64,000 bases of DNA from Agromyces rhizosphaerae (GTDB taxonomy: Bacteria; Actinomycetota; Actinomycetes; Actinomycetales; Microbacteriaceae), in assembly GCF_027925245.1 (NCBI RefSeq), contig NZ_BSDP01000001.1, forward strand, positions 1,302,001 to 1,366,000, read 5' to 3'. Below, piece after piece: positions 1 through 64,000 of this stretch (position 1 is its first letter; every line of letters begins with the position of its first letter). Position numbers and translations under genes: made by a program. The notes under the pieces are model-generated. The model did not search any database. It was not told where the DNA came from and was given only the letters and a program-made list of their open reading frames with translations.

Positions 1-481
1 TCGGCCCGAGGTGCCGGAATCGCTTGTTCAGGTCGCCCGACTCCATGTGGAGCACGGTGCGGTACGCGCTGCCGGTGAGCACGACCGCGTCATGATCGTG
101 CGGGTACTGGTTCAGCAGGATCTGCGCGACGAGCGACCCGAGCGAGTGCCCTATGAGGATGAGCGGCAGGTCGGGGTGCGCCTCGCGCGCGATGCCGGTG
201 AGCTGGTGCACCGCGTCGATCAGCCCGCGGATGCCCCCGGGGCCGGGACGGCCCATGCGCGTGAGGTCGCCGCCGTGCTGCTCGAACCCGGTCTGCCCGT
301 GGCCGCGATGATCGTCGGCGAACACGCTGTACCCGGCATCCGTCAATGCATCGAAGAGCAGGTCGTAGCGCCCGACGTGCTCGCCCACGCCGTGCACGAA
401 CTGCACGACCGCCCGCGGCTCGTCGGCCTCGCGGCGCAGGTAGTGGATGTGCACGCCGTGCGCGTCGGTGAACCGCTCCAT
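1..481 (-). CDS. Alpha/beta hydrolase, monoacylglycerol-lipase-like (3' end outside window)
   Basis: N-terminal 160 residues of a serine hydrolase of the Hydrolase_4/S33 type, which includes monoacylglycerol lipases and lysophospholipases. The protein starts MERFTDAHG. It shows the oxyanion-region HGVGEHVGRY at about residue 35, DDHRGHGQ at about 60, and the nucleophile elbow GHSLGS at about 105, whose serine would be catalytic. The acid and histidine of the triad lie beyond the left edge. No signal peptide is visible, so it is probably cytosolic. It lies 46 bases downstream of the transglutaminase-like gene on the same strand and may be co-transcribed. The substrate cannot be told from this fragment. 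Confidence 0.8.
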   Translation of the reverse strand, partial: MERFTDAHGVHIHYLRREADEPRAVVQFVHGVGEHVGRYDLLFDALTDAGYSVFADDHRGHGQTGFEQHGGDLTRMGRPGPGGIRGLIDAVHQLTGIAREAHPDLPLILIGHSLGSLVAQILLNQYPHDHDAVVLTGSAYRTVLHMESGDLNKRFRHLGP

Positions 482-527
482 GCGTTCATCCTCGCAGAGC
501 GGCCGGGCCGCCCCGCTGTCGAAACGC

Positions 528-1373
528 TCAGGCCTCGCGCGTGATCTGCACGGTCACGAACATCTCGGATGCCCCAGGGCTCGCGTACACCCCGCGCAGC
601 GGCGCCACGTCGTGGTAGTCGCGGCCGCGCGCCACGAGCACGTGCCGCTCGCCGATCTCGATGAGGTTCGTGGGGTCGTAGCCACGCCAGTCGCCCGCGT
701 ACCACTCGACCCACGCGTGCGACTCGCCGGTGACGGCCACGCCGAGCGGGGTGTCGTGGTTCGGGTGCAGGTACCCCGAGACGTACCGTGCGGGGATGCC
801 CAGCGAGCGCAGCGCGCCCAGCGTCACGTGCGCGATGTCCTGGCAGACGCCCTTGCGGTGCTCCCACGCCTCGGTCGCGGTGGAGTGCACGCCGGTGACG
901 CCCGGCATGTACTCGAGCGCCTCGCCGACGGCCTGCGCCACGGCGAGCGCCGTCTCGGCGACCGAGCCGCCGCGGTCGGCGATCGACCGGGCGAGCTCGA
1001 CGACCTCGGCCGGCGGCCGCGTGGCATCCGTCTGCGTGATCTGCTCGACGAACTCGGTGGTCGAGGTCGAGAGCGTGCGCAGCTCGTCCCACGGGATGTC
1101 CACGGGCTCGTGCGGCACGGGGCGCACCTCGACGAGGCTCGACGCGGTGACCGAGAGCTCGCGGTGCGGGGTCAGCACCTCGAAGGTCGAGACGCGCGTG
1201 CCCCAGTAGTCGAGGTACGCGTGCTGTGCGGCGGCGGGACGGATGTCGAGGTTCGACGCGAGCACGAACTGCTCGCCGCCCGAGTACGGCAGCAGCCGGG
1301 CCTCGTTGTACGACGCCGTCGCGGGCTCGTCGTAGGTGAAGCCCGTGCGGTGGACGATGCGGAGCCTGCTCAC
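528..1373 (-). CDS. Transglutaminase-like cysteine protease family protein
   Basis: 281-residue protein with an N-terminal beta-rich domain (residues 1-90, the Bact_transglu_N type) followed by a transglutaminase-like core. The papain-like triad is visible as Cys177 in RKGVCQDIAH, His219 in GESHAWVEW and Asp233 in GYDPTN. Family members act as peptidases or amide-forming/cleaving enzymes; the substrate is unknown. The GTG start overlaps the stop of the alpha-E gene (GTGA), so the two are translationally coupled. Together with the ATP-grasp gene upstream this forms the widespread ATP-grasp/alpha-E/transglutaminase trio. Comparative genomics has proposed that this trio makes or removes a peptide tag; that role is not proven. 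Confidence 0.88.
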   Translation of the reverse strand: MSRLRIVHRTGFTYDEPATASYNEARLLPYSGGEQFVLASNLDIRPAAAQHAYLDYWGTRVSTFEVLTPHRELSVTASSLVEVRPVPHEPVDIPWDELRTLSTSTTEFVEQITQTDATRPPAEVVELARSIADRGGSVAETALAVAQAVGEALEYMPGVTGVHSTATEAWEHRKGVCQDIAHVTLGALRSLGIPARYVSGYLHPNHDTPLGVAVTGESHAWVEWYAGDWRGYDPTNLIEIGERHVLVARGRDYHDVAPLRGVYASPGASEMFVTVQITREA

Positions 1374-2299
1374 GTGATCTCCCCCGTCCAGACCGGCATC
1401 CCGCTCGTCGGGAAGTATCGCTTGCGGATGGCCTCGCTCGCCGCCGAGGTGACCTCCTGGATGTGCTCCATCTTGCCCGACAGGTCGACCGTGATGTCGG
1501 TGATCGGCCGGTACTCGAGCTCGCCGCGGATCTGGCCGAGCAGGCGCCTCGCCTGGTCCTCGACCCCGACCCGGCCGGAGCGCGGGTCGATCTCGCGCAG
1601 CGCCTCCTCGGCGCGGCTCACCGAGTACAGGATCGACCGCGGGAACAGCCGGTCGAGAATGAGGAACTCGGCGGCCGACTCCGACGACGGCATGCCCCGG
1701 TAGCTGCGCAGGTACGCCTCGTAGGCCCCGCAGCTGCGCAGCAGGGTGGTCCACGACGGGCCGGATGCCTCGGTCAGCGACCGGGTCGCGAGCAGGCGCG
1801 CGGTCATGTCGGCCTGCTCGATCGCCCGGCCGAGCGAGAAGAACTGCCAGGCCTCGTCGCGGCTCGCGCCCGTGTTGGCGACGCCGATGGCGAGGGCGGC
1901 GCGGTCGCGCACCCAGCGGAAGAACTCGTGCGTCTTGTCGCTCGCGACCGTCCGCGGCATCCGCGCGTTCGTGGTGTTGAGACACTCCCAGAGCTCGGTC
2001 GAGACGATCTCGCGGGCGCGGCGGGCGTTCTCGCGGGCGCTCGCGATCGAATAGGCGATGGATGCCACGTGGTCGCGGTTCACGGCCAGCAGGTCCATCA
2101 CGTCGGCGCGGTTCAGCTCGACGTCGTCGTTCGGCTCGGAGCCCATGACCGACATGAGCGACCGGCACGCGGTGTCCTCGTCGATCCACGGGTCCTCGAG
2201 CAGCAGCTGGAGGTGCACGTCGAGGATGCGGGCGGTGCCGTCGCTGCGCTCGACGTAGCGGCCGATCCAGAACAGCGACTCGGCGATGCGGCTCAGCAT
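1370..2299 (-). CDS. Alpha-E domain protein
   Basis: 309-residue, largely helical protein beginning MLSRIAESLFWIGRYVERSDG, the hallmark opening of the alpha-E (DUF403) family. Conserved acidic and arginine residues recur, for example the segments near FRWVRDRAAL and GRAIEQADMTARLL. No enzymatic activity is established for the family. It is nearly always encoded beside a circularly permuted ATP-grasp protein and a transglutaminase-like protein, as here. The ATG overlaps the 3' end of the ATP-grasp gene by 7 bases, and its stop overlaps the transglutaminase start, so all three are probably made in fixed ratio. Confidence 0.9.
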   Translation of the reverse strand: MLSRIAESLFWIGRYVERSDGTARILDVHLQLLLEDPWIDEDTACRSLMSVMGSEPNDDVELNRADVMDLLAVNRDHVASIAYSIASARENARRAREIVSTELWECLNTTNARMPRTVASDKTHEFFRWVRDRAALAIGVANTGASRDEAWQFFSLGRAIEQADMTARLLATRSLTEASGPSWTTLLRSCGAYEAYLRSYRGMPSSESAAEFLILDRLFPRSILYSVSRAEEALREIDPRSGRVGVEDQARRLLGQIRGELEYRPITDITVDLSGKMEHIQEVTSAASEAIRKRYFPTSGMPVWTGEIT

Positions 2300-4029
2300 G
2301 ATGCACCACCGCCCCTCGCCTGCTGCTGTTGCTGCTGTTGCTGCTGCAGCCGGGCGTCGGCGTCCTCGTCCTCGGGGGCGCTCGACAGCGGCGGGGCGAC
2401 GTGCGCGGGCTCGACGGTCGGGCCGTTGCCGCCGATGGGGGACATGGCCTCCTCGTTCTCGAGGTCGAGGATGTTCAGCACCCCGGTGGCAGGGCCCGAG
2501 GCCTGCTCGCCGACCAGCTGGCCGGCGTCGCGGTGCACCGGGCGGGCCGTGACGGGCTCGGCCGGACCGTCGCCGACGATCCAGGTGTCCTTCGAGCCGC
2601 CGCCCTGCGACGAGTTCACGACGAGCTGGCCCTCGGGGAGGGCGACGCGGGTGAGTCCGCCGGGCAGCACCCACACGTCGTCGCCGTCGTTGACCGCGAA
2701 GGGGCGGAGGTCGGCGTGCCGGGGCCGCATGCCATCGTCGACGAGCGTCGGGATGGTCGAGAGCTGCACGACCGGCTGCGCGATCCAGCCGCGGGGGTCG
2801 GCCTGGAGCTGGGCGCGGAGCGTGGCCAGTTCCTGCTTCGAGGCATCCGGCCCCACCACCAGGCCCTTGCCGCCCGAGCCGTCGACGGGCTTCACCACGA
2901 GCTCGTCGAGTCGGTCGAGCACCTCCTCGAGCGCGCCGGGCTCCTCGAGCCGCCAGGTGTCGACGTTCGGGAGGATCGGCTCCTCGCCCAGGTAGTAGCG
3001 GATGAGGTCGGGCAGGTACGTGTAGGTCAGCTTGTCGTCGGCGACGCCGTTGCCGACGCCGTTCGCGATCGTGACGTTGCCGAGTCGCGCGGCGAGCAGC
3101 AGGCCCGGCGCGCCGAGCACCGAGTCGTGCCGGAACTGCTGCGGGTCGATGAACTCGTCGTCCACGCGGCGGTAGATGACGTCGACGCGGGTCGGGCCGG
3201 CGGTCGTGCGCATCCAGACCCGGCCGCCCGAGCAGAACAGGTCGCGCCCCTCGACGAGCTCGACGCCCATGAGGCGGGCGAGCAGGGTGTGCTCGAAGTA
3301 GGCCGAGTTGAACACGCCGGGCGTGAGCACGACGATGTTCGGGTCCTCGACGCCCTCGGGTGCGCTCGCCTGGAGCGACTGGAGGAGCCGGTTCGGGTAG
3401 TCGCCGACCGGCTTGACGCGCATCGAGACGAACAGTTCGGGCAGCGTCTGCGCCATGACGCGGCGGTTCGAGATGACGTACGAGACGCCGCTCGGCACGC
3501 GCACGTTGTCCTCGAGGACGCGCCACGCGCCGACCTCGTCACGGATCAGGTCGATGCCCGACACGTGCACGCGCACGTTGTTCGGGGTCTCGATGCCGAC
3601 CGCCTGGCGGTGGAAGTGCTTGGAGGTCGAGATGAGGGATGCCGGGATCACCCCGTCGCGCACGCAGGCCTGCGGGCCGTAGACGTCGGCGAGGAACCGC
3701 TCGAGCGACACGACGCGCTGGCGCACGCCGGCCTCGACCTGGGCCCAGTCGCTCGCGGAGATGACCCGGGGCACCGCGTCGAGCGGGAACGGCCGTTCCT
3801 CGCCCGCGAAGTCGAAGGTCACGCCCTGCGCGAGGTACGAGCTCGCGAGGGCCTCCGTACGTCCGCGCAGCTCGTCCTGGGTCATCCGGGCGAGCGCGGT
3901 GTGGATCTGACGGTACGGAGGGCGCACGCCGACCTCGTCGGACGGGAACATCTCGTCCCACGGCGTGGCGCCCTTCCGCCTGCGCCGGCCCTTGCGGGTC
4001 GCAGCGTAGTCGTCGAAGAGTGTCGCCAT
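2293..4029 (-). CDS. Circularly permuted ATP-grasp protein with C-terminal polyglutamine tail
   Basis: 578-residue protein of the CP_ATPgrasp family, predicted to form amide bonds using ATP, possibly on a peptide. Characteristic segments include VLEDNVRVPSGVSYVISNRR at about 170-190, GVGNGVADDK at about 320 and the glycine-rich KPVDGSGGKGLV at about 380. The N-terminal 20 residues are basic and low in complexity. After about residue 500 the protein becomes Pro/Glu-rich and then carries nine consecutive glutamines (bases about 2318-2347) before ARGGGASC. That tail is outside the usual family and likely disordered. First gene of the three-gene operon. Its promoter should lie in 4030-4160, back to back with the MarR promoter. 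Confidence 0.88.
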   Translation of the reverse strand: MATLFDDYAATRKGRRRRKGATPWDEMFPSDEVGVRPPYRQIHTALARMTQDELRGRTEALASSYLAQGVTFDFAGEERPFPLDAVPRVISASDWAQVEAGVRQRVVSLERFLADVYGPQACVRDGVIPASLISTSKHFHRQAVGIETPNNVRVHVSGIDLIRDEVGAWRVLEDNVRVPSGVSYVISNRRVMAQTLPELFVSMRVKPVGDYPNRLLQSLQASAPEGVEDPNIVVLTPGVFNSAYFEHTLLARLMGVELVEGRDLFCSGGRVWMRTTAGPTRVDVIYRRVDDEFIDPQQFRHDSVLGAPGLLLAARLGNVTIANGVGNGVADDKLTYTYLPDLIRYYLGEEPILPNVDTWRLEEPGALEEVLDRLDELVVKPVDGSGGKGLVVGPDASKQELATLRAQLQADPRGWIAQPVVQLSTIPTLVDDGMRPRHADLRPFAVNDGDDVWVLPGGLTRVALPEGQLVVNSSQGGGSKDTWIVGDGPAEPVTARPVHRDAGQLVGEQASGPATGVLNILDLENEEAMSPIGGNGPTVEPAHVAPPLSSAPEDEDADARLQQQQQQQQQARGGGASC

Positions 4030-4156
4030 TCGTGCAGCCTCTCAGGAAGCGATTACGGCGATGTTACCGATGGTCGCCCGACGCGCGCCGGGGGTTGACC
4101 CGCTCCGGTACCCTGCGGCCCTTCCGCCTCGCATCCCGAGCGCGGACCCTCCCGAT

Positions 4157-4187
4157 TTGCTTAGCAAGGCTAATGAGCTAGGCTAAG
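4157..4187 (+). promoter_or_regulatory. Promoter and candidate MarR operator, leaderless
   Basis: A -35-like TTGCTT (4157-4162) and -10-like TAGGCT (4179-4184) are separated by 16 bp. The -10 ends 8 bases before the GTG at 4193, so the transcript probably starts at or next to the start codon. The same segment holds the perfect inverted repeat TTAGC-AAG-GCTAA (4161-4173) and outer arms CTTAGC (4160-4165) and GCTAAG (4182-4187). Palindromes over the core promoter fit autorepression by the MarR protein. Operator assignment is inference from position. Confidence 0.6.
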
Positions 4188-4192
4188 CGTTC

Positions 4193-4618
4193 GTGCAGAA
4201 GACGATCGCGGAGCAGGGTTCCGACCTGCGGATGGCGGTGTTCCGCCTCTCGCGCCGGCTGCGGGCGCAGAAGGCCGACGACGGCATGAGCGACGGGCAG
4301 TTCGCCGTGCTCGCGGCGCTCTACGTCGACGGTGCGCACACGCTGACCGGGCTCGCCGAGCGCGAGCGCGTGTCGGCGCCCTCGATGAACCGCACCGTCA
4401 ACTGCCTGCAGGACTCCGGCTACGTCGAGCGCTCGGCCGACCCCGACGACGGCCGCAAGACCAACATCTCGCTGAGCGACGCCGGCACGGCGGTCGTGAG
4501 CGAGACCGTGACCAAGCGCGACGCGTGGCTCACCGAACGCGTCAGGGAACTGCCGAAGGAGGACCGCGCGGTGCTCGCGCGGGCCGTCGAGCTGATGGAG
4601 GAGATCGTCAACCGTTGA
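4193..4618 (+). CDS. MarR-family transcriptional regulator
   Basis: 141-residue winged-helix repressor. The core runs from DGQFAVLAALY through TLTGLAERERVSAPSMNRTV (recognition helix) to the wing GYVERSADPDDGRKTNISLSD at about residues 80-102, followed by dimerisation helices. GTG start with no Shine-Dalgarno; a good -10 lies directly upstream, so it is probably leaderless. Its stop overlaps the first codon of the MFS transporter gene. MarR-MFS pairs usually mean that the regulator represses its exporter until a ligand, often an aromatic acid or drug, releases it. The ligand is not known here. Confidence 0.93.
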   Translation: MQKTIAEQGSDLRMAVFRLSRRLRAQKADDGMSDGQFAVLAALYVDGAHTLTGLAERERVSAPSMNRTVNCLQDSGYVERSADPDDGRKTNISLSDAGTAVVSETVTKRDAWLTERVRELPKEDRAVLARAVELMEEIVNR

Positions 4619-6165
4619 GCGCCATGTTCCGTTCGCTCTCGAGCGTCAATTACCGGCTCTGGTTCATCGGGGCCCTCGTGTCGAACATCGGCAGCTGGAT
4701 GCAGGCGACGACCCAGAACTGGGTCGTGCTCACCGAGCTGACCGACAACGACGCCGTCGCCGTGGGCGTCACCATGGCGCTCCAGTTCGGCCCGCAGCTC
4801 GTGCTCGTGCCGATCACGGGCCTCATCGCCGACCGGTTCGACCGCCGGAAGATCCTCATGGTCACGCAGACCGCGCTCATGGTGCTCGGCCTGGCCCTCG
4901 GCGTGCTGCTCATCGCGGGCCACGCCACGATCTGGCACCTCTACGCGTTCGCCCTCGCGCTCGGCATCGTGAACGCGGTCGACGCCCCGGCCCGCCAGAC
5001 CTTCGTGGCCGACCTCGTCGCCGAGCACAACATGTCGAACGCGGTCGCGCTCAACTCGGCCTCGTTCAACGCCGCGCGCCTCATCGGCCCGGCCGTCGCC
5101 GGCTTCCTCATCGTGCTGATCGGCTCCGGCTGGGTGTTCGTGGTGAACGCGGTCACGTTCGTGGCGGTGCTGGGTGCACTCGCGGCACTCCGCGTCGACC
5201 AGCTCCGACCCCGGAAGCCCCGCACGCGCGGACGCGGCGACCTCGCCGCCGGCCTCCACTACGTGCGGCGCCGCCCCGACCTGATCGTGGTCTTCGCGAT
5301 CGTGTTCATCCTCGGCGCCTTCGGCATGAACTTCCCGATCTTCTCGTCGACCATGGCGGTCGAGTTCGGCCGCGGCGCGGGCGAGTACGGCATGCTCTCG
5401 TCGATCCTCGCGATCGGCTCGCTGACCGGCGCGCTGCTCGCCGCCCGTCGCGACCGCGCCCGGCTGCGGGTGATCGTCGGCGCGGCCGGCGCGTTCGGCC
5501 TCGCGACCTTCGCCGCCGTCGTCATGCCGACGTACTGGAGCTTCGCCGCCTCCACGATCCTCATCGGGTTCACCGCGGTAACGCTGCTCACGACCGCGAA
5601 CGGCTACGTGCAGACGACGACCGACCCCGACGTGCGCGGCCGCGTGATGGCGCTCTACATGGCGATCCTCATGGGCGGGGCACCCGTGGGCGCGCCCATC
5701 GTCGGCGCCATCGCGAACGGGCTCGGGCCGCGCTGGGCGCTGGGCGCCGCATCCGTCGCCGCCGTCGTCGCGTGCGGCATCGGACTCGCCTGGATGGTCG
5801 TCGCCCGCGGCCTGCGCATCGTGCGCGACCCGGATGCGCGCTTCGGGCTCGCGGTCACCCACCACGGGCAGGGTCGAGCGGATGCCCCGGGGCTGGTCGA
5901 CGGCGTGCGCCAGCCCGCGCCGGCGATCACGAGTCCCATCGCGGTGGTCGCGGCGAACCCGCCCGAGCACTCGTGCCCGCGCACGCGCCCCGAGCCGCCC
6001 GTGCCCGCCGAGTTCTCCGAGGAGGTCGCGGTGACCTCGCCGATCCCGCTGCCGAAGCGCGGCTGGACGGCGCCGGCCGGGTCCGCGGCGCGGACCGTGC
6101 GCGGCTCCGAGCTCACGTCACGGCGTCGCGAGCCCCGTCGGAACGGCCTGCGCACCCGTCGCTAG
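4615..6165 (+). CDS. MFS transporter, EntS/DHA3-like exporter
   Basis: 516-residue major facilitator protein starting near MFRSLSSVNYRLWFIGALVSN, typical of the enterobactin-exporter-like group. About 12 hydrophobic segments fill residues 1-420, with the loop motif ADRFDRRK at about 75. The last 110 residues are hydrophilic, rich in Pro, Arg and Ala, and probably a disordered cytosolic tail; this is longer than usual. The start is ambiguous. TTG at 4615 overlaps the MarR stop and is 10 bases from GGAGGAGA (4597-4604). ATG at 4624 is the alternative. Probably a proton-driven drug or metabolite exporter controlled by the adjacent MarR protein; substrate unknown. Confidence 0.88.
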   Translation: MSAMFRSLSSVNYRLWFIGALVSNIGSWMQATTQNWVVLTELTDNDAVAVGVTMALQFGPQLVLVPITGLIADRFDRRKILMVTQTALMVLGLALGVLLIAGHATIWHLYAFALALGIVNAVDAPARQTFVADLVAEHNMSNAVALNSASFNAARLIGPAVAGFLIVLIGSGWVFVVNAVTFVAVLGALAALRVDQLRPRKPRTRGRGDLAAGLHYVRRRPDLIVVFAIVFILGAFGMNFPIFSSTMAVEFGRGAGEYGMLSSILAIGSLTGALLAARRDRARLRVIVGAAGAFGLATFAAVVMPTYWSFAASTILIGFTAVTLLTTANGYVQTTTDPDVRGRVMALYMAILMGGAPVGAPIVGAIANGLGPRWALGAASVAAVVACGIGLAWMVVARGLRIVRDPDARFGLAVTHHGQGRADAPGLVDGVRQPAPAITSPIAVVAANPPEHSCPRTRPEPPVPAEFSEEVAVTSPIPLPKRGWTAPAGSAARTVRGSELTSRRREPRRNGLRTRR

Positions 6166-6183
6166 CGCCGCCGGCGCCGAACG

Positions 6184-7368
6184 TCACGCGGGGTCGACCC
6201 ACCCCGTGTAGCCCTCGGCGAGGTAGCGCCGCCCGGCCTCCGAGTCGACCAGCATGTGCAGCTCGGCGAGGCGCCGTCGACGCTCGAACCCGTCCTCGTC
6301 GGGCGTGGAGTGCAGCATCCGGCTCATCCAGGCCGAGAAGTGCTGCGCGCGCCAGATCCTCCGGCCGGCCCGCCTGCCGTACTCGTCGAGCAGCGTGTCG
6401 TCGGGCGTCCGCAGCCACTCCTCGAGCAGCTCGTGCAGCACCACCACGTCGCCGATCGCGAGGTTCAGGCCCTTCGCACCCGTCGGCGGCACGGTGTGCG
6501 CGGCGTCGCCGACGAGCACGACCCGGCCGAGCCGCATCGGCTCCACGACCGATGAGCGGAACCGCAGCACCGTGCGCTCCTGCACCGGCCCCTCCTGGAG
6601 CACGAACCCGTCGGGGCCCGCCACGCGGCGCTGCAGCTCGTGCCAGATGCGCGCGTCGTCCCATTCCGCGGCATCCTCGTCGGGGTCGCACTGGAAGTAG
6701 AGGCGCTGCAGCGTCGGCGTGCGCTGGCTGACCAGCGCGAAGCCGTGCTCCGACTCGGTGTACACGAGCTCGGGCGCGCTGCGCGGCGCCTCGACGATCA
6801 CGCCGAACCACGCGTACGGGTACTCGTGCACCCAGGTGCGCCGCATCTGCTCGGGGAAGCCGTGCCGCACGATCGAGTGCGACCCGTCGGCGCCGACGAC
6901 CAGGTCGGCGCGCACCTCGTACTCCGCGCCGTCGGGGCCCTCGACGCGTGCACCCGGCAGGTCGGACTCCGCGTCCAGCACCTCGGTGACGCGGTGCTCC
7001 CAGCGGATGTCGGCGCCGTCGGCCTCGCACCGGTCGGCGAGGTCCACGAACACGTCGGTCTGCGGGTAGAGCCAGACCGAGCGACCGACCAGCCCGTCGA
7101 AGTCGATCCGGTGCATGCGCCCGTCGAATCGCATGTCGATGCCGTCGTGCCGGTCGCCCTCCTCGATGACCCGGGTCAGGCCGAGGTCGACGAGCGTCGA
7201 CACCGAGCCGGCCTCGAGGATGCCCGCGCGATGCGTGTGCGCGATCTCCGACCTGGAGCGCGATTCGACGACGACGTGGTCGACCCCGCTGCGGTGCAGC
7301 AGCGTCGACAGCAGCAGGCCCGCGGGGCCCGCCCCGATGATGAGAATCCGTGTCCGCTCAGGGGGCAT
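6184..7368 (-). CDS. pobA: 4-hydroxybenzoate 3-monooxygenase (FAD)
   Basis: 394 residues, the usual length of p-hydroxybenzoate hydroxylase. It converts 4-hydroxybenzoate, NAD(P)H and O2 to protocatechuate. FAD-binding marks are all present: GAGPAG at 11-16, the DG motif VVGADGSHS at about 160, and the GD motif VLVGDAAHTVPPTGAKGLN at about 290. The sequence SRSRSEIAHTHRAGILE at about 36-52 matches the conserved substrate and flavin region of PobA. Last gene of a six-gene operon; it begins 28 bases after the IclR stop. Protocatechuate ring-cleavage genes are not in this window. Convergent with the MFS gene 18 bases away. Confidence 0.93.
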   Translation of the reverse strand: MPPERTRILIIGAGPAGLLLSTLLHRSGVDHVVVESRSRSEIAHTHRAGILEAGSVSTLVDLGLTRVIEEGDRHDGIDMRFDGRMHRIDFDGLVGRSVWLYPQTDVFVDLADRCEADGADIRWEHRVTEVLDAESDLPGARVEGPDGAEYEVRADLVVGADGSHSIVRHGFPEQMRRTWVHEYPYAWFGVIVEAPRSAPELVYTESEHGFALVSQRTPTLQRLYFQCDPDEDAAEWDDARIWHELQRRVAGPDGFVLQEGPVQERTVLRFRSSVVEPMRLGRVVLVGDAAHTVPPTGAKGLNLAIGDVVVLHELLEEWLRTPDDTLLDEYGRRAGRRIWRAQHFSAWMSRMLHSTPDEDGFERRRRLAELHMLVDSEAGRRYLAEGYTGWVDPA

Positions 7369-7396
7369 CCGTCTGCTCCGTTCCTCAGGGCCGCGA

Positions 7397-8200
7397 TCAG
7401 CGCACCCGGGTGCGGGTGCGCTGGAGGTCCAGTTCGATCTCGCGGGCCGCAGCCAGCAGGTGCGGCAGGAGATCCTCCTTGATCTCGTCGACGTCGCCGC
7501 GGCGCACCGGCGCCGAGACGTTCACCGCGGCGACGACCTCTCCGGTGATGTCCCGCAGCGGCGCGGCGACCGAGCGCAGCCCGAGCTCGAGTTCCTGGTC
7601 GATGAGCGCCCAGCCCTGCACGCGCACCGCGTCCAGCGCCTCCCGGAGCTCGTCGCGATCGGTGACCGTGCGCGGCGTGAGCGGCGGCAGCTCGACGCGC
7701 GCCAGGAACTCCTCCCGGCGCGCGTCGGATCCGGCACCGAGGATCGCCCGGCCCATCGAGGTCGCGAACGCGGGGAACCGCGTGCCCACCTCGATCGCCG
7801 CCGACATGATGCGGTACGCGCCCACACGGGCGACGTAGACGATGTCCGCGCCGTCGAGCACGGCGACCGACGACGACTCCCCCACCGTCTCCGTGAGCTG
7901 CGTGAGGTGCGGCTGCGCGATGTCCGGGAGGGAGTAGCTCGACAGGTAGGCGTACCCCAGCTCGAGCACGCGGGGCCGCAGCGAGAACTCGCGGCCGTCC
8001 GTGCCCACGTAGCCGAGCTCGACGAGCGTGTGCAGGAAGCGCCGGGCGGACGCGCGGCTCAGTCCGGTCTCGCGCGCGACCTCGCTCAGCGTCAGCGACG
8101 GCGTGAGCGCGCCGAAGGCGCGGATGACCTCCAGCCCGCGCTCGAGCGACTGCACGAAGTCGGGGTCCCTGGCCGGTTCGCCGGCCTGCTCGCCGTTCAT
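7397..8200 (-). CDS. IclR-family regulator, PcaR/PobR-like
   Basis: 267-residue regulator. The winged helix covers residues 17-75, with the helix SEVARETGLSRASARRFLHT typical of the PcaR/PcaU/PobR group. The IclR effector domain follows from about 85 (LPDIAQPHLTQLTETVGESS) to the end. Members of this group sense aromatic acids such as protocatechuate or 4-hydroxybenzoate and usually activate their catabolic operons. It lies between the transporter genes and pobA in one operon, supporting 4-hydroxybenzoate or a close relative as effector. Repeats upstream of the operon at 11788-11816 are a plausible binding site. The specific name pobR or pcaR cannot be chosen from sequence alone. Confidence 0.9.
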   Translation of the reverse strand: MNGEQAGEPARDPDFVQSLERGLEVIRAFGALTPSLTLSEVARETGLSRASARRFLHTLVELGYVGTDGREFSLRPRVLELGYAYLSSYSLPDIAQPHLTQLTETVGESSSVAVLDGADIVYVARVGAYRIMSAAIEVGTRFPAFATSMGRAILGAGSDARREEFLARVELPPLTPRTVTDRDELREALDAVRVQGWALIDQELELGLRSVAAPLRDITGEVVAAVNVSAPVRRGDVDEIKEDLLPHLLAAAREIELDLQRTRTRVR

Positions 8201-8211
8201 CTCGAAGCCGC

Positions 8212-9048
8212 TCAGTGGGAGAGGTGCGCCTCGCCGAGCGAGCGCGCCCCCTTCTTCGCCGCCTGCACGAGCTCGTACACATGGGTGCGCAATCGCGCGA
8301 ACTCGGCGTGCGACCTGGTCTCCAGCTGGTCGCGCTCGTCGCCGAGGTCGACGGTCACGTCCTCCAGCAGCACGGTCGGCCGTCCCGAGAGCACGAGCAC
8401 GCGCTCGGCGAGGTAGATCGCCTCGTCGATGTCGTGGGTCACGAACACCACCGTGACCCCGAGCCGCTTCCACAGCCGCCGCACCAGGTCCTCGAGCTCG
8501 AAGCGGGTCTGCGCGTCGACCGCGGCGAACGGCTCGTCCATGAGCAGCACCTGCGGCTCGTACGCGGCCGCGCGGGCGATCGCGACGCGCTGCTGCATGC
8601 CGCCCGAGAGCTGCCAGGGGTACTTGTCCTCGTCGCCGGCGAGGCTCACCGCGGCGAGCGCATCGCGCACGAGCTCGTGCCGCCGCGCGGACGGCACGTG
8701 CTTCTCCTTCAGCGGCAGTTCGACGTTCTGCGCGACGGTCAGCCACGGGAAGAGCGAGCGGCCGTACTCCTGCAGCACGACGGCCATGCCCTGCGGCGGC
8801 GCGTCCACCACCGAGCCGGCGAGGCGCACCTCGCCGGTCGTGGGCGCGAGCAGGCCCGCGAGCGTGCGCAGGAGCGTGGTCTTGCCGGCGCCCGACGGGC
8901 CGACGACGCACACGAACTCGCCCGCCGCGACCGTGAAGCTCAGGTCGGCGATGGCCTCGACGGGCTCGCCGCGCCCGGTATAGGTCTTGCCGAGGGACTC
9001 GATCTCCAGGGTCGCCGAGTTCGCCGCGCCGTTGTCGGTGTCGGTCAT
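8212..9048 (-). CDS. ABC transporter ATPase, SsuB/TauB type
   Basis: 278-residue ATPase that would power import by the two adjacent permeases. Walker A is GPSGAGKTT (about 52-60), the Q-loop region is VVLQEYGRSLFPWL, the signature is LSGGMQQRVAIARA, Walker B is VLLMDEPF, and the H-loop is FVTHDIDEA. It has the single-domain form of the nitrate/sulfonate/taurine family. A strong Shine-Dalgarno (GGAGGGGAG) overlaps the end of the permease gene, whose stop is 2 bases from the ATG. The next gene, IclR, begins 11 bases after its stop. The operon context suggests an aromatic carboxylate as cargo, which is unusual for this family and is inference. Confidence 0.92.
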   Translation of the reverse strand: MTDTDNGAANSATLEIESLGKTYTGRGEPVEAIADLSFTVAAGEFVCVVGPSGAGKTTLLRTLAGLLAPTTGEVRLAGSVVDAPPQGMAVVLQEYGRSLFPWLTVAQNVELPLKEKHVPSARRHELVRDALAAVSLAGDEDKYPWQLSGGMQQRVAIARAAAYEPQVLLMDEPFAAVDAQTRFELEDLVRRLWKRLGVTVVFVTHDIDEAIYLAERVLVLSGRPTVLLEDVTVDLGDERDQLETRSHAEFARLRTHVYELVQAAKKGARSLGEAHLSH

Positions 9049-9050
9049 GT

Positions 9051-9902
9051 TCACTCCCCTCCACGTTGGGACTGCAGGTACCCGTAGTACCACTTGAGGA
9101 TCACGTCGGTGATGACGCGGAAGACCAGCGACATGATGACGCCGAGCAGGCCGAGCAGGATGACGCCGCCCCACATCTCCGGGATCGCGAAGCTCCGCTG
9201 GAACTGCACGATCGAGAAGCCGAGCCCGTCACGGCCCGCGAACATCTCGCTGATGACCATCAGGATGATGCCGATCGACAGCGCCTGGCGGGCGCCCGTG
9301 ACGATCTGCGGGCTCGCACCGGGGAGCACGAGGTGCGTCAGTCGCCGCCGGCCGCGGAGCCGGTAGGCGCTGGCCGTGTCCTTCAGCACCGGGTCGAGCC
9401 CGCGCACGCCCTCGACGGTGTTGAGCAGGATCGGCCAGATGCAGCCGATCGCGATCACGGTGATGCGCATCTCCGGGCCGATGCCCATGAAGAGCATGAA
9501 GATCGGCACCAGCACGGGCGGCGGGATCGCCCGGAAGAACTCCAGCACCGGCTCGAGGAAGGCGCGCAGGTTGCGCCGCGAGCCGATGAGCACGCCGAGC
9601 AGGATGCCGAGCACGAGCGCGACGCCGTAGCCGGCGAGGATCCGGCCGACCGACGGGATCACGTCGGACATGAACCGCGTGTCGGCGAAGGTGTCGGCCG
9701 TGAACCACGTCTCCCAGAACGTGCCGATGATGGTCGACAGCGGCGGGTTCAGGAAGTTCGTGCTGTTCGCCGACCCGATCCACCACAGCGAGAGCAGGAT
9801 CAGGGGCAGCGCGACGATCATCACGATGCGCCGCAGGAGGCCGCGGCCGCGGCCGCGCGAGGACCGCTTCGAGACGGTCTTGAGGCTCATCGTGGCGCTC
9901 AT
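9051..9902 (-). CDS. ABC transporter permease, SsuC/TauC type (second of two)
   Basis: 283-residue inner-membrane permease with a basic N-terminus (residues 1-25), a first membrane span at about 26-44 and five further spans. The BPD_transp_1 EAA-loop region (DTASAYRLRGRRRLTHLVLPG) is at about residues 180-200. The ATG overlaps the stop of the other permease gene (ATGA). It is only distantly similar to its neighbour, so the importer probably uses a heterodimeric membrane channel, whereas SsuC and TauC usually form homodimers. Confidence 0.9.
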   Translation of the reverse strand: MSATMSLKTVSKRSSRGRGRGLLRRIVMIVALPLILLSLWWIGSANSTNFLNPPLSTIIGTFWETWFTADTFADTRFMSDVIPSVGRILAGYGVALVLGILLGVLIGSRRNLRAFLEPVLEFFRAIPPPVLVPIFMLFMGIGPEMRITVIAIGCIWPILLNTVEGVRGLDPVLKDTASAYRLRGRRRLTHLVLPGASPQIVTGARQALSIGIILMVISEMFAGRDGLGFSIVQFQRSFAIPEMWGGVILLGLLGVIMSLVFRVITDVILKWYYGYLQSQRGGE

Positions 9903-10708
9903 ACCATCACCTCCAGCCGCACCGAGGGGTGCCAGAAGAGCGCCCGTCGCTCCGTCCACCTGGCGAGGATGTTGACGACGACGCCGAGCATGCCGGCGAC
10001 GATCACGTAGGCGTACATCGACGCGACCGCGCCCGACTCGCGCGCGATCGCGAGCAGGCCGCCGATGCCGTCGAAGCTGATGAGCAGCTCACCCGTGACC
10101 GTCAGGATCAGGGCGACCGCCGCGGCGAGGCGGAGCCCCGTCATGGCGTAGGGCAGCGTCGTCGGCCAGACGACGGTGCGGATGCGGGTGAGGGTGCGGA
10201 ACCGGTAGGAGCGCGCCGTGTCGCTCGCGATCGGGTCCACGTCCTGCACCCCGGCCAGCACCTGGATGAGGACCTGCCAGAACGACGCGTAGACGACCAG
10301 CAGCAGCGTCGACGCCATGCCCGTGCCGAGCAGGAGCACGGCGACGGGGATCAGGGCGACCGATGGCACCGGACGGAGGAACTCGATGGTCGAGGCGGTG
10401 AACTCGCGCAGGAACGGGATCATGCCGATGACCACGCCCAGCACGACGCCCGCGACCAGCGAGATGGCGAGCCCGATCGCCCACGTGAGCACGGTGTGCC
10501 AGAGCGCGGCCCAGAACACCGCGGTGGACGCGGACTCGGCGAGTGCGGCGAGGATCTCCGACGCCGGAGGCAGGAACCTCGGGTCGATGAGTCCCAGCCG
10601 CGGGATGAGCTCGAGGAGCACCAGGAGCGTCGCGACGCCGGCCGCGCCGAGCATCCACGCGGGGATGCCCGGCGCGGCCGCGCCGCGAACGCGCCCGGCC
10701 TGACTCAC
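9899..10708 (-). CDS. ABC transporter permease, SsuC/TauC type (first of two)
   Basis: 269-residue permease with about six membrane spans. The conserved loop SDTARSYRFRTLTRIRTVVWP at about 165-185 matches the EAA interaction site for the ATPase. The GTG start overlaps the stop of the substrate-binding-protein gene (GTGA), so its translation is coupled to that lipoprotein. It would form the membrane pore together with the 283-residue permease. The alternative, that one permease belongs to a different system, is unlikely because all four transporter genes overlap or nearly touch. Confidence 0.9.
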   Translation of the reverse strand: MSQAGRVRGAAAPGIPAWMLGAAGVATLLVLLELIPRLGLIDPRFLPPASEILAALAESASTAVFWAALWHTVLTWAIGLAISLVAGVVLGVVIGMIPFLREFTASTIEFLRPVPSVALIPVAVLLLGTGMASTLLLVVYASFWQVLIQVLAGVQDVDPIASDTARSYRFRTLTRIRTVVWPTTLPYAMTGLRLAAAVALILTVTGELLISFDGIGGLLAIARESGAVASMYAYVIVAGMLGVVVNILARWTERRALFWHPSVRLEVMV

Positions 10709-11679
10709 GGCAGCAGCGCCGAGTAGTCGATCTCCTCGTCGACGAGCCCGTACTGCAGGGCGAGGTCGGCGAGCAGCGCCACCGTGTCCTCGGAGAACTC
10801 GCTCTCGAAGCGCGGCAGCGTCATCGCGTCCTTCACCTCGGGATCGATGTCCGTGTAGGTGTCCAGGATGTCCGCGACGACCGCCGGGTCGGAGGACGCG
10901 AGCTCGAACGACGCCTGCAGCGCCGCCACGAAGCCCTCGACGACATCGGGGTTCGACGACGCGAAGTCCTGGCTCGTGAAGTACGCCGCGATCATGAGGT
11001 CGGGGTCGGTCTCCACGTAGTTCCAGCTCACCACGCGCGCACCCGGCAGCAGCGCCCGGGTGAGGTGCGGCTCGAGGATCCACGCGGCATCCACCTGGCC
11101 GGCCGCCAGCGCCGCGGGCATGTCGGGGAAGCCCATCTCGACGAAGTCGATGTCCGACGGGTCGCCGCCGTCCTGCTCGACCGCGTAGCGGATCGTGGAG
11201 TCGCCGATGTTGTTCAGCGTGTTGACCGCGACGGTGCGTCCGGCGAGGTCCGCGGGCGACTCGATGTCGGAGTCGTCGAGCACGGCCACGCCGCCGAAGT
11301 CGGGGTCGGTTCCCGTCGAGAAGACGCCGGCCGCGACGGCCTTGAGCGGCACGTCGTTGTACGTCGCGAGCAGCAGCGACGTGACGTTCGAGAACCCGAA
11401 CTCGTACTCGCCCGAGACGACGGCCGGCACGATCGCGGCGCCGCCCTGCGCGAGCTCGAGCGTGACGTCGAGGCCCTGCTCCTCGAAGAAGCCCTCCTCG
11501 ACGCCGAGGTAGATCGGCGCGACATCGACGATCGGGATGACACCGACGGTGACGGGCGTGAGCTCCGTCGTGTCGGATGCGCCCTCGTCGGTCGACGGCT
11601 CCTCCGACGAGGTGCCGCACGCCGTGAGGGCGAGCGCGGACGCGAGGGCGACCGCGGCCAGGGACAGTGACTTTCGCAT
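10705..11679 (-). CDS. ABC transporter substrate-binding lipoprotein, NMT1/SsuA type
   Basis: 324-residue exported lipoprotein. Signal peptide residues 1-20 end in the lipobox LTAC with Cys21 as the lipidation site, followed by a Ser/Thr/Glu-rich linker. The mature domain (about 42-324) is of the NMT1/THI5/SsuA fold: TVGVIPIVDVAPIYLGVEEG, GEYEFGFSN and GQVDAAWILEPH are typical. First gene of the operon, with a good AAGGAGA site before the ATG. The family binds sulfonates, nitrate, pyrimidine precursors or aromatic acids. The link with pobA suggests 4-hydroxybenzoate or another aromatic acid; this is inference. Confidence 0.92.
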   Translation of the reverse strand: MRKSLSLAAVALASALALTACGTSSEEPSTDEGASDTTELTPVTVGVIPIVDVAPIYLGVEEGFFEEQGLDVTLELAQGGAAIVPAVVSGEYEFGFSNVTSLLLATYNDVPLKAVAAGVFSTGTDPDFGGVAVLDDSDIESPADLAGRTVAVNTLNNIGDSTIRYAVEQDGGDPSDIDFVEMGFPDMPAALAAGQVDAAWILEPHLTRALLPGARVVSWNYVETDPDLMIAAYFTSQDFASSNPDVVEGFVAALQASFELASSDPAVVADILDTYTDIDPEVKDAMTLPRFESEFSEDTVALLADLALQYGLVDEEIDYSALLP

Positions 11680-11787
11680 TGCGTTCTCCTTCGAACTCGG
11701 CGACTCGTCGGCCGCCGGTGCTGTGCGTTGCCTTTCCGAGTCCCGGTCACCGGCGACCGGGACGCACGCTCTCCCCCTGTTTGGTCG

Positions 11788-11816
11788 CTCTGCGAACGAG
11801 CGTGCTCTCTGCGAAC
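11788..11816 (-). promoter_or_regulatory. Candidate IclR operator: two 10-bp direct repeats
   Basis: The 10-mer GTTCGCAGAG (minus-strand sense) occurs twice, at 11788-11797 and 11807-11816, with 9 bp between copies. It lies about 110 bases upstream of the first gene of the transporter-pobA operon. PcaU/PobR-type IclR regulators are known to bind sets of 10-bp repeats, and one is encoded in this operon. The spacing fits, but binding is inferred. The opposite gene (glycosidase, 3' end at 11892) is not divergent, so the site most likely serves the pob operon. Confidence 0.5.
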
Positions 11817-11891
11817 ATACGTCCGCACGGCCGACCACGGAAGGGCCGGAAGGCCCATCCGGCGGATCGTGTCCGAATCGCGACCTTCGGG

Positions 11892-13400
11892 TCAGGCGAC
11901 GCGGCGGATGCGCAGCGCGATCGCCTCGCCCGCCGGGAGCGCGACCGGCGCCGCGGCACGCGCCCACGCGTCGTTCTTCGCCACCTCGTCGATCTCGAAC
12001 ACGCGCCCGACGGGCGCGACCGTCATGTGCCAGGTGTCGATCACGTCGACCTCGAACCGGTCGCCGGCCTCGAGCTGCACGCCGCGCCAGCCGATCGGCA
12101 GCCGGAACACCCACTCCCCCGGCGCCTCGCGCCCGAGGTACTGGACGTAGACGCTGCCCTGCACGCCCGCGACGAACGCGTCGTCCCACCAGTTGTCGAC
12201 GGGGTCGAGGCCCACGCCGTCGACCTCGTCGAGGATGCCCCTGAGGAACCCGAGCCGCGCCGGGCTCTCGCCGGTGAACGGGCCGCCCTCGACGATGTGC
12301 AGGCTGCCCGACGGGATCACGAAGCTCTCGCCGTGCGACGCGTAGCAGCCCGAGACCGTCGTGATCCAGAACTGGTGCACGAGCTGCTCGGCGCTCAGGT
12401 GGCCCCAGCGATCGGGCACGTCGCCCTCGTACTTGATCTCGTCGAGCACCACGGGCTTGCGGTACGCGTCGCGGAACAGCGACGCGCGGCCGAAGTCCTC
12501 GGTCGCCTGCCCGAGCTGCAGCGACGCGTGCGTGACCCACGGCCGGTTGTGGTCGAACAGCCGCACGAGGTTGTGGATCGACCTCGGGTGGTCGTGCGGG
12601 TCGATCTCGGCGAGGCGCAGCCCCGCGGCATCCCACCGCTCGTCGGGCCGGTCGAGCTGGTCGAACTCGTTGCACAGCGACCACCACACGTTCGGGAACG
12701 CCGAGAGCCGCGCGACCAGGTAGCGGAGGTAGGCGGCGTCCTGCTCCTCGGTGAGCCCGTCGAGGCCGAAGCGCCCGTAGTCGTAGGCGTTGTAGATGAG
12801 CACCTCGGCCTGGATGCCGGCGGCGCCCAGCGTGCGCACCGCCTCGTCCAGGCGCCGGAAGAACGCCGGCACGGGCCGGGTGACGTCCCAGCCGCCGTCG
12901 GCGTCGCGCTCGAACGGCAGCAGCTCGGGGAAGTGCTCGACGTAGCCGCCCGCCTGCGGGAACACCATGAATCGCAGCTTGTTCATGCCCGCCCCGGCGA
13001 CCGCGTCGACGGTCTCGGTGAAGAGCGGCTCCTCCTGGTGCAGCCAGTTGTAGGCGGTCGCCCCGACCGGCCGGAACGGCGTGCCGTCGGCGTGGGCGAA
13101 GTGGTACGTGCCTGCGACCCGCACCGGGCCGTGCTCGCCGGGCGCCGCGGGCCCGACGTCGAACCCGCCCGTGCGGGCGTCGAGCTCGGGGGCGTGCGAC
13201 TCGCTCTCCCACGACCATGCGCCCTCCTGCTCGGGTGCGAAGCGCACGAGGTAGCGGTCGTCGCCGTCCCAGAAGCCGGGCACCGTGATCGTGTCGCCGT
13301 CGGCGTGCACGAAGCGCACCCGGAGCGGCTCGACATCGGCGGGGATCGGGGTGGCCGGGCCGGCGAAGGCGAGTTCGACCGGTGCGAAGCGGGGGTGCAT
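11892..13400 (-). CDS. Apiosidase-like glycoside hydrolase (DUF5060-DUF4038-type)
   Basis: 502-residue intracellular protein without signal peptide. An N-terminal Ig-like DUF5060 domain (about 1-85) contains VPGFWDGDDRYLVRFAPEQE. A TIM-barrel of the DUF4038/apiosidase-like type (about 95-400) opens with GTPFRPVGATAYNW. Candidate catalytic acids are in the strand VWWSLCNEFDQL (Asn-Glu, typical of the acid/base in clan A barrels) and KPVVLDEIKYEGD. A C-terminal beta domain follows. GH140 apiosidases share the DUF4038 core, and the neighbouring apionate genes make apiose release plausible. Other terminal sugars are possible. The start ATG is preceded by AGAGGA. Divergent from the lactonase gene. 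Confidence 0.75.
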   Translation of the reverse strand: MHPRFAPVELAFAGPATPIPADVEPLRVRFVHADGDTITVPGFWDGDDRYLVRFAPEQEGAWSWESESHAPELDARTGGFDVGPAAPGEHGPVRVAGTYHFAHADGTPFRPVGATAYNWLHQEEPLFTETVDAVAGAGMNKLRFMVFPQAGGYVEHFPELLPFERDADGGWDVTRPVPAFFRRLDEAVRTLGAAGIQAEVLIYNAYDYGRFGLDGLTEEQDAAYLRYLVARLSAFPNVWWSLCNEFDQLDRPDERWDAAGLRLAEIDPHDHPRSIHNLVRLFDHNRPWVTHASLQLGQATEDFGRASLFRDAYRKPVVLDEIKYEGDVPDRWGHLSAEQLVHQFWITTVSGCYASHGESFVIPSGSLHIVEGGPFTGESPARLGFLRGILDEVDGVGLDPVDNWWDDAFVAGVQGSVYVQYLGREAPGEWVFRLPIGWRGVQLEAGDRFEVDVIDTWHMTVAPVGRVFEIDEVAKNDAWARAAAPVALPAGEAIALRIRRVA

Positions 13401-13518
13401 GGGGAGGGTGTCCTCTCAGTGTGGGTGCGGGCGACTCGGGGGTGGGTGCGGGCTACGCTGACATCGAGCGCGGCCGGGTGCGGATGCCCCGGGCGGACCG
13501 AGGGCGAAGGGAACGGGC

Positions 13519-14397
13519 ATGACCGGAATCGGACTCATCGCCGGTGGCGCGAGGCTCGAGAAGCTCGCGTCGGGCTGCGAGTGGGCGGAGGGCCCGCTGT
13601 GGCTGCCCGAGCTGGGACGGGTGCGCTGGAGCGACATCCCGAACAACCGGATCCTCGAGTGGGACGCCGCGACCCGGCGCCTCAGCGTCTTCCGCGACGG
13701 CGCCGAGTACACGAACGGGCGCGCGCTCGACCTCGAGGGCCGCGTCGTGCAGTGCAGCCACGGCCGGCGGGCGATCGAGCGCGAGGGCGCCGACGGTCCC
13801 GAGACGCTCGTGGGGCAGTGGGCCGAGGGGCGGTTCAACTCGCCGAACGACGTCGCCGTGGCATCCGACGGCTCGATCTGGTTCACCGACCCGCCCTACG
13901 GGCTCGACCCGAGCGGGCGCGAGGGGCACCCGGCGCCGCAGGAGTACGACGGATGCTACGTCTTCCGCTTCGACCCGGCGACCGGCGACGTGGAGCCCGT
14001 CGTCACCGATCTCGTGCACCCGAACGGCATCGGCTTCTCGCCCGACGAGGGCGTGCTCTACGTGTCGGACACCGGGTCGCTCGCCGGCCACGAGGCCGAC
14101 ACGCACATCCAGTCCTACCCCACAGACGGCGTGCGGGTGACGGGCCCGGGCGCGCACTTCGCGAAGGTGCCGACCGGCGTCTCCGACGGGTTCGCGATCG
14201 ACGAGGAGGGCCGGCTCTGGACGTCGGCGGGCGACGGCGTGCACGTCTACACGCCCGCCGGGCGGCACCTGCACCACATCCGGGTGCCCGAGGTGGTGTC
14301 GAACGTGACGTTCGGCGGCGCCGACGGGCGCGACCTGTTCATCACCGCGACGACGAGCCTGTACCGCATCGCGACGCTGACGGTCGCCGCACGCTGA
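13519..14397 (+). CDS. SMP-30/gluconolactonase-like sugar lactonase
   Basis: 292-residue six-bladed beta-propeller of the SGL family, which hydrolyses sugar lactones with a bound divalent cation. Metal-site residues are recognisable: Glu in CEWAEGPLW (about 20), Asn in FNSPNDVAVASDG (about 111) and Asp in GVSDGFAIDEEG. A full-length family member with no signal peptide. AAGGGAA precedes the ATG. Its position between an apiosidase-like glycosidase and a sugar dehydrogenase gene suggests that it opens the lactone made by that dehydrogenase, such as apionolactone or rhamnonolactone. The substrate is inference. Its stop is 2 bases from the convergent SDR gene. Confidence 0.85.
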   Translation: MTGIGLIAGGARLEKLASGCEWAEGPLWLPELGRVRWSDIPNNRILEWDAATRRLSVFRDGAEYTNGRALDLEGRVVQCSHGRRAIEREGADGPETLVGQWAEGRFNSPNDVAVASDGSIWFTDPPYGLDPSGREGHPAPQEYDGCYVFRFDPATGDVEPVVTDLVHPNGIGFSPDEGVLYVSDTGSLAGHEADTHIQSYPTDGVRVTGPGAHFAKVPTGVSDGFAIDEEGRLWTSAGDGVHVYTPAGRHLHHIRVPEVVSNVTFGGADGRDLFITATTSLYRIATLTVAAR

Positions 14398-14399
14398 GT

Positions 14400-15269
14400 T
14401 CATGGGGTGGCCTGCTCGGCCCTCCACCTGGCGTACTCGTCGCGCCAGAGGTGCTGCGGCTCGAATCCGAGGCGGTCGCGCGCCTTGTCGATCGACATGA
14501 GCGTCTCGAACTCGCCGAGCTGCTTCACGACCGGCACGTCGGGGTAGTGCCGGGCCGCGAGCTCGGCGGTCGGCACGGTCATGCCCGAGTCGGGTGCGGC
14601 GACGTTGTAGACCTCGAAGCCGGGGGCGGCGTGGCGCAGGGCGAGGGCGACGGCCGCGGCCCCGTCGCGCGAGTCGACGTAGCTGTGCAGCAGGTCCCTG
14701 CGGTACTCGGGGTCGCCGGCGCGCTCGAACGAGCCGTACTCGTCGGGGTCGACCACGTTGGTGAAGCGCAGCGCCGTGATGCTGAGGCCCTCGCGCCAGC
14801 CGACGAGCTGCGCGGAGATCGCCTCCTCGGCGACCTTGCCGAGCGCGTAGGTGTTGTTCGCCTCGGTGTACGTCTCGTCGACGGGGAGCGCGGTGAGGTG
14901 CGCGAAGTCGGGGAAGCCCATGGCGGTGATGCTCGAGGCGGTCACGATCGTGTCGATGCCCGCGCGCACGGCACCGTGCAGCACGTGGAACGTCGCGGTG
15001 ACGTTGTTCGTGAAGGTCGCGGCATCCGGCACCAGGCCGTTGACCGGCAGTGCGGCGAGGTGCACCAGCGCGTCGAGGCCCTCGTGGCGGGCCGTCACGC
15101 CGAGCAGCGCGTCGAGCACCTGCCCGTAATCCTGCAGGTCGACGCGGGTGAACCCGAAGCCGGGAGCGCCGACCAGGTCGAAGCCGATGACGTCGTGCCC
15201 GTCGGCTCGGAGCCGCTCGACGGTCGCCCGTCCGAGCTTGCCGGAACTGCCCGTGACGGCGATGCGCAT
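14400..15269 (-). CDS. NAD(P)-dependent extended SDR, sugar/uronate dehydrogenase-like
   Basis: 289-residue Rossmann enzyme. The nucleotide motif is GSSGKLG at residues 7-13 and the catalytic pair is in TYALGKVAEE (Tyr and Lys of YxxxK). Overall it resembles NAD-dependent epimerase/uronate dehydrogenases, which oxidise C1 of a cyclic sugar to a lactone. Its start lies 127 bases from the rhamnosidase start on the other strand, with one LacI-type palindrome between. A perfect minus-strand TTGACA (15327-15322) is a likely -35. It could oxidise apiose, rhamnose or a uronic acid; the regulatory link favours a sugar released by this island. Confidence 0.82.
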   Translation of the reverse strand: MRIAVTGSSGKLGRATVERLRADGHDVIGFDLVGAPGFGFTRVDLQDYGQVLDALLGVTARHEGLDALVHLAALPVNGLVPDAATFTNNVTATFHVLHGAVRAGIDTIVTASSITAMGFPDFAHLTALPVDETYTEANNTYALGKVAEEAISAQLVGWREGLSITALRFTNVVDPDEYGSFERAGDPEYRRDLLHSYVDSRDGAAAVALALRHAAPGFEVYNVAAPDSGMTVPTAELAARHYPDVPVVKQLGEFETLMSIDKARDRLGFEPQHLWRDEYARWRAEQATP

Positions 15270-15313
15270 CGTGACTCCCTCGTCGATTGATCGCACCAAT
15301 CCTCGCGCAGAGT

Positions 15314-15341
15314 TTGAAACGTGTCAATTGGCTGGCATGAT
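15314..15341. promoter_or_regulatory. Divergent promoter with LacI-type operator
   Basis: The imperfect palindrome TGAAACGTGTCA (15315-15326, 5 of 6 pairs match) overlaps two promoters. On the plus strand TTGAAA (15314-15319) and CATGAT (15336-15341) are 16 bp apart, driving the GH78 gene. On the minus strand TTGACA (15327-15322) is a consensus -35 for the SDR gene. A repressor bound here would block both. Similar palindromes recur before the other rhamnoside genes. Confidence 0.6.
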
Positions 15342-15396
15342 GGGCAGCGACCCCGGCCCCGCACCGACGCGATGGCCGCGCACCAGGAGACCTCCC

Positions 15397-18075
15397 ATGA
15401 GCATCGTCGTCGCTGCCCCCACGTTCGAGCACCACCGCGAGGCGCTCGGCATCGGAACCCCCGAGCCCCGCCTGTCGTGGAAGACGCAGGCGCCCGCCGG
15501 CTGGACCCAGGCGGCCTACGAGCTGCACGTCGAGCGCGACGGCGCCGACGGCGTACCCGGCACCACCGGCACGACCGGCGCCCCGTCAGCCGACGCGCCC
15601 GGCACCGCCACCTTCGCCGACGCGCCCGGAGCGCCCGCCGGCTGGACCTCCGACCCCGTGGCCACCGACGACCAGGTCCTCGTGCCGTGGCCGGTCGCCC
15701 CGCTCGCCTCGCGCGAGCGCGCCGTCGTGCGCGTGCGCGTCACCGGCGCCGACGGAAGTCGCTCCGAGTGGAGCGAGCCCGGGGTCGTCGAGGCCGGCCT
15801 GCTCGAGGCATCCGACTGGATCGCCTACCCCGTGGGCTCGGCTGCGCAGGAGGACCCGCTCGCCGAGGAGCGCCGCCCGTCGGTGGTGCGCCGCGCGTTC
15901 GCCGCCCGCCCCGGCCTCGTCGCCGCCCGCCTCTACGTCACCGCGCACGGCCTCTACGAGGTCGAGCTGAACGGCCGCCGCGTGGGCACCGACACCATGT
16001 CGCCCGGGTGGACGCCCTACAACGAGCGCCTCCGCTACCTCACCTACGACGTGACCGACCTCGTCACCGCGGGCGAGAACGCCATCGGCTCGTGGCTCGG
16101 CGACGGCTGGTACCGCGGGCGGATCGGCTGGGACACCGGGTTCCGCAACCTCTACGGCCACGACCTGTCGCTGCTCGCGCAGCTCGAGCTGCGCTACGCG
16201 GACGGCAGCACCGAGACCGTCGCGACCGACGACTCCTGGCGCGCCGCGCCCAGCCCGATCGTTCGCACCGGCAACTACGACGGCGAGCTGCACGACGCCC
16301 GCCTCGAGGAGGCCGGCTGGTCGAGCGCCGGATTCGACGACGCCGGCTGGGGACGCGTGGTCGCCGCCCGCCGCGACCCGCGCACGCTCGTCGCGCCCGA
16401 CGGACCGCCCGTGCGCTGCACCGAGGAGGTCGCGCCGGTCGAGGTGCTCACCACCCCGAGCGGCGCCCGCGTGCTCGACTTCGGGCAGAACCTCGTGGGA
16501 CGCATGCGGATCCGCGTGAGCGGGGCATCCGGCGACCGTGTCGTGCTGCGCACCGCCGAGGTGCTGCAGGAGGGCGAGATCTACACCCGCCCGCTGCGGT
16601 CGGCGAAGTCGACCGACGAGTACGTGCTCGCCGGGCGCGAGGGCGAGGAGTGGGAGCCGCGCTTCACGTTCCACGGCTTCCGTTACGCCGAGGTGACGGA
16701 GTGGCCCGGCGACCTCGACGCGGCCGTCGCGAACGGCGACATCGTGGCGCGGGTGTACCACACCGACATGGAGCGCACCGGCTGGTTCGACTCGTCGAAC
16801 GCGCTCGTGAACCGCCTGCACGAGAACGTCGTGTGGAGCATGCGCGGCAACTTCCTCGACATCCCTACCGACTGCCCGCAGCGCGACGAGCGCGTCGGCT
16901 GGACCGGCGACATCCAGGTCTTCGCGCCGACCGCGTCGTTCCTCTACGACGTGTCGGGCATGCTCTCGGGGTGGCTCAAGGACGTCGCGCTCGAACAGCT
17001 GCCCGACGGCACGGTGCCCTGGTACGTGCCGGTCATCCCCGCGCAACGCATGTGGACGCCGATCCAGCCCGGCGCCGCCTGGGGCGATGCGGCCGCGATC
17101 ACGCCGTGGACGCTCTACGAGCGGTTCGACGACCCGGGGATCCTCCGCCGCCAGTACGACAGCGCCCGCCGCTGGGTCGAGCTGCAGGAGCGCCTCGCCG
17201 GCGAGAACCGGCTCTGGGAGGGCGGCTTCCAGCTCGGCGACTGGCTCGACCCCGCCGCTCCCCCGCACGACCCGGCCGACGCCCGCACCGACCGCTACCT
17301 CGTCGCGACCGCGTACTTCGCCCGCTCGGCGGAGCGCGTGGCGCGCATGGCCGAGGTGCTCGGACTCGAGGACGACCGGGCGCGGTTCGACGCGCTGGCC
17401 GCCGAGGTGCGGGCGGCGTTCACGGCCGCGTACGTCGGGTCGGACGGCCGCATGACGAGCGACGCGCAGACCGCGTACTCGCTCGCGATCGCGTTCGACC
17501 TCGTGCCCGACGCCCTGCGCTCGGCCGCCGGCGACCGCCTCGCCGAGCTCGTCGAGGAGGCCGACCACCGCATCGCGACCGGCTTCGTCGGCACGCCCAT
17601 CGTCAGCGACGCGCTCACCGAGACGGGGCATGCGGATGCCGCGTACGACCTCCTCCTGGAGGAGGGCGCGCCGTCGTGGCTGTACGCGGTGCGCCAGGGC
17701 GGCACCACGATCTGGGAGCGCTGGGACAGCCTGCGCCCCGACGGCACCGTGAACCCCGGGTCGATGACGTCGTTCAACCACTACGCGCTCGGCGCCGTGG
17801 CGGACTGGATGCACCGGGTGGTCGCCGGGCTCGCTCCGGCGTCGCCGGGCTACCGCAGCATCCGCTTCGCACCGCAGCCGGGCGGCGGGTTCACGCACGC
17901 CTCGGCCGCGCACGAGACGCCCTACGGGCGCGCGGCCATCGGCTGGCGCATCGAGGGCGGGCGGATGCACGTGCAGGTCGTCGTGCCGACGGGCGCGACT
18001 GCGACCGTGGAGCTGCCCGGCACGGAGCCCGTGGCGGTCGGCAGCGGCACGCACGAGTTCGACGTCGCCGCCTGA
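15397..18075 (+). CDS. Alpha-L-rhamnosidase, GH78
   Basis: 892-residue intracellular glycosidase that releases terminal alpha-L-rhamnose from plant glycosides. Domain order follows the Bac_rhamnosid family: N-terminal beta domains (about 1-340), then the concanavalin-like domain with LDFGQNLVGRMRIRVSG at about 360. The (alpha/alpha)6 barrel follows, with TDCPQRDERVGWTGDIQVFA at about 490-510. In this segment the acidic residues of DER and GD match the known catalytic region. The C-terminal beta domain contains YGRAAIGWRIEGG. WEGGFQLGDWLDP is a further family mark. AGGAGA lies 7 bases before the ATG. Clearly a paralogue of the 937-residue GH78 at 26048-28861. Confidence 0.95.
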   Translation: MSIVVAAPTFEHHREALGIGTPEPRLSWKTQAPAGWTQAAYELHVERDGADGVPGTTGTTGAPSADAPGTATFADAPGAPAGWTSDPVATDDQVLVPWPVAPLASRERAVVRVRVTGADGSRSEWSEPGVVEAGLLEASDWIAYPVGSAAQEDPLAEERRPSVVRRAFAARPGLVAARLYVTAHGLYEVELNGRRVGTDTMSPGWTPYNERLRYLTYDVTDLVTAGENAIGSWLGDGWYRGRIGWDTGFRNLYGHDLSLLAQLELRYADGSTETVATDDSWRAAPSPIVRTGNYDGELHDARLEEAGWSSAGFDDAGWGRVVAARRDPRTLVAPDGPPVRCTEEVAPVEVLTTPSGARVLDFGQNLVGRMRIRVSGASGDRVVLRTAEVLQEGEIYTRPLRSAKSTDEYVLAGREGEEWEPRFTFHGFRYAEVTEWPGDLDAAVANGDIVARVYHTDMERTGWFDSSNALVNRLHENVVWSMRGNFLDIPTDCPQRDERVGWTGDIQVFAPTASFLYDVSGMLSGWLKDVALEQLPDGTVPWYVPVIPAQRMWTPIQPGAAWGDAAAITPWTLYERFDDPGILRRQYDSARRWVELQERLAGENRLWEGGFQLGDWLDPAAPPHDPADARTDRYLVATAYFARSAERVARMAEVLGLEDDRARFDALAAEVRAAFTAAYVGSDGRMTSDAQTAYSLAIAFDLVPDALRSAAGDRLAELVEEADHRIATGFVGTPIVSDALTETGHADAAYDLLLEEGAPSWLYAVRQGGTTIWERWDSLRPDGTVNPGSMTSFNHYALGAVADWMHRVVAGLAPASPGYRSIRFAPQPGGGFTHASAAHETPYGRAAIGWRIEGGRMHVQVVVPTGATATVELPGTEPVAVGSGTHEFDVAA

Positions 18076-18106
18076 CGCGCGGCGGCGCGGCCCCGCATCC
18101 CCGCGG

Positions 18107-18161
18107 CCGAGTACGCGAAGTGCGGGAACCCTTCGCGGGTTCCCGCACTCTGCGTACTCGG
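18107..18161. terminator. Long perfect hairpin between convergent genes
   Basis: The stem AGTGCGGGAACCC (18119-18131) pairs with 18137-18149 around the loop TTCGC. After a 2-base mismatch, the outer arm CCGAGTACGC (18107-18116) pairs with 18152-18161. The 23 paired bases between the GH78 stop and the facing stop at 18171 would terminate transcription both ways. There is no U-tract. Its arms resemble those of two other long palindromes (19874-19929 and 52980-53067), so it may be a repeat as well as a terminator. Confidence 0.8.
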
Positions 18162-18170
18162 TGGCGCGGG

Positions 18171-19052
18171 TCAGCGCTCGATGCGCTCCAGGTGCAGCAT
18201 CCGCGCGAGGTTCTTGTCGAGCTCGTCGTCGCGGAAGACCTTCTTCCAGTCGTCCTTGATGATCGACTCCTTGCCGTAGTCCATCGCGATCAGGCACGCG
18301 TCGCTGAACGGGTTGTCGCCGCGCAGGCCGTTCGCGAGGGCGACCTGGGTGTGGCCGAGCAGGATGCTCCGGGCCGCCGCCTCGGGCACGCCCATGGTGT
18401 TCACGGCCTCGTCGAGCGATTCCTTCAGCAGGGCGCCGATCATGCACGCGATCGTCTCGACGAGGGTCGGCTCGAGCTGCGCGAGCTGCTTGATCGTGAC
18501 CCAGTGCACGTCGACGACGGGCGCGTAGATCGCGCGCACGGTCGCCTCGACGATGGCCTGCTTCGCCGGGTCGTCGGACTCGATCGCCGCGATCGCGTCC
18601 TGCGGGGCCGCGATGCCGCCGAACGTGTCGGCGTACTCCTCGGGCGTGGTGCGCTGCAGGAAGATCGACGGGTGGCACGGGTGCGCGACGGCCTGGATCA
18701 CGTCGTCGCGCGTCGTGAGCAGGCCCGCGTACGCGGCGGCGGGGTCGAGCGTGAGCACGATCGCGCCCGCCTTCATCTGCGGCACGACCTCGGCGGTCAC
18801 CGGGGCGAGCGCGAGGTCGGGCACCGCGAAGACGACGATGTCGGCCTCGCGCACGGCGTCGGACAGGTCGGTGAGCGCGCGGCCCGCGGCCTCGACGCGC
18901 TCGCGTCCGGCCGGGGCGACCTCGACGTAGAAGACCGTGTGGTCGGTCTCGACGAGGTTGTCGGAGACGCGCATCCCCATCTTGCCGCCGGCGCCGAGCA
19001 CGGCGATGGTGTGGGTGTCGGTCTGCGGGGGGTTGTGCACGGTGTCGGTCAT
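18171..19052 (-). CDS. apnO: D-apionate oxidoisomerase-like dehydrogenase (PGDH_C family)
   Basis: 293-residue NAD-dependent enzyme. The N-terminal Rossmann domain carries LGAGGKMGMRVSDNL (about residues 19-33). The C-terminal all-helical part is of the phosphogluconate-dehydrogenase-C type. The sequence AHPCHPSIFLQRT at about 125 and DYGKESIIKDDWKKVF near the end are characteristic. Biochemically known ApnO enzymes of this family convert D-apionate to 3-oxo-isoapionate. The next gene upstream is an OiaC-like TIM barrel, followed by L-erythrulose pathway genes, which is the expected set. The ATG overlaps the stop of that gene. Alternative: a dehydrogenase for another branched or four-carbon sugar acid. 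Confidence 0.68.
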   Translation of the reverse strand: MTDTVHNPPQTDTHTIAVLGAGGKMGMRVSDNLVETDHTVFYVEVAPAGRERVEAAGRALTDLSDAVREADIVVFAVPDLALAPVTAEVVPQMKAGAIVLTLDPAAAYAGLLTTRDDVIQAVAHPCHPSIFLQRTTPEEYADTFGGIAAPQDAIAAIESDDPAKQAIVEATVRAIYAPVVDVHWVTIKQLAQLEPTLVETIACMIGALLKESLDEAVNTMGVPEAAARSILLGHTQVALANGLRGDNPFSDACLIAMDYGKESIIKDDWKKVFRDDELDKNLARMLHLERIER

Positions 19053-19843
19053 GACATGCTCCTCAGGTACTCCAGTGCGGTGGCCGTCCACTCCCGTTCG
19101 GTGCGGACGGTGGTCTCGGGGTCGCCCTGCCAGGGCAGCCAGTGCTCGACGATCTCGTTGATGCCGCGCTCGCGCGGGCGGATCTGCTCGAACAGGTACG
19201 GATACTCGCCCAGGCCCTCGCCCATGGGCGTGCCGGTGTAGGTGAAGCCGACCCAGCCGTCCTGGCGGGCGAAGGCCGAGTCCTTGGCGTGCACGTTGCG
19301 GGTGAGCGCGGCGCACGCGTCGATCGTGTCGCGCGGCAGTTCGAGCGCGGCGACGACGTTGGCCGGGTCGAGGCAGATGCCGAGCCGGTCGCTGCCGACG
19401 CGCTCGACGAGTCCGACGAGCTCGGCGGTCGGCAGCTGCTCGTACGTCTCGAGCGCGAGGGTGACGCCGGCCGCCTCGTAGTCGCGGATGCTGCGCGCGA
19501 GCAGCTCCTCGGCCTCGGCGAGCGTCGGCCGGAAGTCGGGGCCGAACACCATGCTGCGCACGAGGTGCGCGTCGAACGCGTCGGCGAGGCGCAGGAAGCG
19601 CGCGAGGTGGTCGGCCGCGATGCCCTTGGTGCCGAGCTCGATGGTGAGCCCGAGGTCGGATGCCGCGCGGGCCGCGTCGCCGATCTCGGCGTCGGAGAGC
19701 TCGAGCAGCGGCGCGTAGTCGCAGACCTGGAACAGGTCGACGCCCAGCGCCCGGGTCTGCTCGAACGCGCCGATGAGGTCGAGCGGCTCGGGCACCCGGT
19801 CGGAGTGCTGCCAGAAGAAGGCGTAGGTGCCCAGCCCGATCAT
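19049..19843 (-). CDS. oiaC: Xylose-isomerase-like TIM barrel, candidate 3-oxo-isoapionate decarboxylase
   Basis: 264-residue AP_endonuc_2/xylose-isomerase-like barrel starting MIGLGTYAFFWQHSD. Conserved metal-ligand positions appear as Glu in LALETYEQLP (about 150), Asp/His in GICLDPANVV and NVHAKDSAF (about 180-210), and Glu in GEGLGEYPY. OiaC enzymes of this superfamily decarboxylate 3-oxo-isoapionate to L-erythrulose. That product is what the kinase and isomerases encoded just upstream would use. It overlaps both neighbours by 4 bases (ATGA), implying tight coupling. A sugar-isomerase or epimerase role is the main alternative. Confidence 0.62.
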   Translation of the reverse strand: MIGLGTYAFFWQHSDRVPEPLDLIGAFEQTRALGVDLFQVCDYAPLLELSDAEIGDAARAASDLGLTIELGTKGIAADHLARFLRLADAFDAHLVRSMVFGPDFRPTLAEAEELLARSIRDYEAAGVTLALETYEQLPTAELVGLVERVGSDRLGICLDPANVVAALELPRDTIDACAALTRNVHAKDSAFARQDGWVGFTYTGTPMGEGLGEYPYLFEQIRPRERGINEIVEHWLPWQGDPETTVRTEREWTATALEYLRSMS

Positions 19844-20697
19844 CGCCCGCCCTCCCCCGCGTCAGAGCCCGTCGAGTCGTCATGAAGTGTCGGAATCGGC
19901 CCGCCGATAGCGGCACTTCGTGACGACTCACGAAAACGGCGGTCGGCGAGGGCGGCGGCCTCGTCGAGCACGGCGAGGAAGGCGTCGGGGTCGTGGCCGA
20001 ACCGGCCGACGAAGAGGCCGTCGACCGCGCCGTCGAGCGCGGTCAGCAGGCCCGGGCCCGCCGAGCCGCCGTAGATCACGCCGGAGCCGTCGCGCCCCTC
20101 CAGCTCGGCGACCGCGGCGCGCAGGCCGAGCGCGACGTCCGTGATGTGGTCGGCCGGGGCCGGCTCCGGGGCGCCGATGGCCCAGACGGGCTCGTAGGCG
20201 ACGACCACGCGACCGGCGGGGGCGGAGTCGAGCGCGCGGTGGACCTGGCCGACGACCTCGGCGACGGCGTCGGCCGGAGGCATCCGCTCGCCCTCGCCCA
20301 CGCAGAGCACGGGCACGAGCCCGTTCCGCAACGCGGCCCGGGTCTTCGCGGCGACGACCTCCTCGGTCTCGCCGAACAGGCGGCGCCGCTCGGCGTGGCC
20401 GACCTCGACGTGCGTCGCGCCGACCTCGGCGAGCTCCGCGCCGGACACCTCGCCCGTGAACGCGCCGCGGTCCTCGGTGGCGAGGTCCTGCGCGCCGACG
20501 CGCACCGGCGACCCGGCGACCGCGGCGACGGCGGCCGGCACCTGCAGGTACGAGGGGATGACGAAGCACTCGACCCGTCCGTCGGCCACCGCCGGGTGCG
20601 CGGGCACGCGCGCGGCGACCTCGCGCAACCAGTGCAGGCCGTCGGCGTGCCCGAAGTACATCTTCAGGCTGATGCCGATCGAGACGGGTGCGGGCAT
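19840..20697 (-). CDS. lerI: Triosephosphate-isomerase-like protein, candidate L-erythrulose-1-phosphate isomerase
   Basis: 285-residue TIM barrel with all three TPI catalytic residues: Lys12 in ISLKMYFG, His in THVEVGHAERR (about 95) and Glu in VVVAYEPVWAIG (about 165). The phosphate loop is GVIYGGSAGPG. TPI-like enzymes in tetritol pathways (EryH/LerI) interconvert L-erythrulose 1-phosphate and D-erythrulose 4-phosphate. The gene starts at the last base of the RpiB stop (TGATG). Its last 25 codons run through a long palindrome and encode a Ser/Gly/Asp tail that the fold does not need. It is clearly not the housekeeping glycolytic gene, judging by neighbours. Confidence 0.72.
   Translation of the reverse strand: MPAPVSIGISLKMYFGHADGLHWLREVAARVPAHPAVADGRVECFVIPSYLQVPAAVAAVAGSPVRVGAQDLATEDRGAFTGEVSGAELAEVGATHVEVGHAERRRLFGETEEVVAAKTRAALRNGLVPVLCVGEGERMPPADAVAEVVGQVHRALDSAPAGRVVVAYEPVWAIGAPEPAPADHITDVALGLRAAVAELEGRDGSGVIYGGSAGPGLLTALDGAVDGLFVGRFGHDPDAFLAVLDEAAALADRRFRESSRSAAIGGPIPTLHDDSTGSDAGEGGR
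19874..19929. repeat. Two-stage palindrome inside the 3' end of the TPI-like gene
   Basis: The arm GAGTCGTCATGAAGTG (19874-19889) pairs with 19914-19929 apart from one T:G position. Inside it a second hairpin, ATCGGC-CC-GCCGAT, occupies the 24-base loop. The element is read through as coding sequence for the protein tail. Arm sequence GAAGTGTCGGAAT resembles the hairpin at 18107-18161 and the inverted repeat at 52980-53067. Confidence 0.75.
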
Positions 20698-21173
20698 CAG
20701 CAGCTGCCGGTGGTCTCGTACTCGTCGAGCACGGCGACCTTCTCGGCCGACGCCGAGGTCGGGTCGAAGCGGTAGGTGAGCCACTCGCGCACGAGGCGGC
20801 GGGCGAGCTCGATGCCGACGACACGCTGGCCCATCGTGAGCACCTGGGCGTTGTTCGACAGCACGCCCCGCTCGACCGAGAAGCTGTCGTGCGCGGTCAC
20901 GGCGCGGATGCCGGGCACCTTGTTCGCGGAGATCGCGACGCCGAGGCCGGTGCCGCAGATGAGCAGCGCGCGGTCGGCCTCGCCGTCGCGCACGAGCTCG
21001 GCGGCGGTCACGGCGACCTTCGGGTACGGGGTGTGGCCGTCGGCGTCGACCCCCACGTCGACGACGGACGCGACCCCGTCGCTCGCCTCGAGGTCGCGCT
21101 TCAGGATCTCCTTGTAGTCGAATCCGGCGTCGTCGCTGCCGATGACGATGCGGAGCGGTGCGGTGTCGGTCAT
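20697..21173 (-). CDS. eryI: RpiB-type isomerase, candidate D-erythrulose-4-phosphate isomerase
   Basis: 158-residue RpiB/LacAB family protein. The active-site segment [20 protein letters not shown] (about 75-95) contains the catalytic Cys and the anion-hole glycines, and SDDAGFDYK (about 13-21) gives the substrate Asp. RpiB-like EryI enzymes convert D-erythrulose 4-phosphate to D-erythrose 4-phosphate. A generic ribose-5-phosphate isomerase B is the alternative, but the overlap with the kinase gene (ATGA) and the TPI-like gene supports the tetrose role. Confidence 0.72.
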
Positions 21174-22936
21174 GCCGAGGGTCCCTTCGGTGTTGCGGAG
21201 GCGGCGGCGAGCGTCTCGCCGACCGCGGTGACGATGAGGGCGAACGAGTGCGCGCCCGGGTCGGGGGTGCCGAGGCTCTTCTCGGCGTGCGGCCGGGCGC
21301 GTCCCATGCGGGGCAGCAGGTCGGCGGTGGCGGCAGCGGCAGCGGATGCCTCCGAGGCGGCGCTCGCCCAGGCGTCGGCGAGCCGGGAGCCCGCGTCGAC
21401 CTCGCGGCGCAGCGCGTCGGCGAACGGCACGAGCGCGTCGACCATGGTCTTGTCGCCGACCTCGGCCTTGCCGTACGAGCGGATGCCGGTGTCGGCCGCG
21501 GTCACGCCTGCAGCGACAGCGTCGCGCGTCGGCGCGGCCTCGTCGCCCAGGGTGGCGCCGACCTCGCGCAGCGCGAGCCCCCAGAGCGCACCCGAGGTGC
21601 CGCCCGCCCGGTGCGACCAGCCGTCGCCCGCGCGGGCGAGCGTCGTGCCGGCGCCCGCGCCCGCCTCCACGGCCTCGCGGGCCGCGGCCACGGCCGCGTG
21701 CGACCCGCGCTGCATGCCGATGCCGTGGTCGCCGTCGCCGGCGATCGCGTCCATGCGGCCGAGCTCGTCGGCATGGGCGTCGACCGTTTCCGCGACGGTC
21801 TCGAGCGCGGCGAGCACGGTGGCGGCGGCCGCGCGCGAGGCGGGCGTCGCGTCGGGGATCGTCGGGGTGGCGGGGTCAGCCGACTCAGGGGCATCCGTCG
21901 CCGTGTCGAACTCGGCACGCATGACCGAGCCGCGCCGGTACGCGGGGGTGTCGACCGGGGTCTCCCAGAGCTCGGCGAGCTCGTCGTCGAGCCAGAAGAG
22001 CGTGAGCGAGCAGCCGGCCATGTCGAAGCTCGTGCAGTACTCGCCGACGTGCGGGTCGACGACCTCGACGCCGGCGGCCTCGAGCAGCTCGGCGACGCGG
22101 CGGTAGACGACGAAGAGCTCCTCGTACTTCAGCGCCCCGAGTCCGTTCAGGATCGGCACGACGCGCGCGCCGCGTGGGGAGTCCACGCCGTCGGGCAGCT
22201 CGGCATCGGCGAGGAGGTCGCCCACGAGGCGCTCGGCGAGCTCGTCCGCGGTCGGGATGTCGGTCTCGTCGATGCCGGGCTCGCCGTGGATGCCGAGGCC
22301 GACGGCCATGCGCCCCTCGGGCACGGTGAACAGCGGGGCGTCGGCGCCGGGGAGGGTGCAGCCGGTGAACGCGACACCGAAGGAGCGGGTGCGCCCGTTG
22401 GCGAGGCGCGCGACGCGGGCGACATCGGCGAGGTCATGGCCGGCCTCCGCCGCAGCGGCGGCCGCACGGAACACGGTGAGGTCGCCGGCGATGCCGCGGC
22501 GCCGGTGCCGCTCGGCGACCGGGGCGCTCGAGATGTCGTCGGTGACGGTGACGGTCTCGCAGGCGATGCCCTCGGCGCGCAGCTGCTCCTGCGCGGCGTC
22601 GAAGTTCAGCACGTCGCCCGCGTAGTTGCCGTAGCTGAGCAGCACGCCCGCGCCGTGCTGGGCGGCGCGCGCGACCGAGTGCACCTGCTGCGTCGCGGGC
22701 GAGGCGAAGAGGTTGCCCATCGCCGCTCCGTGGGCGAGGCCCTGGCCGACCAGGCCGCCGAACGCCGGGTAGTGGCCCGAACCGCCGCCGACGACGACGG
22801 CCACCTGCCCCTGCGGGGAGCGGGTGCTGCGGACCACCCCGCCGGGGACGCTGCGGACGTACCGCCGGTTGGCCGCCACGAACCCGGCGATCATCTCGTC
22901 GGCGAACGCGTCGGGCTCGTTGAAGAGTCGAGTCAA
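21170..22936 (-). CDS. lerK: DhaK-DhaL fused dihydroxyacetone-type kinase, candidate L-erythrulose 1-kinase
   Basis: 588-residue single-chain kinase. The DhaK domain (about 1-330) has [12 protein letters not shown], the cluster [12 protein letters not shown], and [12 protein letters not shown] near the covalent-histidine region. The DhaL domain (about 375-585) has the metal loop [16 protein letters not shown] and the lid [12 protein letters not shown]-dependent fused kinases of this type phosphorylate dihydroxyacetone, or L-/D-erythrulose in tetritol pathways; the neighbours favour L-erythrulose. The likely start is TTG at 22936 (MTRLFNEPD), 6 bases after AGGAG; an ATG at 22987 lacks such a site and would add a non-homologous leader. 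First gene of the five-gene operon. Confidence 0.75.
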
Positions 22937-23101
22937 CGCTGTCTCCTGTCGGTGCGCGCCCGGGTGTCGTGCGCCGGGCGCAGCCATTCAACCAAACCGG
23001 TTGACCAATTTCAAGCGGGTCGATAGGTTCGGAGCGGCGCAGGGCGGTTCGGAGCCCGTCGCGGCGCGGTAGGTTCGTTGCCCGAGGAGAGGTGGTGGCG
23101 C
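22937..23101. promoter_or_regulatory. Divergent promoter region with AACCGGTT palindrome
   Basis: This 165-bp gap separates the kinase operon (minus) from the GntR regulator (plus). The perfect 8-mer palindrome AACCGGTT is at 22995-23002 inside CCAAACCGGTTGACC, and TCAACC/GGTTGA form an extra inverted pair around it. AACCGGTT also occurs at 28931-28938 before the second rhamnosidase. Either the adjacent GntR protein or the LacI protein could bind; sequence alone does not decide. Confidence 0.5.
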
Positions 23102-23836
23102 ATGCCCGTCTTCCGCGACGACGCGCCTGCGGAGATCACCGCGGCACTGCAGGCACTGCCCGCGCGATCGGCCGTCTCGGTCGTCGCCGAACGCCTGCTC
23201 GAGCTCTTCACGAGCGGATCGATCGCCGCCGGCACCCGCCTGCCCCCGGAGCGCCAGCTCGCCGCCACCCTCGAGGTCGGCCGCTCGGCCGTGCGCGAGG
23301 CGCTCGCGGCGCTCGAGATCCTCGGCATCGTCGACGTGCGGCCCGGCTCGGGCACCTACCTGCGCGGCACCGCGAGCGAGCTGCTGCCCCAGACCCTCAG
23401 CTGGGGCATGCTCATCGGCGAGCAGCGCACCGCCGAGCTGCTCGAGGTGCGCTCGGGCCTCGAGATCTACGTGGCCCGCCTCGCCGCCGAGCGGCTGACC
23501 GACGAGGAGCTCGCACGCCTCGCCGAGCACCTCGATGAGATGGCCGATGCCACCGACGACCTGCACGCGTTCGTCGCCGCGGACCTCGCGTTCCACCAGG
23601 ACCTCGCGCGCGCCGCCGGCAACACCGTGCTGCTCGACCTGCTGCAGATCGTGCGCTCGCTGCTGCGCGTCTGGGTCGACCGTGCGGTGCAGGACCCGGA
23701 CCACGCCGCCATCGCGCTGCGCGAGCACCGGGCCGTGCACGACGCGCTCGCGGCGCGCGACGCCGACCGCGCGGCATCCGCCATGGCCGCCCACATGGCG
23801 ACCGCCTCGGCGCGCCTGCAGTCCGCGACCGCCTGA
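23102..23836 (+). CDS. GntR-family regulator, FadR/FCD type
   Basis: 244-residue regulator. The winged helix (about 15-85) contains RLPPERQLAATLEVGRSAVRE and the wing VRPGSGTYL. The helical FCD domain (about 100-240) has metal-ligand-like Asp and His residues in DLAFHQDLARAAGN, EHRAVHDAL and AAHMATA. FCD members bind small organic or sugar acids. It diverges from the five-gene apionate/erythrulose operon and is the obvious local regulator of it. AGGAGAGG is 9 bases from the ATG at 23102. The effector could be apionate or an intermediate; this is inference. Confidence 0.9.
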   Translation: MPVFRDDAPAEITAALQALPARSAVSVVAERLLELFTSGSIAAGTRLPPERQLAATLEVGRSAVREALAALEILGIVDVRPGSGTYLRGTASELLPQTLSWGMLIGEQRTAELLEVRSGLEIYVARLAAERLTDEELARLAEHLDEMADATDDLHAFVAADLAFHQDLARAAGNTVLLDLLQIVRSLLRVWVDRAVQDPDHAAIALREHRAVHDALAARDADRAASAMAAHMATASARLQSATA

Positions 23837-23860
23837 GGCGGGCACCTCACCGTCGTCGGG

Positions 23861-24883
23861 TCAGGAACCGCCGCCGGTCGACTCACGCACCACGAGTTCG
23901 GGCCGGAACACGACATGCTGGCGCTCGGGCGCGGCGCCGGACGCGGCATCGGACGTCTCGCGCATGAGCAGGTCGACCGCGGTGTAGCCCATCAGCACGG
24001 CGGGCTGGCGGATGGAGCTCAGCGGCACGACCGCCGCCTGCGCGAAGTCGATGTCGTCGTAGCCGATCAGCGCTACGTCGTCGGGCACCGCGAGGCCGCC
24101 CATCATCACGAGCGCCTGCAGCACGCCCGTCGCGAGCAGGTCGTTGGCGGCGAACACCGCGTCGGGCCGGTCGGCGGCAGCGCGCTCGCGCAGCGCCTCG
24201 CCCGCCCGGCGCCCCTCCAGCACGGAGAGCGAGGTCGTCGCGACGACCTCGAGCGAGGCATCCGGCACCTGCGCGATCGCCTTGCGCGCGCCCTCGAGGC
24301 GATCCGCGACCTGGCGGATGCCCTGCGGGCCGCCCACGAACGCGATGCGCCGGCGCCCGATCGACAGCAGGTGCTCGACGGCGAGCGCACCGCCCTCGAC
24401 GTCGTCGACGGCGACGGACGACAGCGACTCCTCGGGCGACTCGCGGTCCACCAGCACGACGGGCGTGCCGCGCTCGGCGAGCCGTGCGAAGCGCGTGAGG
24501 TCCTCGTCGAGCGGCGACACGACGAGGCCGTGCACCCGCTGCTCCTCGAACGAGTCGAGGTAGCTCGTCTCGCGCGCGAGCTTCTCGTCGGAGTTGCCGA
24601 GCAGCACGTTCATGCCGTCCTCGGACGCGCGGTCCTCGGCGCCGCGGGCGATGTCGGTGAAGAACGGATTGCGCACGTCGAGCACGACGAGGCCGATGCT
24701 GCGGCTGCGGCCGGCGCGCAGCTGGCGGGCCGCGTCGTTGCGCACGAACCCGAGGTCCTGGATCGCGGCGAGCACGCGCTCGACGGTCGCCGGCGCGACC
24801 TTGTCGGGCCGGTTGAGCACGTTCGAGACGGTGCCGACCGACACGGATGCCGCGAGGGCCACGTCGCGCACGCTCACCGCCAT
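23861..24883 (-). CDS. LacI-family repressor
   Basis: 340-residue regulator. The helix-turn-helix and hinge occupy residues 1-60 (VRDVALAASVSVGTVSNVLN, then the hinge around ARQLRAGRS). The periplasmic-binding-like effector domain follows, with GLVVLDVRNPFFTDIARGAE, VVLVDRE and PDAVFAANDLLATGVLQAL. LacI proteins bind near-palindromes centred on CG. Several TGAAnCGnTTCA-like sites occur in this island, and this is its only LacI gene, so it is the likely repressor of the rhamnoside genes, released by rhamnose or a rhamnoside. An alternative GTG start is at 24877. Convergent with GntR 24 bases away. Confidence 0.93.
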   Translation of the reverse strand: MAVSVRDVALAASVSVGTVSNVLNRPDKVAPATVERVLAAIQDLGFVRNDAARQLRAGRSRSIGLVVLDVRNPFFTDIARGAEDRASEDGMNVLLGNSDEKLARETSYLDSFEEQRVHGLVVSPLDEDLTRFARLAERGTPVVLVDRESPEESLSSVAVDDVEGGALAVEHLLSIGRRRIAFVGGPQGIRQVADRLEGARKAIAQVPDASLEVVATTSLSVLEGRRAGEALRERAAADRPDAVFAANDLLATGVLQALVMMGGLAVPDDVALIGYDDIDFAQAAVVPLSSIRQPAVLMGYTAVDLLMRETSDAASGAAPERQHVVFRPELVVRESTGGGS

Positions 24884-24944
24884 GGCGTCCGCCCTCCGTC
24901 CGGCCCCGTCGACCTGTCGGCGAGTGTAGGGCATGGGAGCGCGA

Positions 24945-26051
24945 TCATCGCGGCGCCTCCCCGTCGCCGACGAACGCGACGGCCTCGGCGAGCATCGCGG
25001 GCGTGAGCGCATGCCCCGAGTCGTGGAAGCTGCCGCGGTAGTCGGCACCGGATGCCTCGAGCCGCGCGTGCGCGTCGCGCATGCCCGCCTCGGGGAACAG
25101 GTCGTCGTGCAGCCCGTACTGCACGAGCCGCCGTGGGCGTAGCGGCGCGGCGAGCAGTTCGTGCAGCTCGGCGTGGCGCGGGAGTCCGGGACTGTTGACG
25201 AGCCAGGAGTGGGCCTCGACGTGGTCGGGCACGAGGGCGCGCCACGTCGTCATCATGCAGGCGACGACGACGGCGTCGAACCCGCCGTCGAGCGCGGCCA
25301 GGTACGCCGCCCGCGCCCCGCCACCGGAGTAGCCGAACAGCGAGAGGCGGTCGGCGTCGACCATGGGCAGCGCGCGCACCGCATCGAGCGCGACGAGGTC
25401 GTCGTGCGCCACGAGGCCCGCGAACGACGTGCCGAGCAGGGAGGCGGCACGGGCGAGGCTGGGTTCGAGCACGGATGTCTCGCGGTCGCCTGCCGCGGGC
25501 TCGTCGAGCCGTATGCCGTTCGCGGCATCCGTCGCCTCGAGCGCCGCGAGGAGCGGTGCCGTCGCGGTGCCCGGCCGCAGGCGGACGCGACGGGAGCCCC
25601 ACCCGAAGGTGTCGAAGGCGATCGCCGCGAACCCGGCCTGCGCGAACGCGTTGCCGACGCCGAGCCCCGAGTAGAGGCGCTCGCGCGCCCCCCGGACGCG
25701 GCCGTCGTCGCCCGGGACGTCGATCATCGGCCGGCCGCCGACGTGCGTGACCCCGCCATGCGCGTGCAGCAGCACGACCGTCGGGAACGGCCCCTCGCCC
25801 TCCGGCGCGACCCACCACGCCTCGGTCGGCGCGCCGTACCCCGCGTCCCACTCGAGCGCGCCGCCGCGCAGCCCGTCGGTGCGCCAGCCGCCGGTGTCGC
25901 GTGCGCTCGTCGGCCCGTGCGCGGGCACGCCGAGCACCTCGGCGAGCGCCGCCGCCCCCTCGTCGCCCGGCCGGTGGAGCGGCCGGTCGTCGAGGTAGTC
26001 GGCCAGCGCGGCGAGTCCGATGCCACCGCGCCGCAGCGCGGTGTCGGTCAC
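24945..26051 (-). CDS. Alpha/beta hydrolase, acetyl-xylan-esterase/Abhydrolase_7-like
   Basis: 368-residue cytosolic esterase-like protein. Nucleophile elbow GYSGGGARA (about 245), acid region GLHDDLFPEAG (about 320), histidine in FHDSGHALTP (about 345), and an HAHGGV oxyanion segment at about 100. The insertion between strand and nucleophile is long, as in Abhydrolase_7 esterases. It begins with GTG inside the stop of the GH78 gene (GTGA), so both are made together. That suggests removal of acetyl or feruloyl groups from rhamnosides before or after hydrolysis; the bond is not known. Confidence 0.82.
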   Translation of the reverse strand: MTDTALRRGGIGLAALADYLDDRPLHRPGDEGAAALAEVLGVPAHGPTSARDTGGWRTDGLRGGALEWDAGYGAPTEAWWVAPEGEGPFPTVVLLHAHGGVTHVGGRPMIDVPGDDGRVRGARERLYSGLGVGNAFAQAGFAAIAFDTFGWGSRRVRLRPGTATAPLLAALEATDAANGIRLDEPAAGDRETSVLEPSLARAASLLGTSFAGLVAHDDLVALDAVRALPMVDADRLSLFGYSGGGARAAYLAALDGGFDAVVVACMMTTWRALVPDHVEAHSWLVNSPGLPRHAELHELLAAPLRPRRLVQYGLHDDLFPEAGMRDAHARLEASGADYRGSFHDSGHALTPAMLAEAVAFVGDGEAPR

Positions 26052-28861
26052 CCGGCCAGCCCCCTTTCGCGATTCAGTTCGCCCAGCGCCGCCGCGACCG
26101 CGTCGAACTGGACGGCGGTGGTGCGCATGCGGATCGCCTCGCCGAGGTCGCGGCCGGGAACCCAGGCGATGCTGCGCAGCATCGGCGCCGAGCTGCCGGG
26201 CTCTCCGCCGTCGAGCGCGCCGGCGAGCGCCGCATACGCCTCCGGGTCGTCGACGATGTCCGCGAGCGGGCTCTCGAGCGAGACCACCCCCGGCGACGGG
26301 GGGCTCGCCGGCGCCGGCACCCGCCACGCGTGCACGCCCGAGCCGATCTCGACCTCGTCGTGTGCACCCGGGAGGTGCACGGTCGCCGTCGTGTTCGGCG
26401 GCACGGTCGCCTCGATCGCGACGTCGTCGCCCTCGCGGCGCCACGCCACCCTGGCAGTGCCGTACGGCGTGAGATGCTCGGCCGACGCGTGGTCGAAGCC
26501 CTCGAGCGGCGTGGGCGCGATGCGCAGCGCGCGGTAGCCGTCGGCGGCGGGCGCGAGACCGGCGAGCACGCGGTGCATCCAGTCGGCGATCGCGCCGAGC
26601 GCGTAGTGGTTGAACGAGGTCATCTCGCCGGGGTTGATCGACCCGTCGGGCAGCATCGAGTCCCAGCGCTCCCAGATCGTGGTCGCGCCCATGGTGACCG
26701 GGTACAGCCACGAGGGGTTGCCGGTCGCGGTGAGCAGCCGACGTGCGGTGTCGACGTGCCCGGTGCTGCTGAGGGCGTCGGCGATGATCGGCGTGCCCAC
26801 GAAGCCCGTGCCGATGAGGTACCCGCCGCGGCGGGAGAGCTCGGCCAGGCGAGCCCCCAGCGCGTCGCGCTGCGCGTCGTGGGCGATGCCGAACTCGATG
26901 GCCACGGCGTAGCCGGTCTGCGCGTCGGACACCATGCGGCCCGACGGCGTCACGTACTCGGCGAGGAACGCCTCGCGCACCTCCTCGCGCAGCCGGCCGA
27001 ACCGCTCGGCATCGGCCGCATGCCCGAGGCGCTCCGCCGCGCGCGCGACGAGGTCGACCGACCGGAACAGGTAGGCGCTCGCGACGATGTCGGTGTCGGT
27101 CTTCGCCTTGAACGGGTTCTCGGGCGGGGCATCCGGGTCGAGCCAGTCGCCGAACTGGAACCTGCCCTCCCACAGCCGCCGGTCGCCCGCGATCGCGAGG
27201 ATCGCCTCGGTCCACGCGACCATGCTCGGGTACTGGCGCGCGAGCACCTCCTCGTCGCCGAAGCGCTCGGCCAGCACCCACGGCACGACGGTCGCCGCGT
27301 CGCCCCACGCCGCGGCGGGGGTCGGGTCGGCGTCGAGCACGTTCGGCACCACGAAGGGCACGACGCCGTCGACCTGCTCGATGGCGAGGTCGACGAGCCA
27401 CGAGTCGAGGAACCCGCGCACGTCGTAGAGGAAGCTCGCGGTGGGCGCGAAGACCTCGATATCGCCGGTCCAGCCCAGGCGCTCGTCGCGCTGCGGGCAG
27501 TCGGTCGGCAGGTACAGGAAGTTGCCGCGCAGGCCCCAGACGACGTTCTCGTGCAGCTGCCGCACGAGGTCGTGCGAGGTGTCGAACCACCCGGTGCGCT
27601 CCATGTCGCTGTGGATCACGACCGCGGTGACGTCGGCCGGGTCGAACTCGCCCGGCCAGCCGGAGACCTCGGCGTAGCGGAAGCCGTGGAAGGTGAACTC
27701 GGGCTCCCAGGTCTCCTCGCCGGCACCCGCCAGCGTGTAGTGGTCGGTGGCCTCGGCCGCGCGGAGCGGCCGCACGCCGAGCTCGCCGTGCTCGAGCACC
27801 TCGGCGTGGCGCAGCATCACCGTGTCGCCCGCCGCGCCGCGCACCGTGATGCGCAGGCGGCCGACCAGGTTCTGGCCGAAGTCGAGCACGGTCGCGCCCG
27901 AGGGCGTCGTGATCACCTCGGCGACGGGGAGTTCCTCGATGCGGCGGACGAAGGGCGAGGTGCGCGCCTCGGGTACGACCAGCTCGGGGCCGGGCGCGGC
28001 AGGCGTCCACGCCGACGCGTCGAACCCGGGCTCCGACCAGCCCGGCAGCTCGCGTCGGGCGTCGTGCGACTCCCCCGCGTAGATGCCGCTCGCGGTCACG
28101 GGCGACGGATGCGACGACCAGGCGCCCGGCCCGGTGCGCACGCGCAGCTCGCTGCCGTCGTCGTACTCGACCACCAGGAGGGCCGCGAACGCGGGCTGCT
28201 CGCCGTAGACGCGGCGGGCGTGGTCGCGGAACCCGTACTCCTCGGTCGCCCAGGCGCCGGCGAGCCGCACGCCGATGGCGTTGGCACCGTCGCGCAGCAG
28301 CCCCGTGACATCCGTCGTCTCGTGGATGAGCCGCTCGCGGTACGGCGTCCAGCCGGGCTTCAGCACCTGCTCGTCGACGTCGGTGCCGTTGATCGCGACC
28401 TGGTACGCACCGAGCGCGGTGGCGTAGAGGGTGGCGGCTGCCACGCCGGCGTCGAGTGCGAACTCGGTGCGCAGCAGCACCGGCTGCGCGGGGCCGTCGG
28501 GGGCCGCGTGGGCGATGGGCGCGGCATCCCACTCCCCGTCGGCGAGGAAGCCGGCTCGGATGCCGCGGGGCTCGCTCCAGGGTGAGGTCGCCCCGTCGGC
28601 ACCCGTGGTGCGCACCCGCAGCTCCACGTGCTCGCGAGGTGCCAGCGGCGCGAACGGCCAGGGCACGTCGACCGAGTCCCGGCCGGCGACCGACGACGTC
28701 TCGACGTCGTCGCCCCGGCGGAGCTCGAGTTCGGCCGCGGACTGGAGCCAGCCGGGGGCGTCCGTCTCGGTCGCCCAGGAGAGGCGGGGCCGGGCGGACG
28801 CGACGATGTCGCTGCCGCGCGGGGCCCCTGCGTCGACGCGTACGGTACGGGGGTCGCTCAT
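26048..28861 (-). CDS. Alpha-L-rhamnosidase, GH78
   Basis: 937-residue intracellular GH78 enzyme, paralogous to the 892-residue one. It has LDFGQNLVGRLRITVRG at about 375, the barrel segment TDCPQRDERLGWTGDIEVFA at about 500 with conserved acids, WEGRFQFGDWLDP at about 620, and the C-terminal YGTARVAWRREGD. An extra 75 residues after the beta domain (from about 860) have no counterpart in its paralogue. AAGGA precedes the ATG. No signal peptide, so the rhamnoside must be imported. Two different GH78 enzymes may serve different linkages, such as alpha-1,2 and alpha-1,6. Confidence 0.95.
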   Translation of the reverse strand: MSDPRTVRVDAGAPRGSDIVASARPRLSWATETDAPGWLQSAAELELRRGDDVETSSVAGRDSVDVPWPFAPLAPREHVELRVRTTGADGATSPWSEPRGIRAGFLADGEWDAAPIAHAAPDGPAQPVLLRTEFALDAGVAAATLYATALGAYQVAINGTDVDEQVLKPGWTPYRERLIHETTDVTGLLRDGANAIGVRLAGAWATEEYGFRDHARRVYGEQPAFAALLVVEYDDGSELRVRTGPGAWSSHPSPVTASGIYAGESHDARRELPGWSEPGFDASAWTPAAPGPELVVPEARTSPFVRRIEELPVAEVITTPSGATVLDFGQNLVGRLRITVRGAAGDTVMLRHAEVLEHGELGVRPLRAAEATDHYTLAGAGEETWEPEFTFHGFRYAEVSGWPGEFDPADVTAVVIHSDMERTGWFDTSHDLVRQLHENVVWGLRGNFLYLPTDCPQRDERLGWTGDIEVFAPTASFLYDVRGFLDSWLVDLAIEQVDGVVPFVVPNVLDADPTPAAAWGDAATVVPWVLAERFGDEEVLARQYPSMVAWTEAILAIAGDRRLWEGRFQFGDWLDPDAPPENPFKAKTDTDIVASAYLFRSVDLVARAAERLGHAADAERFGRLREEVREAFLAEYVTPSGRMVSDAQTGYAVAIEFGIAHDAQRDALGARLAELSRRGGYLIGTGFVGTPIIADALSSTGHVDTARRLLTATGNPSWLYPVTMGATTIWERWDSMLPDGSINPGEMTSFNHYALGAIADWMHRVLAGLAPAADGYRALRIAPTPLEGFDHASAEHLTPYGTARVAWRREGDDVAIEATVPPNTTATVHLPGAHDEVEIGSGVHAWRVPAPASPPSPGVVSLESPLADIVDDPEAYAALAGALDGGEPGSSAPMLRSIAWVPGRDLGEAIRMRTTAVQFDAVAAALGELNRERGLAG

Positions 28862-28902
28862 CGTGATCCTTCCGCTCCGGGCCTCGTCGCCCGGGCTGTG
28901 GT

Positions 28903-28938
28903 AATCGTGAATCGATTCACGATTTCTGTCAACCGGTT
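28903..28938 (-). promoter_or_regulatory. Promoter of second rhamnosidase operon with 22-bp perfect palindrome
   Basis: Reading the minus strand, TTGACA (28932-28927) and CACGAT (28909-28904) are 17 bp apart, a good vegetative promoter. A perfect 22-bp palindrome (28903-28924, core GTGAATCGATTCAC) covers the spacer and -10. AACCGGTT (28931-28938) abuts the -35. The position is ideal for repression. The CG-centred symmetry fits LacI-type recognition. Confidence 0.72.
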
Positions 28939-29018
28939 CGCCCGATACCGTGCGACCGGCGCGGCGAGTTGTCCACTGAAACGAATCAATGCGTTGCACG
29001 ATCGTTACCGAGAATCAT

Positions 29019-29065
29019 TTGACGAGCGGGGACAACAGGCCTACAGTTCCAACTGAACCGTTTCA
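29019..29065 (+). promoter_or_regulatory. Promoter and operator of the sugar ABC importer
   Basis: TTGACG (29019-29024) and TACAGT (29042-29047) are 17 bp apart. Immediately downstream lies TGAACCGTTTCA (29054-29065), matching a LacI-type palindrome in 5 of 6 pairs. A weaker relative, TGAAACGAATCA, is at 28977-28988. A repressor at 29054 would block promoter clearance. The ribosome site AAGGAGGT follows at 29112. Confidence 0.68.
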
Positions 29066-29123
29066 AAGCAGAGGCGGGGCAGCATGCACCAGGGCTGTCC
29101 GCTCTCTTTACAAGGAGGTAAAG

Positions 29124-30446
29124 ATGCAGATCGCACGCAACCGGCGCACCCGCGCCGTGGCGGTGGCGGGAGCGGCCCTGCTGGCCCTTCCCCTCGCCGC
29201 ATGTTCCGCCGACAGCGGTGACGACTCGAGCGGTGGCGACGAGGCCATCGAGCTCTCGTTCCTCATCGACAACGGCGAGCAGACCGTCTCGATGGTCGAG
29301 GCGCTCACCGAGGCCTACACCGCCGAGAACCCGAACATCACGTTCGACATCGAGCAGCGGCCGGGCGGCGGCGAGGGCGACAACATCGTCAAGACCCGCC
29401 TCGCGACCGGCGAGATGAACGACCTGTTCCTGTACAACTCGGGCTCGCTCTTCCAGGCGCTCGGGCCGGACCAGACGCTCACCAACCTCGACGACCAGCC
29501 CTGGGTCGCCGACCTCACCGACGACTTCAAGACGGTCGTCTCGACCGACAACGGCGTGTACGGCACGCCGATCGGCACCTCGATGGCCGGCGCCGCGCTC
29601 TACAACATCCCGATCTACGAGGAGCTCGGCCTCGAGGTCCCCGAGGACTGGGACACGTTCATCGAGAACAGCCAGGCGGTCAAGGACGCCGGCTACGTGC
29701 CGATCGCCCAGACCTACGGCGACACCTGGACGAGCCAGCTCTTCGTGCTCGGCGACTTCGGCAACGTCGACACGCAGGACCCGAGCTGGGCCGAGGAGTA
29801 CACGGCGGGCAACGCCAAGTACGTCGACCAGCCGGCGCTGCAGGGCTTCCTGAACCAGCAGGACGCCTACGAGGAGGACCTCTTCAACGAGGACTTCGCC
29901 TCGGCGCTCTACGACGACGGCGTGCGCATGGTCGCGACCGGTGAGGCAGCGGTGTACCCGATGCTGAGCTTCGCGGTCGGCGTGCTGCAGAACTCGTACT
30001 CGGAGAACCTGAACGACGTCGGCGTGTTCGCACTGCCGGCACAGGACGCCGCCGACACGACGCTGACGATGTGGCAGCCCGCCGGAATCTACATTCCGAA
30101 CACGACCGAGGGCGCGAAGCTCGAGGCCGTGAAGGACTTCATGGCCTTCACCGTCACCGCCGAGGGTTGCGAGATCCAGGTGACCGCGGGTGGCGCGAAC
30201 GGCCCGTTCTCGATGACCAACTGCACGCTGCCCGACGACGTGCCCCAGCTGGTCAAGGACATGCAGCCCTACTTCGACGAGGGTCGCACCGCTCCGGCGC
30301 TCGAGTTCCTCTCCCCCATCAAGGGACCGGCCCTCGAGCAGATCACGGTCGAGGTCGGCTCGGGCATCCGCTCGGCCGAGGACGGCGCCGCGCTCTACGA
30401 CGAGGACGTGGAGAAGCAGGCCGCCCAGCTCGGTCTCGACTGGTAG
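29124..30446 (+). CDS. Sugar ABC transporter substrate-binding lipoprotein (CUT1 type)
   Basis: 440-residue lipoprotein. The signal peptide ends with LAAC, Cys27 being the lipidated residue, followed by a Ser/Asp/Gly linker. The mature part is an SBP_bac_1-type extracellular binding protein of the family serving oligosaccharide importers, for example EALTEAYTAENPNITF and the late MWQPAGIYIPNTTEG. Strong ribosome site AAGGAGGT. It is followed by a hairpin and two permease genes. By position and operator it probably captures rhamnose-containing oligosaccharides or glycosides, since both rhamnosidases are intracellular. The exact ligand is not known. Confidence 0.92.
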   Translation: MQIARNRRTRAVAVAGAALLALPLAACSADSGDDSSGGDEAIELSFLIDNGEQTVSMVEALTEAYTAENPNITFDIEQRPGGGEGDNIVKTRLATGEMNDLFLYNSGSLFQALGPDQTLTNLDDQPWVADLTDDFKTVVSTDNGVYGTPIGTSMAGAALYNIPIYEELGLEVPEDWDTFIENSQAVKDAGYVPIAQTYGDTWTSQLFVLGDFGNVDTQDPSWAEEYTAGNAKYVDQPALQGFLNQQDAYEEDLFNEDFASALYDDGVRMVATGEAAVYPMLSFAVGVLQNSYSENLNDVGVFALPAQDAADTTLTMWQPAGIYIPNTTEGAKLEAVKDFMAFTVTAEGCEIQVTAGGANGPFSMTNCTLPDDVPQLVKDMQPYFDEGRTAPALEFLSPIKGPALEQITVEVGSGIRSAEDGAALYDEDVEKQAAQLGLDW

Positions 30447-30475
30447 GCGCGCCTGACGCGTAACGTGTAGTCCAT

Positions 30476-30524
30476 CGACGAGGAGGGGCCGGCAGCCGCC
30501 CGGCTGCCGGCCCCTCGCTCGTCG
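30476..30524 (+). terminator. Intra-operon hairpin after the binding-protein gene
   Basis: AGGGGCCGGCAGCCG (30484-30498) pairs perfectly with 30501-30515 over a 2-base gap, and the outer arm CGACGAG (30476-30482) pairs with 30518-30524. No T-run follows. Such hairpins between binding-protein and permease genes usually stabilise or partly terminate the message so that more binding protein than permease is made. Confidence 0.75.
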
Positions 30525-30550
30525 GCGGACCACTGATCAATGGAGATTCG

Positions 30551-31483
30551 ATGACCGCGACAGCGACGCCCCCGACGGCGAAGACCACCCCGCCCCCACG
30601 CACGAACGGCAAGCCGAAGCGGCGCACCATGAAGAGCGCCTACCCGCTCTGGTTCTACATCCCGGCCGGCATCCTCTTCACGGTGCTGTTCCTGGTCCCG
30701 ACGATCTCGTCGTTCTACTTCAGCCTCACCCGGTGGTCGATCTTCGACGTCGAGTTCATCGGGTTCGAGAACTACGTGCAGTTCTTCCGCGAGCCGGCGC
30801 TCGTGCAGGGCTTCATCAACACCTTCATCTTCGGCTTCATGACCTCGGGCCTGAAGGTCATCCTCGGCCTCCTGCTCGGCGTGCTGCTCACCTCGAGCGT
30901 CATCGGCCGCGGGTACCTCCGCTCGGTCGTCTTCTTCCCGGTGCTGGTCTCGGTGATCGGCGTCGGCTTCACGTTCCGCGCATTGATGGACCCGTTCGAC
31001 GGCGCCATCAACGCTGTGCTCGGGTGGTTCGGCATCGACGGCCCCGGCTGGCTCACCGACCCGGCGCTGGCGCTCTACTCGGTCGCCCTCGTCGACGTCT
31101 GGCGCGGCGTGGGCCTCGCGACCCTCATCTACATCGCCGGCATCGTCGGCATCCCGCAGGAGTACTACGAGGCCGCACGCGTCGACGGCGCGAACGCCTG
31201 GCACAGCTTCCGGCACATCACGCTGCCGCTGTCGTGGCCGGCGACCAGCACGGTCGTGCTGCTGTCGCTCATCGGCGGCCTCCGGTCGTTCGACCTCATC
31301 TGGGCGATGACGAGAGGCGGACCGGGCTTCACGAGCGACGTCATCGCGTCGGTCATCTACAAGCAGTACCAGGCCGGGTTCTACGGCCTCTCCACGGCGG
31401 GCAACGTGATCCTGTTCCTCGTCGTCACCGCGATCGTCGTGCCGCTCAGTATGTGGCTCCGGAAGAGGGAGGTCGAGCAGTGA
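30551..31483 (+). CDS. Sugar ABC transporter permease, MalF/UgpA-like
   Basis: 310-residue inner-membrane protein with a hydrophilic Pro/Lys-rich N-terminus (1-30) and six spans from about 35 to 305. The EAA loop YYEAARVDGANAWHSFRHITLPL-type segment is at about 200-222. It pairs with the 301-residue permease to form a CUT1 importer channel. No ATPase gene is in the cluster, so a shared MsiK/MalK-like ATPase elsewhere in the genome is likely, as is common in actinobacteria. Confidence 0.92.
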   Translation: MTATATPPTAKTTPPPRTNGKPKRRTMKSAYPLWFYIPAGILFTVLFLVPTISSFYFSLTRWSIFDVEFIGFENYVQFFREPALVQGFINTFIFGFMTSGLKVILGLLLGVLLTSSVIGRGYLRSVVFFPVLVSVIGVGFTFRALMDPFDGAINAVLGWFGIDGPGWLTDPALALYSVALVDVWRGVGLATLIYIAGIVGIPQEYYEAARVDGANAWHSFRHITLPLSWPATSTVVLLSLIGGLRSFDLIWAMTRGGPGFTSDVIASVIYKQYQAGFYGLSTAGNVILFLVVTAIVVPLSMWLRKREVEQ

Positions 31484-32385
31484 GCGAGACGCGCGTCGTC
31501 ACGACCCAGGTCGCCGAGGGCCAGAAGCCGATGAAGATCCGCAGGCGGCGTCCCATGACCTGGAGGGCCAAGCTGCAGCGGTACGGCATGGGGTCGCTCG
31601 CGATCCTCGCCTCGATCGTCGTGTTCCTGCTGCCGTTCCTGTTCATCCTGTTCCAGGCCGGGAAGGAGCGCCAGGAGGCGTCGCTGTTCGCGTTCGCACC
31701 GCCCGAGCAGTGGATGCTCTGGGAGAACTTCATCGCGGTGCTCGAGACGCGCAACTACATGGTGGTCACCGCGTTCTGGAACTCGATCGTGCTGACGATC
31801 GCCGCCGTCTCGATCATGGTGATCCTCGGCTCGATGGTCGGCTACGTGCTGCAGCGCCGGAAGTCGCGCTGGAACCCGCTGGTCATGCTGTTCGTGCTCG
31901 CCGGACTGATCATCCCGCCGGCCGTGGTGCCCACGGTCTGGGTGATGCAGTCGCTCGAGCTCTACGGCACGCTGATCGGCCTGATCCTCATCGAGGTCAC
32001 CTTCGGGCTCGCGTTCACGGTGCTGCTGATCCGCGCGTTCGTCGCCGCGATCCCGCGGGAGCTCGACGAGGCCGCCATCATCGACGGCGCCGGGTCGATG
32101 CGCCTGTTCTTCACGGTGATCTTCCCGCTGCTGCGCGGCGTGATCGTGACCGTGATCGTGGTGCAGGCGGTCACGGTGTTCAACACGTTCGTGAACGCCC
32201 TGTACTTCCTCCCCGGCGAGCCGACCGTGCAGCTCACGCTGTACAACTTCCTCTCGCAGTCGGGCAACCAGTGGAACCTGCTGTTCATGAACATCCTGAT
32301 CATCACGATCCCGCCACTGATCCTCTACATCTTCTTCAACCGGCAGATCGTGGCGGGCATGACGAGCGGCGCCGTCAAGGGGTGA
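31480..32385 (+). CDS. Sugar ABC transporter permease, MalG/UgpE-like
   Basis: 301-residue permease with six membrane spans and the EAA-loop segment IPRELDEAAIIDGAGSMRLF at about 190. The GTG start overlaps the stop of the first permease gene (GTGA). It has a short basic cytosolic N-terminus. Second half of the CUT1 channel. It ends 13 bases before the convergent nucleotidyltransferase-like gene. Confidence 0.92.
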   Translation: MSETRVVTTQVAEGQKPMKIRRRRPMTWRAKLQRYGMGSLAILASIVVFLLPFLFILFQAGKERQEASLFAFAPPEQWMLWENFIAVLETRNYMVVTAFWNSIVLTIAAVSIMVILGSMVGYVLQRRKSRWNPLVMLFVLAGLIIPPAVVPTVWVMQSLELYGTLIGLILIEVTFGLAFTVLLIRAFVAAIPRELDEAAIIDGAGSMRLFFTVIFPLLRGVIVTVIVVQAVTVFNTFVNALYFLPGEPTVQLTLYNFLSQSGNQWNLLFMNILIITIPPLILYIFFNRQIVAGMTSGAVKG

Positions 32386-32397
32386 TGCGCAGATGGC

Positions 32398-33180
32398 TCA
32401 GGCGTACTCCGCGGGAAGCGTGCCCCGGAGCCACGCCAGCTCGTTGTCGCGGATGAACGTCGAGAGCGTGGACTCGGCCGGCAGCATGTCGCCGGTCCAC
32501 GCCTCGACGGCGGCGACGAGGCGGGCGGATGCCTCCGGCGAGCCCGTCCCGACCGTCTCGTGCCAGGCTGCGGCCACGTCGCCGGGCACGGGCAGGTCGG
32601 CCATCGCGGCCGTGACGTACTTCGGGCCGCGCAGGAATCGTCGCGCCTTCGCGAGCGCCAGCCGCCCGACGGCCAGCGTCAGGTGGGTCGTCGCATGCGA
32701 CCGCAGGAAGTCGTCGCCGAACGCGACGGACTGCTCGAGGAAGTAGCCGCCGTGGATACGCACCTGCGCCAGATGCGAGGCGACGCGCCGGTCCCACTCG
32801 GCGTCATCGAGCCGGGCGACCGCATCGATCGCCCGGCCCAGGCCCGGGTCGCGCGACCAGGCGACGCGGGCACCCTCGAACGACGCCCGCGTCGGGTCGT
32901 CGCCGCGGCGGGCGGCCTCGGCCAGGTACCACGGGCACGTGAGCTTCACGTCGACGTACCCGCCCGGGTAGTCGACGTCGTGGCGCTCGACCCACGCGAC
33001 GCGGTTGTCGGCGAGCGCCTGCCGGAAGTCGCGGTCGGGCACGACGAGGTACACGTCCACGTCGGAGTCCTCGCGCTCGGTGCCCCGCGCGACCGAGCCG
33101 ACCACGACGACCCCGGTGGCGTCCCCCGCCGCGCGCTGGTCGGCGACGAAGGCGGCGAGCGCCCGTTCCTGGTGTTCCAT
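32398..33180 (-). CDS. Nucleotidyltransferase-domain protein, aminoglycoside-adenylyltransferase-like
   Basis: 260-residue protein. An NTP_transf_2 core at residues 20-60 has VVVGSVARGTEREDSDVDVY, the GSxxxG...DxD signature of polymerase-beta-fold nucleotidyltransferases, with the metal-binding aspartates present. A helical C-terminal half (about 125-260) resembles those of aminoglycoside nucleotidyltransferases and related antitoxin-like proteins. Substrate unknown. It sits alone on the minus strand between the sugar importer and rhaM, an odd location with no evident metabolic role. An uncharacterised small-molecule or tRNA-modifying enzyme is as likely as resistance. Confidence 0.8.
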   Translation of the reverse strand: MEHQERALAAFVADQRAAGDATGVVVVGSVARGTEREDSDVDVYLVVPDRDFRQALADNRVAWVERHDVDYPGGYVDVKLTCPWYLAEAARRGDDPTRASFEGARVAWSRDPGLGRAIDAVARLDDAEWDRRVASHLAQVRIHGGYFLEQSVAFGDDFLRSHATTHLTLAVGRLALAKARRFLRGPKYVTAAMADLPVPGDVAAAWHETVGTGSPEASARLVAAVEAWTGDMLPAESTLSTFIRDNELAWLRGTLPAEYA

Positions 33181-33232
33181 GCTGGGCGCTCCTCCGCATC
33201 GAGTGACTCGGGGTCGAGCCTAGCCGCGCGAG

Positions 33233-33274
33233 TTGCGGTCGACACGCCGGGCGCGGTATCGTTGAAACGATTCA
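33233..33274 (+). promoter_or_regulatory. Promoter and LacI-type operator of the rhamnose catabolic operon
   Basis: TTGCGG (33233-33238) and TATCGT (33257-33262) are 18 bp apart. Directly downstream is TGAAACGATTCA (33263-33274), with 5 of 6 palindromic pairs. The architecture (operator just after the -10) is the same as at 29019-29065. This operator should control rhaM and probably the whole operon to 40415. Confidence 0.68.
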
Positions 33275-33299
33275 CCCCCAACTTGAACGGAGCTCGACG

Positions 33300-33689
33300 A
33301 TGAGCAGCAGCACCCCGGCGCCGCAGCGCGTGTGCTTCCAGCTCCAGGTGCACCCCGATCGCCTCGAGGAGTACACCCGCCGCCACGCGGCCGTCTGGCC
33401 CGAGATGCTCCAGGCGATCGCCGACGCCGGGCGTCGCAACTACTCGCTCTTCCTCCGCCCCGACGGGCTCCTCATCGGCTACTACGAGACCGACGACGAC
33501 GAGGCCGCCCAGCGCGCGCTCGCCGCCGACCCGCGCACCGCGGCGTGGGAGGCCGAGATGGCCCCGTTCTTCGTGGCGCTCGACGGCGCCCGTCCCGACC
33601 AGGGCGCCCCCCAACTGACCGAGGTCTTCAATCTCGAGGACCAACTCGCCGCGCTCGACGACGAGCCCGGCCCGACCCCGCCGGCGTGA
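33300..33689 (+). CDS. rhaM: L-rhamnose mutarotase
   Basis: 129-residue RhaM-family protein that interconverts alpha and beta anomers of L-rhamnose to feed the isomerase. The small ferredoxin-like fold shows CFQLQVHPDRLEEYTRRHAA with the catalytic His of the YTRRHAAVWPEM region (about 27-38), NYSLFLRPDG and LIGYYETDD. About 25 residues at the C-terminus extend past the usual 104-residue form. GGAG is 7 bases upstream of the ATG. First gene of the rhamnose operon. Confidence 0.93.
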   Translation: MSSSTPAPQRVCFQLQVHPDRLEEYTRRHAAVWPEMLQAIADAGRRNYSLFLRPDGLLIGYYETDDDEAAQRALAADPRTAAWEAEMAPFFVALDGARPDQGAPQLTEVFNLEDQLAALDDEPGPTPPA

Positions 33690-33718
33690 GCCGGCACCGA
33701 CACAGAAAGCGACGACCA

Positions 33719-34885
33719 GTGAGCATCCTGACGCCAGAAATCCAGGCCGAACTCGCCAAGCAGGCGATCGAGCTGCCCAGCTGGGCCTTCGGCAACTCGG
33801 GCACCCGATTCAAGGTGTTCGGCACGCCCGGCACCCCGCGCGACCCCTACGAGAAGATCGCCGACGCCGCGCAGGTCAACCAGTACACCGCGCTCTCCCC
33901 GTCGGTCGCCCTGCACATCCCGTGGGACAAGGTCGACTCCTACGACGACCTCCGGAAGTACGCGGAGGACCTCGGCGTCTCGCTCGGCACCATCAACTCG
34001 AACACGTTCCAGGACGACGACTACAAGTTCGGCGCCCTGACCCACGAGGACGCGGGCATCCGCCGGAAGGCGATCGACCACCACCTCGAGTGCATCGACA
34101 TCATGGACCAGACCGGGTCGCGCGACCTCAAGATCTGGCTCGCCGAGGGCTCGAACTACCCCGGCCAGACCGACATGCGCGGCCGCCAGGACCGCCTGAA
34201 CGACTCGCTGCGCACCATCTACGAGCGGATCGGCGACGACCAGCGCCTCGTGCTCGAGTACAAGTTCTTCGAGCCGTCGTTCTACCACACCGACGTTCCC
34301 GACTGGGGCACGAGCTACGCCCAGGTCGCCTCGCTCGGCGACAGGGCGATGGTCTGCCTCGACACCGGCCACCACGCGCCGGGCACGAACATCGAGTTCA
34401 TCGTCATGCAGCTGCTGCGCCTCGGCAAGCTCGGGTCGTTCGACTTCAACTCGCGCTTCTACGCCGACGACGACCTGATCGTCGGCGCGGCCGACCCGTT
34501 CCAGCTGTTCCGCATCATCGTCGAGGTCATCCGCGGCGGCGGCTACGGCGACCCCGACGTCGCGTTCATGCTCGACCAGTGCCACAACGTCGAGGACAAG
34601 ATCCCCGGCCAGATCCGCTCCGTGCTGAACGTGCAGGAGATGACCGCCCGCGCGCTGCTCATCGACCACGAGGCGCTCCGCGCCGCGCAGGTCTCGGGCG
34701 ACGTGCTCGCGGCGAACGCCATCTTCATGGACGCGTTCTACACCGACGTGCGCCCCGCGCTCGCCGAGTGGCGCGAGAGCCGGGGACTGCCCGCCGACCC
34801 GATGGCCGCGTTCGCCGCGTCGGGCTACCTCGCGAAGATCGCCGAGGAGCGCGTCGGCGGCGTGCAGGCCGGCTGGGGCGCCTGA
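33719..34885 (+). CDS. rhaI: L-rhamnose isomerase, RhaI type
   Basis: 388-residue TIM-barrel isomerase converting L-rhamnose to L-rhamnulose with divalent metals. It is of the actinobacterial/Pseudomonas RhaI class, not E. coli RhaA. Metal-site features include LVLEYKFFEPSFYHTDVPDWG (Glu, about 180), CLDTGHHAPGTNIE (Asp/His, about 215-228) and FDFNSRFYADDDL (Asp, about 245-257). GTG start at 33719, 29 bases after rhaM, with a weak ribosome site. Full length. Followed by a hairpin. Confidence 0.93.
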   Translation: MSILTPEIQAELAKQAIELPSWAFGNSGTRFKVFGTPGTPRDPYEKIADAAQVNQYTALSPSVALHIPWDKVDSYDDLRKYAEDLGVSLGTINSNTFQDDDYKFGALTHEDAGIRRKAIDHHLECIDIMDQTGSRDLKIWLAEGSNYPGQTDMRGRQDRLNDSLRTIYERIGDDQRLVLEYKFFEPSFYHTDVPDWGTSYAQVASLGDRAMVCLDTGHHAPGTNIEFIVMQLLRLGKLGSFDFNSRFYADDDLIVGAADPFQLFRIIVEVIRGGGYGDPDVAFMLDQCHNVEDKIPGQIRSVLNVQEMTARALLIDHEALRAAQVSGDVLAANAIFMDAFYTDVRPALAEWRESRGLPADPMAAFAASGYLAKIAEERVGGVQAGWGA

Positions 34886-34906
34886 CATGACGCTCGCCGC
34901 CCGCGC

Positions 34907-34956
34907 CGGTGCGCGAACCGTGGTCTCCCGGGGGGACGGCCACGGTTCGGGCACCG
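34907..34956 (+). terminator. Hairpin after rhaI
   Basis: CGAACCGTGG (34914-34923) pairs with CCACGGTTCG (34940-34949). After one mismatched base on each side, CGGTGC (34907-34912) pairs with GCACCG (34951-34956). The 16-base loop is G/C-rich. It may partly terminate or protect the rhaM-rhaI message before the next genes. Confidence 0.7.
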
Positions 34957-35050
34957 TCGGCGTGCGCGGCGAGCGACGCAATCTTCCCGCGGCGCGTTGC
35001 GTGGTGGTGGCGCGCCGCGGGATCCTCTTCACGTACTTCCGGGGGGAACG

Positions 35051-35983
35051 ATGGGGCGCCAGGGCATGAGCATCGCGCACCTGCTCCGCGTCTACGAGGC
35101 GACGGATGCCACGGGCGAGCCGCGCACCGACCGCACCCTGCTCGTGTGGGCGCACGGCGGCGCGTTCGCCTTCGGCGACCTCGACATGCCCGAGGCCGAC
35201 TGGGTGGCATCGCGCTTCGCCGAGCGCGGCACGCCCGTCGTGTCGATCGACTACCGGCTCGCGGGACCGGGCACCACGTTCCCCGCGGCATCCGACGACG
35301 TGCTCGTCGCCTGGCGCTGGGCCGTCGCCAATGCCGAGCGCCTGGGCGCCCGGCGCATCGTCATCGGCGGTGCGAGCGCCGGCGCCAACATCGTGACCGG
35401 CGCGGTGCTGCGCATGCTGGCGGCCTCCACCGGTGGGGTGCGCGAGCGGATGCCCGACGCGGTGTTCCTCGCCTACCCCACGCTGCACGCCGTGCAGCCC
35501 GCCCCGGGCACCGACCTGCGGGCCGCGCTCGATGCGAACCCCGAGGCCGACCGCTTCGGGCCCGCGGCGGTGCTCGAGATGTACGAGAACTACCTCGGCG
35601 GCACGGTCGAGGGCGCGCCGCCGGCCGCGATCCCCGGCACCGCCACCCGCGACGAACTCGTCGGCTTCCCGCCCACGCTCATCGTCAACGACGACCTCGA
35701 CGAGCTGCGCGTCTCGGGCGAGGCGTTCGCCGCCATGCTCGCCGACGCGGGCGTGGACGTCACCTGCGAGACCGAGCCCGACGTCGACCACGGGCACCTG
35801 AACCGACCCGATCACCCCGCCGCCGCGCGCACCGTCGCGCGCGTCGCCGCGTGGTTCGACGACCTCGCCGCGGGCGCACCCGAGGCATCCGCCGCGCTCG
35901 TGCCGGAGGCATCCGCCCCGCCGACGTCCTCCACCGCCGTTCCCACGACAGACCCGACCGAACCGACCCCGACGCTCACCTAA
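35051..35983 (+). CDS. Alpha/beta hydrolase, hormone-sensitive-lipase-like esterase
   Basis: 310-residue HSL-family esterase. The oxyanion motif HGGAFAFGD is at about 38, the nucleophile elbow GGASAGAN at about 112, the catalytic Asp in NDDLDELR at about 218, and His in DHGHLNRPDH at about 250. The last 35 residues are a Pro/Thr/Ala-rich disordered tail. The ATG at 35051 follows GGGGGGAA; a later ATG at 35066 is possible. Located inside the rhamnose operon, 9 bases before the aldolase gene, so it may deacylate imported rhamnosides. The substrate is inference. Confidence 0.85.
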   Translation: MGRQGMSIAHLLRVYEATDATGEPRTDRTLLVWAHGGAFAFGDLDMPEADWVASRFAERGTPVVSIDYRLAGPGTTFPAASDDVLVAWRWAVANAERLGARRIVIGGASAGANIVTGAVLRMLAASTGGVRERMPDAVFLAYPTLHAVQPAPGTDLRAALDANPEADRFGPAAVLEMYENYLGGTVEGAPPAAIPGTATRDELVGFPPTLIVNDDLDELRVSGEAFAAMLADAGVDVTCETEPDVDHGHLNRPDHPAAARTVARVAAWFDDLAAGAPEASAALVPEASAPPTSSTAVPTTDPTEPTPTLT

Positions 35984-35992
35984 GGAGCCACC

Positions 35993-38029
35993 ATGACGAA
36001 CCCCGCAGCCGCCGACCTCATCGCGCGGTCGAACCGCCTCGGCGCCGACCCCAAGAACACCAACTACGCCGGGGGCAACACCTCGGCCAAGGGCACCGAG
36101 ACCGACCCGGTCACCGGGCAGCCCGTCGAACTGCTCTGGGTCAAGGGCTCGGGCGGCGACCTCGGCACGCTGCAGGAGCGGGGCCTCGCGGTGCTGCGCA
36201 TGGACCGCATGCGCGCGCTCGTCGACGTGTACCCCGGCGTCGACCGCGAGGACGAGATGGTCGCCGCGTTCGACTACGCGCTGCACGGCAAGGGCGGCGC
36301 GGCCCCCTCGATCGACACCGCCATGCACGGCCTCGTCGACGCCGCGCACGTCGACCACCTGCACCCCGACGCAGGGATCGCCATCGCCACCGCGGCCGAC
36401 GGCGAGGAGCTCACCGCGAAGATCTTCGGCGACAAGGTCGTCTGGGTGCCGTGGCGCCGCCCGGGCTTCCAGCTCGGCCTCGACATCGCCGCGATCAAGG
36501 ACGCCAACCCGCAGGCCGTCGGCTGCATCCTGGGCGGCCACGGCATCACCGCCTGGGGCGACACGAGCGAGGAGACGGAAGCCAACTCGCTCTGGATCAT
36601 CGACACCGCAGCCGCGTACATCGCCGAGCACGGCACGGCCGACCCGTTCGGCGGCGTGGTCGCCGGCTTCGAGGCCCTCCCCGAGGCCGAGCGCCGGGCG
36701 AAGGCCGCCGCGCTCGCCCCGACCATCCGCGGCCTCGCGAGCCACGACAAGCCCATGGTCGGCCACTACACCGACTCCGACGTCGTGCTCGACTTCCTCG
36801 CCTCGGAGAAGCTCGGCCCGCTCGCCGAGCTCGGCACGAGCTGCCCCGATCACTTCCTGCGCACCAAGGTGAAGCCGATGGTGCTCGACCTGCCGGCGGA
36901 CGCCTCGGTCGAGGACTCGATCGCGCGCCTGAAGGAGCTGCACGAGGCGTACCGCGCGGACTACCAGGCGTACTACGACGCGCACGCGACCGAGGACAGC
37001 CCCGCGATCCGCGGCGCCGACCCGCTCATCGTGCTCGTGCCCGGCGTCGGCATGTTCAGCTACGGCGCGAACAAGCAGACCGCGCGCGTGGCCGGCGAGT
37101 TCTACGTCAACGCCATCAACGTGATGCGGGGCGCCGAGGCGCTCTCGACCTACTCCCCCATCTCCGACGCGGAGAAGTTCCGCATCGAGTACTGGGCGCT
37201 CGAGGAGGCCAAGCTCCAGCGCATGCCCAAGCCCAAGACCCACCAGGGCCGCATCGCGTTCGTGACCGGCGCCGCCTCGGGCATCGGCAAGGCCATCGCG
37301 ACCCGCCTCGCGGCCGAGGGCGCGTGCGTGGTCGTCGCCGACCTCGACCTGGAGAAGGCGCAGAGCGTCGCCGCCGAGCTCGGCGGCACCGACGTCGCGA
37401 TCGGCGTCGCCGCGAACGTGGCCGACGCCGCGGGCGTGCAGGCCGCGATCGACGCGACCGTGCTCGCGTTCGGCGGCATCGACCTGGTCGTCAACAACGC
37501 CGGCCTGTCGCTGTCGAAGCCGCTGCTCGAGACCACCGAGAAGGACTGGGACCTCCAGCACGACGTCATGGCGAAGGGCTCGTTCCTCGTCTCGAAGGCC
37601 GCCGCGAAGGCCCTCATCGAGCAGGAGATGGGCGGCGACATCATCTACATCTCGTCGAAGAACTCGGTGTTCGCCGGCCCGAACAACATCGCCTACTCGG
37701 CGACCAAGGCCGACCAGGCGCACCAGGTGCGACTGCTCGCCGTCGAGCTCGGCGAGTACGGCGTGCGCGTCAACGGCATCAACCCCGACGGCGTCGTGCG
37801 CGGCTCGGGCATCTTCGCCGCGGGCTGGGGCGCCAACCGCGCCAAGACCTACGGCGTCGAGGAGAAGGACCTGGGCAAGTTCTACGCGCAGCGCACCATC
37901 CTCAAGCGCGAGGTCGTGCCCGAGAACGTCGCCGACGCGGTGTTCGTGCTCACCGGACCCGAGCTCAGCCGCACCACCGGCCTCCACGTGCCGGTCGACT
38001 CCGGCGTCGCCGCCGCGTTCATCCGATGA
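35993..38029 (+). CDS. Bifunctional L-rhamnulose-1-phosphate aldolase/short-chain lactaldehyde dehydrogenase
   Basis: 678-residue two-domain enzyme. The class II aldolase domain (about 1-400) opens with NTNYAGGNTSAKG and carries the zinc-site histidines in DHLHPDAG (about 120) and GGHGITAWG (about 182). The SDR domain (about 415-678) has VTGAASGIGKA, NNAGLSL, the serine strand IIYISSKNS and the YSATK active site. Fusions of this kind (RhaEW/YuxG) cleave rhamnulose 1-phosphate to glycerone phosphate and L-lactaldehyde, which the second domain oxidises to L-lactate. GGAG precedes the ATG. The stop overlaps the kinase start. Confidence 0.92.
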   Translation: MTNPAAADLIARSNRLGADPKNTNYAGGNTSAKGTETDPVTGQPVELLWVKGSGGDLGTLQERGLAVLRMDRMRALVDVYPGVDREDEMVAAFDYALHGKGGAAPSIDTAMHGLVDAAHVDHLHPDAGIAIATAADGEELTAKIFGDKVVWVPWRRPGFQLGLDIAAIKDANPQAVGCILGGHGITAWGDTSEETEANSLWIIDTAAAYIAEHGTADPFGGVVAGFEALPEAERRAKAAALAPTIRGLASHDKPMVGHYTDSDVVLDFLASEKLGPLAELGTSCPDHFLRTKVKPMVLDLPADASVEDSIARLKELHEAYRADYQAYYDAHATEDSPAIRGADPLIVLVPGVGMFSYGANKQTARVAGEFYVNAINVMRGAEALSTYSPISDAEKFRIEYWALEEAKLQRMPKPKTHQGRIAFVTGAASGIGKAIATRLAAEGACVVVADLDLEKAQSVAAELGGTDVAIGVAANVADAAGVQAAIDATVLAFGGIDLVVNNAGLSLSKPLLETTEKDWDLQHDVMAKGSFLVSKAAAKALIEQEMGGDIIYISSKNSVFAGPNNIAYSATKADQAHQVRLLAVELGEYGVRVNGINPDGVVRGSGIFAAGWGANRAKTYGVEEKDLGKFYAQRTILKREVVPENVADAVFVLTGPELSRTTGLHVPVDSGVAAAFIR

Positions 38030-39450
38030 GCACGTCGGGCCACGTCGCCGCGATCGACCTGGGCGCGACCAGCGGCCGGGTCATGCTCGGCGCGGTCGGG
38101 CCGAACTCGCTCGAGCTGCACGCGGTCGGCCGGTTCCCGAACCAGCCCGTGCGCACGATCAACGGGCTGCACTGGGACCTGCTCGCGCTCTACCGGGGCG
38201 CGGTCGACGGGCTGCGCGCGGCCGTCGCCGAGGCGCCCGACGTGGCGAGCATCGGCGTCGACTCGTGGGCGGTCGACTACGCGCTGCTGCGCGACGGGCG
38301 CATGCTCGGCACGCCGTTCCACTACCGCGACGAGCGCACGGCGGCGGGCGTCGAGGCGGTGCACGCCGTCACGCCGTTCGAGGAGCTCTACCGCCGCAAC
38401 GGCCTGCAGTTCCTGCCGTTCAACACGGTCTACCAGCTCGCCGCCGAGCGCGACGGCGGGATGCTGTCGCTCGCCGACACGATGCTGCTCGTGCCCGACC
38501 TCATCGCGTACTTCCTCACCGGCGAGGCCGTGGCCGAGCGCACGAACGCCTCGACCACGGGCCTCGTCGACGTGATCACGCACGCGTGGGACACCGAGCT
38601 CGCCGAGCGGCTGCAGCTGCCGGCATCCGTGCTGCCCCGCCTCGTGGACCCGGGCGAGCGCATCGGCTCGACGCTCGGCTACGTGAACGACGGGATCGGC
38701 GCGATCTCGCCGATCGACGTGGTGGCGGTGGGCTCGCACGACACGGCGTCGGCCGTGGTCGCGGTGCCCATGCGGGCCGAGACCGCGGCGTACATCTCGT
38801 GCGGCACCTGGGGCCTCGTGGGCCTGGAGCTGGAGCAGCCGGTGCTGACGGATGCCGCGCGGCAGGCGAACTTCACGAACGAGGGCGGCGTCGACTCGCG
38901 CGTGCGCTTCCTGCACAACGTGATGGGGCTGTGGCTGCTGAGCGAGTCGATCCGCGAGTGGGAGCGCGCCGGCGAGTCCGTCGAGCTGACCGAACTGCTC
39001 GCCGCGGCGGCATCCGTCACCGCACCCGTCGCCGTGTTCGACGCGAACGACCCGCGATTCATGGCGCCGGGCGACATGCCCGCGCGCATCGCCGAGTGGT
39101 GCCGCGAGCACGATCAGCCCGTGCCGTCGACGCAGGCCGAGTTCGCGCGCAGCATCATCGAGAGCCTCGCCGAGGCGTTCGGCGACGCCGTGCGCACGGC
39201 TGCCGAGCTGTCGGGGCGCACGGTCGAGACCATCCACATGGTCGGCGGCGGCGCGCTCAACGAGCTGCTCTGCCAGCGCACGGCCGACCGCGCGGGGCTG
39301 CCCGTGCTCGCCGGCCCGGTCGAGGCCACCGCCATCGGCAACGTGCTCGTGCAGGCGCGCACGCAGGGCTTCGCGGGCGGCGACCTCGAGTCGCTGCGTG
39401 ACCTCGTCGCCACGGCGTTCGCGCCGCGCCGCTACGATCCGAAGGCATGA
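38026..39450 (+). CDS. rhaB: Rhamnulokinase
   Basis: 474-residue FGGY-family kinase phosphorylating L-rhamnulose at O1. The N-terminal phosphate-1 loop is AAIDLGATSGRVMLG. IGVDSWAVDYALL at about 77 contains the catalytic-region Asp of the family, and SHDTASAVVAVP at about 235, CGTWGLVGLEL and HMVGGGALNELLCQ (adenosine motif, about 405) follow. The ATG overlaps the aldolase stop (ATGA). Standard length for RhaB. It completes the RhaM-RhaI-RhaB-aldolase route encoded in order. Confidence 0.94.
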   Translation: MSTSGHVAAIDLGATSGRVMLGAVGPNSLELHAVGRFPNQPVRTINGLHWDLLALYRGAVDGLRAAVAEAPDVASIGVDSWAVDYALLRDGRMLGTPFHYRDERTAAGVEAVHAVTPFEELYRRNGLQFLPFNTVYQLAAERDGGMLSLADTMLLVPDLIAYFLTGEAVAERTNASTTGLVDVITHAWDTELAERLQLPASVLPRLVDPGERIGSTLGYVNDGIGAISPIDVVAVGSHDTASAVVAVPMRAETAAYISCGTWGLVGLELEQPVLTDAARQANFTNEGGVDSRVRFLHNVMGLWLLSESIREWERAGESVELTELLAAAASVTAPVAVFDANDPRFMAPGDMPARIAEWCREHDQPVPSTQAEFARSIIESLAEAFGDAVRTAAELSGRTVETIHMVGGGALNELLCQRTADRAGLPVLAGPVEATAIGNVLVQARTQGFAGGDLESLRDLVATAFAPRRYDPKA

Positions 39451-40415
39451 CGACGTTCGACCACGCCTTCGACTGGGCCCGACGCCACGTGGACGCGGGC
39501 ACCCTTCCCGGCGGGGTGCTCGGCGTCGCCACGAGCGACGGCATCATCGCGCTCGACGCCTTCGGCGACGCGGGCACCGGCGACCACTACCCGCTGTTCT
39601 CGATCACGAAGCCGCTCGTGGGGCTCGCCGCGCTGCGCCTCATCGAGCAGGGGCGGCTGACGCTCGAGACGCCGCTCGCCACCGCGGTGCCGGAGTTCGG
39701 CGCCGACCGCGACGACATGGTGCGTCTGCGGCACCTCGTGAGCCACACCTCGGGCATCCCCGAGCCGGCGCTCGACGTGCCGCCGGGGCTGCGCCCCGCC
39801 CTGCTCGCCCCCGGCCGCGACTTCGCCGCGGGAGCCATCTCGCGCTACTCGACGATCGCCTACGAGGGCATCGCCGCGCTCATCTCCCATGCGGGCGGCG
39901 CGCCGTGGGAGCAGCAGGTGCTCGAGACGCTCGCGGGGGCGGATGCCACGGGCGTCACGTTCGACGTCGAGGCGACGCGCCACGCGCCCGTCGAGTGCGC
40001 CGAGCAGGGCGTCGACTGGGAGCTGTTCGCGTCGCACCGCAATCCCGGCGCCGGGGCGTTCGCGACCGCCGAGGACCTCCTCGCGGTCGCCGTCTCGCTG
40101 CTGCGCGACGACGGCAGGCTGGTGCACCCGGTCACCCGCGCGATGATGCGGCGCTCGCTCACCGACGGCATCCCGACCATCGACCCGTACCCGCCCGAGC
40201 GCGGCACGCACTGGGGCTTCACCTGGTGCCTGCGCGACGCGGCGCCCGCGGCGCTCGCCCGCGACGCGTTCGGCCACGGCGGCTGGGCGGGCACCGACTT
40301 CTGGGTGCACCCCGAGCACGACGTCGCGTTCGTGTTCCTCACCAACGTGGCGTCGTCGGGCCGGCTCGGCCTCGGCCTCGACGAGCTCGACAACGCGGTG
40401 GTCACCGGGCGCTGA
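39447..40415 (+). CDS. Serine hydrolase of the beta-lactamase/class C family
   Basis: 322-residue cytosolic penicillin-binding-protein-fold hydrolase. The SxxK nucleophile is in LFSITKPLVG (Ser at about 53), the second motif is RYSTIAYEG (Tyr, in place of YxN), and the third is GHGGWAGTDF (HGG for KTG). The lack of a signal peptide and the HGG motif point to an esterase or peptidase rather than an antibiotic-degrading lactamase. It overlaps the rhaB stop (ATGA), so it is the last gene of the rhamnose operon and possibly another glycoside deacylase. Function unproven. Confidence 0.85.
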   Translation: MTTFDHAFDWARRHVDAGTLPGGVLGVATSDGIIALDAFGDAGTGDHYPLFSITKPLVGLAALRLIEQGRLTLETPLATAVPEFGADRDDMVRLRHLVSHTSGIPEPALDVPPGLRPALLAPGRDFAAGAISRYSTIAYEGIAALISHAGGAPWEQQVLETLAGADATGVTFDVEATRHAPVECAEQGVDWELFASHRNPGAGAFATAEDLLAVAVSLLRDDGRLVHPVTRAMMRRSLTDGIPTIDPYPPERGTHWGFTWCLRDAAPAALARDAFGHGGWAGTDFWVHPEHDVAFVFLTNVASSGRLGLGLDELDNAVVTGR

Positions 40416-40478
40416 GCCGACCGGCGGCATGAGCCGGCGGCATCCGTCGCACTTCCCGTGGGCCTCAGGGCGTGCGCG

Positions 40479-41150
40479 TCAGGTGCGCTCGGCGCGCGTC
40501 GGGGGCTCGGCCCGGCGACCGTGCACCGCGATGTTGAGGTCGTCGGTGCTGAACGGCTCGGTCGGCATCGGCTGCGCGGTGTCCGACGCGCGGAGGCCGT
40601 CGAGCGTGATCGTGCGGTAGCGCGCGAGGGCGACGCCGCGCTGCGGCTCCGGGAACCGCAGCACGCTCGCCATGGCGAGCGGCAACATGCCGAGGTCGGT
40701 GCCGGTCACGTCGGTGCGCAGCGACCCCTCGTCGTGCGCGCGCTGCACGAACGCGGCGACCGCCTCCTCCCAGCGCATGCCGGGCCGGTAGTCGGGGTCG
40801 AGCTCCGACATGCGGTGCAGCACCGCGGGCGTCGCCGGGTAGTCGACCAGTATCGCGAGGTTGCCGTCGAGGAACGCGACGACCTGGTCCCAGCCCGAGT
40901 CGAGCTCGGCGAGCTGCTCCATGACCACGTCGATGCGCGCGGCGGCGCGGTCGTAGAGCGCGCGGATCAGGTCGGCGTAGGTCGGGAAGCGGCGGTACAG
41001 CGTGCCGATGCCGACCCCGGTGCGCTCGGCGAGCTCGTGCAGCGAGGCGTCGATGCCCGCCTCCGCGAAGTATTTCTCGGCCTCGTCGAGCAGGCGCTCG
41101 CGGTTGAGTGCGGCGTCACGGCGGAGCGGTCGGGTTGTTGTTACTGACAC
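40479..41150 (-). CDS. TetR-family regulator
   Basis: 223-residue regulator. The N-terminal helix-turn-helix (about 12-60) reads NRERLLDEAEKYFAEAGIDA, then LAERTGVGIGTLYRRFPTYADL. The C-terminal half resembles the SbtR/TetR_C_33 group. GTG start at 41150. It follows the aldo/keto reductase gene by 55 bases on the same strand and probably represses it. Ligand unknown. Convergent with the serine hydrolase gene. Confidence 0.9.
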   Translation of the reverse strand: MSVTTTRPLRRDAALNRERLLDEAEKYFAEAGIDASLHELAERTGVGIGTLYRRFPTYADLIRALYDRAAARIDVVMEQLAELDSGWDQVVAFLDGNLAILVDYPATPAVLHRMSELDPDYRPGMRWEEAVAAFVQRAHDEGSLRTDVTGTDLGMLPLAMASVLRFPEPQRGVALARYRTITLDGLRASDTAQPMPTEPFSTDDLNIAVHGRRAEPPTRAERT

Positions 41151-41205
41151 AGCCTCATCTTACGACCGGTGCCGTCCGGTACGCCCGGGCACGCCCGGTC
41201 GTACG

Positions 41206-42174
41206 TCATGCGGCAGATGCCGCGGAGAGCTCGTCCAGCTCGGCCGACGACAGCTCGAGGGTCGCCGAGGCGAGCAGCGCGGGCAGCTGGTCGACGTGAC
41301 GCGCGCTCGCGATGGGCGCGACCACGGTCGGCTGCACGCGGAGCCAGGCGAGGGCGACGGATGCCACGGGCACGCCGTGCGCCGCCGCGATGCGGTCGAG
41401 CGCGGCCAGCACGGCGGTGCCGCGGTCGTCGAGGTACGACGAGGCGGCCGCGGCGCGCGGGCTGGCGTCGGCCGCAGCGGCATCCGCCCCGCTCCGGTAC
41501 TTGCCGGAGAGGAAGCCCTTGGCGAGCGAGAAGTAGGCGAAGACGGCGAGGCCCTCGCGCTCGGCGCGCTGCCGGAGCCCGTGCTCGAAGTCGCGCTCGA
41601 CGAGGTTGTAGTGGGGCTGGAGCGCCGCGGCGCGGTGGAACCCGTTCGCCTCGGTCACCTGGAACCACTCGTCGATGCGCTCGGGCGTGTAGTTCGAGAT
41701 GCCGATCGCCCGCACCTTGCCCGCGTCGACCAGGCCCGAGAGCGCGCCGACGGTCTCCTCGAGCGGCACGGATGCGTCGTCGAAATGGGCGTAGTAGAGG
41801 TCGATGCGGTCGGTGCCCAGGCGCTGCAGCGACGCGTCGGCCGCGGCGCGGACGTTGTCGCCCGCGAGGCCCGTGAATTCGGGGTGCTGGCTCACCTTGG
41901 TCGCGATGACGACGTCATCGCGGTTGCCGCGGGCACGCATCCAGTCGCCGATGACCGTCTCGCTCTCGCCGCCGATGTGGCCCGGCGCCCAGGCCGAGTA
42001 CGCGTCGGCCGTGTCGACGAAGTTGCCGCCGCCCGCGACGAAGGCGTCGAGCACGGCCTCCGATTCCGCGACGTCGGCGGTCCAGCCGAAGACGTTGCCG
42101 CCGAGGTTCAGCGGGAACACCTCGAGCCCGGTGTCGGCGATGCGGATGCGGGTGGCCTGCGCGGTCTCGGTCAT
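41206..42174 (-). CDS. Aldo/keto reductase
   Basis: 322-residue NADPH-dependent TIM-barrel reductase. The tetrad is visible as Asp and Tyr in FVDTADAYSAW (about 52-60), Lys in IATKVSQHP (about 92) and His in LYYAHFDDAS (about 130). Cofactor-binding ends are SNYTPERI and PIASARHVDQL. It belongs to the YajO/YdhF-like general aldehyde- and ketone-reducing group. Co-directional with the downstream TetR gene. The physiological substrate is unknown. Confidence 0.92.
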   Translation of the reverse strand: MTETAQATRIRIADTGLEVFPLNLGGNVFGWTADVAESEAVLDAFVAGGGNFVDTADAYSAWAPGHIGGESETVIGDWMRARGNRDDVVIATKVSQHPEFTGLAGDNVRAAADASLQRLGTDRIDLYYAHFDDASVPLEETVGALSGLVDAGKVRAIGISNYTPERIDEWFQVTEANGFHRAAALQPHYNLVERDFEHGLRQRAEREGLAVFAYFSLAKGFLSGKYRSGADAAAADASPRAAAASSYLDDRGTAVLAALDRIAAAHGVPVASVALAWLRVQPTVVAPIASARHVDQLPALLASATLELSSAELDELSAASAA

Positions 42175-42280
42175 GGAGCTCCTCCGGGTGTTCGACGTGC
42201 GTCTTCAGGCCAACGTCCGCGCGCCACGGGTATTCCCCGCGTAGGCTCGGGTCCGAGACCGCACGCGACGAAAGGCCGCC

Positions 42281-43249
42281 ATGCCCACCACCGCGGAACC
42301 CCGCGTCGCCATCTACCTCGACTTCGACAACATCGTCATCTCGCGGTACGACCAGCTGCACGGAGACATGTCCTACCGGCGCGACACCGGCAGGCGCTCC
42401 TCGACCGCCAAGGCCGAGACCGCCACGAAGCTCGAGGCCGCCACGGTCGACGTCGACGCCGTGCTCGACTTCGCCGCGACCTTCGGCACGATCGCCGTCG
42501 CGCGCGCCTACGCGGACTGGTCGAACCCGGTGAACGCGAGCTATCGCAGCCAGCTCATCGACCGCGCGGTCGACCTCGTGCAGCTGTTCCCGCTCTCGGC
42601 GACCAAGAACGGCGCCGACATCCGCCTCGCGGTCGACGCCGTCGAGGACCTCTTCCGGCTCGACGACCTGACGCACGTGGTGATCGTCGCGGGCGACTCG
42701 GACTACGTCGCACTCGCGCAGCGCTGCAAGCGACTGAGCCGCTACGTCGTCGGCATCGGCGTCGCCGGCGGCACGAGCCGCGCGCTGACGGCCGCGTGCG
42801 ACGAGTTCGCCGACTACGACGCACTCCTGCAGACCGACGCGGACGTGGAGGAGGACGAGCGGGCGGCCGAGGAGGAGGCCGCCGCGGCGGCGAAGTCCGG
42901 CGGCGGGAAGGCCGCGTCGAAGGGGTCGTCGGGCGGCAGGAAGAAGGGCGGGTCCGCGTCGGAGGACGCCGACTCGGGGGCATCCGATGCCGAGCCCGAA
43001 GCCACGCCGTCGACCCGGCATCCCGGCCGCCTGCTGATCAAGGCGCTCGAGCTGCTGCGGGCGAAGAACGACGACGAGTGGCAGCAGTCCGGCGCGGTCA
43101 AGAACCAGATGCTGCGGATGGATCCGGGCTTCCAGGAGCGCCGGCTCGGCTTCGGATCGTTCACCGACTTCCTGAAGTCGAGGGGCGGCGTGGTCGAGGT
43201 CGACGAGACGCCTCCGCACCGCGTCCGCATCCGCCCGAAGAAGGGCTAG
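42281..43249 (+). CDS. NYN-domain ribonuclease-like protein with C-terminal OST-HTH/LOTUS domain
   Basis: 322-residue protein. The NYN (PIN-like) domain spans about 8-180: acidic metal-site residues are in YLDFDNIVIS, GADIRLAVDAVE and VIVAGDSDYVALA. A 70-residue linker of Glu/Ala, then Lys/Gly/Ser and acidic repeats separates it from a C-terminal OST-HTH-like domain (about 250-322, RLLIKALELLRAKNDDEW to the Arg/Lys-rich end), which is thought to bind RNA. Such proteins are predicted RNA-processing or decay nucleases; targets are unknown. No partner gene nearby explains its role. Confidence 0.88.
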   Translation: MPTTAEPRVAIYLDFDNIVISRYDQLHGDMSYRRDTGRRSSTAKAETATKLEAATVDVDAVLDFAATFGTIAVARAYADWSNPVNASYRSQLIDRAVDLVQLFPLSATKNGADIRLAVDAVEDLFRLDDLTHVVIVAGDSDYVALAQRCKRLSRYVVGIGVAGGTSRALTAACDEFADYDALLQTDADVEEDERAAEEEAAAAAKSGGGKAASKGSSGGRKKGGSASEDADSGASDAEPEATPSTRHPGRLLIKALELLRAKNDDEWQQSGAVKNQMLRMDPGFQERRLGFGSFTDFLKSRGGVVEVDETPPHRVRIRPKKG

Positions 43250-43286
43250 GGCGCCGCACGGCACGAACGGCGTGGAGAATGGCGGG

Positions 43287-44207
43287 GTGACCGACGCAGC
43301 CCTCACCGTGACCGTGCCCGATGCGACCCTGCGCGACGCGCTCGGCCCACTGCCCGAGGGCGTGAACGTGTTCGAGTGGGACTTCCAGGGCCCGCCGCCG
43401 GCACCGGAGCTCGACCTCGTGGTGCCGCCGTACATGGGCGGCAACGCGGTGCTGCGCGCGCTCGAGGGCGTGCCCGTGCGGCTCGTGCAGAGCCAGTCGA
43501 TCGGGTACGACGGCGTCGCCGGCGTGCTGCCGGCGGGGCACGTGTTCGCCAACGCGACGACCGTGCACGAGACCTCGACCGCCGAGCTGGCGCTGGCGCT
43601 CGTGCTCGCGGCGCAGCGGGGCATCCCGCGATTCGTCCGGGCCGCAGACGAGGGGCGCTGGGCGCCGGTGGCGCTGCCGAGCCTCGCCGACCGGCGCGTG
43701 CTGCTCCTGGGCTACGGCGGCGTGGGGGTCGCGATCGAGGACCGCCTGCTGCCGTTCGAGGCGGTCGTGACGCGCGTCGCGAGCCGCGCGCGCGAGAGCG
43801 ACCGCGGGCGCGTGCACGGCATCGATGAGCTGCCCGAGCTGCTGCCCGACGCCGAGATCGTGATCGTCGGACTGCCGCTGTCGGACGCCACGCGTGGCCT
43901 CGTCGACGACGCGTTCCTCTCCGCGCTCCCCGACGACGCGCTCGTCGTGAACGTCGGCCGCGGGCCGGTCGCCGACACCGACGCGATCCTGGCGCACGCG
44001 CACCGGCTGCGCTTCGCGCTCGACGTCGTGGATCCGGAGCCGCTGCCCGACGGGCATCCGCTCTTCGCCGCACCGAGCGTGCTGATCAGCCCGCACGTGG
44101 GCGGTGCCTCCAGCGCCATGCTCCCCCGCATGGCCGCGCTCGTGCGCCGCCAGGTCGCGCACCTGCTCGCGGGCGAGGAGCCCGAGAACGTGGTGCTGCG
44201 CACCTGA
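43287..44207 (+). CDS. D-2-hydroxyacid dehydrogenase (NAD-dependent)
   Basis: 306-residue phosphoglycerate-dehydrogenase-family enzyme reducing 2-oxoacids or oxidising D-2-hydroxyacids. The NAD motif is LLGYGGVGVAIEDRL at about 140, the catalytic Arg is in VVNVGRGPVADTDAIL at about 222, Glu/Asp in LDVVDPEPLP, and His in SPHVGGASS at about 272. Chosen start GTG 43287 has GGAG 9 bases upstream; GTG 43272 would add MENGG and place that site inside the gene. It follows the NYN gene by 37 bases, though no functional link is evident. Confidence 0.88.
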   Translation: MTDAALTVTVPDATLRDALGPLPEGVNVFEWDFQGPPPAPELDLVVPPYMGGNAVLRALEGVPVRLVQSQSIGYDGVAGVLPAGHVFANATTVHETSTAELALALVLAAQRGIPRFVRAADEGRWAPVALPSLADRRVLLLGYGGVGVAIEDRLLPFEAVVTRVASRARESDRGRVHGIDELPELLPDAEIVIVGLPLSDATRGLVDDAFLSALPDDALVVNVGRGPVADTDAILAHAHRLRFALDVVDPEPLPDGHPLFAAPSVLISPHVGGASSAMLPRMAALVRRQVAHLLAGEEPENVVLRT

Positions 44208-44226
44208 CGGCGCGGGGTTCCCCGAG

Positions 44227-44889
44227 TCAGGGAGTCGCGCGGCGGGCGACGGACTCCGCGGCGAGCGCCCAGCCCCACATGAGGGGGAGCATGACGCTGC
44301 CCATCGACGTGATCTCGGTGATGACGAAGAACCCCGGGAGGAACGCGATGAGCAACCACGCCGTCGTGCGCGGACGGAACCCGCGACGCAGCAGCACGAT
44401 GCCGAGCGCCGCGCCGCCGAGGCCGATCACGAGTGCGGCCGCGAGGCCGACGAGGAAGAAGAGGTCGGTCCACGGCGTGTAGTAGTCGCCGGTCAGCGCG
44501 AGCGTGAGCAGGCCGTAGGCGCCGAGCTGCACGCGCCAGAGCACGCGCTCCGCGCCCACCGGTCGGCGGCTCCGGTACGCGAGCACGGCGGCGGCGAGGA
44601 ACGCGAGGCACACGGGCAGCCATATCTTCCCGTAGGTCCAGTACACGAAGAGCGGGTCGCCCCAGTCGAGCAGGGGCCGCAGCGCGTCCATCGAGGGAAC
44701 CGACCACGCGGCCAGCAGCGGCGATGCGAGGTCCTCGGGGTGCGAGGCGGCACGGCTCAGGGCGTGCAGCTGGCCGGCGACGGTGCCGAACGCGGCGAAG
44801 ACCCATGCGAGGGTCGCGATCAGGCGGGCGTGCGCGGGCGCGACCCGCCGGATGTCCGGCCGTTCGGAGGCGAGGGTGTCGGTGGTCAT
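44227..44889 (-). CDS. Multi-span membrane protein of unknown function
   Basis: 220-residue hydrophobic protein with about five predicted membrane segments (near residues 25-43, 85-103, 115-135, 145-170 and 175-205) and short polar loops. Not recognised as a named family. AAGGAG is 7 bases before the ATG at 44889. It is divergent from the histidine kinase gene 183 bases away, so it may be a target of, or sensed with, that two-component system. The intergenic palindrome TCCTCC-CACA-GGAGGA lies between them. Confidence 0.75.
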   Translation of the reverse strand: MTTDTLASERPDIRRVAPAHARLIATLAWVFAAFGTVAGQLHALSRAASHPEDLASPLLAAWSVPSMDALRPLLDWGDPLFVYWTYGKIWLPVCLAFLAAAVLAYRSRRPVGAERVLWRVQLGAYGLLTLALTGDYYTPWTDLFFLVGLAAALVIGLGGAALGIVLLRRGFRPRTTAWLLIAFLPGFFVITEITSMGSVMLPLMWGWALAAESVARRATP

Positions 44890-45020
44890 GTCGGTGCTCC
44901 TTCTCGGTGCGTGTCGGTCGGTGGTGCGACGAGGTGTCGGCACCGAGGCTAGGAACGCAGGCCACCCGCGGTCGTCGTGCCGCCGGATGCGATGCGTGGA
45001 CTCCGGAAGGACCCGGCGTG

Positions 45021-45036
45021 TCCTCCCACAGGAGGA
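45021..45036. promoter_or_regulatory. Palindrome in the divergent kinase/membrane-protein promoter
   Basis: TCCTCC-CACA-GGAGGA is a perfect inverted repeat 35 bases upstream of the histidine-kinase start. LuxR-type response regulators bind dyads of this size, so it may be the binding site of the regulator at 46199. A -10-like TAGCAT (45060-45065) ends 6 bases before the GTG at 45072, suggesting a leaderless kinase message. Confidence 0.45.
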
Positions 45037-45071
45037 TGTGCCGCCGGATGCGGCGGGCGTAGCATCCCCAC

Positions 45072-46202
45072 GTGAGGCCGCGGATCCACCCCGTCGACAT
45101 CGCGATCGCCGCGATCGTGCTGGTGCTCGGCCAGCTCGAGGCGTGGGCCGGGATCGGCGCGATGACCATGCCCGGGCCCGACTGGGCCCGCGGCCTCGCC
45201 TACGGGCTCGCTGCCGTGCTGCTGGTCTTCCGTCGTGCTCGGCCGCTCGCCGTGCTCACCGCGGTCGCGATCGTGCTGCTCGCGGAGTTCGCGCTCGCGG
45301 GCGCCCCCGAGGGCTACGCGTTGCTGCTCGCGCCGCTCGTCGCGATCTACACCGTCGGGCGCTGGGTCGCGATGCCGACCTCGCTGTGGGGCATCCTCGT
45401 CGGCACGGTGCTCTGGGCGGGCTGGGCCTGGACGGATCCACTGAACACGACCCTCGAGGACCGGCTGTTCGCCCTCGTCTGGCTCGCGCCGTGGGTGATC
45501 GCATGGCTGGTGGGCGCACTCGTGCGCACCACGGCGACCCTGCGCGAGCAGCGGCGCGCCGAGCGCGCGGCGCGCGAGTCGAGGGCGATCGCTGAGGAAC
45601 GCAACCGCATCGCACGCGAACTGCACGACGTGGTCGGACACGGCCTGTCCGTGATGACCGTCCAGGCCGCCGCGGTGCGCCGCCGGCTCCGCCCCGACCA
45701 GGCGACGGAGCGCACCGCGCTCGAGGCGGTGGAGGCGGTCGGGCGGGAGTCGCTCGCAGAGATGCGCCGACTGGTGGGGGTGCTCCGCACGGACGAGGCG
45801 GCCAGCCGCGAGCCGCCGCCCGGCCTCGGCACGGTCGGCCGCGTCGCCGACCGGGTCACCGCGGCCGGCCTGCCCGTCACCGTCACCACGACGGGCGCCG
45901 CCCGGGACCTCCCGATCGCGCTCGACATCGCGGCGTTCCGCGTCGTGCAGGAGGGGCTCACGAACGCCATGCGCCACGCGACCGGCGCGACGCGGGTCGA
46001 CGTGGACGTGGACTTCGGGGATCGCGCGCTCTCGCTCCGGGTTCGGGACGACGGCGTCGGTCCGATCGATACGGGAGGATTCGGCGCCGGGCTCACCGGC
46101 CTGCGCGAGCGGGTGACGCTCCACGAGGGAGACCTGAGCTTCGGGCCGGGACCCGACGGCGGCTGCGAACTGCGCGCCGAGCTCCCGTGGCCGGCCGCAT
46201 GA
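45072..46202 (+). CDS. Sensor histidine kinase, NarL/DesK type
   Basis: 376-residue kinase. Four or five membrane spans fill residues 8-145. A short coiled region leads to the HisKA_3 dimerisation helix, with the phospho-acceptor His in IARELHDVVGHGLSVM (about 190). The HATPase domain follows, with NAMRHATGA (N-box, about 300), DDGVG and GAGLTGLRERV (G-boxes). The small extracellular loops suggest that it senses a membrane-associated or intracellular cue. It overlaps the response-regulator gene by 4 bases (ATGA), its cognate partner. Confidence 0.93.
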   Translation: MRPRIHPVDIAIAAIVLVLGQLEAWAGIGAMTMPGPDWARGLAYGLAAVLLVFRRARPLAVLTAVAIVLLAEFALAGAPEGYALLLAPLVAIYTVGRWVAMPTSLWGILVGTVLWAGWAWTDPLNTTLEDRLFALVWLAPWVIAWLVGALVRTTATLREQRRAERAARESRAIAEERNRIARELHDVVGHGLSVMTVQAAAVRRRLRPDQATERTALEAVEAVGRESLAEMRRLVGVLRTDEAASREPPPGLGTVGRVADRVTAAGLPVTVTTTGAARDLPIALDIAAFRVVQEGLTNAMRHATGATRVDVDVDFGDRALSLRVRDDGVGPIDTGGFGAGLTGLRERVTLHEGDLSFGPGPDGGCELRAELPWPAA

Positions 46203-46900
46203 ACGCCGGGGCCGTGCTGCCGGCCGGACCGGACGCCGCACCGATCCGCGTGCTCATCGCCGACGACCAGGCGCTCGTGCGCACCGGGTTCCGGATGATC
46301 CTCGAGATCGAGCCCGACCTCGAGGTCGTGGGCGACGTCGCCGACGGGGCGCAGGCGCTCGAGGCGGCGCGGGCACTCGCCCCCGACGTGGTGCTCATGG
46401 ACGTGCGCATGCCGCGGATGGACGGCATCGCCGCGACGCGCGCGATCGCCGAGGACCCCGCCGCGACGGGGCGCGTCGTGATGCTCACCACGTTCGACGT
46501 CGACGAGTACGTCTACGACGCGCTGCAGGCGGGTGCGAGCGGGTTCCTCCTGAAGGACGTGCAGCCCGAGCTGCTCGTGGCGGGCATCCGCGCCGTGCAC
46601 GCCGGCGACTCGCTGCTCGCCCCGGCGGTGACCCGCCGCATGATCGAGACGTTCGTCGCCCGGCCGCGCGCGGCGGCCGACTCGTCCGCGCTCGCCGCCC
46701 TCACCGAGCGCGAGCGCGAGGTGCTCGCGCTCGTCGCCCGCGGCCGCACCAACGGCGAGATCGCTCGCGACCTGTACGTGTCGGAGACGACCGTCAAGAC
46801 CCACGTCGGTCGAGTGCTCGCGAAGCTCGGCGCCCGCGATCGGGTGCAGGCGGTCATCATCGCGTACGAGACGGGGCTCGCACAGGCGCCAGGGGGCTGA
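46199..46900 (+). CDS. LuxR/NarL-type response regulator
   Basis: 233-residue regulator. The receiver domain (about 15-130) has acidic pocket ADDQ, phospho-acceptor Asp in VVLMDVRMPRMDG (about 68), Thr in VVMLTTFDVDEY and Lys in GFLLKDV. The C-terminal LuxR helix-turn-helix (about 165-225) has LTEREREVLALVARGRTNGE and SETTVKTHVGRVLAKLG. ATG 46199 overlaps the kinase stop; an upstream GTG at 46187 is less likely. Probable target: the divergent membrane-protein gene and itself. Confidence 0.93.
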   Translation: MNAGAVLPAGPDAAPIRVLIADDQALVRTGFRMILEIEPDLEVVGDVADGAQALEAARALAPDVVLMDVRMPRMDGIAATRAIAEDPAATGRVVMLTTFDVDEYVYDALQAGASGFLLKDVQPELLVAGIRAVHAGDSLLAPAVTRRMIETFVARPRAAADSSALAALTEREREVLALVARGRTNGEIARDLYVSETTVKTHVGRVLAKLGARDRVQAVIIAYETGLAQAPGG

Positions 46901-46936
46901 CATGTGGTCTGACCTCGGTGTAGCATGGTCGGACCA
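46897..46936 (+). promoter_or_regulatory. Promoter with paired LldR/FadR-type operators
   Basis: CTGACA (46897-46902) and TAGCAT (46921-46926) are 18 bp apart. TGGTCTGACCT (46905-46915) and the perfect palindrome TGGTCGGACCA (46926-46936) match the TNGTNNNACNA pattern known for LldR of related actinobacteria. Their centres are 21 bp apart, two helical turns. They overlap the spacer and the start point, so repression by the next gene's product is likely. Confidence 0.75.
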
Positions 46937-46953
46937 CACACGAGGAGCTCTCA

Positions 46954-47730
46954 GTGACGACGACGCCCGGCACCGTGCCCGACGCAGAATCGCCCCGCGC
47001 CTGGAAGTCCGTGCTCGAGCACGTCGAGCGCGCGCTCCTCGACGGCTCGCTGCAGCCCGGCGACCGGCTCCCCGGCGAGCGCCAGCTCTCGACCGACCTC
47101 GGCGTCGGCCGCTCGAGCGTGCGCGAGGCGTTCCGGGTGCTCGAGGTGCTGGGGCTCATCCGCACGCGATCCGGCTCGGGCCCGAACGCAGGCGCGATCA
47201 TCGTCGCGACCCCGCGCGGCGGCATGTCGGCGCTCATGCGCCTGCAGGTCGCGGCACAGGGCTTCCCGGTCGACGACGTCGTGCGCGCGAGGCTCCTGCT
47301 CGAGGCATCCGTCGCCGGTGAACTCGCCGCCGCGGTGCACGACCACGACCTGGGCGACGCGATGCAGCTCCTCGACGCCATGGAGCCGCCGGGGCTCGAC
47401 CCCGACGAGTTCCTGGTGCTCGACGCGCAGTTCCACGTGGCGCTGGCGGAGGCATCCGGCAACCAGGTCATCACCGCGATGATGGCCGGCCTGCGCAGCG
47501 CGATCGAGGGGTACGTGCTCGCGGGCGTGCCGCACATCCGCGACTGGGGCGCGATGGCCGACCGGCTGCGCGACGAGCACCGCGAGATCGTGCACGCCAT
47601 CGAGCGCGGCGACGCGGCCGATGCCGAGGCGCGCATCCGCGACCACATCACCGGGTACTACGCCGAGTCCCTGCTCGAGGTGCCCGACCGACCCGCGGAC
47701 CCGGCGCACGCCGCGGCATCCGCGACCTGA
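46954..47730 (+). CDS. GntR-family regulator, LldR/FadR-like
   Basis: 258-residue FCD-type repressor. The winged helix (about 15-80) contains [23 protein letters not shown] and the wing [12 protein letters not shown]. The FCD domain (about 95-235) has ligands in [14 protein letters not shown] and [17 protein letters not shown] start with GAGGAG 6 bases upstream. It lies 32 bases before the L-lactate dehydrogenase gene and so is probably a lactate-responsive repressor. Its upstream dyads fit the LldR consensus. The name lldR is probable, not proven. Confidence 0.88.
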
Positions 47731-47762
47731 CCGACCGACCCGACACACGAAGGAAGACGCAC

Positions 47763-49253
47763 ATGGTGCAGCGACAGATGCCGAACCCCAAGGAGCTCGC
47801 GCAGCTCATGCGGTTCAAGACCCCGACCCTGAACCCCACGGACCGCCGCCTCGACGCCGCGCTCACGATCGCCGACCTGCGCGCGATCGCCAAGCGCCGC
47901 ACGCCGAAGGCCCCGTTCGACTACACCGAGGGCGCCGCCGAGGGCGAGCTCTCGCTGGCCCGCGCGCGGCAGGCGTTCCAGGACGTCGAGTTCCACCCGT
48001 CGATCCTGCGCAACGTGCCGGTCGTCGACACGAGCCGCGAGGTGCTCGGTGAGCGCAGCGCCCTGCCGTTCGGCATCGCGCCGACCGGGTTCACGCGCCT
48101 CATGCAGACCGAGGGCGAGGAGGCCGGCGCGGGTGCCGCGGGCGCAGCGGGCATCCCGTTCACGCTGTCGACCCTCGGCACGACCTCGATCGAGGGCGTC
48201 AAGGCCGCCAACCCGAACGGCCGCAACTGGTTCCAGCTCTACGTCATGCGCCAGCGCGAGATCTCCTACGGCCTCGTGCACCGCGCCGCCGCCGCGGGCT
48301 TCGACACGCTGTTCTTCACCGTCGACACCCCGGTCGCCGGCGCCCGTCTGCGCGACAAGCGCAACGGCTTCTCGATCCCGCCGCAGCTCACGGTCGGCAC
48401 GGTGATCAACGCGATCCCCCGCCCGGCGTGGTGGATCAATTTCCTCACCACCCCGCCGCTCGAGTTCGCGTCGCTGTCGTCGACCGGCGGCACCGTGGGC
48501 GAGCTGCTCGACTCGGCGATGGACCCGACGATCTCGTTCGACGACCTCGACGTGATCCGCGAGATGTGGCCGGGCAAGATCGTCGTCAAGGGCGTGCAGA
48601 CCGTCGAGGACGCCAAGCTCCTCGCGGGCCGCGGCGTCGACGGCATCGTGCTCTCGAACCACGGCGGCCGCCAGCTCGACCGCGCGCCCATCCCGTTCCA
48701 CCTGCTGCCGCACGTCGTGCGCGAGGTCGGCGACGACATGGAGGTGCACCTCGACACGGGCATCATGAACGGCGCCGACATCGTCGCGTCGATCGCGCTC
48801 GGCGCCCGCTTCACGCTCATCGGCCGCGCGTACCTCTACGGCCTCATGGCCGGCGGCCGCCGCGGCGTCGACAAGACCATCTCGATCCTCCGCACCGAGA
48901 TCGAGCGCACCATGAAGCTGCTCGAGGTCTCGACGCTCGACGAGCTCGGCCCGCAGCACGTGACCCAGCTGTCGCGCCTGGTGCCCGTGGCCAAGACGGT
49001 GACGGATGCCGCGGAGCAGGCGACCGCCTCGAAGCCAGCCACCGTGCGCACCAACCGGTCGACGGGCGCGGCGAAGTCGGGCGGCGCGAAGACCGCGACG
49101 AAGACCACCGCGACGAAGGCGACCGGCACGAAGACCACGGCCGCGAAGTCGTCGTCGAAGTCCACCGGCACCCGCACGGCCAAGAAGGCGACCACGTCGA
49201 CGGCGACGGGCACGGCCGGCACGACACCGTCGACCGACTCGTCGAGCTCCTAG
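47763..49253 (+). CDS. lldD: FMN-dependent L-lactate dehydrogenase with lysine-rich C-terminal tail
   Basis: 496-residue alpha-hydroxyacid oxidase family protein; residues 1-410 are the FMN TIM barrel. Marks include [51 protein letters not shown] (flavin Lys) and [13 protein letters not shown] (catalytic His/Arg). It oxidises L-lactate to pyruvate at the membrane. Residues about 420-496 are a repetitive Ala/Lys/Thr/Ser tail ([18 protein letters not shown] style), like histone H1 tails, not found in usual LldD. GAAGGAAG precedes the ATG. Lactate from rhamnose degradation is a likely substrate source. Confidence 0.93.
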
Positions 49254-49261
49254 TCCTCGGG

Positions 49262-49306
49262 GCTCGCGGGCCGGCCGGCGCCCCCGGCGTCAGTCGGCCC
49301 GCGAGC
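49262..49306. terminator. Hairpin between convergent lldD and basic-protein genes
   Basis: GCTCGCGGGCCG (49262-49273) pairs perfectly with CGGCCCGCGAGC (49295-49306). It starts 9 bases after the lldD stop and covers the last codons of the opposite gene. A bidirectional terminator is the simplest reading; no T-run is visible. Confidence 0.7.
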
Positions 49307-49814
49307 TCGACCGGGTCGCGAGCGACGCGGTCGTCACCGACAGCGATGCCGCGCTCGCCATCTTCTGCACCGCCTTCAGCTGCTTGCGGCGCTGCTTGAG
49401 CGCCTTGCGCTTGGCGGCGGCGTTGCGCTTCTGGATGCGCCTGGCGGCGCGGGTCGTGCGCGCCTCGGCGCGATCCGCGGAGCGCACGACGCGGCGCTTC
49501 GCCTTCCTCGCCGACTTCGCGGCTCGACCGGGCGCGTCCTTGGCGTCGTGACGCACCGAGCGTGCGACCTCGGTCGCGCGGGCGACGGCGGCGTCGACAC
49601 GGCGTCTCGCCTTCCTCGGGAGCGACGCGGCAAAGGCGGATGCCTCGCGAGCGGCCTGCACCGCCTGGTCGGCGGCGTCCGCCGCATCGCGCCGGGCTCG
49701 ACGCGACGCCTGCGCAGCGCGCTCGGCCGCGGCCCGCGCCTTCCGCGTCGACTCCCTGCGCTTCGCCTTCGCACGCTTGGACACACGCTCGCTCGTGCGC
49801 TTCGAGCCGGCCAT
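49290..49814 (-). CDS. Highly basic Ala/Arg/Lys-rich protein, histone-like in composition
   Basis: 174-residue protein made almost entirely of Ala, Arg, Lys, Ser and acidic residues, predicted as long helices: MAGSKRTSERVSKRAKAKRR at the start, RRARRDAADAADQAVQAARE in the middle and RIQKRNAAAKRKALKQRRKQ near the end. No known domain recognised. The composition suggests nucleic-acid or cell-wall binding. AGGGGAGCAGG just before the ATG is a fair ribosome site, and codon third positions are G/C as in real genes here. It faces lldD, whose tail has a similar composition. An antisense artefact is possible but less likely. Confidence 0.65.
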   Translation of the reverse strand: MAGSKRTSERVSKRAKAKRRESTRKARAAAERAAQASRRARRDAADAADQAVQAAREASAFAASLPRKARRRVDAAVARATEVARSVRHDAKDAPGRAAKSARKAKRRVVRSADRAEARTTRAARRIQKRNAAAKRKALKQRRKQLKAVQKMASAASLSVTTASLATRSSSRAD

Positions 49815-49988
49815 CCTGCTCCCCTCCCCCGCACGCGCGCGGTCGGCGCGAGTACCGCTCCAGTCTGGCACCGGTGCACCCTCGAGGGCCACGGAGTCGG
49901 CCCCGCGTCTCCACAGGCGCCGGCGTTCGGGGTGGATTCACACGCGCGCACCCCGCTAGCGTGTCCGCAGGCGTGCGGAGGGCGGGGC

Positions 49989-51857
49989 ATGGGCGAACCG
50001 ATCGAGCTCAGCACCGCGCCGTCGCGCCCCGACCGCCCGGCCCGGCCCGGCCGGTCACGGCGACCGCGGTTCAGCGGGGGCTCGTCCGAGCGCACCGCCG
50101 CAGGCCTCCTCCTGCTCGCCACGCTGGTCGCCATCACCTGGGCGAACTCGCCGATGAGCGCGACCTACGACGAGTTCTGGTCGACCGAGATCGAGCTCGC
50201 CGTGGGGTCGTTCGAGGCGCACATCAGCCTGCGCCACCTCGTGAACGACGGCATCATGACGCTGTTCTTCTTCGCGATCGGCCTCGAGGTCAAGCGCGAG
50301 ATCACCCTGGGCGAGCTCACCGACCGCTCCCGCGCGATGGTGCCCGTGATCGCCGCGGTCGCGGGGCTGGTCGTCCCCGCCCTGTTCTTCCTCGCCGTGG
50401 CCGGCACGACCGAGCAGGCGCACGCGTGGGGCGCCGTGATCTCGACCGACACCGCGTTCCTCGTGGGCGCGCTGGCGGTCATCGGCCCCAAGTTCCCCGC
50501 GCGGCTGCGCATCTTCCTGCTCACGCTGGCCGTGGTCGACGATGTCGGCGCGCTCGGCGCGATCGCGATCTTCTACAGCGACGACATCCAGATCTGGCCC
50601 CTGCTGCTGTCGATCGCGTTCCTCGCCGGCGTGTTCCTCGTGCGCTACCTGCCCGTCGGCCGCGGACCGGCGTACGCCGTGCTGTCGATCGGCGCCTGGG
50701 TCGCGATGTACGCGTCCGGGGTGCATCCGACCCTCGCGGGCGTGGCGATCGCGCTCATGATCCCGGTCTTCCCGCCGCGCCGCCGCGACGTCGAGCGCGC
50801 GGTGGAGCTCACGACCGCGTTCCGCCAGTCACCCAGCTCCGAGTACGCGGCGGCGGCGACCCGCAGCCTGCGCGCCTCGATCTCCGAGAACGAGCGCCTG
50901 CAGACGGCGTACTCGCCGTACGTCACGTACATCGTGCTGCCGCTGTTCGCCCTCGCGAACGCGGGCGTGCGCCTGGATGCCGAGACCGTCGGCGCGGCCC
51001 TCGGCTCGCTGCTGTTCTGGGGCATCATCGCCGGTCTCGTGGTGGGCAAGTTCGTCGGCATCACCGCGACGACCGCGATCGTCCGCGCGACCGGACTGGG
51101 CACGCTGGCGCCGGGCCTCACCCTCGCACGCGTCGCGGGCGGAGCGGCCCTGTCGGGCATCGGCTTCACCATCTCGCTGTTCATCGTCGACATCGCGATC
51201 GACGACCCGCTCGCACAGGCCGAGGCGAGATTCGGCGTGCTCGTGGCATCCGCAGTCGCCTTCCTGCTGGCGTGGGTCGTCTTCCGGGTGAGCGACCGGC
51301 TGCAGCCGCCCGTGCCGGTCGGCGGCACGCTCGCGCGGCCCGTCGACCCCGAGCGCGACCACATCCGCGGCCCGGTCGACGCGCCGCTCACGCTGGTCGA
51401 GTACGGCGACTTCGAGTGCCCGTTCTGCAGCCGCGCGACGGGTTCGATCGACCACGTGCGGTCGGTGCTCGGCGACGACCTGCGCTACGTCTGGCGGCAC
51501 CTGCCGCTGACCGAGGTGCACGACCACGCCGTGGACGCCGCGCGCGCCGCGGAGGCGGCCGCGAAGCAGGACGCGTTCTACGAGATGGGGCAGCTGCTGT
51601 TCGCGAACCAGGACCGCCTGGAGGTCGACGACCTGTGCGGCTACGCGGAGCAGCTCGGGCTCGACCCCGAACGGTTCCTCGAGGACTTCAACTCGACCGA
51701 GGTCGCGAACCGCGTCACCGACGACGCGCTCGACGCCGAGGTCATGGACCTGCACTCGACGCCCACGTTCTTCATCGGCGAGAAGCGCCACAAGGGCCAC
51801 TACGACGCGGCGACCCTCGTGGAGGCGCTGCGCGCCTCGCGCGAGCAGTCCTCCTGA
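49989..51857 (+). CDS. nhaA: Na+/H+ antiporter NhaA fused to a DsbA-like thioredoxin domain
   Basis: 622-residue fusion. The NhaA part (about 35-435) has about 11-12 spans, with FAIGLEVKREITLGEL, ISTDTAFLVGAL and VVDDVGALGAIAIFY, whose aspartates bind Na+ and protons. The C-terminal thioredoxin-fold part (about 445-620) begins with VPVGGTLARP and has the redox motif ECPFCSRA (CPFC), then TPTFFIGEKRH with the cis-Pro. NhaA-thioredoxin fusions are known in actinobacteria, but the reason is unclear. A basic N-terminal stretch precedes the first span. ATG 49989 follows a GGAGGGCGGGG tract. Confidence 0.93.
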   Translation: MGEPIELSTAPSRPDRPARPGRSRRPRFSGGSSERTAAGLLLLATLVAITWANSPMSATYDEFWSTEIELAVGSFEAHISLRHLVNDGIMTLFFFAIGLEVKREITLGELTDRSRAMVPVIAAVAGLVVPALFFLAVAGTTEQAHAWGAVISTDTAFLVGALAVIGPKFPARLRIFLLTLAVVDDVGALGAIAIFYSDDIQIWPLLLSIAFLAGVFLVRYLPVGRGPAYAVLSIGAWVAMYASGVHPTLAGVAIALMIPVFPPRRRDVERAVELTTAFRQSPSSEYAAAATRSLRASISENERLQTAYSPYVTYIVLPLFALANAGVRLDAETVGAALGSLLFWGIIAGLVVGKFVGITATTAIVRATGLGTLAPGLTLARVAGGAALSGIGFTISLFIVDIAIDDPLAQAEARFGVLVASAVAFLLAWVVFRVSDRLQPPVPVGGTLARPVDPERDHIRGPVDAPLTLVEYGDFECPFCSRATGSIDHVRSVLGDDLRYVWRHLPLTEVHDHAVDAARAAEAAAKQDAFYEMGQLLFANQDRLEVDDLCGYAEQLGLDPERFLEDFNSTEVANRVTDDALDAEVMDLHSTPTFFIGEKRHKGHYDAATLVEALRASREQSS

Positions 51858-51860
51858 CCC

Positions 51861-51918
51861 GAGACCCGTCGATTCCCTGCGTTCCCAGCGCTCAGAGTGC
51901 AGCATTTCGACGGGTCTC
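51861..51918. repeat. Palindromic repeat, copy A
   Basis: 58-bp hairpin-forming unit. The outer arms GAGACCCGTCGA and TCGACGGGTCTC are perfect complements. The inner part holds CTGCG...AGCGCTCAGAGTGCAG. It begins 4 bases after the nhaA stop. Copy B follows 15 bases later and copy C is at 55135. It may act as terminator, but the conserved sequence in three places marks a dispersed REP-like element. Confidence 0.8.
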
Positions 51919-51933
51919 AGCGCGCGCACCATC

Positions 51934-51990
51934 GAGACCCGTCGATTCCCTGCGCTCTGAGCGCTCAGAGTGCAGCATTTCGACGGGTCT
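51934..51990. repeat. Palindromic repeat, copy B
   Basis: Same unit as copy A, differing by a few bases in the central part. Here the inner palindrome CTCTGAGCGCTCAGAG is perfect. The outer arms AGACCCGTCGA and TCGACGGGTCT are conserved. Tandem with copy A in the nhaA/XRE gap. Confidence 0.8.
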
Positions 51991-52051
51991 TGGCAGACGG
52001 ATGCCGCGTGGCAGGCACTCGCAGGGCCTCCCTGCGCGCGGCGTACGGGCA

Positions 52052-52057
52052 TACCGT
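52052..52057 (+). promoter_or_regulatory. -10-like TACCGT, leaderless start
   Basis: TACCGT ends 6 bases before the ATG at 52064 and there is no Shine-Dalgarno, so transcription probably starts at or beside the A of ATG. This matches other likely leaderless genes in the window (4193, 58286, 62476, 62577). Confidence 0.5.
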
Positions 52058-52063
52058 GGGGTC

Positions 52064-52951
52064 ATGGCCGACCTGCGCGACGAGATCAAGGAGTTCCTGA
52101 GCTCCCGGCGCGCCCGCATCACCCCCGACCAGGCGGGCCTGCCCGCCTACGGCGGCAACCGGCGCGTGAAGGGCCTCCGCCGCGAGGAGGTCGCGATGCT
52201 CGCGGGCGTCTCGGTCGACTACTACGTGCGGCTCGAGCGCGGCAACCTCGCGGGGGCCTCCGAGAGCGTGCTCGACGCGCTCGCCAGCACGCTCCAGCTC
52301 GACGAAGCCGAGCGACAGTACCTCTACGACCTCGCCCGTGCCGCGGGACCGGGACGGACGCGCACCTCCCAGGCAGGGCCCGTCGTGCGCCCCGCCGTGC
52401 AGCAGGTGCTGGACGCGTTCGCCGACGCCCCGGCGTGGGTGCGCAACGGCCGGCACGACATCATCGCGGCGAACCGCCTCGCCCGCGCGCTCTACTCGCA
52501 GGTCTACGACGACCCGCGCCGGCCCGTGAACACCACCCGGTTCGCCTACCTGAACCCGGCCGCGCGCGAACTGTGGCGCGACTACGACCAGATCACGCAC
52601 GACGCGGCGGCGATGCTGCGCCTCGAGGCGGGGCGCAACCCGCACGACCCGGAGCTCATCCGGCTCGTGGGCGAGCTCTCCACGCAGAGCGAGCTGTTCC
52701 GCGAGCGTTGGGCGTCGCGCGACGTGAAGTTCCACCGCAGCGGCCTGAAGCGCCTGCACCACCCGGTGATCGGCGACCTCGACCTGAACTACGAGTCGAT
52801 GGAGCTGCCGAGCGAGCCGGGCCTGGTGCTGAACGTCTACACCGCCCCGGCGGGATCGCCCTCGGCCGACGGGCTGCGCATGCTCGCGTCCTGGGCGGCG
52901 ACGCACGAGGCGGAGTTCGCCGCCCAGGAGCGGGCCGCCGCCGGCTCCTGA
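52064..52951 (+). CDS. XRE-family regulator with MmyB-like ligand domain
   Basis: 295-residue regulator. The helix-turn-helix (about 15-80) reads RRVKGLRREEVAMLAGVSVDYYVRLERG, typical of the HTH_31 plus MmyB pair. The MmyB-like domain (about 105-275) contains PAWVRNGRHDIIAANRLARALY and FHRSGLKRLHHPVIGDLDL, thought to bind a fatty acid or similar ligand. These genes often lie beside the oxidoreductases they control; here ADH and cupin genes follow on the opposite strand. Target and ligand unknown. Confidence 0.92.
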   Translation: MADLRDEIKEFLSSRRARITPDQAGLPAYGGNRRVKGLRREEVAMLAGVSVDYYVRLERGNLAGASESVLDALASTLQLDEAERQYLYDLARAAGPGRTRTSQAGPVVRPAVQQVLDAFADAPAWVRNGRHDIIAANRLARALYSQVYDDPRRPVNTTRFAYLNPAARELWRDYDQITHDAAAMLRLEAGRNPHDPELIRLVGELSTQSELFRERWASRDVKFHRSGLKRLHHPVIGDLDLNYESMELPSEPGLVLNVYTAPAGSPSADGLRMLASWAATHEAEFAAQERAAAGS

Positions 52952-52979
52952 TCGCGGCCGCGCGACCACGCCGAGGTGC

Positions 52980-53067
52980 GTGACGAGATGTCGGATGCCC
53001 CGCCGCGGCGACGGCGTGTCACGGCGCGGGGCCGGCGTGTCGCCCGAGGCATCCGACATCTCGTCAC
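52980..53067. repeat. Long inverted repeat between convergent genes
   Basis: 20-bp perfect arms: GTGACGAGATGTCGGATGCC (52980-52999) and its complement (53048-53067), with a 48-base GC-rich loop. It lies between the XRE stop and the facing cupin stop. A loop this long is unusual for a terminator. Arm sequence resembles the palindromes at 18107 and 19874. Confidence 0.8.
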
Positions 53068-53080
53068 ATCGGCGGCCCGG

Positions 53081-53491
53081 TCAGGCCGAGGGGTACTCGT
53101 CGGTCGACACGTGGTCGCCCCAGACGGTCTCGGGCTCGGCCGAGCCCGGCTCGGGCGCCTCCCACACGGCGAGGTGGCACATGAAGCCGTCGGATGCCGC
53201 GCCGTGCCAGTGCCACTCCCCGGGCGGCGTGTACACCGTGTCGCCCGGGTGCAGCTCGATCGGCTCCTCGCCGCGCGACTGCACCCAGCCGATGCCCTCC
53301 GTCACGTGCAGGGTCTGGCCGACGGCGTGCCGGTGCCAGGCGGTGCGCGCCCCGGGCGTGAAGCGCACGAGGTTGACCCGCGTCCGCGACGGCGGCTTCC
53401 CCATGTAGTAGGGGTTGAAGTAGACGTCGCCGGTGAACCACTGCTCGGGTCCCTTTATCGTCGCGCCCTTGGGCTGCATCCGTGTACTCAT
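53081..53491 (-). CDS. Cupin-domain protein
   Basis: 136-residue single-domain cupin. Motif 1 is PGARTAWHRHAVGQTLHVTEG (His-His-Gln/Glu pattern, about 48-66) and motif 2 is HPGDTVYTPPGEWHWHGA (about 81-98), providing a metal site. Similar to (R)-mandelonitrile-lyase-like and carboxymuconolactone-associated cupins found with dehydrogenases. GAAGGAG precedes the ATG. It follows the alcohol dehydrogenase gene by 40 bases and is probably co-transcribed with it. Reaction unknown. Confidence 0.88.
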   Translation of the reverse strand: MSTRMQPKGATIKGPEQWFTGDVYFNPYYMGKPPSRTRVNLVRFTPGARTAWHRHAVGQTLHVTEGIGWVQSRGEEPIELHPGDTVYTPPGEWHWHGAASDGFMCHLAVWEAPEPGSAEPETVWGDHVSTDEYPSA

Positions 53492-53531
53492 GTCGTCGCT
53501 CCTTCGTGGGATTCGAACTGCGCCGGGTCCA

Positions 53532-54581
53532 TCAGAACTCGACCATCACCTTCAGCGCCTCGCGCGCGTCCATCGCCGCGTAGCCCGCGGGCACGTCGTC
53601 GATGCCGACCGAACGGTCGAACACGCGACCCGGGTCGATCTCGCCCTCGAGCACCTGGCGGATGGCCGGCTCGAGGTAGGCGCGCACGGGCGCGGGGCCG
53701 CCGGTCAGCGTCGCGTTCTTGCCGAACAGCGAGCCGAACCCGATCGGCGCCTCCTCGTACTGCGGCACGCCGACGCGGGAGATGACGCCACCCGGGCGGA
53801 CGACGCCGTAGGACTGCTCGTACGCCGGCATGTGGCCGACCGCCTCGAGCACGACGTGGCTGCCCTCGCCGCCGGTCAGGTCCATGACCTTCGCGATGCC
53901 CTCGGCGCCGCGCTCGGCGACCACGTCGGTGGCGCCCCACTCGCGGCCGAGATCGGTGCGCGAGGTGTGGCGACCCATCAGGATGATGCGCTCGGCGCCC
54001 ATGGTGCGCGACGCGAGCACGGCCGAGAGGCCGACCGCGCCGTCGCCGATCACGGTGACGGTCCTGCCGGGCTCGACGCGGCCCATGTGCGCGGCGTGGT
54101 AGCCGGTGAGGTACACGTCCGAGAGCGTGAGCAGTGAGGCGAGCAGGCTCGGGTCGGCGCCCGCGGGGTCGACGTCGGGCACCTTCACGAGCGAGCCGTC
54201 GGCCTGCGGAATGCGCGCGAGCTCGGCCTGGAGGCCGCCCGTCTGCGGGGTGCCGTACCAGCCGCCGTGCGGGCACGAGGTCTGGAAGCCCTCGCGGCAG
54301 AACGCGCAGGTGTTGTCCTGGAACGCGAACGGGGCGATGACGAAGTCGCCGGGCCGCAGCGAGGTGACGGCCGCGCCGACCTCCTCGACGACGCCGATCA
54401 GCTCGTGGCCCATCGGGTTGCCGTGCTCGGAGTGCGGCATCGAGTGGTAGGGGTGCAGGTCGCTGCCGCAGACGCAGGCGCGAACGGTGCGGACGATGGC
54501 GTCGGTGGGCTGCTGGATGACGGGGTCGGGCACCGTCTCGACGCGGACGTCGCCGGCGCCGTACAGGAACGTGGCCTTCAT
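53532..54581 (-). CDS. Zinc-dependent alcohol dehydrogenase-like oxidoreductase
   Basis: 349-residue MDR-family enzyme beginning MKATFLYGAGDVRVE. The catalytic zinc ligands are in CVCGSDLHPYH and GHELIGVV (about 36-65). A partial structural-zinc loop (DNTCAFCREGFQTSC, about 90-105) has three cysteines. The NAD(P) motif is VIGDGAVGLSAV at about 170. The acceptor could be an aldehyde or alcohol; specificity unknown. It starts divergently from the DUF2255 gene with 180 bases between and is followed by the cupin gene. Confidence 0.9.
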   Translation of the reverse strand: MKATFLYGAGDVRVETVPDPVIQQPTDAIVRTVRACVCGSDLHPYHSMPHSEHGNPMGHELIGVVEEVGAAVTSLRPGDFVIAPFAFQDNTCAFCREGFQTSCPHGGWYGTPQTGGLQAELARIPQADGSLVKVPDVDPAGADPSLLASLLTLSDVYLTGYHAAHMGRVEPGRTVTVIGDGAVGLSAVLASRTMGAERIILMGRHTSRTDLGREWGATDVVAERGAEGIAKVMDLTGGEGSHVVLEAVGHMPAYEQSYGVVRPGGVISRVGVPQYEEAPIGFGSLFGKNATLTGGPAPVRAYLEPAIRQVLEGEIDPGRVFDRSVGIDDVPAGYAAMDAREALKVMVEF

Positions 54582-54761
54582 GAGGTGTCTCGTTCTCCTT
54601 CTGAGTGGTTCCGCCACGGGCAAGGACCCGCGACCTCAGCCATTCGACCCCGCCGCGCGCGGGCGTGGGAGTCCCTGACGAGACAGGTACCGCCAGGGCC
54701 TGTCGCCGGCGCGGCCGATGCCGCAGAGTGGGAGGCGACGTCCATGACGAGAGGAAGCACC

Positions 54762-55130
54762 ATGCCCACGTGGACCCCCGATGAACTCGACTCGCTCGAC
54801 CGCACGCAGGAGATCCGCGTCGCCGGCCGGAAGCAGGACGGCTCGCTGCGCACCCTCACGATCGTCTGGCACGTCGTCGTCGACGGCGCGCTGTACGTGC
54901 GTTCCTACAAGGGCGCCGACGGTCAGTGGTACAAGGGCGTGCTGCGCAACCTCGCCGGTGCCGTCAGCTGGGGCGGGCAGACCCGCGATGTCACGTACAT
55001 CCCCGACGACGCGCACGACGAGGACGTCGATGCCGCCTACTTCGCGAAGTACGGCGACACCGGCCCCACGCGCGCCATGGTCGCCCCGTCCGCGGTCGCG
55101 ACCACCCTCCGCGTCGAACCCGCCGCCTGA
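54762..55130 (+). CDS. DUF2255 family protein
   Basis: 122-residue protein of a small family of unknown function. The pattern TIVWHVVVDGALYVRSYKG followed by WYKGVLRN and DVDAAYFAKYG is characteristic and suggests a split-barrel fold like flavin- or F420-binding proteins. Start chosen at ATG 54762 (MPTWTPDEL) with GAGGAAG upstream; ATG 54744 with GGAGG upstream is also possible. Ends 4 bases before repeat copy C. No pathway link is clear. Confidence 0.85.
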   Translation: MPTWTPDELDSLDRTQEIRVAGRKQDGSLRTLTIVWHVVVDGALYVRSYKGADGQWYKGVLRNLAGAVSWGGQTRDVTYIPDDAHDEDVDAAYFAKYGDTGPTRAMVAPSAVATTLRVEPAA

Positions 55131-55134
55131 CGCC

Positions 55135-55191
55135 GAGACCCGTCGAATTCCTGCGTTCTCAGCGCTCAGAGCGCAGGGAATCGACGGGTCT
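55135..55191. repeat. Palindromic repeat, copy C
   Basis: 57-bp unit, 3.2 kb from copy B. The outer arms AGACCCGTCGA and TCGACGGGTCT are identical to copies A and B. The inner arms TTCCTGCG and CGCAGGGAA pair almost fully, so this copy forms the best hairpin. As with copy A, it begins 4 bases after a stop codon (DUF2255). Confidence 0.8.
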
Positions 55192-55256
55192 GGGAACCGG
55201 GCATGGTCGACCGGCACCGGTACGCTCGTCTGCGAACGGATGCGGGAGGCACGGGC

Positions 55257-55871
55257 ATGACCGAGCAGGTCGCCGCGACGGGGCGCAAGCGCGGGCCGTA
55301 CGCGAAGACGAAGCGCACGCGCGCCGCGATCCTCGACGCCGCGCTCGACGTGTTCGCCCGCGGCGGCTACCGCTCGGGCTCCATCCGCGACATCGCGACG
55401 GCGGTCGGCATGAGCGAGGCCGGACTGCTGCACCACTTCCCCACCAAGAGCGCGCTGCTCGCGGCCGTGCTCGAGCACCGCGACCAGCGGTCGATCGACG
55501 TGCTCGGCACCGACGACGCCGATCCGCTCGCCACCCTCCGCGGCCTGGTCGAGCTCGCCCGCTACAACGCGTCGGTGCCGGGCGTGGTCGCCCTGTACTG
55601 CACGCTCTCGGCGGAGGCCACCGACCCGGGGCATCCGGCCCATGCGTACTTCGTGACGCGCTACGCCGACACCGTCGGCCGGCTCGAGCGGGCATTCGAC
55701 GGATGCCGCGAGCTCGGCCGACTCCGCGACGGCACGACCCCAGGGTCGGCCGCCCGCCAGGCGGTCGCGGTCATGGACGGCCTGCAGGTGCAGTGGCTGC
55801 TCGACCCGGAGGGCGTGGACATGGCCGCCGAGCTCGACCGGTTCCTGCGCGAGGTCGTCGACTTCGACTGA
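55257..55871 (+). CDS. TetR-family regulator
   Basis: 204-residue regulator. The helix-turn-helix (about 18-65) reads RAAILDAALDVFARGGYRSG and IRDIATAVGMSEAGLLHHFP. The C-terminal part contains RYNASVPGVVALYCTLSAEATDPGHPAHAYF, which is closely similar to the TetR at 58286. GGGAGG precedes the ATG at 55257. The two paralogues flank the GH3 gene. Likely local glycosidase regulator; ligand unknown. Confidence 0.9.
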   Translation: MTEQVAATGRKRGPYAKTKRTRAAILDAALDVFARGGYRSGSIRDIATAVGMSEAGLLHHFPTKSALLAAVLEHRDQRSIDVLGTDDADPLATLRGLVELARYNASVPGVVALYCTLSAEATDPGHPAHAYFVTRYADTVGRLERAFDGCRELGRLRDGTTPGSAARQAVAVMDGLQVQWLLDPEGVDMAAELDRFLREVVDFD

Positions 55872-55897
55872 GTCGCCGACGACGACCTCGGCGGACG

Positions 55898-58144
55898 CTA
55901 CGACCGCGCGTTCGCCTCGGCGAGCACGCGCTCGACCTCGTCGCGGTCGAGCGGCATGTTCGGGAACGACGTGAGCCGGCCGATCGGGAACGACGCGAGC
56001 ATCTTGAACATGGCGGGGTCGGCCATGAACGAGCCCTCGGCGGCGAGCGCCTGGCGGATGACGGGCCCGGCGATCGGGTCCTCGACGACCTCGCCGATCG
56101 ACGAGTGCATGCTGAGCGGCACGCGCACGTCGTCGCCCGCCACGTCCACCGACACCGTCGCGCGGAGGTCGCGGCTCGACGCGCCGATCGACAGCTCGTA
56201 CGCGCCGCCCTCGACGATCCAGGCGTCCGCGCGCGTGTCCCAGTACGCGAGGTCGTCCCGGCGCAGGTGCACGCGCGCGACGCGGGACTCGCCCGCGGGC
56301 ACGGACACCTTCGCGAAGCCCTTCAGCTCGCGCGGCGCGCGCACCACCGACGACCCGGGCAGCGCCGAGTAGACCTGCACGACCTCGGCGCCGTCGCGGT
56401 CGCCCGTGTTGGTCACGGTCACGCGCACGTCGATGCCGTCGGCCGTGGCCTCGGCCGAGGCATCCGCGTACTCGAAGTCCGTGTACGAGAGGCCGTGCCC
56501 GAACGGGTACGCCACGTCGATCGCGCGGGCGTCGTACCAGCGGTAGCCGACGAACAGGCCCTCGCCGTAGCGCACGCGGGAGTGCTCGCCGGGGAAGTCG
56601 AGGAACGCCGGGCTGTCCTCGAGGCGGTGCGGGATCGTCTCGGCGAGCCGGCCCGACGGGTTGACGCGGCCGTAGAGCACGTCGGCGACCGCGCCGCCGC
56701 CGGCCTGGCCGAGCAGCCAGCCCTCGACGATCGCCGGCACGCGGTCGGCGAAGGGCAGGCGCACGACGCCGCCGTTCGAGAGCACGACGACCGTGTTCGG
56801 GTTGGCCGCGATCACCCGGTCGGCGAGCTCGAGCTGCGCGGCGGGCAGCTCGATGTCGTCGCGGTCGAAGCCCTCCGACTCGAGCTCGGCGGGCACGCCG
56901 AGGAACAGCAGCACGGTGCCGGCTGCGGATGCGGCGGCGACGGCCTGGTCCGCGAGCGCGGCGTCGGCCGTGCCGTCGGCGGAGTACCCGGCCGCGAACG
57001 GCACCTCGGCACCCGCGACCGCGCGGATCTCGTCGAGCGCGTTGTCGAGGCGGTGCGGGTTGATGAGCGACGAGCCGGCGCCTTGGTAGCGCGGGGTGCG
57101 CGCGAGCTCGCCGACGACGGCGACGGATGCCCCGGGCTCCAGCGGCAGCGCGCCGCCCTCGTTGCGCAGCAGCACGATGCTCGCGGCCGCGACCTCGCGG
57201 GCGAGCGCATGGTGGGCGTCGACGTCGTACGTGGCATCCGGCCTCGCTGCCGCGACCGCCTTGTGCACGAGGTCGAGGTTGCGCCGCACGGCGACGTCGA
57301 GCGCGGCCTCGTCGAGCTCGCCGGCGCGCACGGCGGCCACGAGCTCGGCGTCGGTGCGGCCGTCGCTCGACGGCATCTCGAGGTCGAGGCCGGCGACCAG
57401 GCCGGTGACGCGGTGGTTGACGGCGCCCCAGTCGGAGACGACGAGGCCCTCGAAGCCCCACTCGTCGCGCAGCACGCTCGTGAGCAGCCACGGGTCCTCG
57501 GAGGTGTAGACGCCGTTGAGCCGGTTGTAGGAGCACATGACGGTCCAGGGCTGGGCGTCCTGCACGACGCGCTGGAACCCGCGGAGGTAGATCTCGCGCA
57601 GCGGGCGCTCGTCGACGTCGGCCGAGACGCGCATGCGGTCGGCCTCCTGGTTGTTCGCGGCGAAGTGCTTGAGCGAGGCGCCGACGCCCTGCGACTGCAG
57701 GCCGCGCACGAGCGCGGTGCCCATGACGCCCGACACGATCGGGTCCTCGGAGAGGTACTCGAAGTTGCGGCCGCAGAGCGGCGAGCGCTTGATGTTGATG
57801 CCCGGGCCGAGCAGCACGCCGACGTCCTCGGCGAGCGACTCCTCGCCCAGGGCGACGCCGACCCGCTCGAGCAGCTCGGGGTCGAACGACGACCCGAGGG
57901 CGACGGCGGGCGGGAAGCAGGTGGCCGGCACGCTGTCGGCGATGCCGAGGTGGTCGGCGCCGGCGCGCTGCTTGCGCACGCCGTGCGGGCCGTCGGTGAG
58001 CATGATGCCGGGCAGGCCCACCCGCTCGATCGGCTCGGTGGTCCAGAAGCTCGCGCCGCTCGTGAGGGAGGCCTTCTCCTCGAGGGTGAGGTCGGCCACG
58101 CGCACCTCGCGGTCGGCGGCGGGGCGGTTCAGCGTGTCGGTCAT
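55898..58144 (-). CDS. Beta-glucosidase, GH3
   Basis: 748-residue GH3 enzyme without signal peptide. The N-terminal barrel (about 20-300) contains LKHFAANNQEADR and the nucleophile Asp in GLVVSDWGAVNHR (about 240). The second domain (about 310-530) has EVAAASIVLLRNEGGALPL and the acid/base region around AELESEGFDRDDIELP. A fibronectin-III-like domain ends the protein (about 580-660), followed by a 90-residue helical tail. AAGGAG precedes the ATG. It would remove beta-glucose from the aglycone or core of plant glycosides after rhamnose or apiose is removed. Divergent from the TetR at 58286. Confidence 0.95.
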   Translation of the reverse strand: MTDTLNRPAADREVRVADLTLEEKASLTSGASFWTTEPIERVGLPGIMLTDGPHGVRKQRAGADHLGIADSVPATCFPPAVALGSSFDPELLERVGVALGEESLAEDVGVLLGPGINIKRSPLCGRNFEYLSEDPIVSGVMGTALVRGLQSQGVGASLKHFAANNQEADRMRVSADVDERPLREIYLRGFQRVVQDAQPWTVMCSYNRLNGVYTSEDPWLLTSVLRDEWGFEGLVVSDWGAVNHRVTGLVAGLDLEMPSSDGRTDAELVAAVRAGELDEAALDVAVRRNLDLVHKAVAAARPDATYDVDAHHALAREVAAASIVLLRNEGGALPLEPGASVAVVGELARTPRYQGAGSSLINPHRLDNALDEIRAVAGAEVPFAAGYSADGTADAALADQAVAAASAAGTVLLFLGVPAELESEGFDRDDIELPAAQLELADRVIAANPNTVVVLSNGGVVRLPFADRVPAIVEGWLLGQAGGGAVADVLYGRVNPSGRLAETIPHRLEDSPAFLDFPGEHSRVRYGEGLFVGYRWYDARAIDVAYPFGHGLSYTDFEYADASAEATADGIDVRVTVTNTGDRDGAEVVQVYSALPGSSVVRAPRELKGFAKVSVPAGESRVARVHLRRDDLAYWDTRADAWIVEGGAYELSIGASSRDLRATVSVDVAGDDVRVPLSMHSSIGEVVEDPIAGPVIRQALAAEGSFMADPAMFKMLASFPIGRLTSFPNMPLDRDEVERVLAEANARS

Positions 58145-58202
58145 CGTGCTCCTTCGTCCTGGTGACCGGTCGCACGACGCGGGGCGCGACGACGCGGTAT
58201 GA

Positions 58203-58226
58203 GAAACCATAGATCGTTCGCGTTTC
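58203..58226. promoter_or_regulatory. Candidate operator between GH3 and TetR genes
   Basis: GAAAC (58203-58207) and GTTTC (58222-58226) form an inverted pair with centres 19 bp apart, within the only A/T-rich part of this divergent gap. A TetR dimer could bind here to control both genes. Evidence is positional and weak. Confidence 0.35.
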
Positions 58227-58272
58227 ATTTTCAAGTGCTCGCTCGGTTTTCATGCCCGGCGCGCTCGACGGC

Positions 58273-58286
58273 TACGATCGAGCGCA
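58273..58286 (+). promoter_or_regulatory. Leaderless promoter core TACGATCGAGCGCA
   Basis: The -10-like TACGAT (58273-58278) is followed by CGAGCGC and then the ATG at 58286, with no ribosome site. The same 14 bases recur at 62563-62576 directly before another start codon. Confidence 0.55.
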
Positions 58287-58879
58287 TGGCACGCAGGGGC
58301 TCGTACGCCAAGGGCATCGCGAAGCGCGAGGAGATCCTCTCCACGGCGCTCGACGTGATCGCGCGCAACGGCTATCGCGGCGCATCCGTGAAGGAGCTCG
58401 CCGACGCCGTCGGGCTCAGCCAGGCAGGTCTGCTGCACTACTTCGGCACCAAGGAGGACCTCTTCGTCGAGGTGCTCCGCACGCGCGACCGGCGCGACGA
58501 GGCGGCCGCGGGGTCGTACCGCGGCGCGCCCCTCACCGGCTTCGTCGACGTCGTGCGCGGCAACGCGTCGGTGCCCGGCCTGGTGCAGCTGTACGCGCAG
58601 CTCTCGATCGAGGCGGCCGACCCGGCGCATCCCGCCCACGACTACTTCGTCGAGCGCTACCGGCTCTTCCGCTCGATGATGGCCGAGCTGCTCCGCTCGC
58701 GCATCGACGCCGGCGAGCTCGGCGCCCACGTCGATCCCGACCGCGCCGCCGCGCTGCTCGCCGCCGCGGCCGACGGCCTGCAGATCCAGTGGCTGCTCGA
58801 GCCGGAGCTCGACATGGCCGCGCACCTCGACTACCTGGTCGCGCTGCTGGCCGCACCGGGCGCCGACGACACCCGTTAG
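58286..58879 (+). CDS. TetR-family regulator
   Basis: 197-residue regulator. The helix-turn-helix (about 12-58) reads REEILSTALDVIARNGYRGA and VKELADAVGLSQAGLLHYFG. The ligand domain segment GNASVPGLVQLYAQLSIEAADPAHPAHDYF parallels the TetR at 55257. Divergent from the GH3 gene, which it probably represses. Probably leaderless. Ligand likely a glycoside or sugar; inferred from context only. Confidence 0.92.
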   Translation: MARRGSYAKGIAKREEILSTALDVIARNGYRGASVKELADAVGLSQAGLLHYFGTKEDLFVEVLRTRDRRDEAAAGSYRGAPLTGFVDVVRGNASVPGLVQLYAQLSIEAADPAHPAHDYFVERYRLFRSMMAELLRSRIDAGELGAHVDPDRAAALLAAAADGLQIQWLLEPELDMAAHLDYLVALLAAPGADDTR

Positions 58880-58920
58880 GGGCATACGCACGCGCCTGCG
58901 GCCTGTGCCATGCTGGCGAC

Positions 58921-60165
58921 ATGATCCGAGGGGAACGGACCGGGGACACCGCGCACGCCGCTCGCATGGCGGATCCCGACACGCGCACGCGGAACCTCGC
59001 ACTGGTCGTGGGGCGGCTCGCGACCGCGGGACCCGCGTCGCGCACCGAGCTGTCGCGCGGCACCGGGCTCGCGAGGGGGTCGATCCGCACGCTCGCGTCG
59101 ACGCTCATCGACGCCGGCGTCGTGCGCGAGGCGACGGTCGGCGGCGACGGCGGCGGGCGGCCGCGCACCGTGCTGCGGCTCGCGACCGACGACCTCGCCA
59201 TCGTCACGGCCCGCACCGACGCCGACGCGGCCGTCGCCGTGCTGCACGGCATCTCCGGGGAGGAGCTCGCCCGGTTCACCGCCCGCCACGGCGGGCCGCT
59301 CGAGGACCCGGACACGGTGCTCGACGTGCTCGCACCGGTGCTCGACGCCGCGATCGGCGGGGCGGACAGCCGCGACCGGCGCATCGGAGCGGTGTCGGTG
59401 ATCGTGCCCGGCGTGGTGGGCGGCGACCCGGCGGTCGTGCGGGTCGACCACGAGCTCGGCTGGCGCGACGTCGACGTGCTCGCGGGGCTGCGTGAGCGCC
59501 TGCCGCGGCTGAGCGAGCTCGAGCCGACGCTGCCGAACGGGCTCGCGCTGCTCGGCGAGGGCACCGCCGCGGCCCGGGCCGAGCTGGACGCGCTCGACGA
59601 CCTCGGCGACTTCCTCTACATCTCCGGCCACAGCGGCATGGGCGGCGCGGTCGTCGTCGACGGCGAGCCGGTCCCCGGCGCGCACGGGTCGGCGGGCTCA
59701 ATCGGGCACGTCGCGATCGACCCCACCGGGGTGCCGTGCCGATGCGGGCAACTCGGATGCCTCGTGACGATCGCCGGCCCCGAGATCGTGCTCGACCGGG
59801 CCGGCCTCACGGAGCTGCGCCGCGAGCACGGGCTCCAGACGGCGCTCGAGGAGCTGCGCGAGCGGATCGCCGCGAACGACCAGCCCGCGGTGTGGTCGTG
59901 GAACGACGCGGTGCTCTGGATCGGCCGCGCGCTGCGCGCCCTCGACGCCGCGCTCGACCCCGAGGTCATCGTGGTGGGCGGCTACTGGGCCGACCTCGTG
60001 GGCGACATCGCCGACGCGGTCACGACCGACGGGTTCCTGGCGTCCGACGCCGAACAGGCGCCGCTCGTGCTCGCGGGCGCCGCGGGACCCGACGCCGCCC
60101 TACTCGGCGGGTTCGCCACCGCCAGGTCGCGGCTGCTCGCCGACCCGCTGCACCTCGCGGTCTGA
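58921..60165 (+). CDS. ROK-family transcriptional regulator
   Basis: 414-residue NagC/XylR-type protein. The N-terminal winged helix (about 22-80) contains SRTELSRGTGLARGSIRTLASTL. The ROK domain has the zinc motif PCRCGQLGCL (about 278-287), GHSGMGGAVVVDG, and HGSAGSIGHVAID. The ATP-binding Asp motif is less clear, as in non-kinase repressors. Such proteins sense sugars and repress sugar genes. It lies 41 bases after the TetR gene. Its last 66 bases overlap the 3' end of the convergent glycosyltransferase gene. Confidence 0.9.
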   Translation: MIRGERTGDTAHAARMADPDTRTRNLALVVGRLATAGPASRTELSRGTGLARGSIRTLASTLIDAGVVREATVGGDGGGRPRTVLRLATDDLAIVTARTDADAAVAVLHGISGEELARFTARHGGPLEDPDTVLDVLAPVLDAAIGGADSRDRRIGAVSVIVPGVVGGDPAVVRVDHELGWRDVDVLAGLRERLPRLSELEPTLPNGLALLGEGTAAARAELDALDDLGDFLYISGHSGMGGAVVVDGEPVPGAHGSAGSIGHVAIDPTGVPCRCGQLGCLVTIAGPEIVLDRAGLTELRREHGLQTALEELRERIAANDQPAVWSWNDAVLWIGRALRALDAALDPEVIVVGGYWADLVGDIADAVTTDGFLASDAEQAPLVLAGAAGPDAALLGGFATARSRLLADPLHLAV

Positions 60166-60933
60166 CGCATCGCCCGCCCGGCGAGCGAGGTGGGGCGGTC
60201 GCCGCGTCCACGGCGCGCGGATCGCCCACCAGGTCACCCGGGCCGCCGCCTCGACGGCGATGCCGAGGCTCATCTTCGACGCGCCCCGCTCGCGCTCCAC
60301 GAACCGCACCGGCTCCTCGACCACGACGAGGCCGGCACGGTGCGCGTGCCAGAGCACGTCCACCTGGAACCCGTAGCCGCGCGTGTGCACGTCGGCGAGG
60401 TCGATGGCGCGGAGGGCGTCGGCACGGAAGACGCGGAACCCCGCGGTCGCGTCGCGCGCCGGCAGGCGCAGCACGAGGTGCGCGTAGGCGCTGCCCAGCC
60501 GGGAGATCACCTGGCGGTGCACGGGCCAGTTCTCGACGGAGCCGCCGTCGACCCAGCGCGAGCCCACGACGAGGTCGGGTGCGGCCTGGTCGGCATCCGC
60601 CCGATCGAGCCGTGCCAGCAGGCGCGGCAGTTCCTCGGGCAGGTGCGAGCCGTCGGCGTCCAGCTGGACGATCGGGTCGTGGCCGTGGGCGAGCGCCCAG
60701 TCGAACGCCTCGAGGTAGGCGGCGCCGAGCCCCTGCTTGCCCGGCCGGTGCAGCACGTGCACGGCGTCGTCGCGCGACGCGATGCCGTCGGCGACCTCGC
60801 CGGTGCCGTCGGGCGAGGCGTCGTCGACGACGAGCACGGATGCCTCCGGCACGGCGGTGCGGACGCGCGCGATGATCGGCCCGAGGTTGTCGCGCTCGTC
60901 GTAGGTGGGGATCACCACGAGCGGGACGGTCAT
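60100..60933 (-). CDS. Polyprenol-monophosphomannose synthase-like glycosyltransferase, GT2
   Basis: 277-residue GT2 enzyme resembling actinobacterial Ppm1/Dpm1, which moves mannose from GDP-mannose to polyprenyl phosphate. VVIPTYDERDNLGPII opens the fold, VVDDASPDGTGEVAD gives the nucleotide site, the metal motif is QLDADGSHLPEEL (about 92-104), then RWVDGGSVENWP and TAGFRVFRADAL. The usual protein ends near IRAPW (about residue 242); 35 further basic residues are encoded antisense to the ROK gene. No N-terminal membrane or lipoprotein domain is fused. Confidence 0.9.
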   Translation of the reverse strand: MTVPLVVIPTYDERDNLGPIIARVRTAVPEASVLVVDDASPDGTGEVADGIASRDDAVHVLHRPGKQGLGAAYLEAFDWALAHGHDPIVQLDADGSHLPEELPRLLARLDRADADQAAPDLVVGSRWVDGGSVENWPVHRQVISRLGSAYAHLVLRLPARDATAGFRVFRADALRAIDLADVHTRGYGFQVDVLWHAHRAGLVVVEEPVRFVERERGASKMSLGIAVEAAARVTWWAIRAPWTRRPPHLARRAGDASDREVQRVGEQPRPGGGEPAE

Positions 60934-60958
60934 CCCGGCATCCTAACCTCCGCGGCCG

Positions 60959-62476
60959 TCAGCGGACGCCGCGCATGAGGGCGAGCACGGGCCGCACGGC
61001 CAGGAAGAGCGAGGCCCCGATGGCGATGGCGATCGCACCGAGCACGCCGAAGTAGGTCGCCTCGTTCACGCTCGTGTAGAACTCGGCGAGCAGGCCGGCG
61101 ATCGAGGTGCCGAGCGCGATCGACAGGAAGAACAGCGCCACCATCTGGGTGCGGAAGATCGCGGGTGCGAGCTTCGTCGCGACCGACAGCCCGACCGGCG
61201 ACAGCAGCAGCTCCGCAACGGTGAAGGTGAAGAGGATGAGCACCATCCACAGCAGCGGCGTCGAGTTCTTCCCGCCGTCGGCGAACGGTAGGAAGAGCAG
61301 GAACGCCACGCCCATCACGATCGTGCCGACGGCGAACTTCACCGGGGTCGACGGCTGACGCGTGCCGAGCTTCGTCCAGAGCGCGGCGAACACCCCCGAC
61401 AGGATGATGATGAAGATCGGGTTGATCGCCTGCACCCACGGCACCGGCATCTCCCAGCCGAGGATGTGGCGGTCGAGCTGCTCGTCGGAGTAGATCGTGA
61501 GCACCGTGAACTGCTGCTGGTACAGCGACCAGAACCCGACGCTCGTGATGAACAGCGGGATGAAGCCGTACACGCGCGAGCGTTCGAGGCTCGTGATGCG
61601 CTGCGACGTGAGGATCACGGCGAAGTACGCGATCGCGGCGATCACGGTGCCGGCGATCACGAGGGTGACGAGGTTGTCGGCGGTGATCAGCCCGAGCAGC
61701 ACGCCGACGCCGATCAGCACGATCGCGACCGCGGCGATGACCGCGGCGATGATGCGGCGATCGCGCGGGAGCGGGTTGGGGACCTCGCGGGCGACGTCGG
61801 GGATGCGACGGCGGCCGAACGAGTACTGGATGAGCCCGATCGCCATGCCGACCGCGGCGAGGCCGAAGCCCCAGTGGAAGCCGAGGTTCGACTGCAGCAG
61901 CCCCGTGAGCAGCGGACCGAGGAACGCGCCCAGGTTGATGCCGAGGTAGAACAGCGAGAAGCCCGCGTCGCGGCGCGGGTCGTCCGGACGGTAGAGCGTG
62001 CCGACGACGGCGGTGGCGTTCGCCTTCAGCCCGCCGCTGCCCAGCGCCACGAGGATCAGCCCGACGCCGACGCCCCAGAACCCGGGCAGGAGGGCGAGCG
62101 CGATGTGTCCGAGCATGATGACGACGGCGCTCCAGAAGAGCACGCGCTCGGAGCCGAAGAGCCGGTCGGCGATCCACGCGCCGAGCACCGTCGAGAGGTA
62201 GACCGCGCCGCCGTACGCGCCCACGATGCCGGCGGCCGTGGACTGCTCCATGCCGAGGCCGCCCTCGGACGCGGAGTAGTAGAGGTAGAGGAGCAGGATG
62301 CCCTGCATGCCGTAGAAGCTGAACCGCTCCCACATCTCCACGCCGAAGATGTTGGCGAGCGCACGAGGCTGGCCGAAGAACCCGTGGTCGTCCTTCGCGC
62401 CGACCCCCGGCAGTCTCGGCTCCCCCTCCGACGGACTCGCGTCCCCCGGCGCCGGCTTCGCGACGTCGTCGCTCAT
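60959..62476 (-). CDS. POT/PTR-family proton-dependent oligopeptide transporter
   Basis: 505-residue membrane transporter with about 14 spans. The proton-coupling motif EMWERFSFYGMQGILLLYL (ExxERFxYY) is at about residues 47-65. Another signature is FSLFYLGINLGAFLGPLLTG at about 168-187. It imports di- and tripeptides with protons. Before the ATG, TACGAT (62488-62483, minus strand) ends 6 bases upstream and a -35-like TCGACC lies 17 bp further, so the transcript is probably leaderless. Confidence 0.93.
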   Translation of the reverse strand: MSDDVAKPAPGDASPSEGEPRLPGVGAKDDHGFFGQPRALANIFGVEMWERFSFYGMQGILLLYLYYSASEGGLGMEQSTAAGIVGAYGGAVYLSTVLGAWIADRLFGSERVLFWSAVVIMLGHIALALLPGFWGVGVGLILVALGSGGLKANATAVVGTLYRPDDPRRDAGFSLFYLGINLGAFLGPLLTGLLQSNLGFHWGFGLAAVGMAIGLIQYSFGRRRIPDVAREVPNPLPRDRRIIAAVIAAVAIVLIGVGVLLGLITADNLVTLVIAGTVIAAIAYFAVILTSQRITSLERSRVYGFIPLFITSVGFWSLYQQQFTVLTIYSDEQLDRHILGWEMPVPWVQAINPIFIIILSGVFAALWTKLGTRQPSTPVKFAVGTIVMGVAFLLFLPFADGGKNSTPLLWMVLILFTFTVAELLLSPVGLSVATKLAPAIFRTQMVALFFLSIALGTSIAGLLAEFYTSVNEATYFGVLGAIAIAIGASLFLAVRPVLALMRGVR

Positions 62477-62562
62477 GGCGTCATCGTATGCCCGCGCGCC
62501 GCTCCGGTCGAGTGCGAGGGCGACGGATGCCGCGGGCCCGGCGCCGCACCCGCGGCACCGCG

Positions 62563-62576
62563 TACGATCGAGCGCA
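62563..62576 (+). promoter_or_regulatory. Leaderless promoter core TACGATCGAGCGCA
   Basis: The same 14-mer as at 58273-58286. TACGAT (62563-62568) lies 8 bases before the GTG at 62577, without ribosome site. Confidence 0.5.
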
Positions 62577-63830
62577 GTGACACCTCCATCCCGGGACTCC
62601 GCGGCCCGCGCGTTCCCGTGGCTGCTCACGGCGGGCATCATGCTCGTCGCGCTCAACCTGCGCGCGCCCATCGTCGCGCTCGCCCCGGTGCTCGAGCGCA
62701 TCGAGGCCGAACTCGGCCTGACACCGGCCACGGCGGGCCTGCTCACGACGCTCGCGGTGCTGTGCTTCTCGCTCGCCACGCCGCTGGCCGCGCTCGTCAT
62801 CCGGCTGAGCGGGGCGGAGCGCGCCGTGGTCATCGCCCTGCTCGGCGTGCTCGCCGGCACGATCCTGCGGTCGGCCGACGGCGCACCGACGGCGTTCGCG
62901 GGCATGGTCGTGATCGGCGCGGCGATCACGATCGGCAACGTGGTCATGCCCGTGGTGATCCGGCGGGACGTGCCGCCCGACCGGGCCCCGCTCGTGACCG
63001 GCGTCTACACGGCGATGCTCAACGTGGGCACGATGATCACGTCGCTCGCGACGGCGCCGCTCGCGGACCTGGTGGGCTGGCGACTCGCGACGGCCGCGTG
63101 GGGCGTGTTCGTGCTCGCGGCGCTGGTCGTCTGGGGCGCCTACCTGCGTCGGCGACGGCGCGACGACGCACCCGAACCGGAACCGGCGCTCACGACGGCG
63201 GAGCTGCTGACCGGCGGGATCGCGGTGGTCGACGACCGCGCCGGCCCCGGGGCATCCGACTCGGCGTGGCGCAACCCGCTGACCTGGCTGCTGACCGCCG
63301 CCTTCGCGGCGCAGGCGTGGGGCTACTACGGGGTCACGAGCTGGCTGCCGACGATGCTCGCCGACCTCCGCGGCATCGGCGAGGTCGCCGCCGGCGCGGC
63401 CTCGTCGGTGTTCCAGGTCGCGGCCATCGTCGGCGCGCTCGGGGTGCCGCTGCTCGGCGCCCGCACGCCCCAGTGGGTGCCGGCCGCGCTCATCGGGGCG
63501 CTCTGGATGACCCTGCCGATCGGCCTGCTCGTCGCGCCCGAGGCGTACCTGCTCTGGGAGTTCCTCGGCGGCATCGCGCAGGGCGGCGGCTTCGTGGTGA
63601 TCTTCACCGTCGTCGTGCGCCATGCGCGGAGCGACCGCGAGGCGGGCGGCATGTCGGCGATCGTGCAGGGCGTCGGCTACCTGCTGGCGGCGCTCAGCCC
63701 GCCGCTGCTCGGCGCCATGCACGCCGCGACCGCGGGCTGGGCGCTCCCGCTCGTGGTGCTGATCGGCTCGACGTCGACCTTCCTCGTGCTCGCCGTCGTC
63801 GCGACGCGCATGACCGACGCCCGCCGCTGA
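62577..63830 (+). CDS. MFS transporter, CynX/NimT family
   Basis: 417-residue major facilitator protein with about 12 spans, beginning with a short polar leader and LLTAGIMLVALNLRAPIVAL, the family-typical first span with the NLR motif. IIRR-type loop VVIRRDVPPDRAPLVTGVYT at about 125 and NVGTMITSLATAPLAD follow. The group includes cyanate and nitroimidazole transporters, but most members are uncharacterised. GTG start, probably leaderless. Confidence 0.9.
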   Translation: MTPPSRDSAARAFPWLLTAGIMLVALNLRAPIVALAPVLERIEAELGLTPATAGLLTTLAVLCFSLATPLAALVIRLSGAERAVVIALLGVLAGTILRSADGAPTAFAGMVVIGAAITIGNVVMPVVIRRDVPPDRAPLVTGVYTAMLNVGTMITSLATAPLADLVGWRLATAAWGVFVLAALVVWGAYLRRRRRDDAPEPEPALTTAELLTGGIAVVDDRAGPGASDSAWRNPLTWLLTAAFAAQAWGYYGVTSWLPTMLADLRGIGEVAAGAASSVFQVAAIVGALGVPLLGARTPQWVPAALIGALWMTLPIGLLVAPEAYLLWEFLGGIAQGGGFVVIFTVVVRHARSDREAGGMSAIVQGVGYLLAALSPPLLGAMHAATAGWALPLVVLIGSTSTFLVLAVVATRMTDARR

Positions 63831-63842
63831 GCGGCTCGACCG

Positions 63843-64000
63843 TCAGCGGGTGGCGCGCTCGGCGAGCACGGCCTCCAGCTGGTCGACGGCCCAGTCGAGG
63901 TCGGATGCCTCGACGACGATCGGCGGCGCGAGCCGGATCGTGGAGCCGTGGGTGTCCTTCGCCAGCACGCCGCGGCGCATGAGCGCCTCGCAGACCTCGC
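63843..64000 (-). CDS. rocD: Ornithine aminotransferase, C-terminal end (5' part outside window)
   Basis: Last 52 codons of a class III PLP aminotransferase. The segment RRGVLAKDTHGSTIRLAPPIVVEASDLD closely matches the C-terminal part of ornithine-oxo-acid transaminase, where the Arg in STIRLAPP helps bind the substrate carboxylate. It makes glutamate 5-semialdehyde from ornithine in arginine degradation. The PLP lysine lies outside the window. Convergent with the MFS gene 12 bases away. Confidence 0.82.
   Translation of the reverse strand, partial: EVCEALMRRGVLAKDTHGSTIRLAPPIVVEASDLDWAVDQLEAVLAERATR

Follow-up and report, generated by a model that had tools for sequence, protein, structure and literature searches.

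A five-gene actinobacterial operon predicted to take D-apionate to D-erythrose 4-phosphate

The locus raises the question of whether five adjoining minus-strand genes in the window (the whole stretch of 64,000 nucleotides that was analysed) form one operon for the catabolism of D-apionate, as a preliminary description had proposed, and whether the strain can use D-apiose itself. In plants, D-apiose occurs in numerous glycosides and at the borate cross-link of rhamnogalacturonan II. Based on the gene order and its synteny in related genomes, the protein families, the conserved residues, the linkage with a D-apionolactonase-like gene (ApnL) and a shared promoter motif, we consider it likely (probability about 85%) that the five genes are one transcription unit that takes D-apionate to D-erythrose 4-phosphate. 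As the operon seems to hold all steps between D-apionate and central metabolism, the locus would be a compact system to test and a module that could be transplanted.

The five genes fill positions 18171-22936 (ORF coordinates exact to the base) and are transcribed in the order kinase, RpiB-like, TPI-like, barrel and PGDH_C protein (Table 1). Neighbouring genes overlap by 1-4 bases, namely 4, 4, 1 and 4 bases pair by pair from the ApnO-like gene to the kinase gene, and each protein exceeds the cut-off of its own Pfam family. Coordinates and Pfam matches agree with the five overlapping genes of the preliminary description. The HPCHPSIF stretch that it had claimed for the PGDH_C protein was found at residues 124-131, and the divergent FCD regulator and the rhamnosidases beside the operon were located as well.

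Table 1. Position, strand and supporting evidence of the features in the window.
Feature	Position	Strand	Evidence
Apiosidase-like glycoside hydrolase, tentative member of the locus	11892..13400	-	PF13204, DUF5060, DUF5605
SMP-30/gluconolactonase-like protein; might act as the lactonase (weak candidate)	13519..14397	+	PF08450
Epimerase-family NAD protein; might act as a sugar 1-dehydrogenase (weak candidate)	14400..15269	-	PF01370
Alpha-L-rhamnosidase	about 15424-18075	+	Neighbour of the operon
ApnO-like D-apionate oxidoisomerase (PGDH_C), putative	18171..19052	-	PF16896, 192 bits
OiaC-like 3-oxo-isoapionate decarboxylase (xylose-isomerase-like barrel), putative	19049..19843	-	PF01261 (AP_endonuc_2), 66.8 bits
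LerI-like (TPI-family) L-erythrulose-1-phosphate isomerase, putative	19840..20697	-	PF00121 (TIM), 176 bits
EryI/DerI-like (RpiB-family) isomerase, proposed D-erythrulose-4-phosphate isomerase	20697..21173	-	PF02502 (LacAB_rpiB), 150 bits
LerK-like fused DhaK-DhaL kinase, TTG start	21170..22936	-	Dak1, 373 bits; Dak2, 156 bits
Candidate operator between operon and regulator gene, conserved motif TTGGTCAACCGGTTTG	22993..23008	-	Motif comparison of related regions
GntR/FCD regulator, divergent	23102..23836	+	PF00392, PF07729
Alpha-L-rhamnosidase	about 26048-28861	-	Neighbour of the operon
Second motif copy, between rhamnosidase and ABC-transporter binding protein	28925..28940	+	11-mer GTCAACCGGTT exact; 3 mismatches over 16

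The ApnO-like protein has an NAD-binding domain (PF03446, 27.9 bits against a cut-off of 21) alongside the PGDH_C domain. It is the sole protein of the genome that matches PF16896, its nearest solved chains are 5t57 and 3c24, and H124, H127, E194 and H234 belong to the near-invariant set among 79 sequences. In the OiaC-like protein, the xylose-isomerase-like barrel holds a conserved four-residue putative metal site, E132, D159, H185 and E233, near-invariant among 80 sequences, which we take to be metal ligands by analogy with the ketose 3-epimerase-type superfamily. The best match of its sequence to solved structures reached only an E of 0.017; its AlphaFold2 model (pLDDT 89.2) resembles ketose 3-epimerases, D-tagatose 3-epimerase being the nearest solved fold. 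An NCBIfam scan of the ApnO-like, OiaC-like and LerK-like proteins matched no specific model. Among the homologues listed, the JGI name D-apionate oxidoisomerase was carried by 7 of 120 for ApnO, 3-oxoisoapionate decarboxylase by 3 of 120 for OiaC and a name matching ApnL by 2 of 120 for ApnL; most are nameless or named otherwise (ketopantoate reductase, hypothetical protein, general names). These names may rest on similarity alone.

The LerK-like protein is a fused DhaK-DhaL kinase, distinct from the second of the two Dak1 proteins of the genome, to which it is 39% identical; L-erythrulose would be its substrate. The genome also encodes two TPIs and two RpiB-family proteins, those of the operon included. 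Where the other TPI has GHSERR and AIGSGQ, the LerI-like protein has GHAERR and AIGAPEPA. It scores equally or better on TPI-named chains than on the L-erythrulose-1-phosphate isomerase 11ef (in the sequence search 120 bits for 11ef, 141 for 3s6d and 138 for 9quu; in the profile search 163, 205 and 171), a comparison of limited weight since 3s6d, presumably a fungal chain, is a TPI by putative name and has the same altered motifs, GHAERR and a similar PxPA loop. The LerI-like label is offered as a proposal, and LerI membership is not claimed from sequence. The RpiB-like protein fails the model of rhizobial D-erythrulose-4-phosphate isomerase (NF051858, 152.5 bits against a cut-off of 240) and passes that of actinobacterial ribose-5-phosphate isomerase (TIGR02133, 206 bits against 168). 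Synteny, ApnL linkage, the motif and some JGI names uphold the core of the proposed pathway.

Conservation was evaluated at 80 genome loci retrieved with the barrel (OiaC-like) gene. All five genes stand in identical order at 62 of them, with loci broken by contig ends scored as misses, and the arrangement is therefore more than chance. Of 299 sampled genomes of Microbacteriaceae, the window's family, 61 have ApnO, and in 59 of these OiaC is no more than 5 kb away. At 53/80 loci ApnO has an ApnL gene no more than 2.5 kb away, and at 49/80 a short-chain dehydrogenase gene (SDR, identity 60% or higher) no more than 1.5 kb away. Across the family, ApnL occurs in 48 of the 61 genomes with ApnO versus 2 of the 238 without it (Fisher p 7e-41, uncorrected for relatedness), so that ApnO is linked with both the apionolactonase and the OiaC genes, though the window's own genome is without ApnL. 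The preliminary description knew of no account of apiose use with this layout beside rhamnosidases in the group. Among the matches listed from the open literature (titles and abstract starts), no paper on the five-gene operon in the group was found, which is weak evidence of absence, but the operon itself is common in the family.

The FCD regulator is matched at 72/80 loci, at a few with only 30-41% identity. In the promoter region that it shares with the operon, the 14-mer GGTCAACCGGTTTG recurs with at most 2 mismatches in 62 of 68 FCD-regulator-side regions of relatives, and the motif is also found upstream of ApnL or the SDR where these are separate from the operon (L025, L027 and L074). 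The regulator, as the presumed owner of the motif, probably represses the operon at the GTCAACCGGTT site until a ligand, presumably of apionate type, arrives. Through regulon mapping, the shared motif offers a route to the genes of the transporter, dehydrogenase and lactonase that are missing so far.

In the proposed pathway, ApnO would convert D-apionate to 3-oxo-isoapionate by an NAD-dependent reaction with a ketol-acid-type rearrangement, and OiaC, as a metal-dependent barrel enzyme, would decarboxylate this to L-erythrulose. L-erythrulose would be phosphorylated by LerK to L-erythrulose 1-phosphate, isomerized by the TPI-like LerI to D-erythrulose 4-phosphate and by the RpiB-like EryI/DerI to D-erythrose 4-phosphate, which would feed the pentose phosphate pathway. 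The pathway itself is already known from other bacteria; what is added here is the motif and the interchangeability of the entry genes. A D-apiose/D-apionate pathway with ApnO and OiaC was reportedly described by Carter et al. in 2018. The window's operon likewise joins ApnO- and OiaC-type genes, with ApnL adjoining at most of the 80 loci; it joins these to overlapping kinase and isomerase genes, a possible difference from the reported pathway, and its genome is without ApnL. The LerK-LerI-EryI/DerI route serves tetritol catabolism in Mycolicibacterium smegmatis, with a DhaK-DhaL kinase and TPI-like and RpiB-like isomerases as in the window, whose L-erythrulose would have 3-oxo-isoapionate, rather than a tetritol, as its source.

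PMC6302742 cites the work of Carter et al. 2018 on the D-apiose/D-apionate pathway, and PMC10733421 describes the LerK-LerI-DerI route to erythrose 4-phosphate as functioning in E. coli with enzymes of tetritol catabolism. According to PMC11747546, Rhodobacteraceae strain LCG007 grows on D-apiose, and its cluster bears annotations for D-apionolactonase, D-apiose dehydrogenase and D-apionate oxidoisomerase; it uses a 3-oxoisoapionate kinase and a 4-phosphate decarboxylase, whereas the window's operon has OiaC with LerK/LerI/EryI. The erythritol cluster of Yarrowia lipolytica also groups kinase, TPI-family and RpiB-family genes, but it is eukaryotic, and ApnO and OiaC are not described in the accessible part of its source (PMC5992420).

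Entry into the pathway differs among genomes. ApnL is missing from 13 of the 61 ApnO-bearing genomes, namely the window's own and 12 of the 60 others. In the window's genome the L006 ApnL query found no match at E<=0.001 or at 1e-15, while the same query matched 50 of the 299 family genomes. Location of the operon-linked SDR and MFS genes elsewhere in the genome was rejected, since its SDRs reach 39% identity at most and the MFS gene has one partial match at 27%. The earlier claim that the strain uses D-apiose was thus not borne out. ApnL-lacking strains raise the question of whether apionate is their sole food or other entry enzymes act.

One answer, compatible with the main reading, is that the strain imports D-apionate or its lactone instead of making it from D-apiose, and that the nearby glycosidases serve other sugars such as L-rhamnose. 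The absence of ApnL and of a close SDR is consistent with this, as is the MFS gene beside the five genes in six of the ten other ApnL-lacking genomes examined (L100-L103, L106 and L107), in stretches with neither ApnL nor an SDR of the 60% type. LacI-type palindromes upstream of the binding-protein gene and the L-rhamnose mutarotase gene point the same way. However, a close MFS gene is absent from the window's genome too, the second motif copy sits between rhamnosidase and transporter genes, and the apiosidase-like gene is about 5 kb from the operon. We regard import as a serious possibility, while leaning somewhat against it. The glycosidase near the operon was confirmed as a PF13204 protein (64 bits against a cut-off of 26.5), and its identity as an apiosidase stays at the level of the Pfam domain; its sole solved match, 4n0r, is a putative glycoside hydrolase, and homologues occur at 27/80 loci, 17 with at least 60% identity.

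Two weak entry candidates lie beside it. Homologues of the epimerase-like protein occur at 20/80 loci, with a rhamnosidase homologue adjoining in 14 of those 20. Since the three loci of the first 80 with an SMP-30 homologue (L002, L072 and L078) were all without ApnL, the initial idea was that SMP-30 displaces ApnL. Simple replacement was rejected: SMP-30 was present in 30/48 ApnL-bearing versus 5/13 ApnL-lacking ApnO genomes (Fisher p 0.21), and lay 20 kb or less from ApnO in 5/48 versus 3/13 (p 0.35). The exact motif stands within 450 bases upstream of 5/41 SMP-30 genes examined; in the SMP-30 tree, four of these (L108-L111) fall in a clade apart from the window's protein and the fifth (L127) lies elsewhere. 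Upstream of the window's SMP-30 gene no motif was found, the best match having 3 mismatches. From the larger sample, the tree and the lack of the motif, the protein was retained as no more than a weak candidate lactonase. Among the 34 SDR matches in the window's genome, the exact motif was found at 0/8 loci examined; in L083 a copy with 1 mismatch lies well away from the start of the gene. A wider and rather doubtful conjecture is that one apionate regulon, recognizable by the operator GTCAACCGGTT, is widespread among actinobacteria. Its core of five genes would be constant and its entry genes interchangeable, namely an MFS protein carrying apionate, the SDR together with ApnL for apiose, or a lactonase of the SMP-30 family that has come under the same operator. 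In the window's strain, the epimerase-like and SMP-30 proteins would then stand in for SDR and ApnL, acting on apiose set free from plant glycosides that contain rhamnose.

A shifted substrate of ApnO and OiaC, by which the operon would degrade another branched or linear aldonate ending in a tetrulose, appears improbable. ApnO is just 39-40% identical to proteobacterial relatives (L064, L068 and L075), ApnL is missing from the 13 genomes above, and we know of no measured activity in this ApnO subfamily. Nevertheless, the same subfamily is flanked by ApnL and SDR at most of the 80 loci, ApnL is hardly ever found in family genomes that do not have ApnO, and OiaC residues, the four putative metal ligands among them, do not vary between those three loci and the window. 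Although similar kinases and isomerases act in tetritol catabolism (PMC10733421 and PMC5992420), it is most improbable that these genes serve erythritol or threitol use with ApnO and OiaC as unrelated passengers, given the five overlapping genes kept together at 62/80 loci and the ApnO-OiaC distance of at most 5 kb in 59/61 genomes.

The five genes proposed to convert D-apionate to D-erythrose 4-phosphate lie where the preliminary description placed them, the sequence bearing out its coordinates, and they overlap by 4, 1, 4 and 4 bases from the kinase to the PGDH_C gene. The window comes from a 3.6-Mb genome assembled as one contig. The earlier functional reading was judged sound as well: the operon is best seen as an actinobacterial, compact form of an already known pathway, and what is new here is the motif of the regulon together with its exchangeable entry genes. 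Among open PubMed Central papers, none was found on the five-gene operon in actinobacteria. Passages of PMC11747546 describe a strain that grows on D-apiose and has an ApnO-containing cluster belonging to another pathway branch, passages of PMC10733421 and PMC5992420 support the kinase and isomerase steps in other contexts, and a passage of PMC6302742 reports on Carter et al. 2018.

Window coordinates of the operon genes, the divergent regulator and the promoter motif
Feature	Position	Strand	Remarks
DhaK-DhaL kinase	21170-22936	-	First in transcription order; TTG start behind a GGAG-type site; above Pfam cut-off
RpiB-like protein	20697-21173	-	Second in transcription order; above Pfam cut-off
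TPI-like protein	19840-20697	-	Third in transcription order; above Pfam cut-off
Xylose-isomerase-like barrel	19049-19843	-	Fourth in transcription order; above Pfam cut-off
PGDH_C protein	18171-19052	-	Fifth in transcription order; above Pfam cut-off
GntR/FCD regulator	23102-23836	+	Divergent from the operon
TTGGTCAACCGGTTTG	22993-23008		Divergent promoter region of operon and FCD gene

In the OiaC-like barrel, E132, D159, H185 and E233, the putative counterparts of the four metal ligands of the superfamily, are near-invariant in 80 sequences. Its AlphaFold2 model has a pLDDT of 89.2, with residues 196-199 below 50, and the nearest folds are D-tagatose and D-psicose 3-epimerases. HPCHPS, E194 and H234 of the ApnO-like protein are near-invariant in 79 sequences, and weak ketol-acid reductoisomerase matches were obtained with its N-terminal domain, alongside prephenate dehydrogenase ones; these weak matches would agree with the proposed carbon shift, without proving it. 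The TPI-like protein retains K12, H101 and E169 and carries GHAERR and AIGAPEPA where the other TPI of the genome has GHSERR and AIGSGQ. In the solved chain 3s6d, GHAERR is likewise present and the loop, AIGKPQPA, is similar; other chains match better than the solved L-erythrulose-1-phosphate isomerase 11ef. The RpiB-like protein misses the NCBIfam threshold for D-erythrulose-4-phosphate isomerase and passes the one for actinobacterial Rpi. Both isomerases should act like LerI and EryI, no family membership being claimed. The genome encodes one additional TPI, one additional RpiB-family protein and one additional Dak1 protein, which leaves the operon copies available for a specialised role.

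A genome collection was scanned with the barrel protein and 80 loci of 87 relatives were kept. By tblastn, with loci truncated at contig ends scored as misses, ApnO and OiaC were found in all 80, an FCD match in 72 (a few at just 30-41% identity), LerI in 71, EryI in 67 and LerK in 66; all five genes stand in unchanged order in 62. As labelled in their records, the loci include Microbacteriaceae as well as Jiangella, Glycomyces, Phytohabitans, Streptomyces, Accumulibacter (L064) and Propionivibrio (L068, L075), the last three stretches having ApnO, OiaC and FCD and no LerK, LerI or EryI match within them. The layout of an uncultured Agromyces (L002) is nearly identical to that of the window, and among the matches listed that bear an organism name, the one closest to the barrel protein is from Agromyces mangrovi (95%). 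Within the window's family, ApnO (E ≤ 1e-60) occurs in 61 of 299 genomes, with OiaC at most 5 kb away in 59 of them. No match at 1e-60 was found in the five other sampled genomes of the genus, so the operon is patchy within it. A locus labelled Planococcus sp. APC 4015 (L019) carries a Microbacterium-like operon with a 70% identical barrel and the same synteny, and its organism label looks wrong. In L103 (genome G110), a set of kinase, RpiB-like and TPI-like genes occurs twice, flanking ApnO and OiaC, and one set shows 49-75% identity to that of the window.

Clustering of neighbouring genes revealed a conserved gene shortly downstream of ApnO in relatives, absent from the window, for a D-apionolactonase-like protein (ApnL). 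It had no match in the Pfam copy searched; its homologues listed in the protein database bear PF25837 and PF25838, and 2 of 120 among the matches listed are JGI-named D-apionolactonase, the rest being hypothetical or nameless. JGI names, taken to be automatic, were also seen among the matches listed for ApnO (D-apionate oxidoisomerase in 7/120; others ketopantoate reductase, hypothetical, general or none) and OiaC (3-oxoisoapionate decarboxylase in 3/120). The ApnL-like gene is present in 56 of the 80 loci, at most 2.5 kb from ApnO in 53; 49 loci have an SDR dehydrogenase with identity of 60% or more no farther than 1.5 kb away. ApnL (E ≤ 1e-15) was detected in 48 of 61 genomes with ApnO versus 2 of 238 without it (Fisher p 7e-41, taking genomes as independent, with kinship ignored and searches scoring first-look candidates only), at most 15 kb from ApnO in 34 of the 61.

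A search of the A. rhizosphaerae genome found neither ApnL nor close relatives of the SDR and of the MFS transporter. Twelve other ApnO-bearing genomes lack ApnL, and operon stretches from ten of them (excluding G035 and G155) were compared against our own query set only. Six stretches (L100-L103, L106, L107) carry MFS and the five genes without ApnL and without the 60%-type SDR, which suggests that these strains use apionate as such; L101 has a 38% SDR nearby and L106 has ABC-transporter genes. Genome G058 (L098, L099) is window-like, with the five genes, a rhamnosidase, the epimerase-like protein, the apiosidase-like gene and, farther off, SMP-30. L097, L104 and L105 are partial or different, the L104 genome having ApnO and OiaC without linked LerK, LerI or EryI. 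After ApnO in L104, visual inspection of a membrane protein (11196-12674) suggests a GntP-type sugar-acid permease.

With at most two mismatches allowed, the 14-mer GGTCAACCGGTTTG is present in 62 of 68 loci, in 41 of them exactly, the 68 being those with their best FCD match on the minus strand. It is missed in L026, L039, L046, L056, L068 and L079; the FCD match is just 34% in L039 and L068, and L026, L046 and L056 have an exact 11-mer farther along, preceding LerK, MFS or OiaC. This 11-mer, GTCAACCGGTT, was observed at 100 positions over a total of 1.53 Mb (perfect palindromes scoring twice) versus 0.44 expected by base composition, counts that give placement and not genome-wide frequency because the loci were picked around the operon. 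Between FCD and the first gene across from it lie 76 positions, and 17 more are upstream of MFS, LerK, OiaC, ApnL, SDR or FCD; the others are upstream of a binding-protein gene (2) or a rhamnosidase (1), within an FCD match (1) or near no labelled gene (3). The motif also precedes ApnL or its SDR where these are separate from the operon (L025, L027, L074). Among 41 SMP-30 genes examined, five have the exact motif upstream (L108-L111, L127), and that of the window has none. The sole other exact copy in the window, at 28928 between the rhamnosidase and the binding-protein gene, lies beside LacI-type sites. Since FCD is its constant neighbour, the motif is assigned to the FCD regulator as the putative owner, though a LacI-type protein may own it instead.

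Palindromes of LacI type, TGAATCGATTCA, occur in the window with at most two mismatches at 28908-28919, 28977-28988, 29054-29065 and 33263-33274 (4 observed vs 0.49 expected). They precede the binding-protein gene and the L-rhamnose mutarotase gene, a placement that suggests a rhamnose regulon governed by the LacI protein at 23861-24892. L-Rhamnose catabolic genes occupy 33300-38029: the mutarotase rhaM, a barrel protein (AP_endonuc_2 slightly below cut-off) that is presumably the rhamnose isomerase, an alpha/beta hydrolase and a fused aldolase-dehydrogenase. In seven of the 80 loci (L044:3660-5342 and six more), a 560-aa protein with no Pfam match is encoded between a binding-protein gene and an MFS or kinase gene, inside the motif-bearing stretch. 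Finally, a D-arabinono-1,4-lactone-oxidase-like FAD protein (Pfam ALO; L032:3265-4512) adjoins the FCD gene in 13 of the 80 loci.
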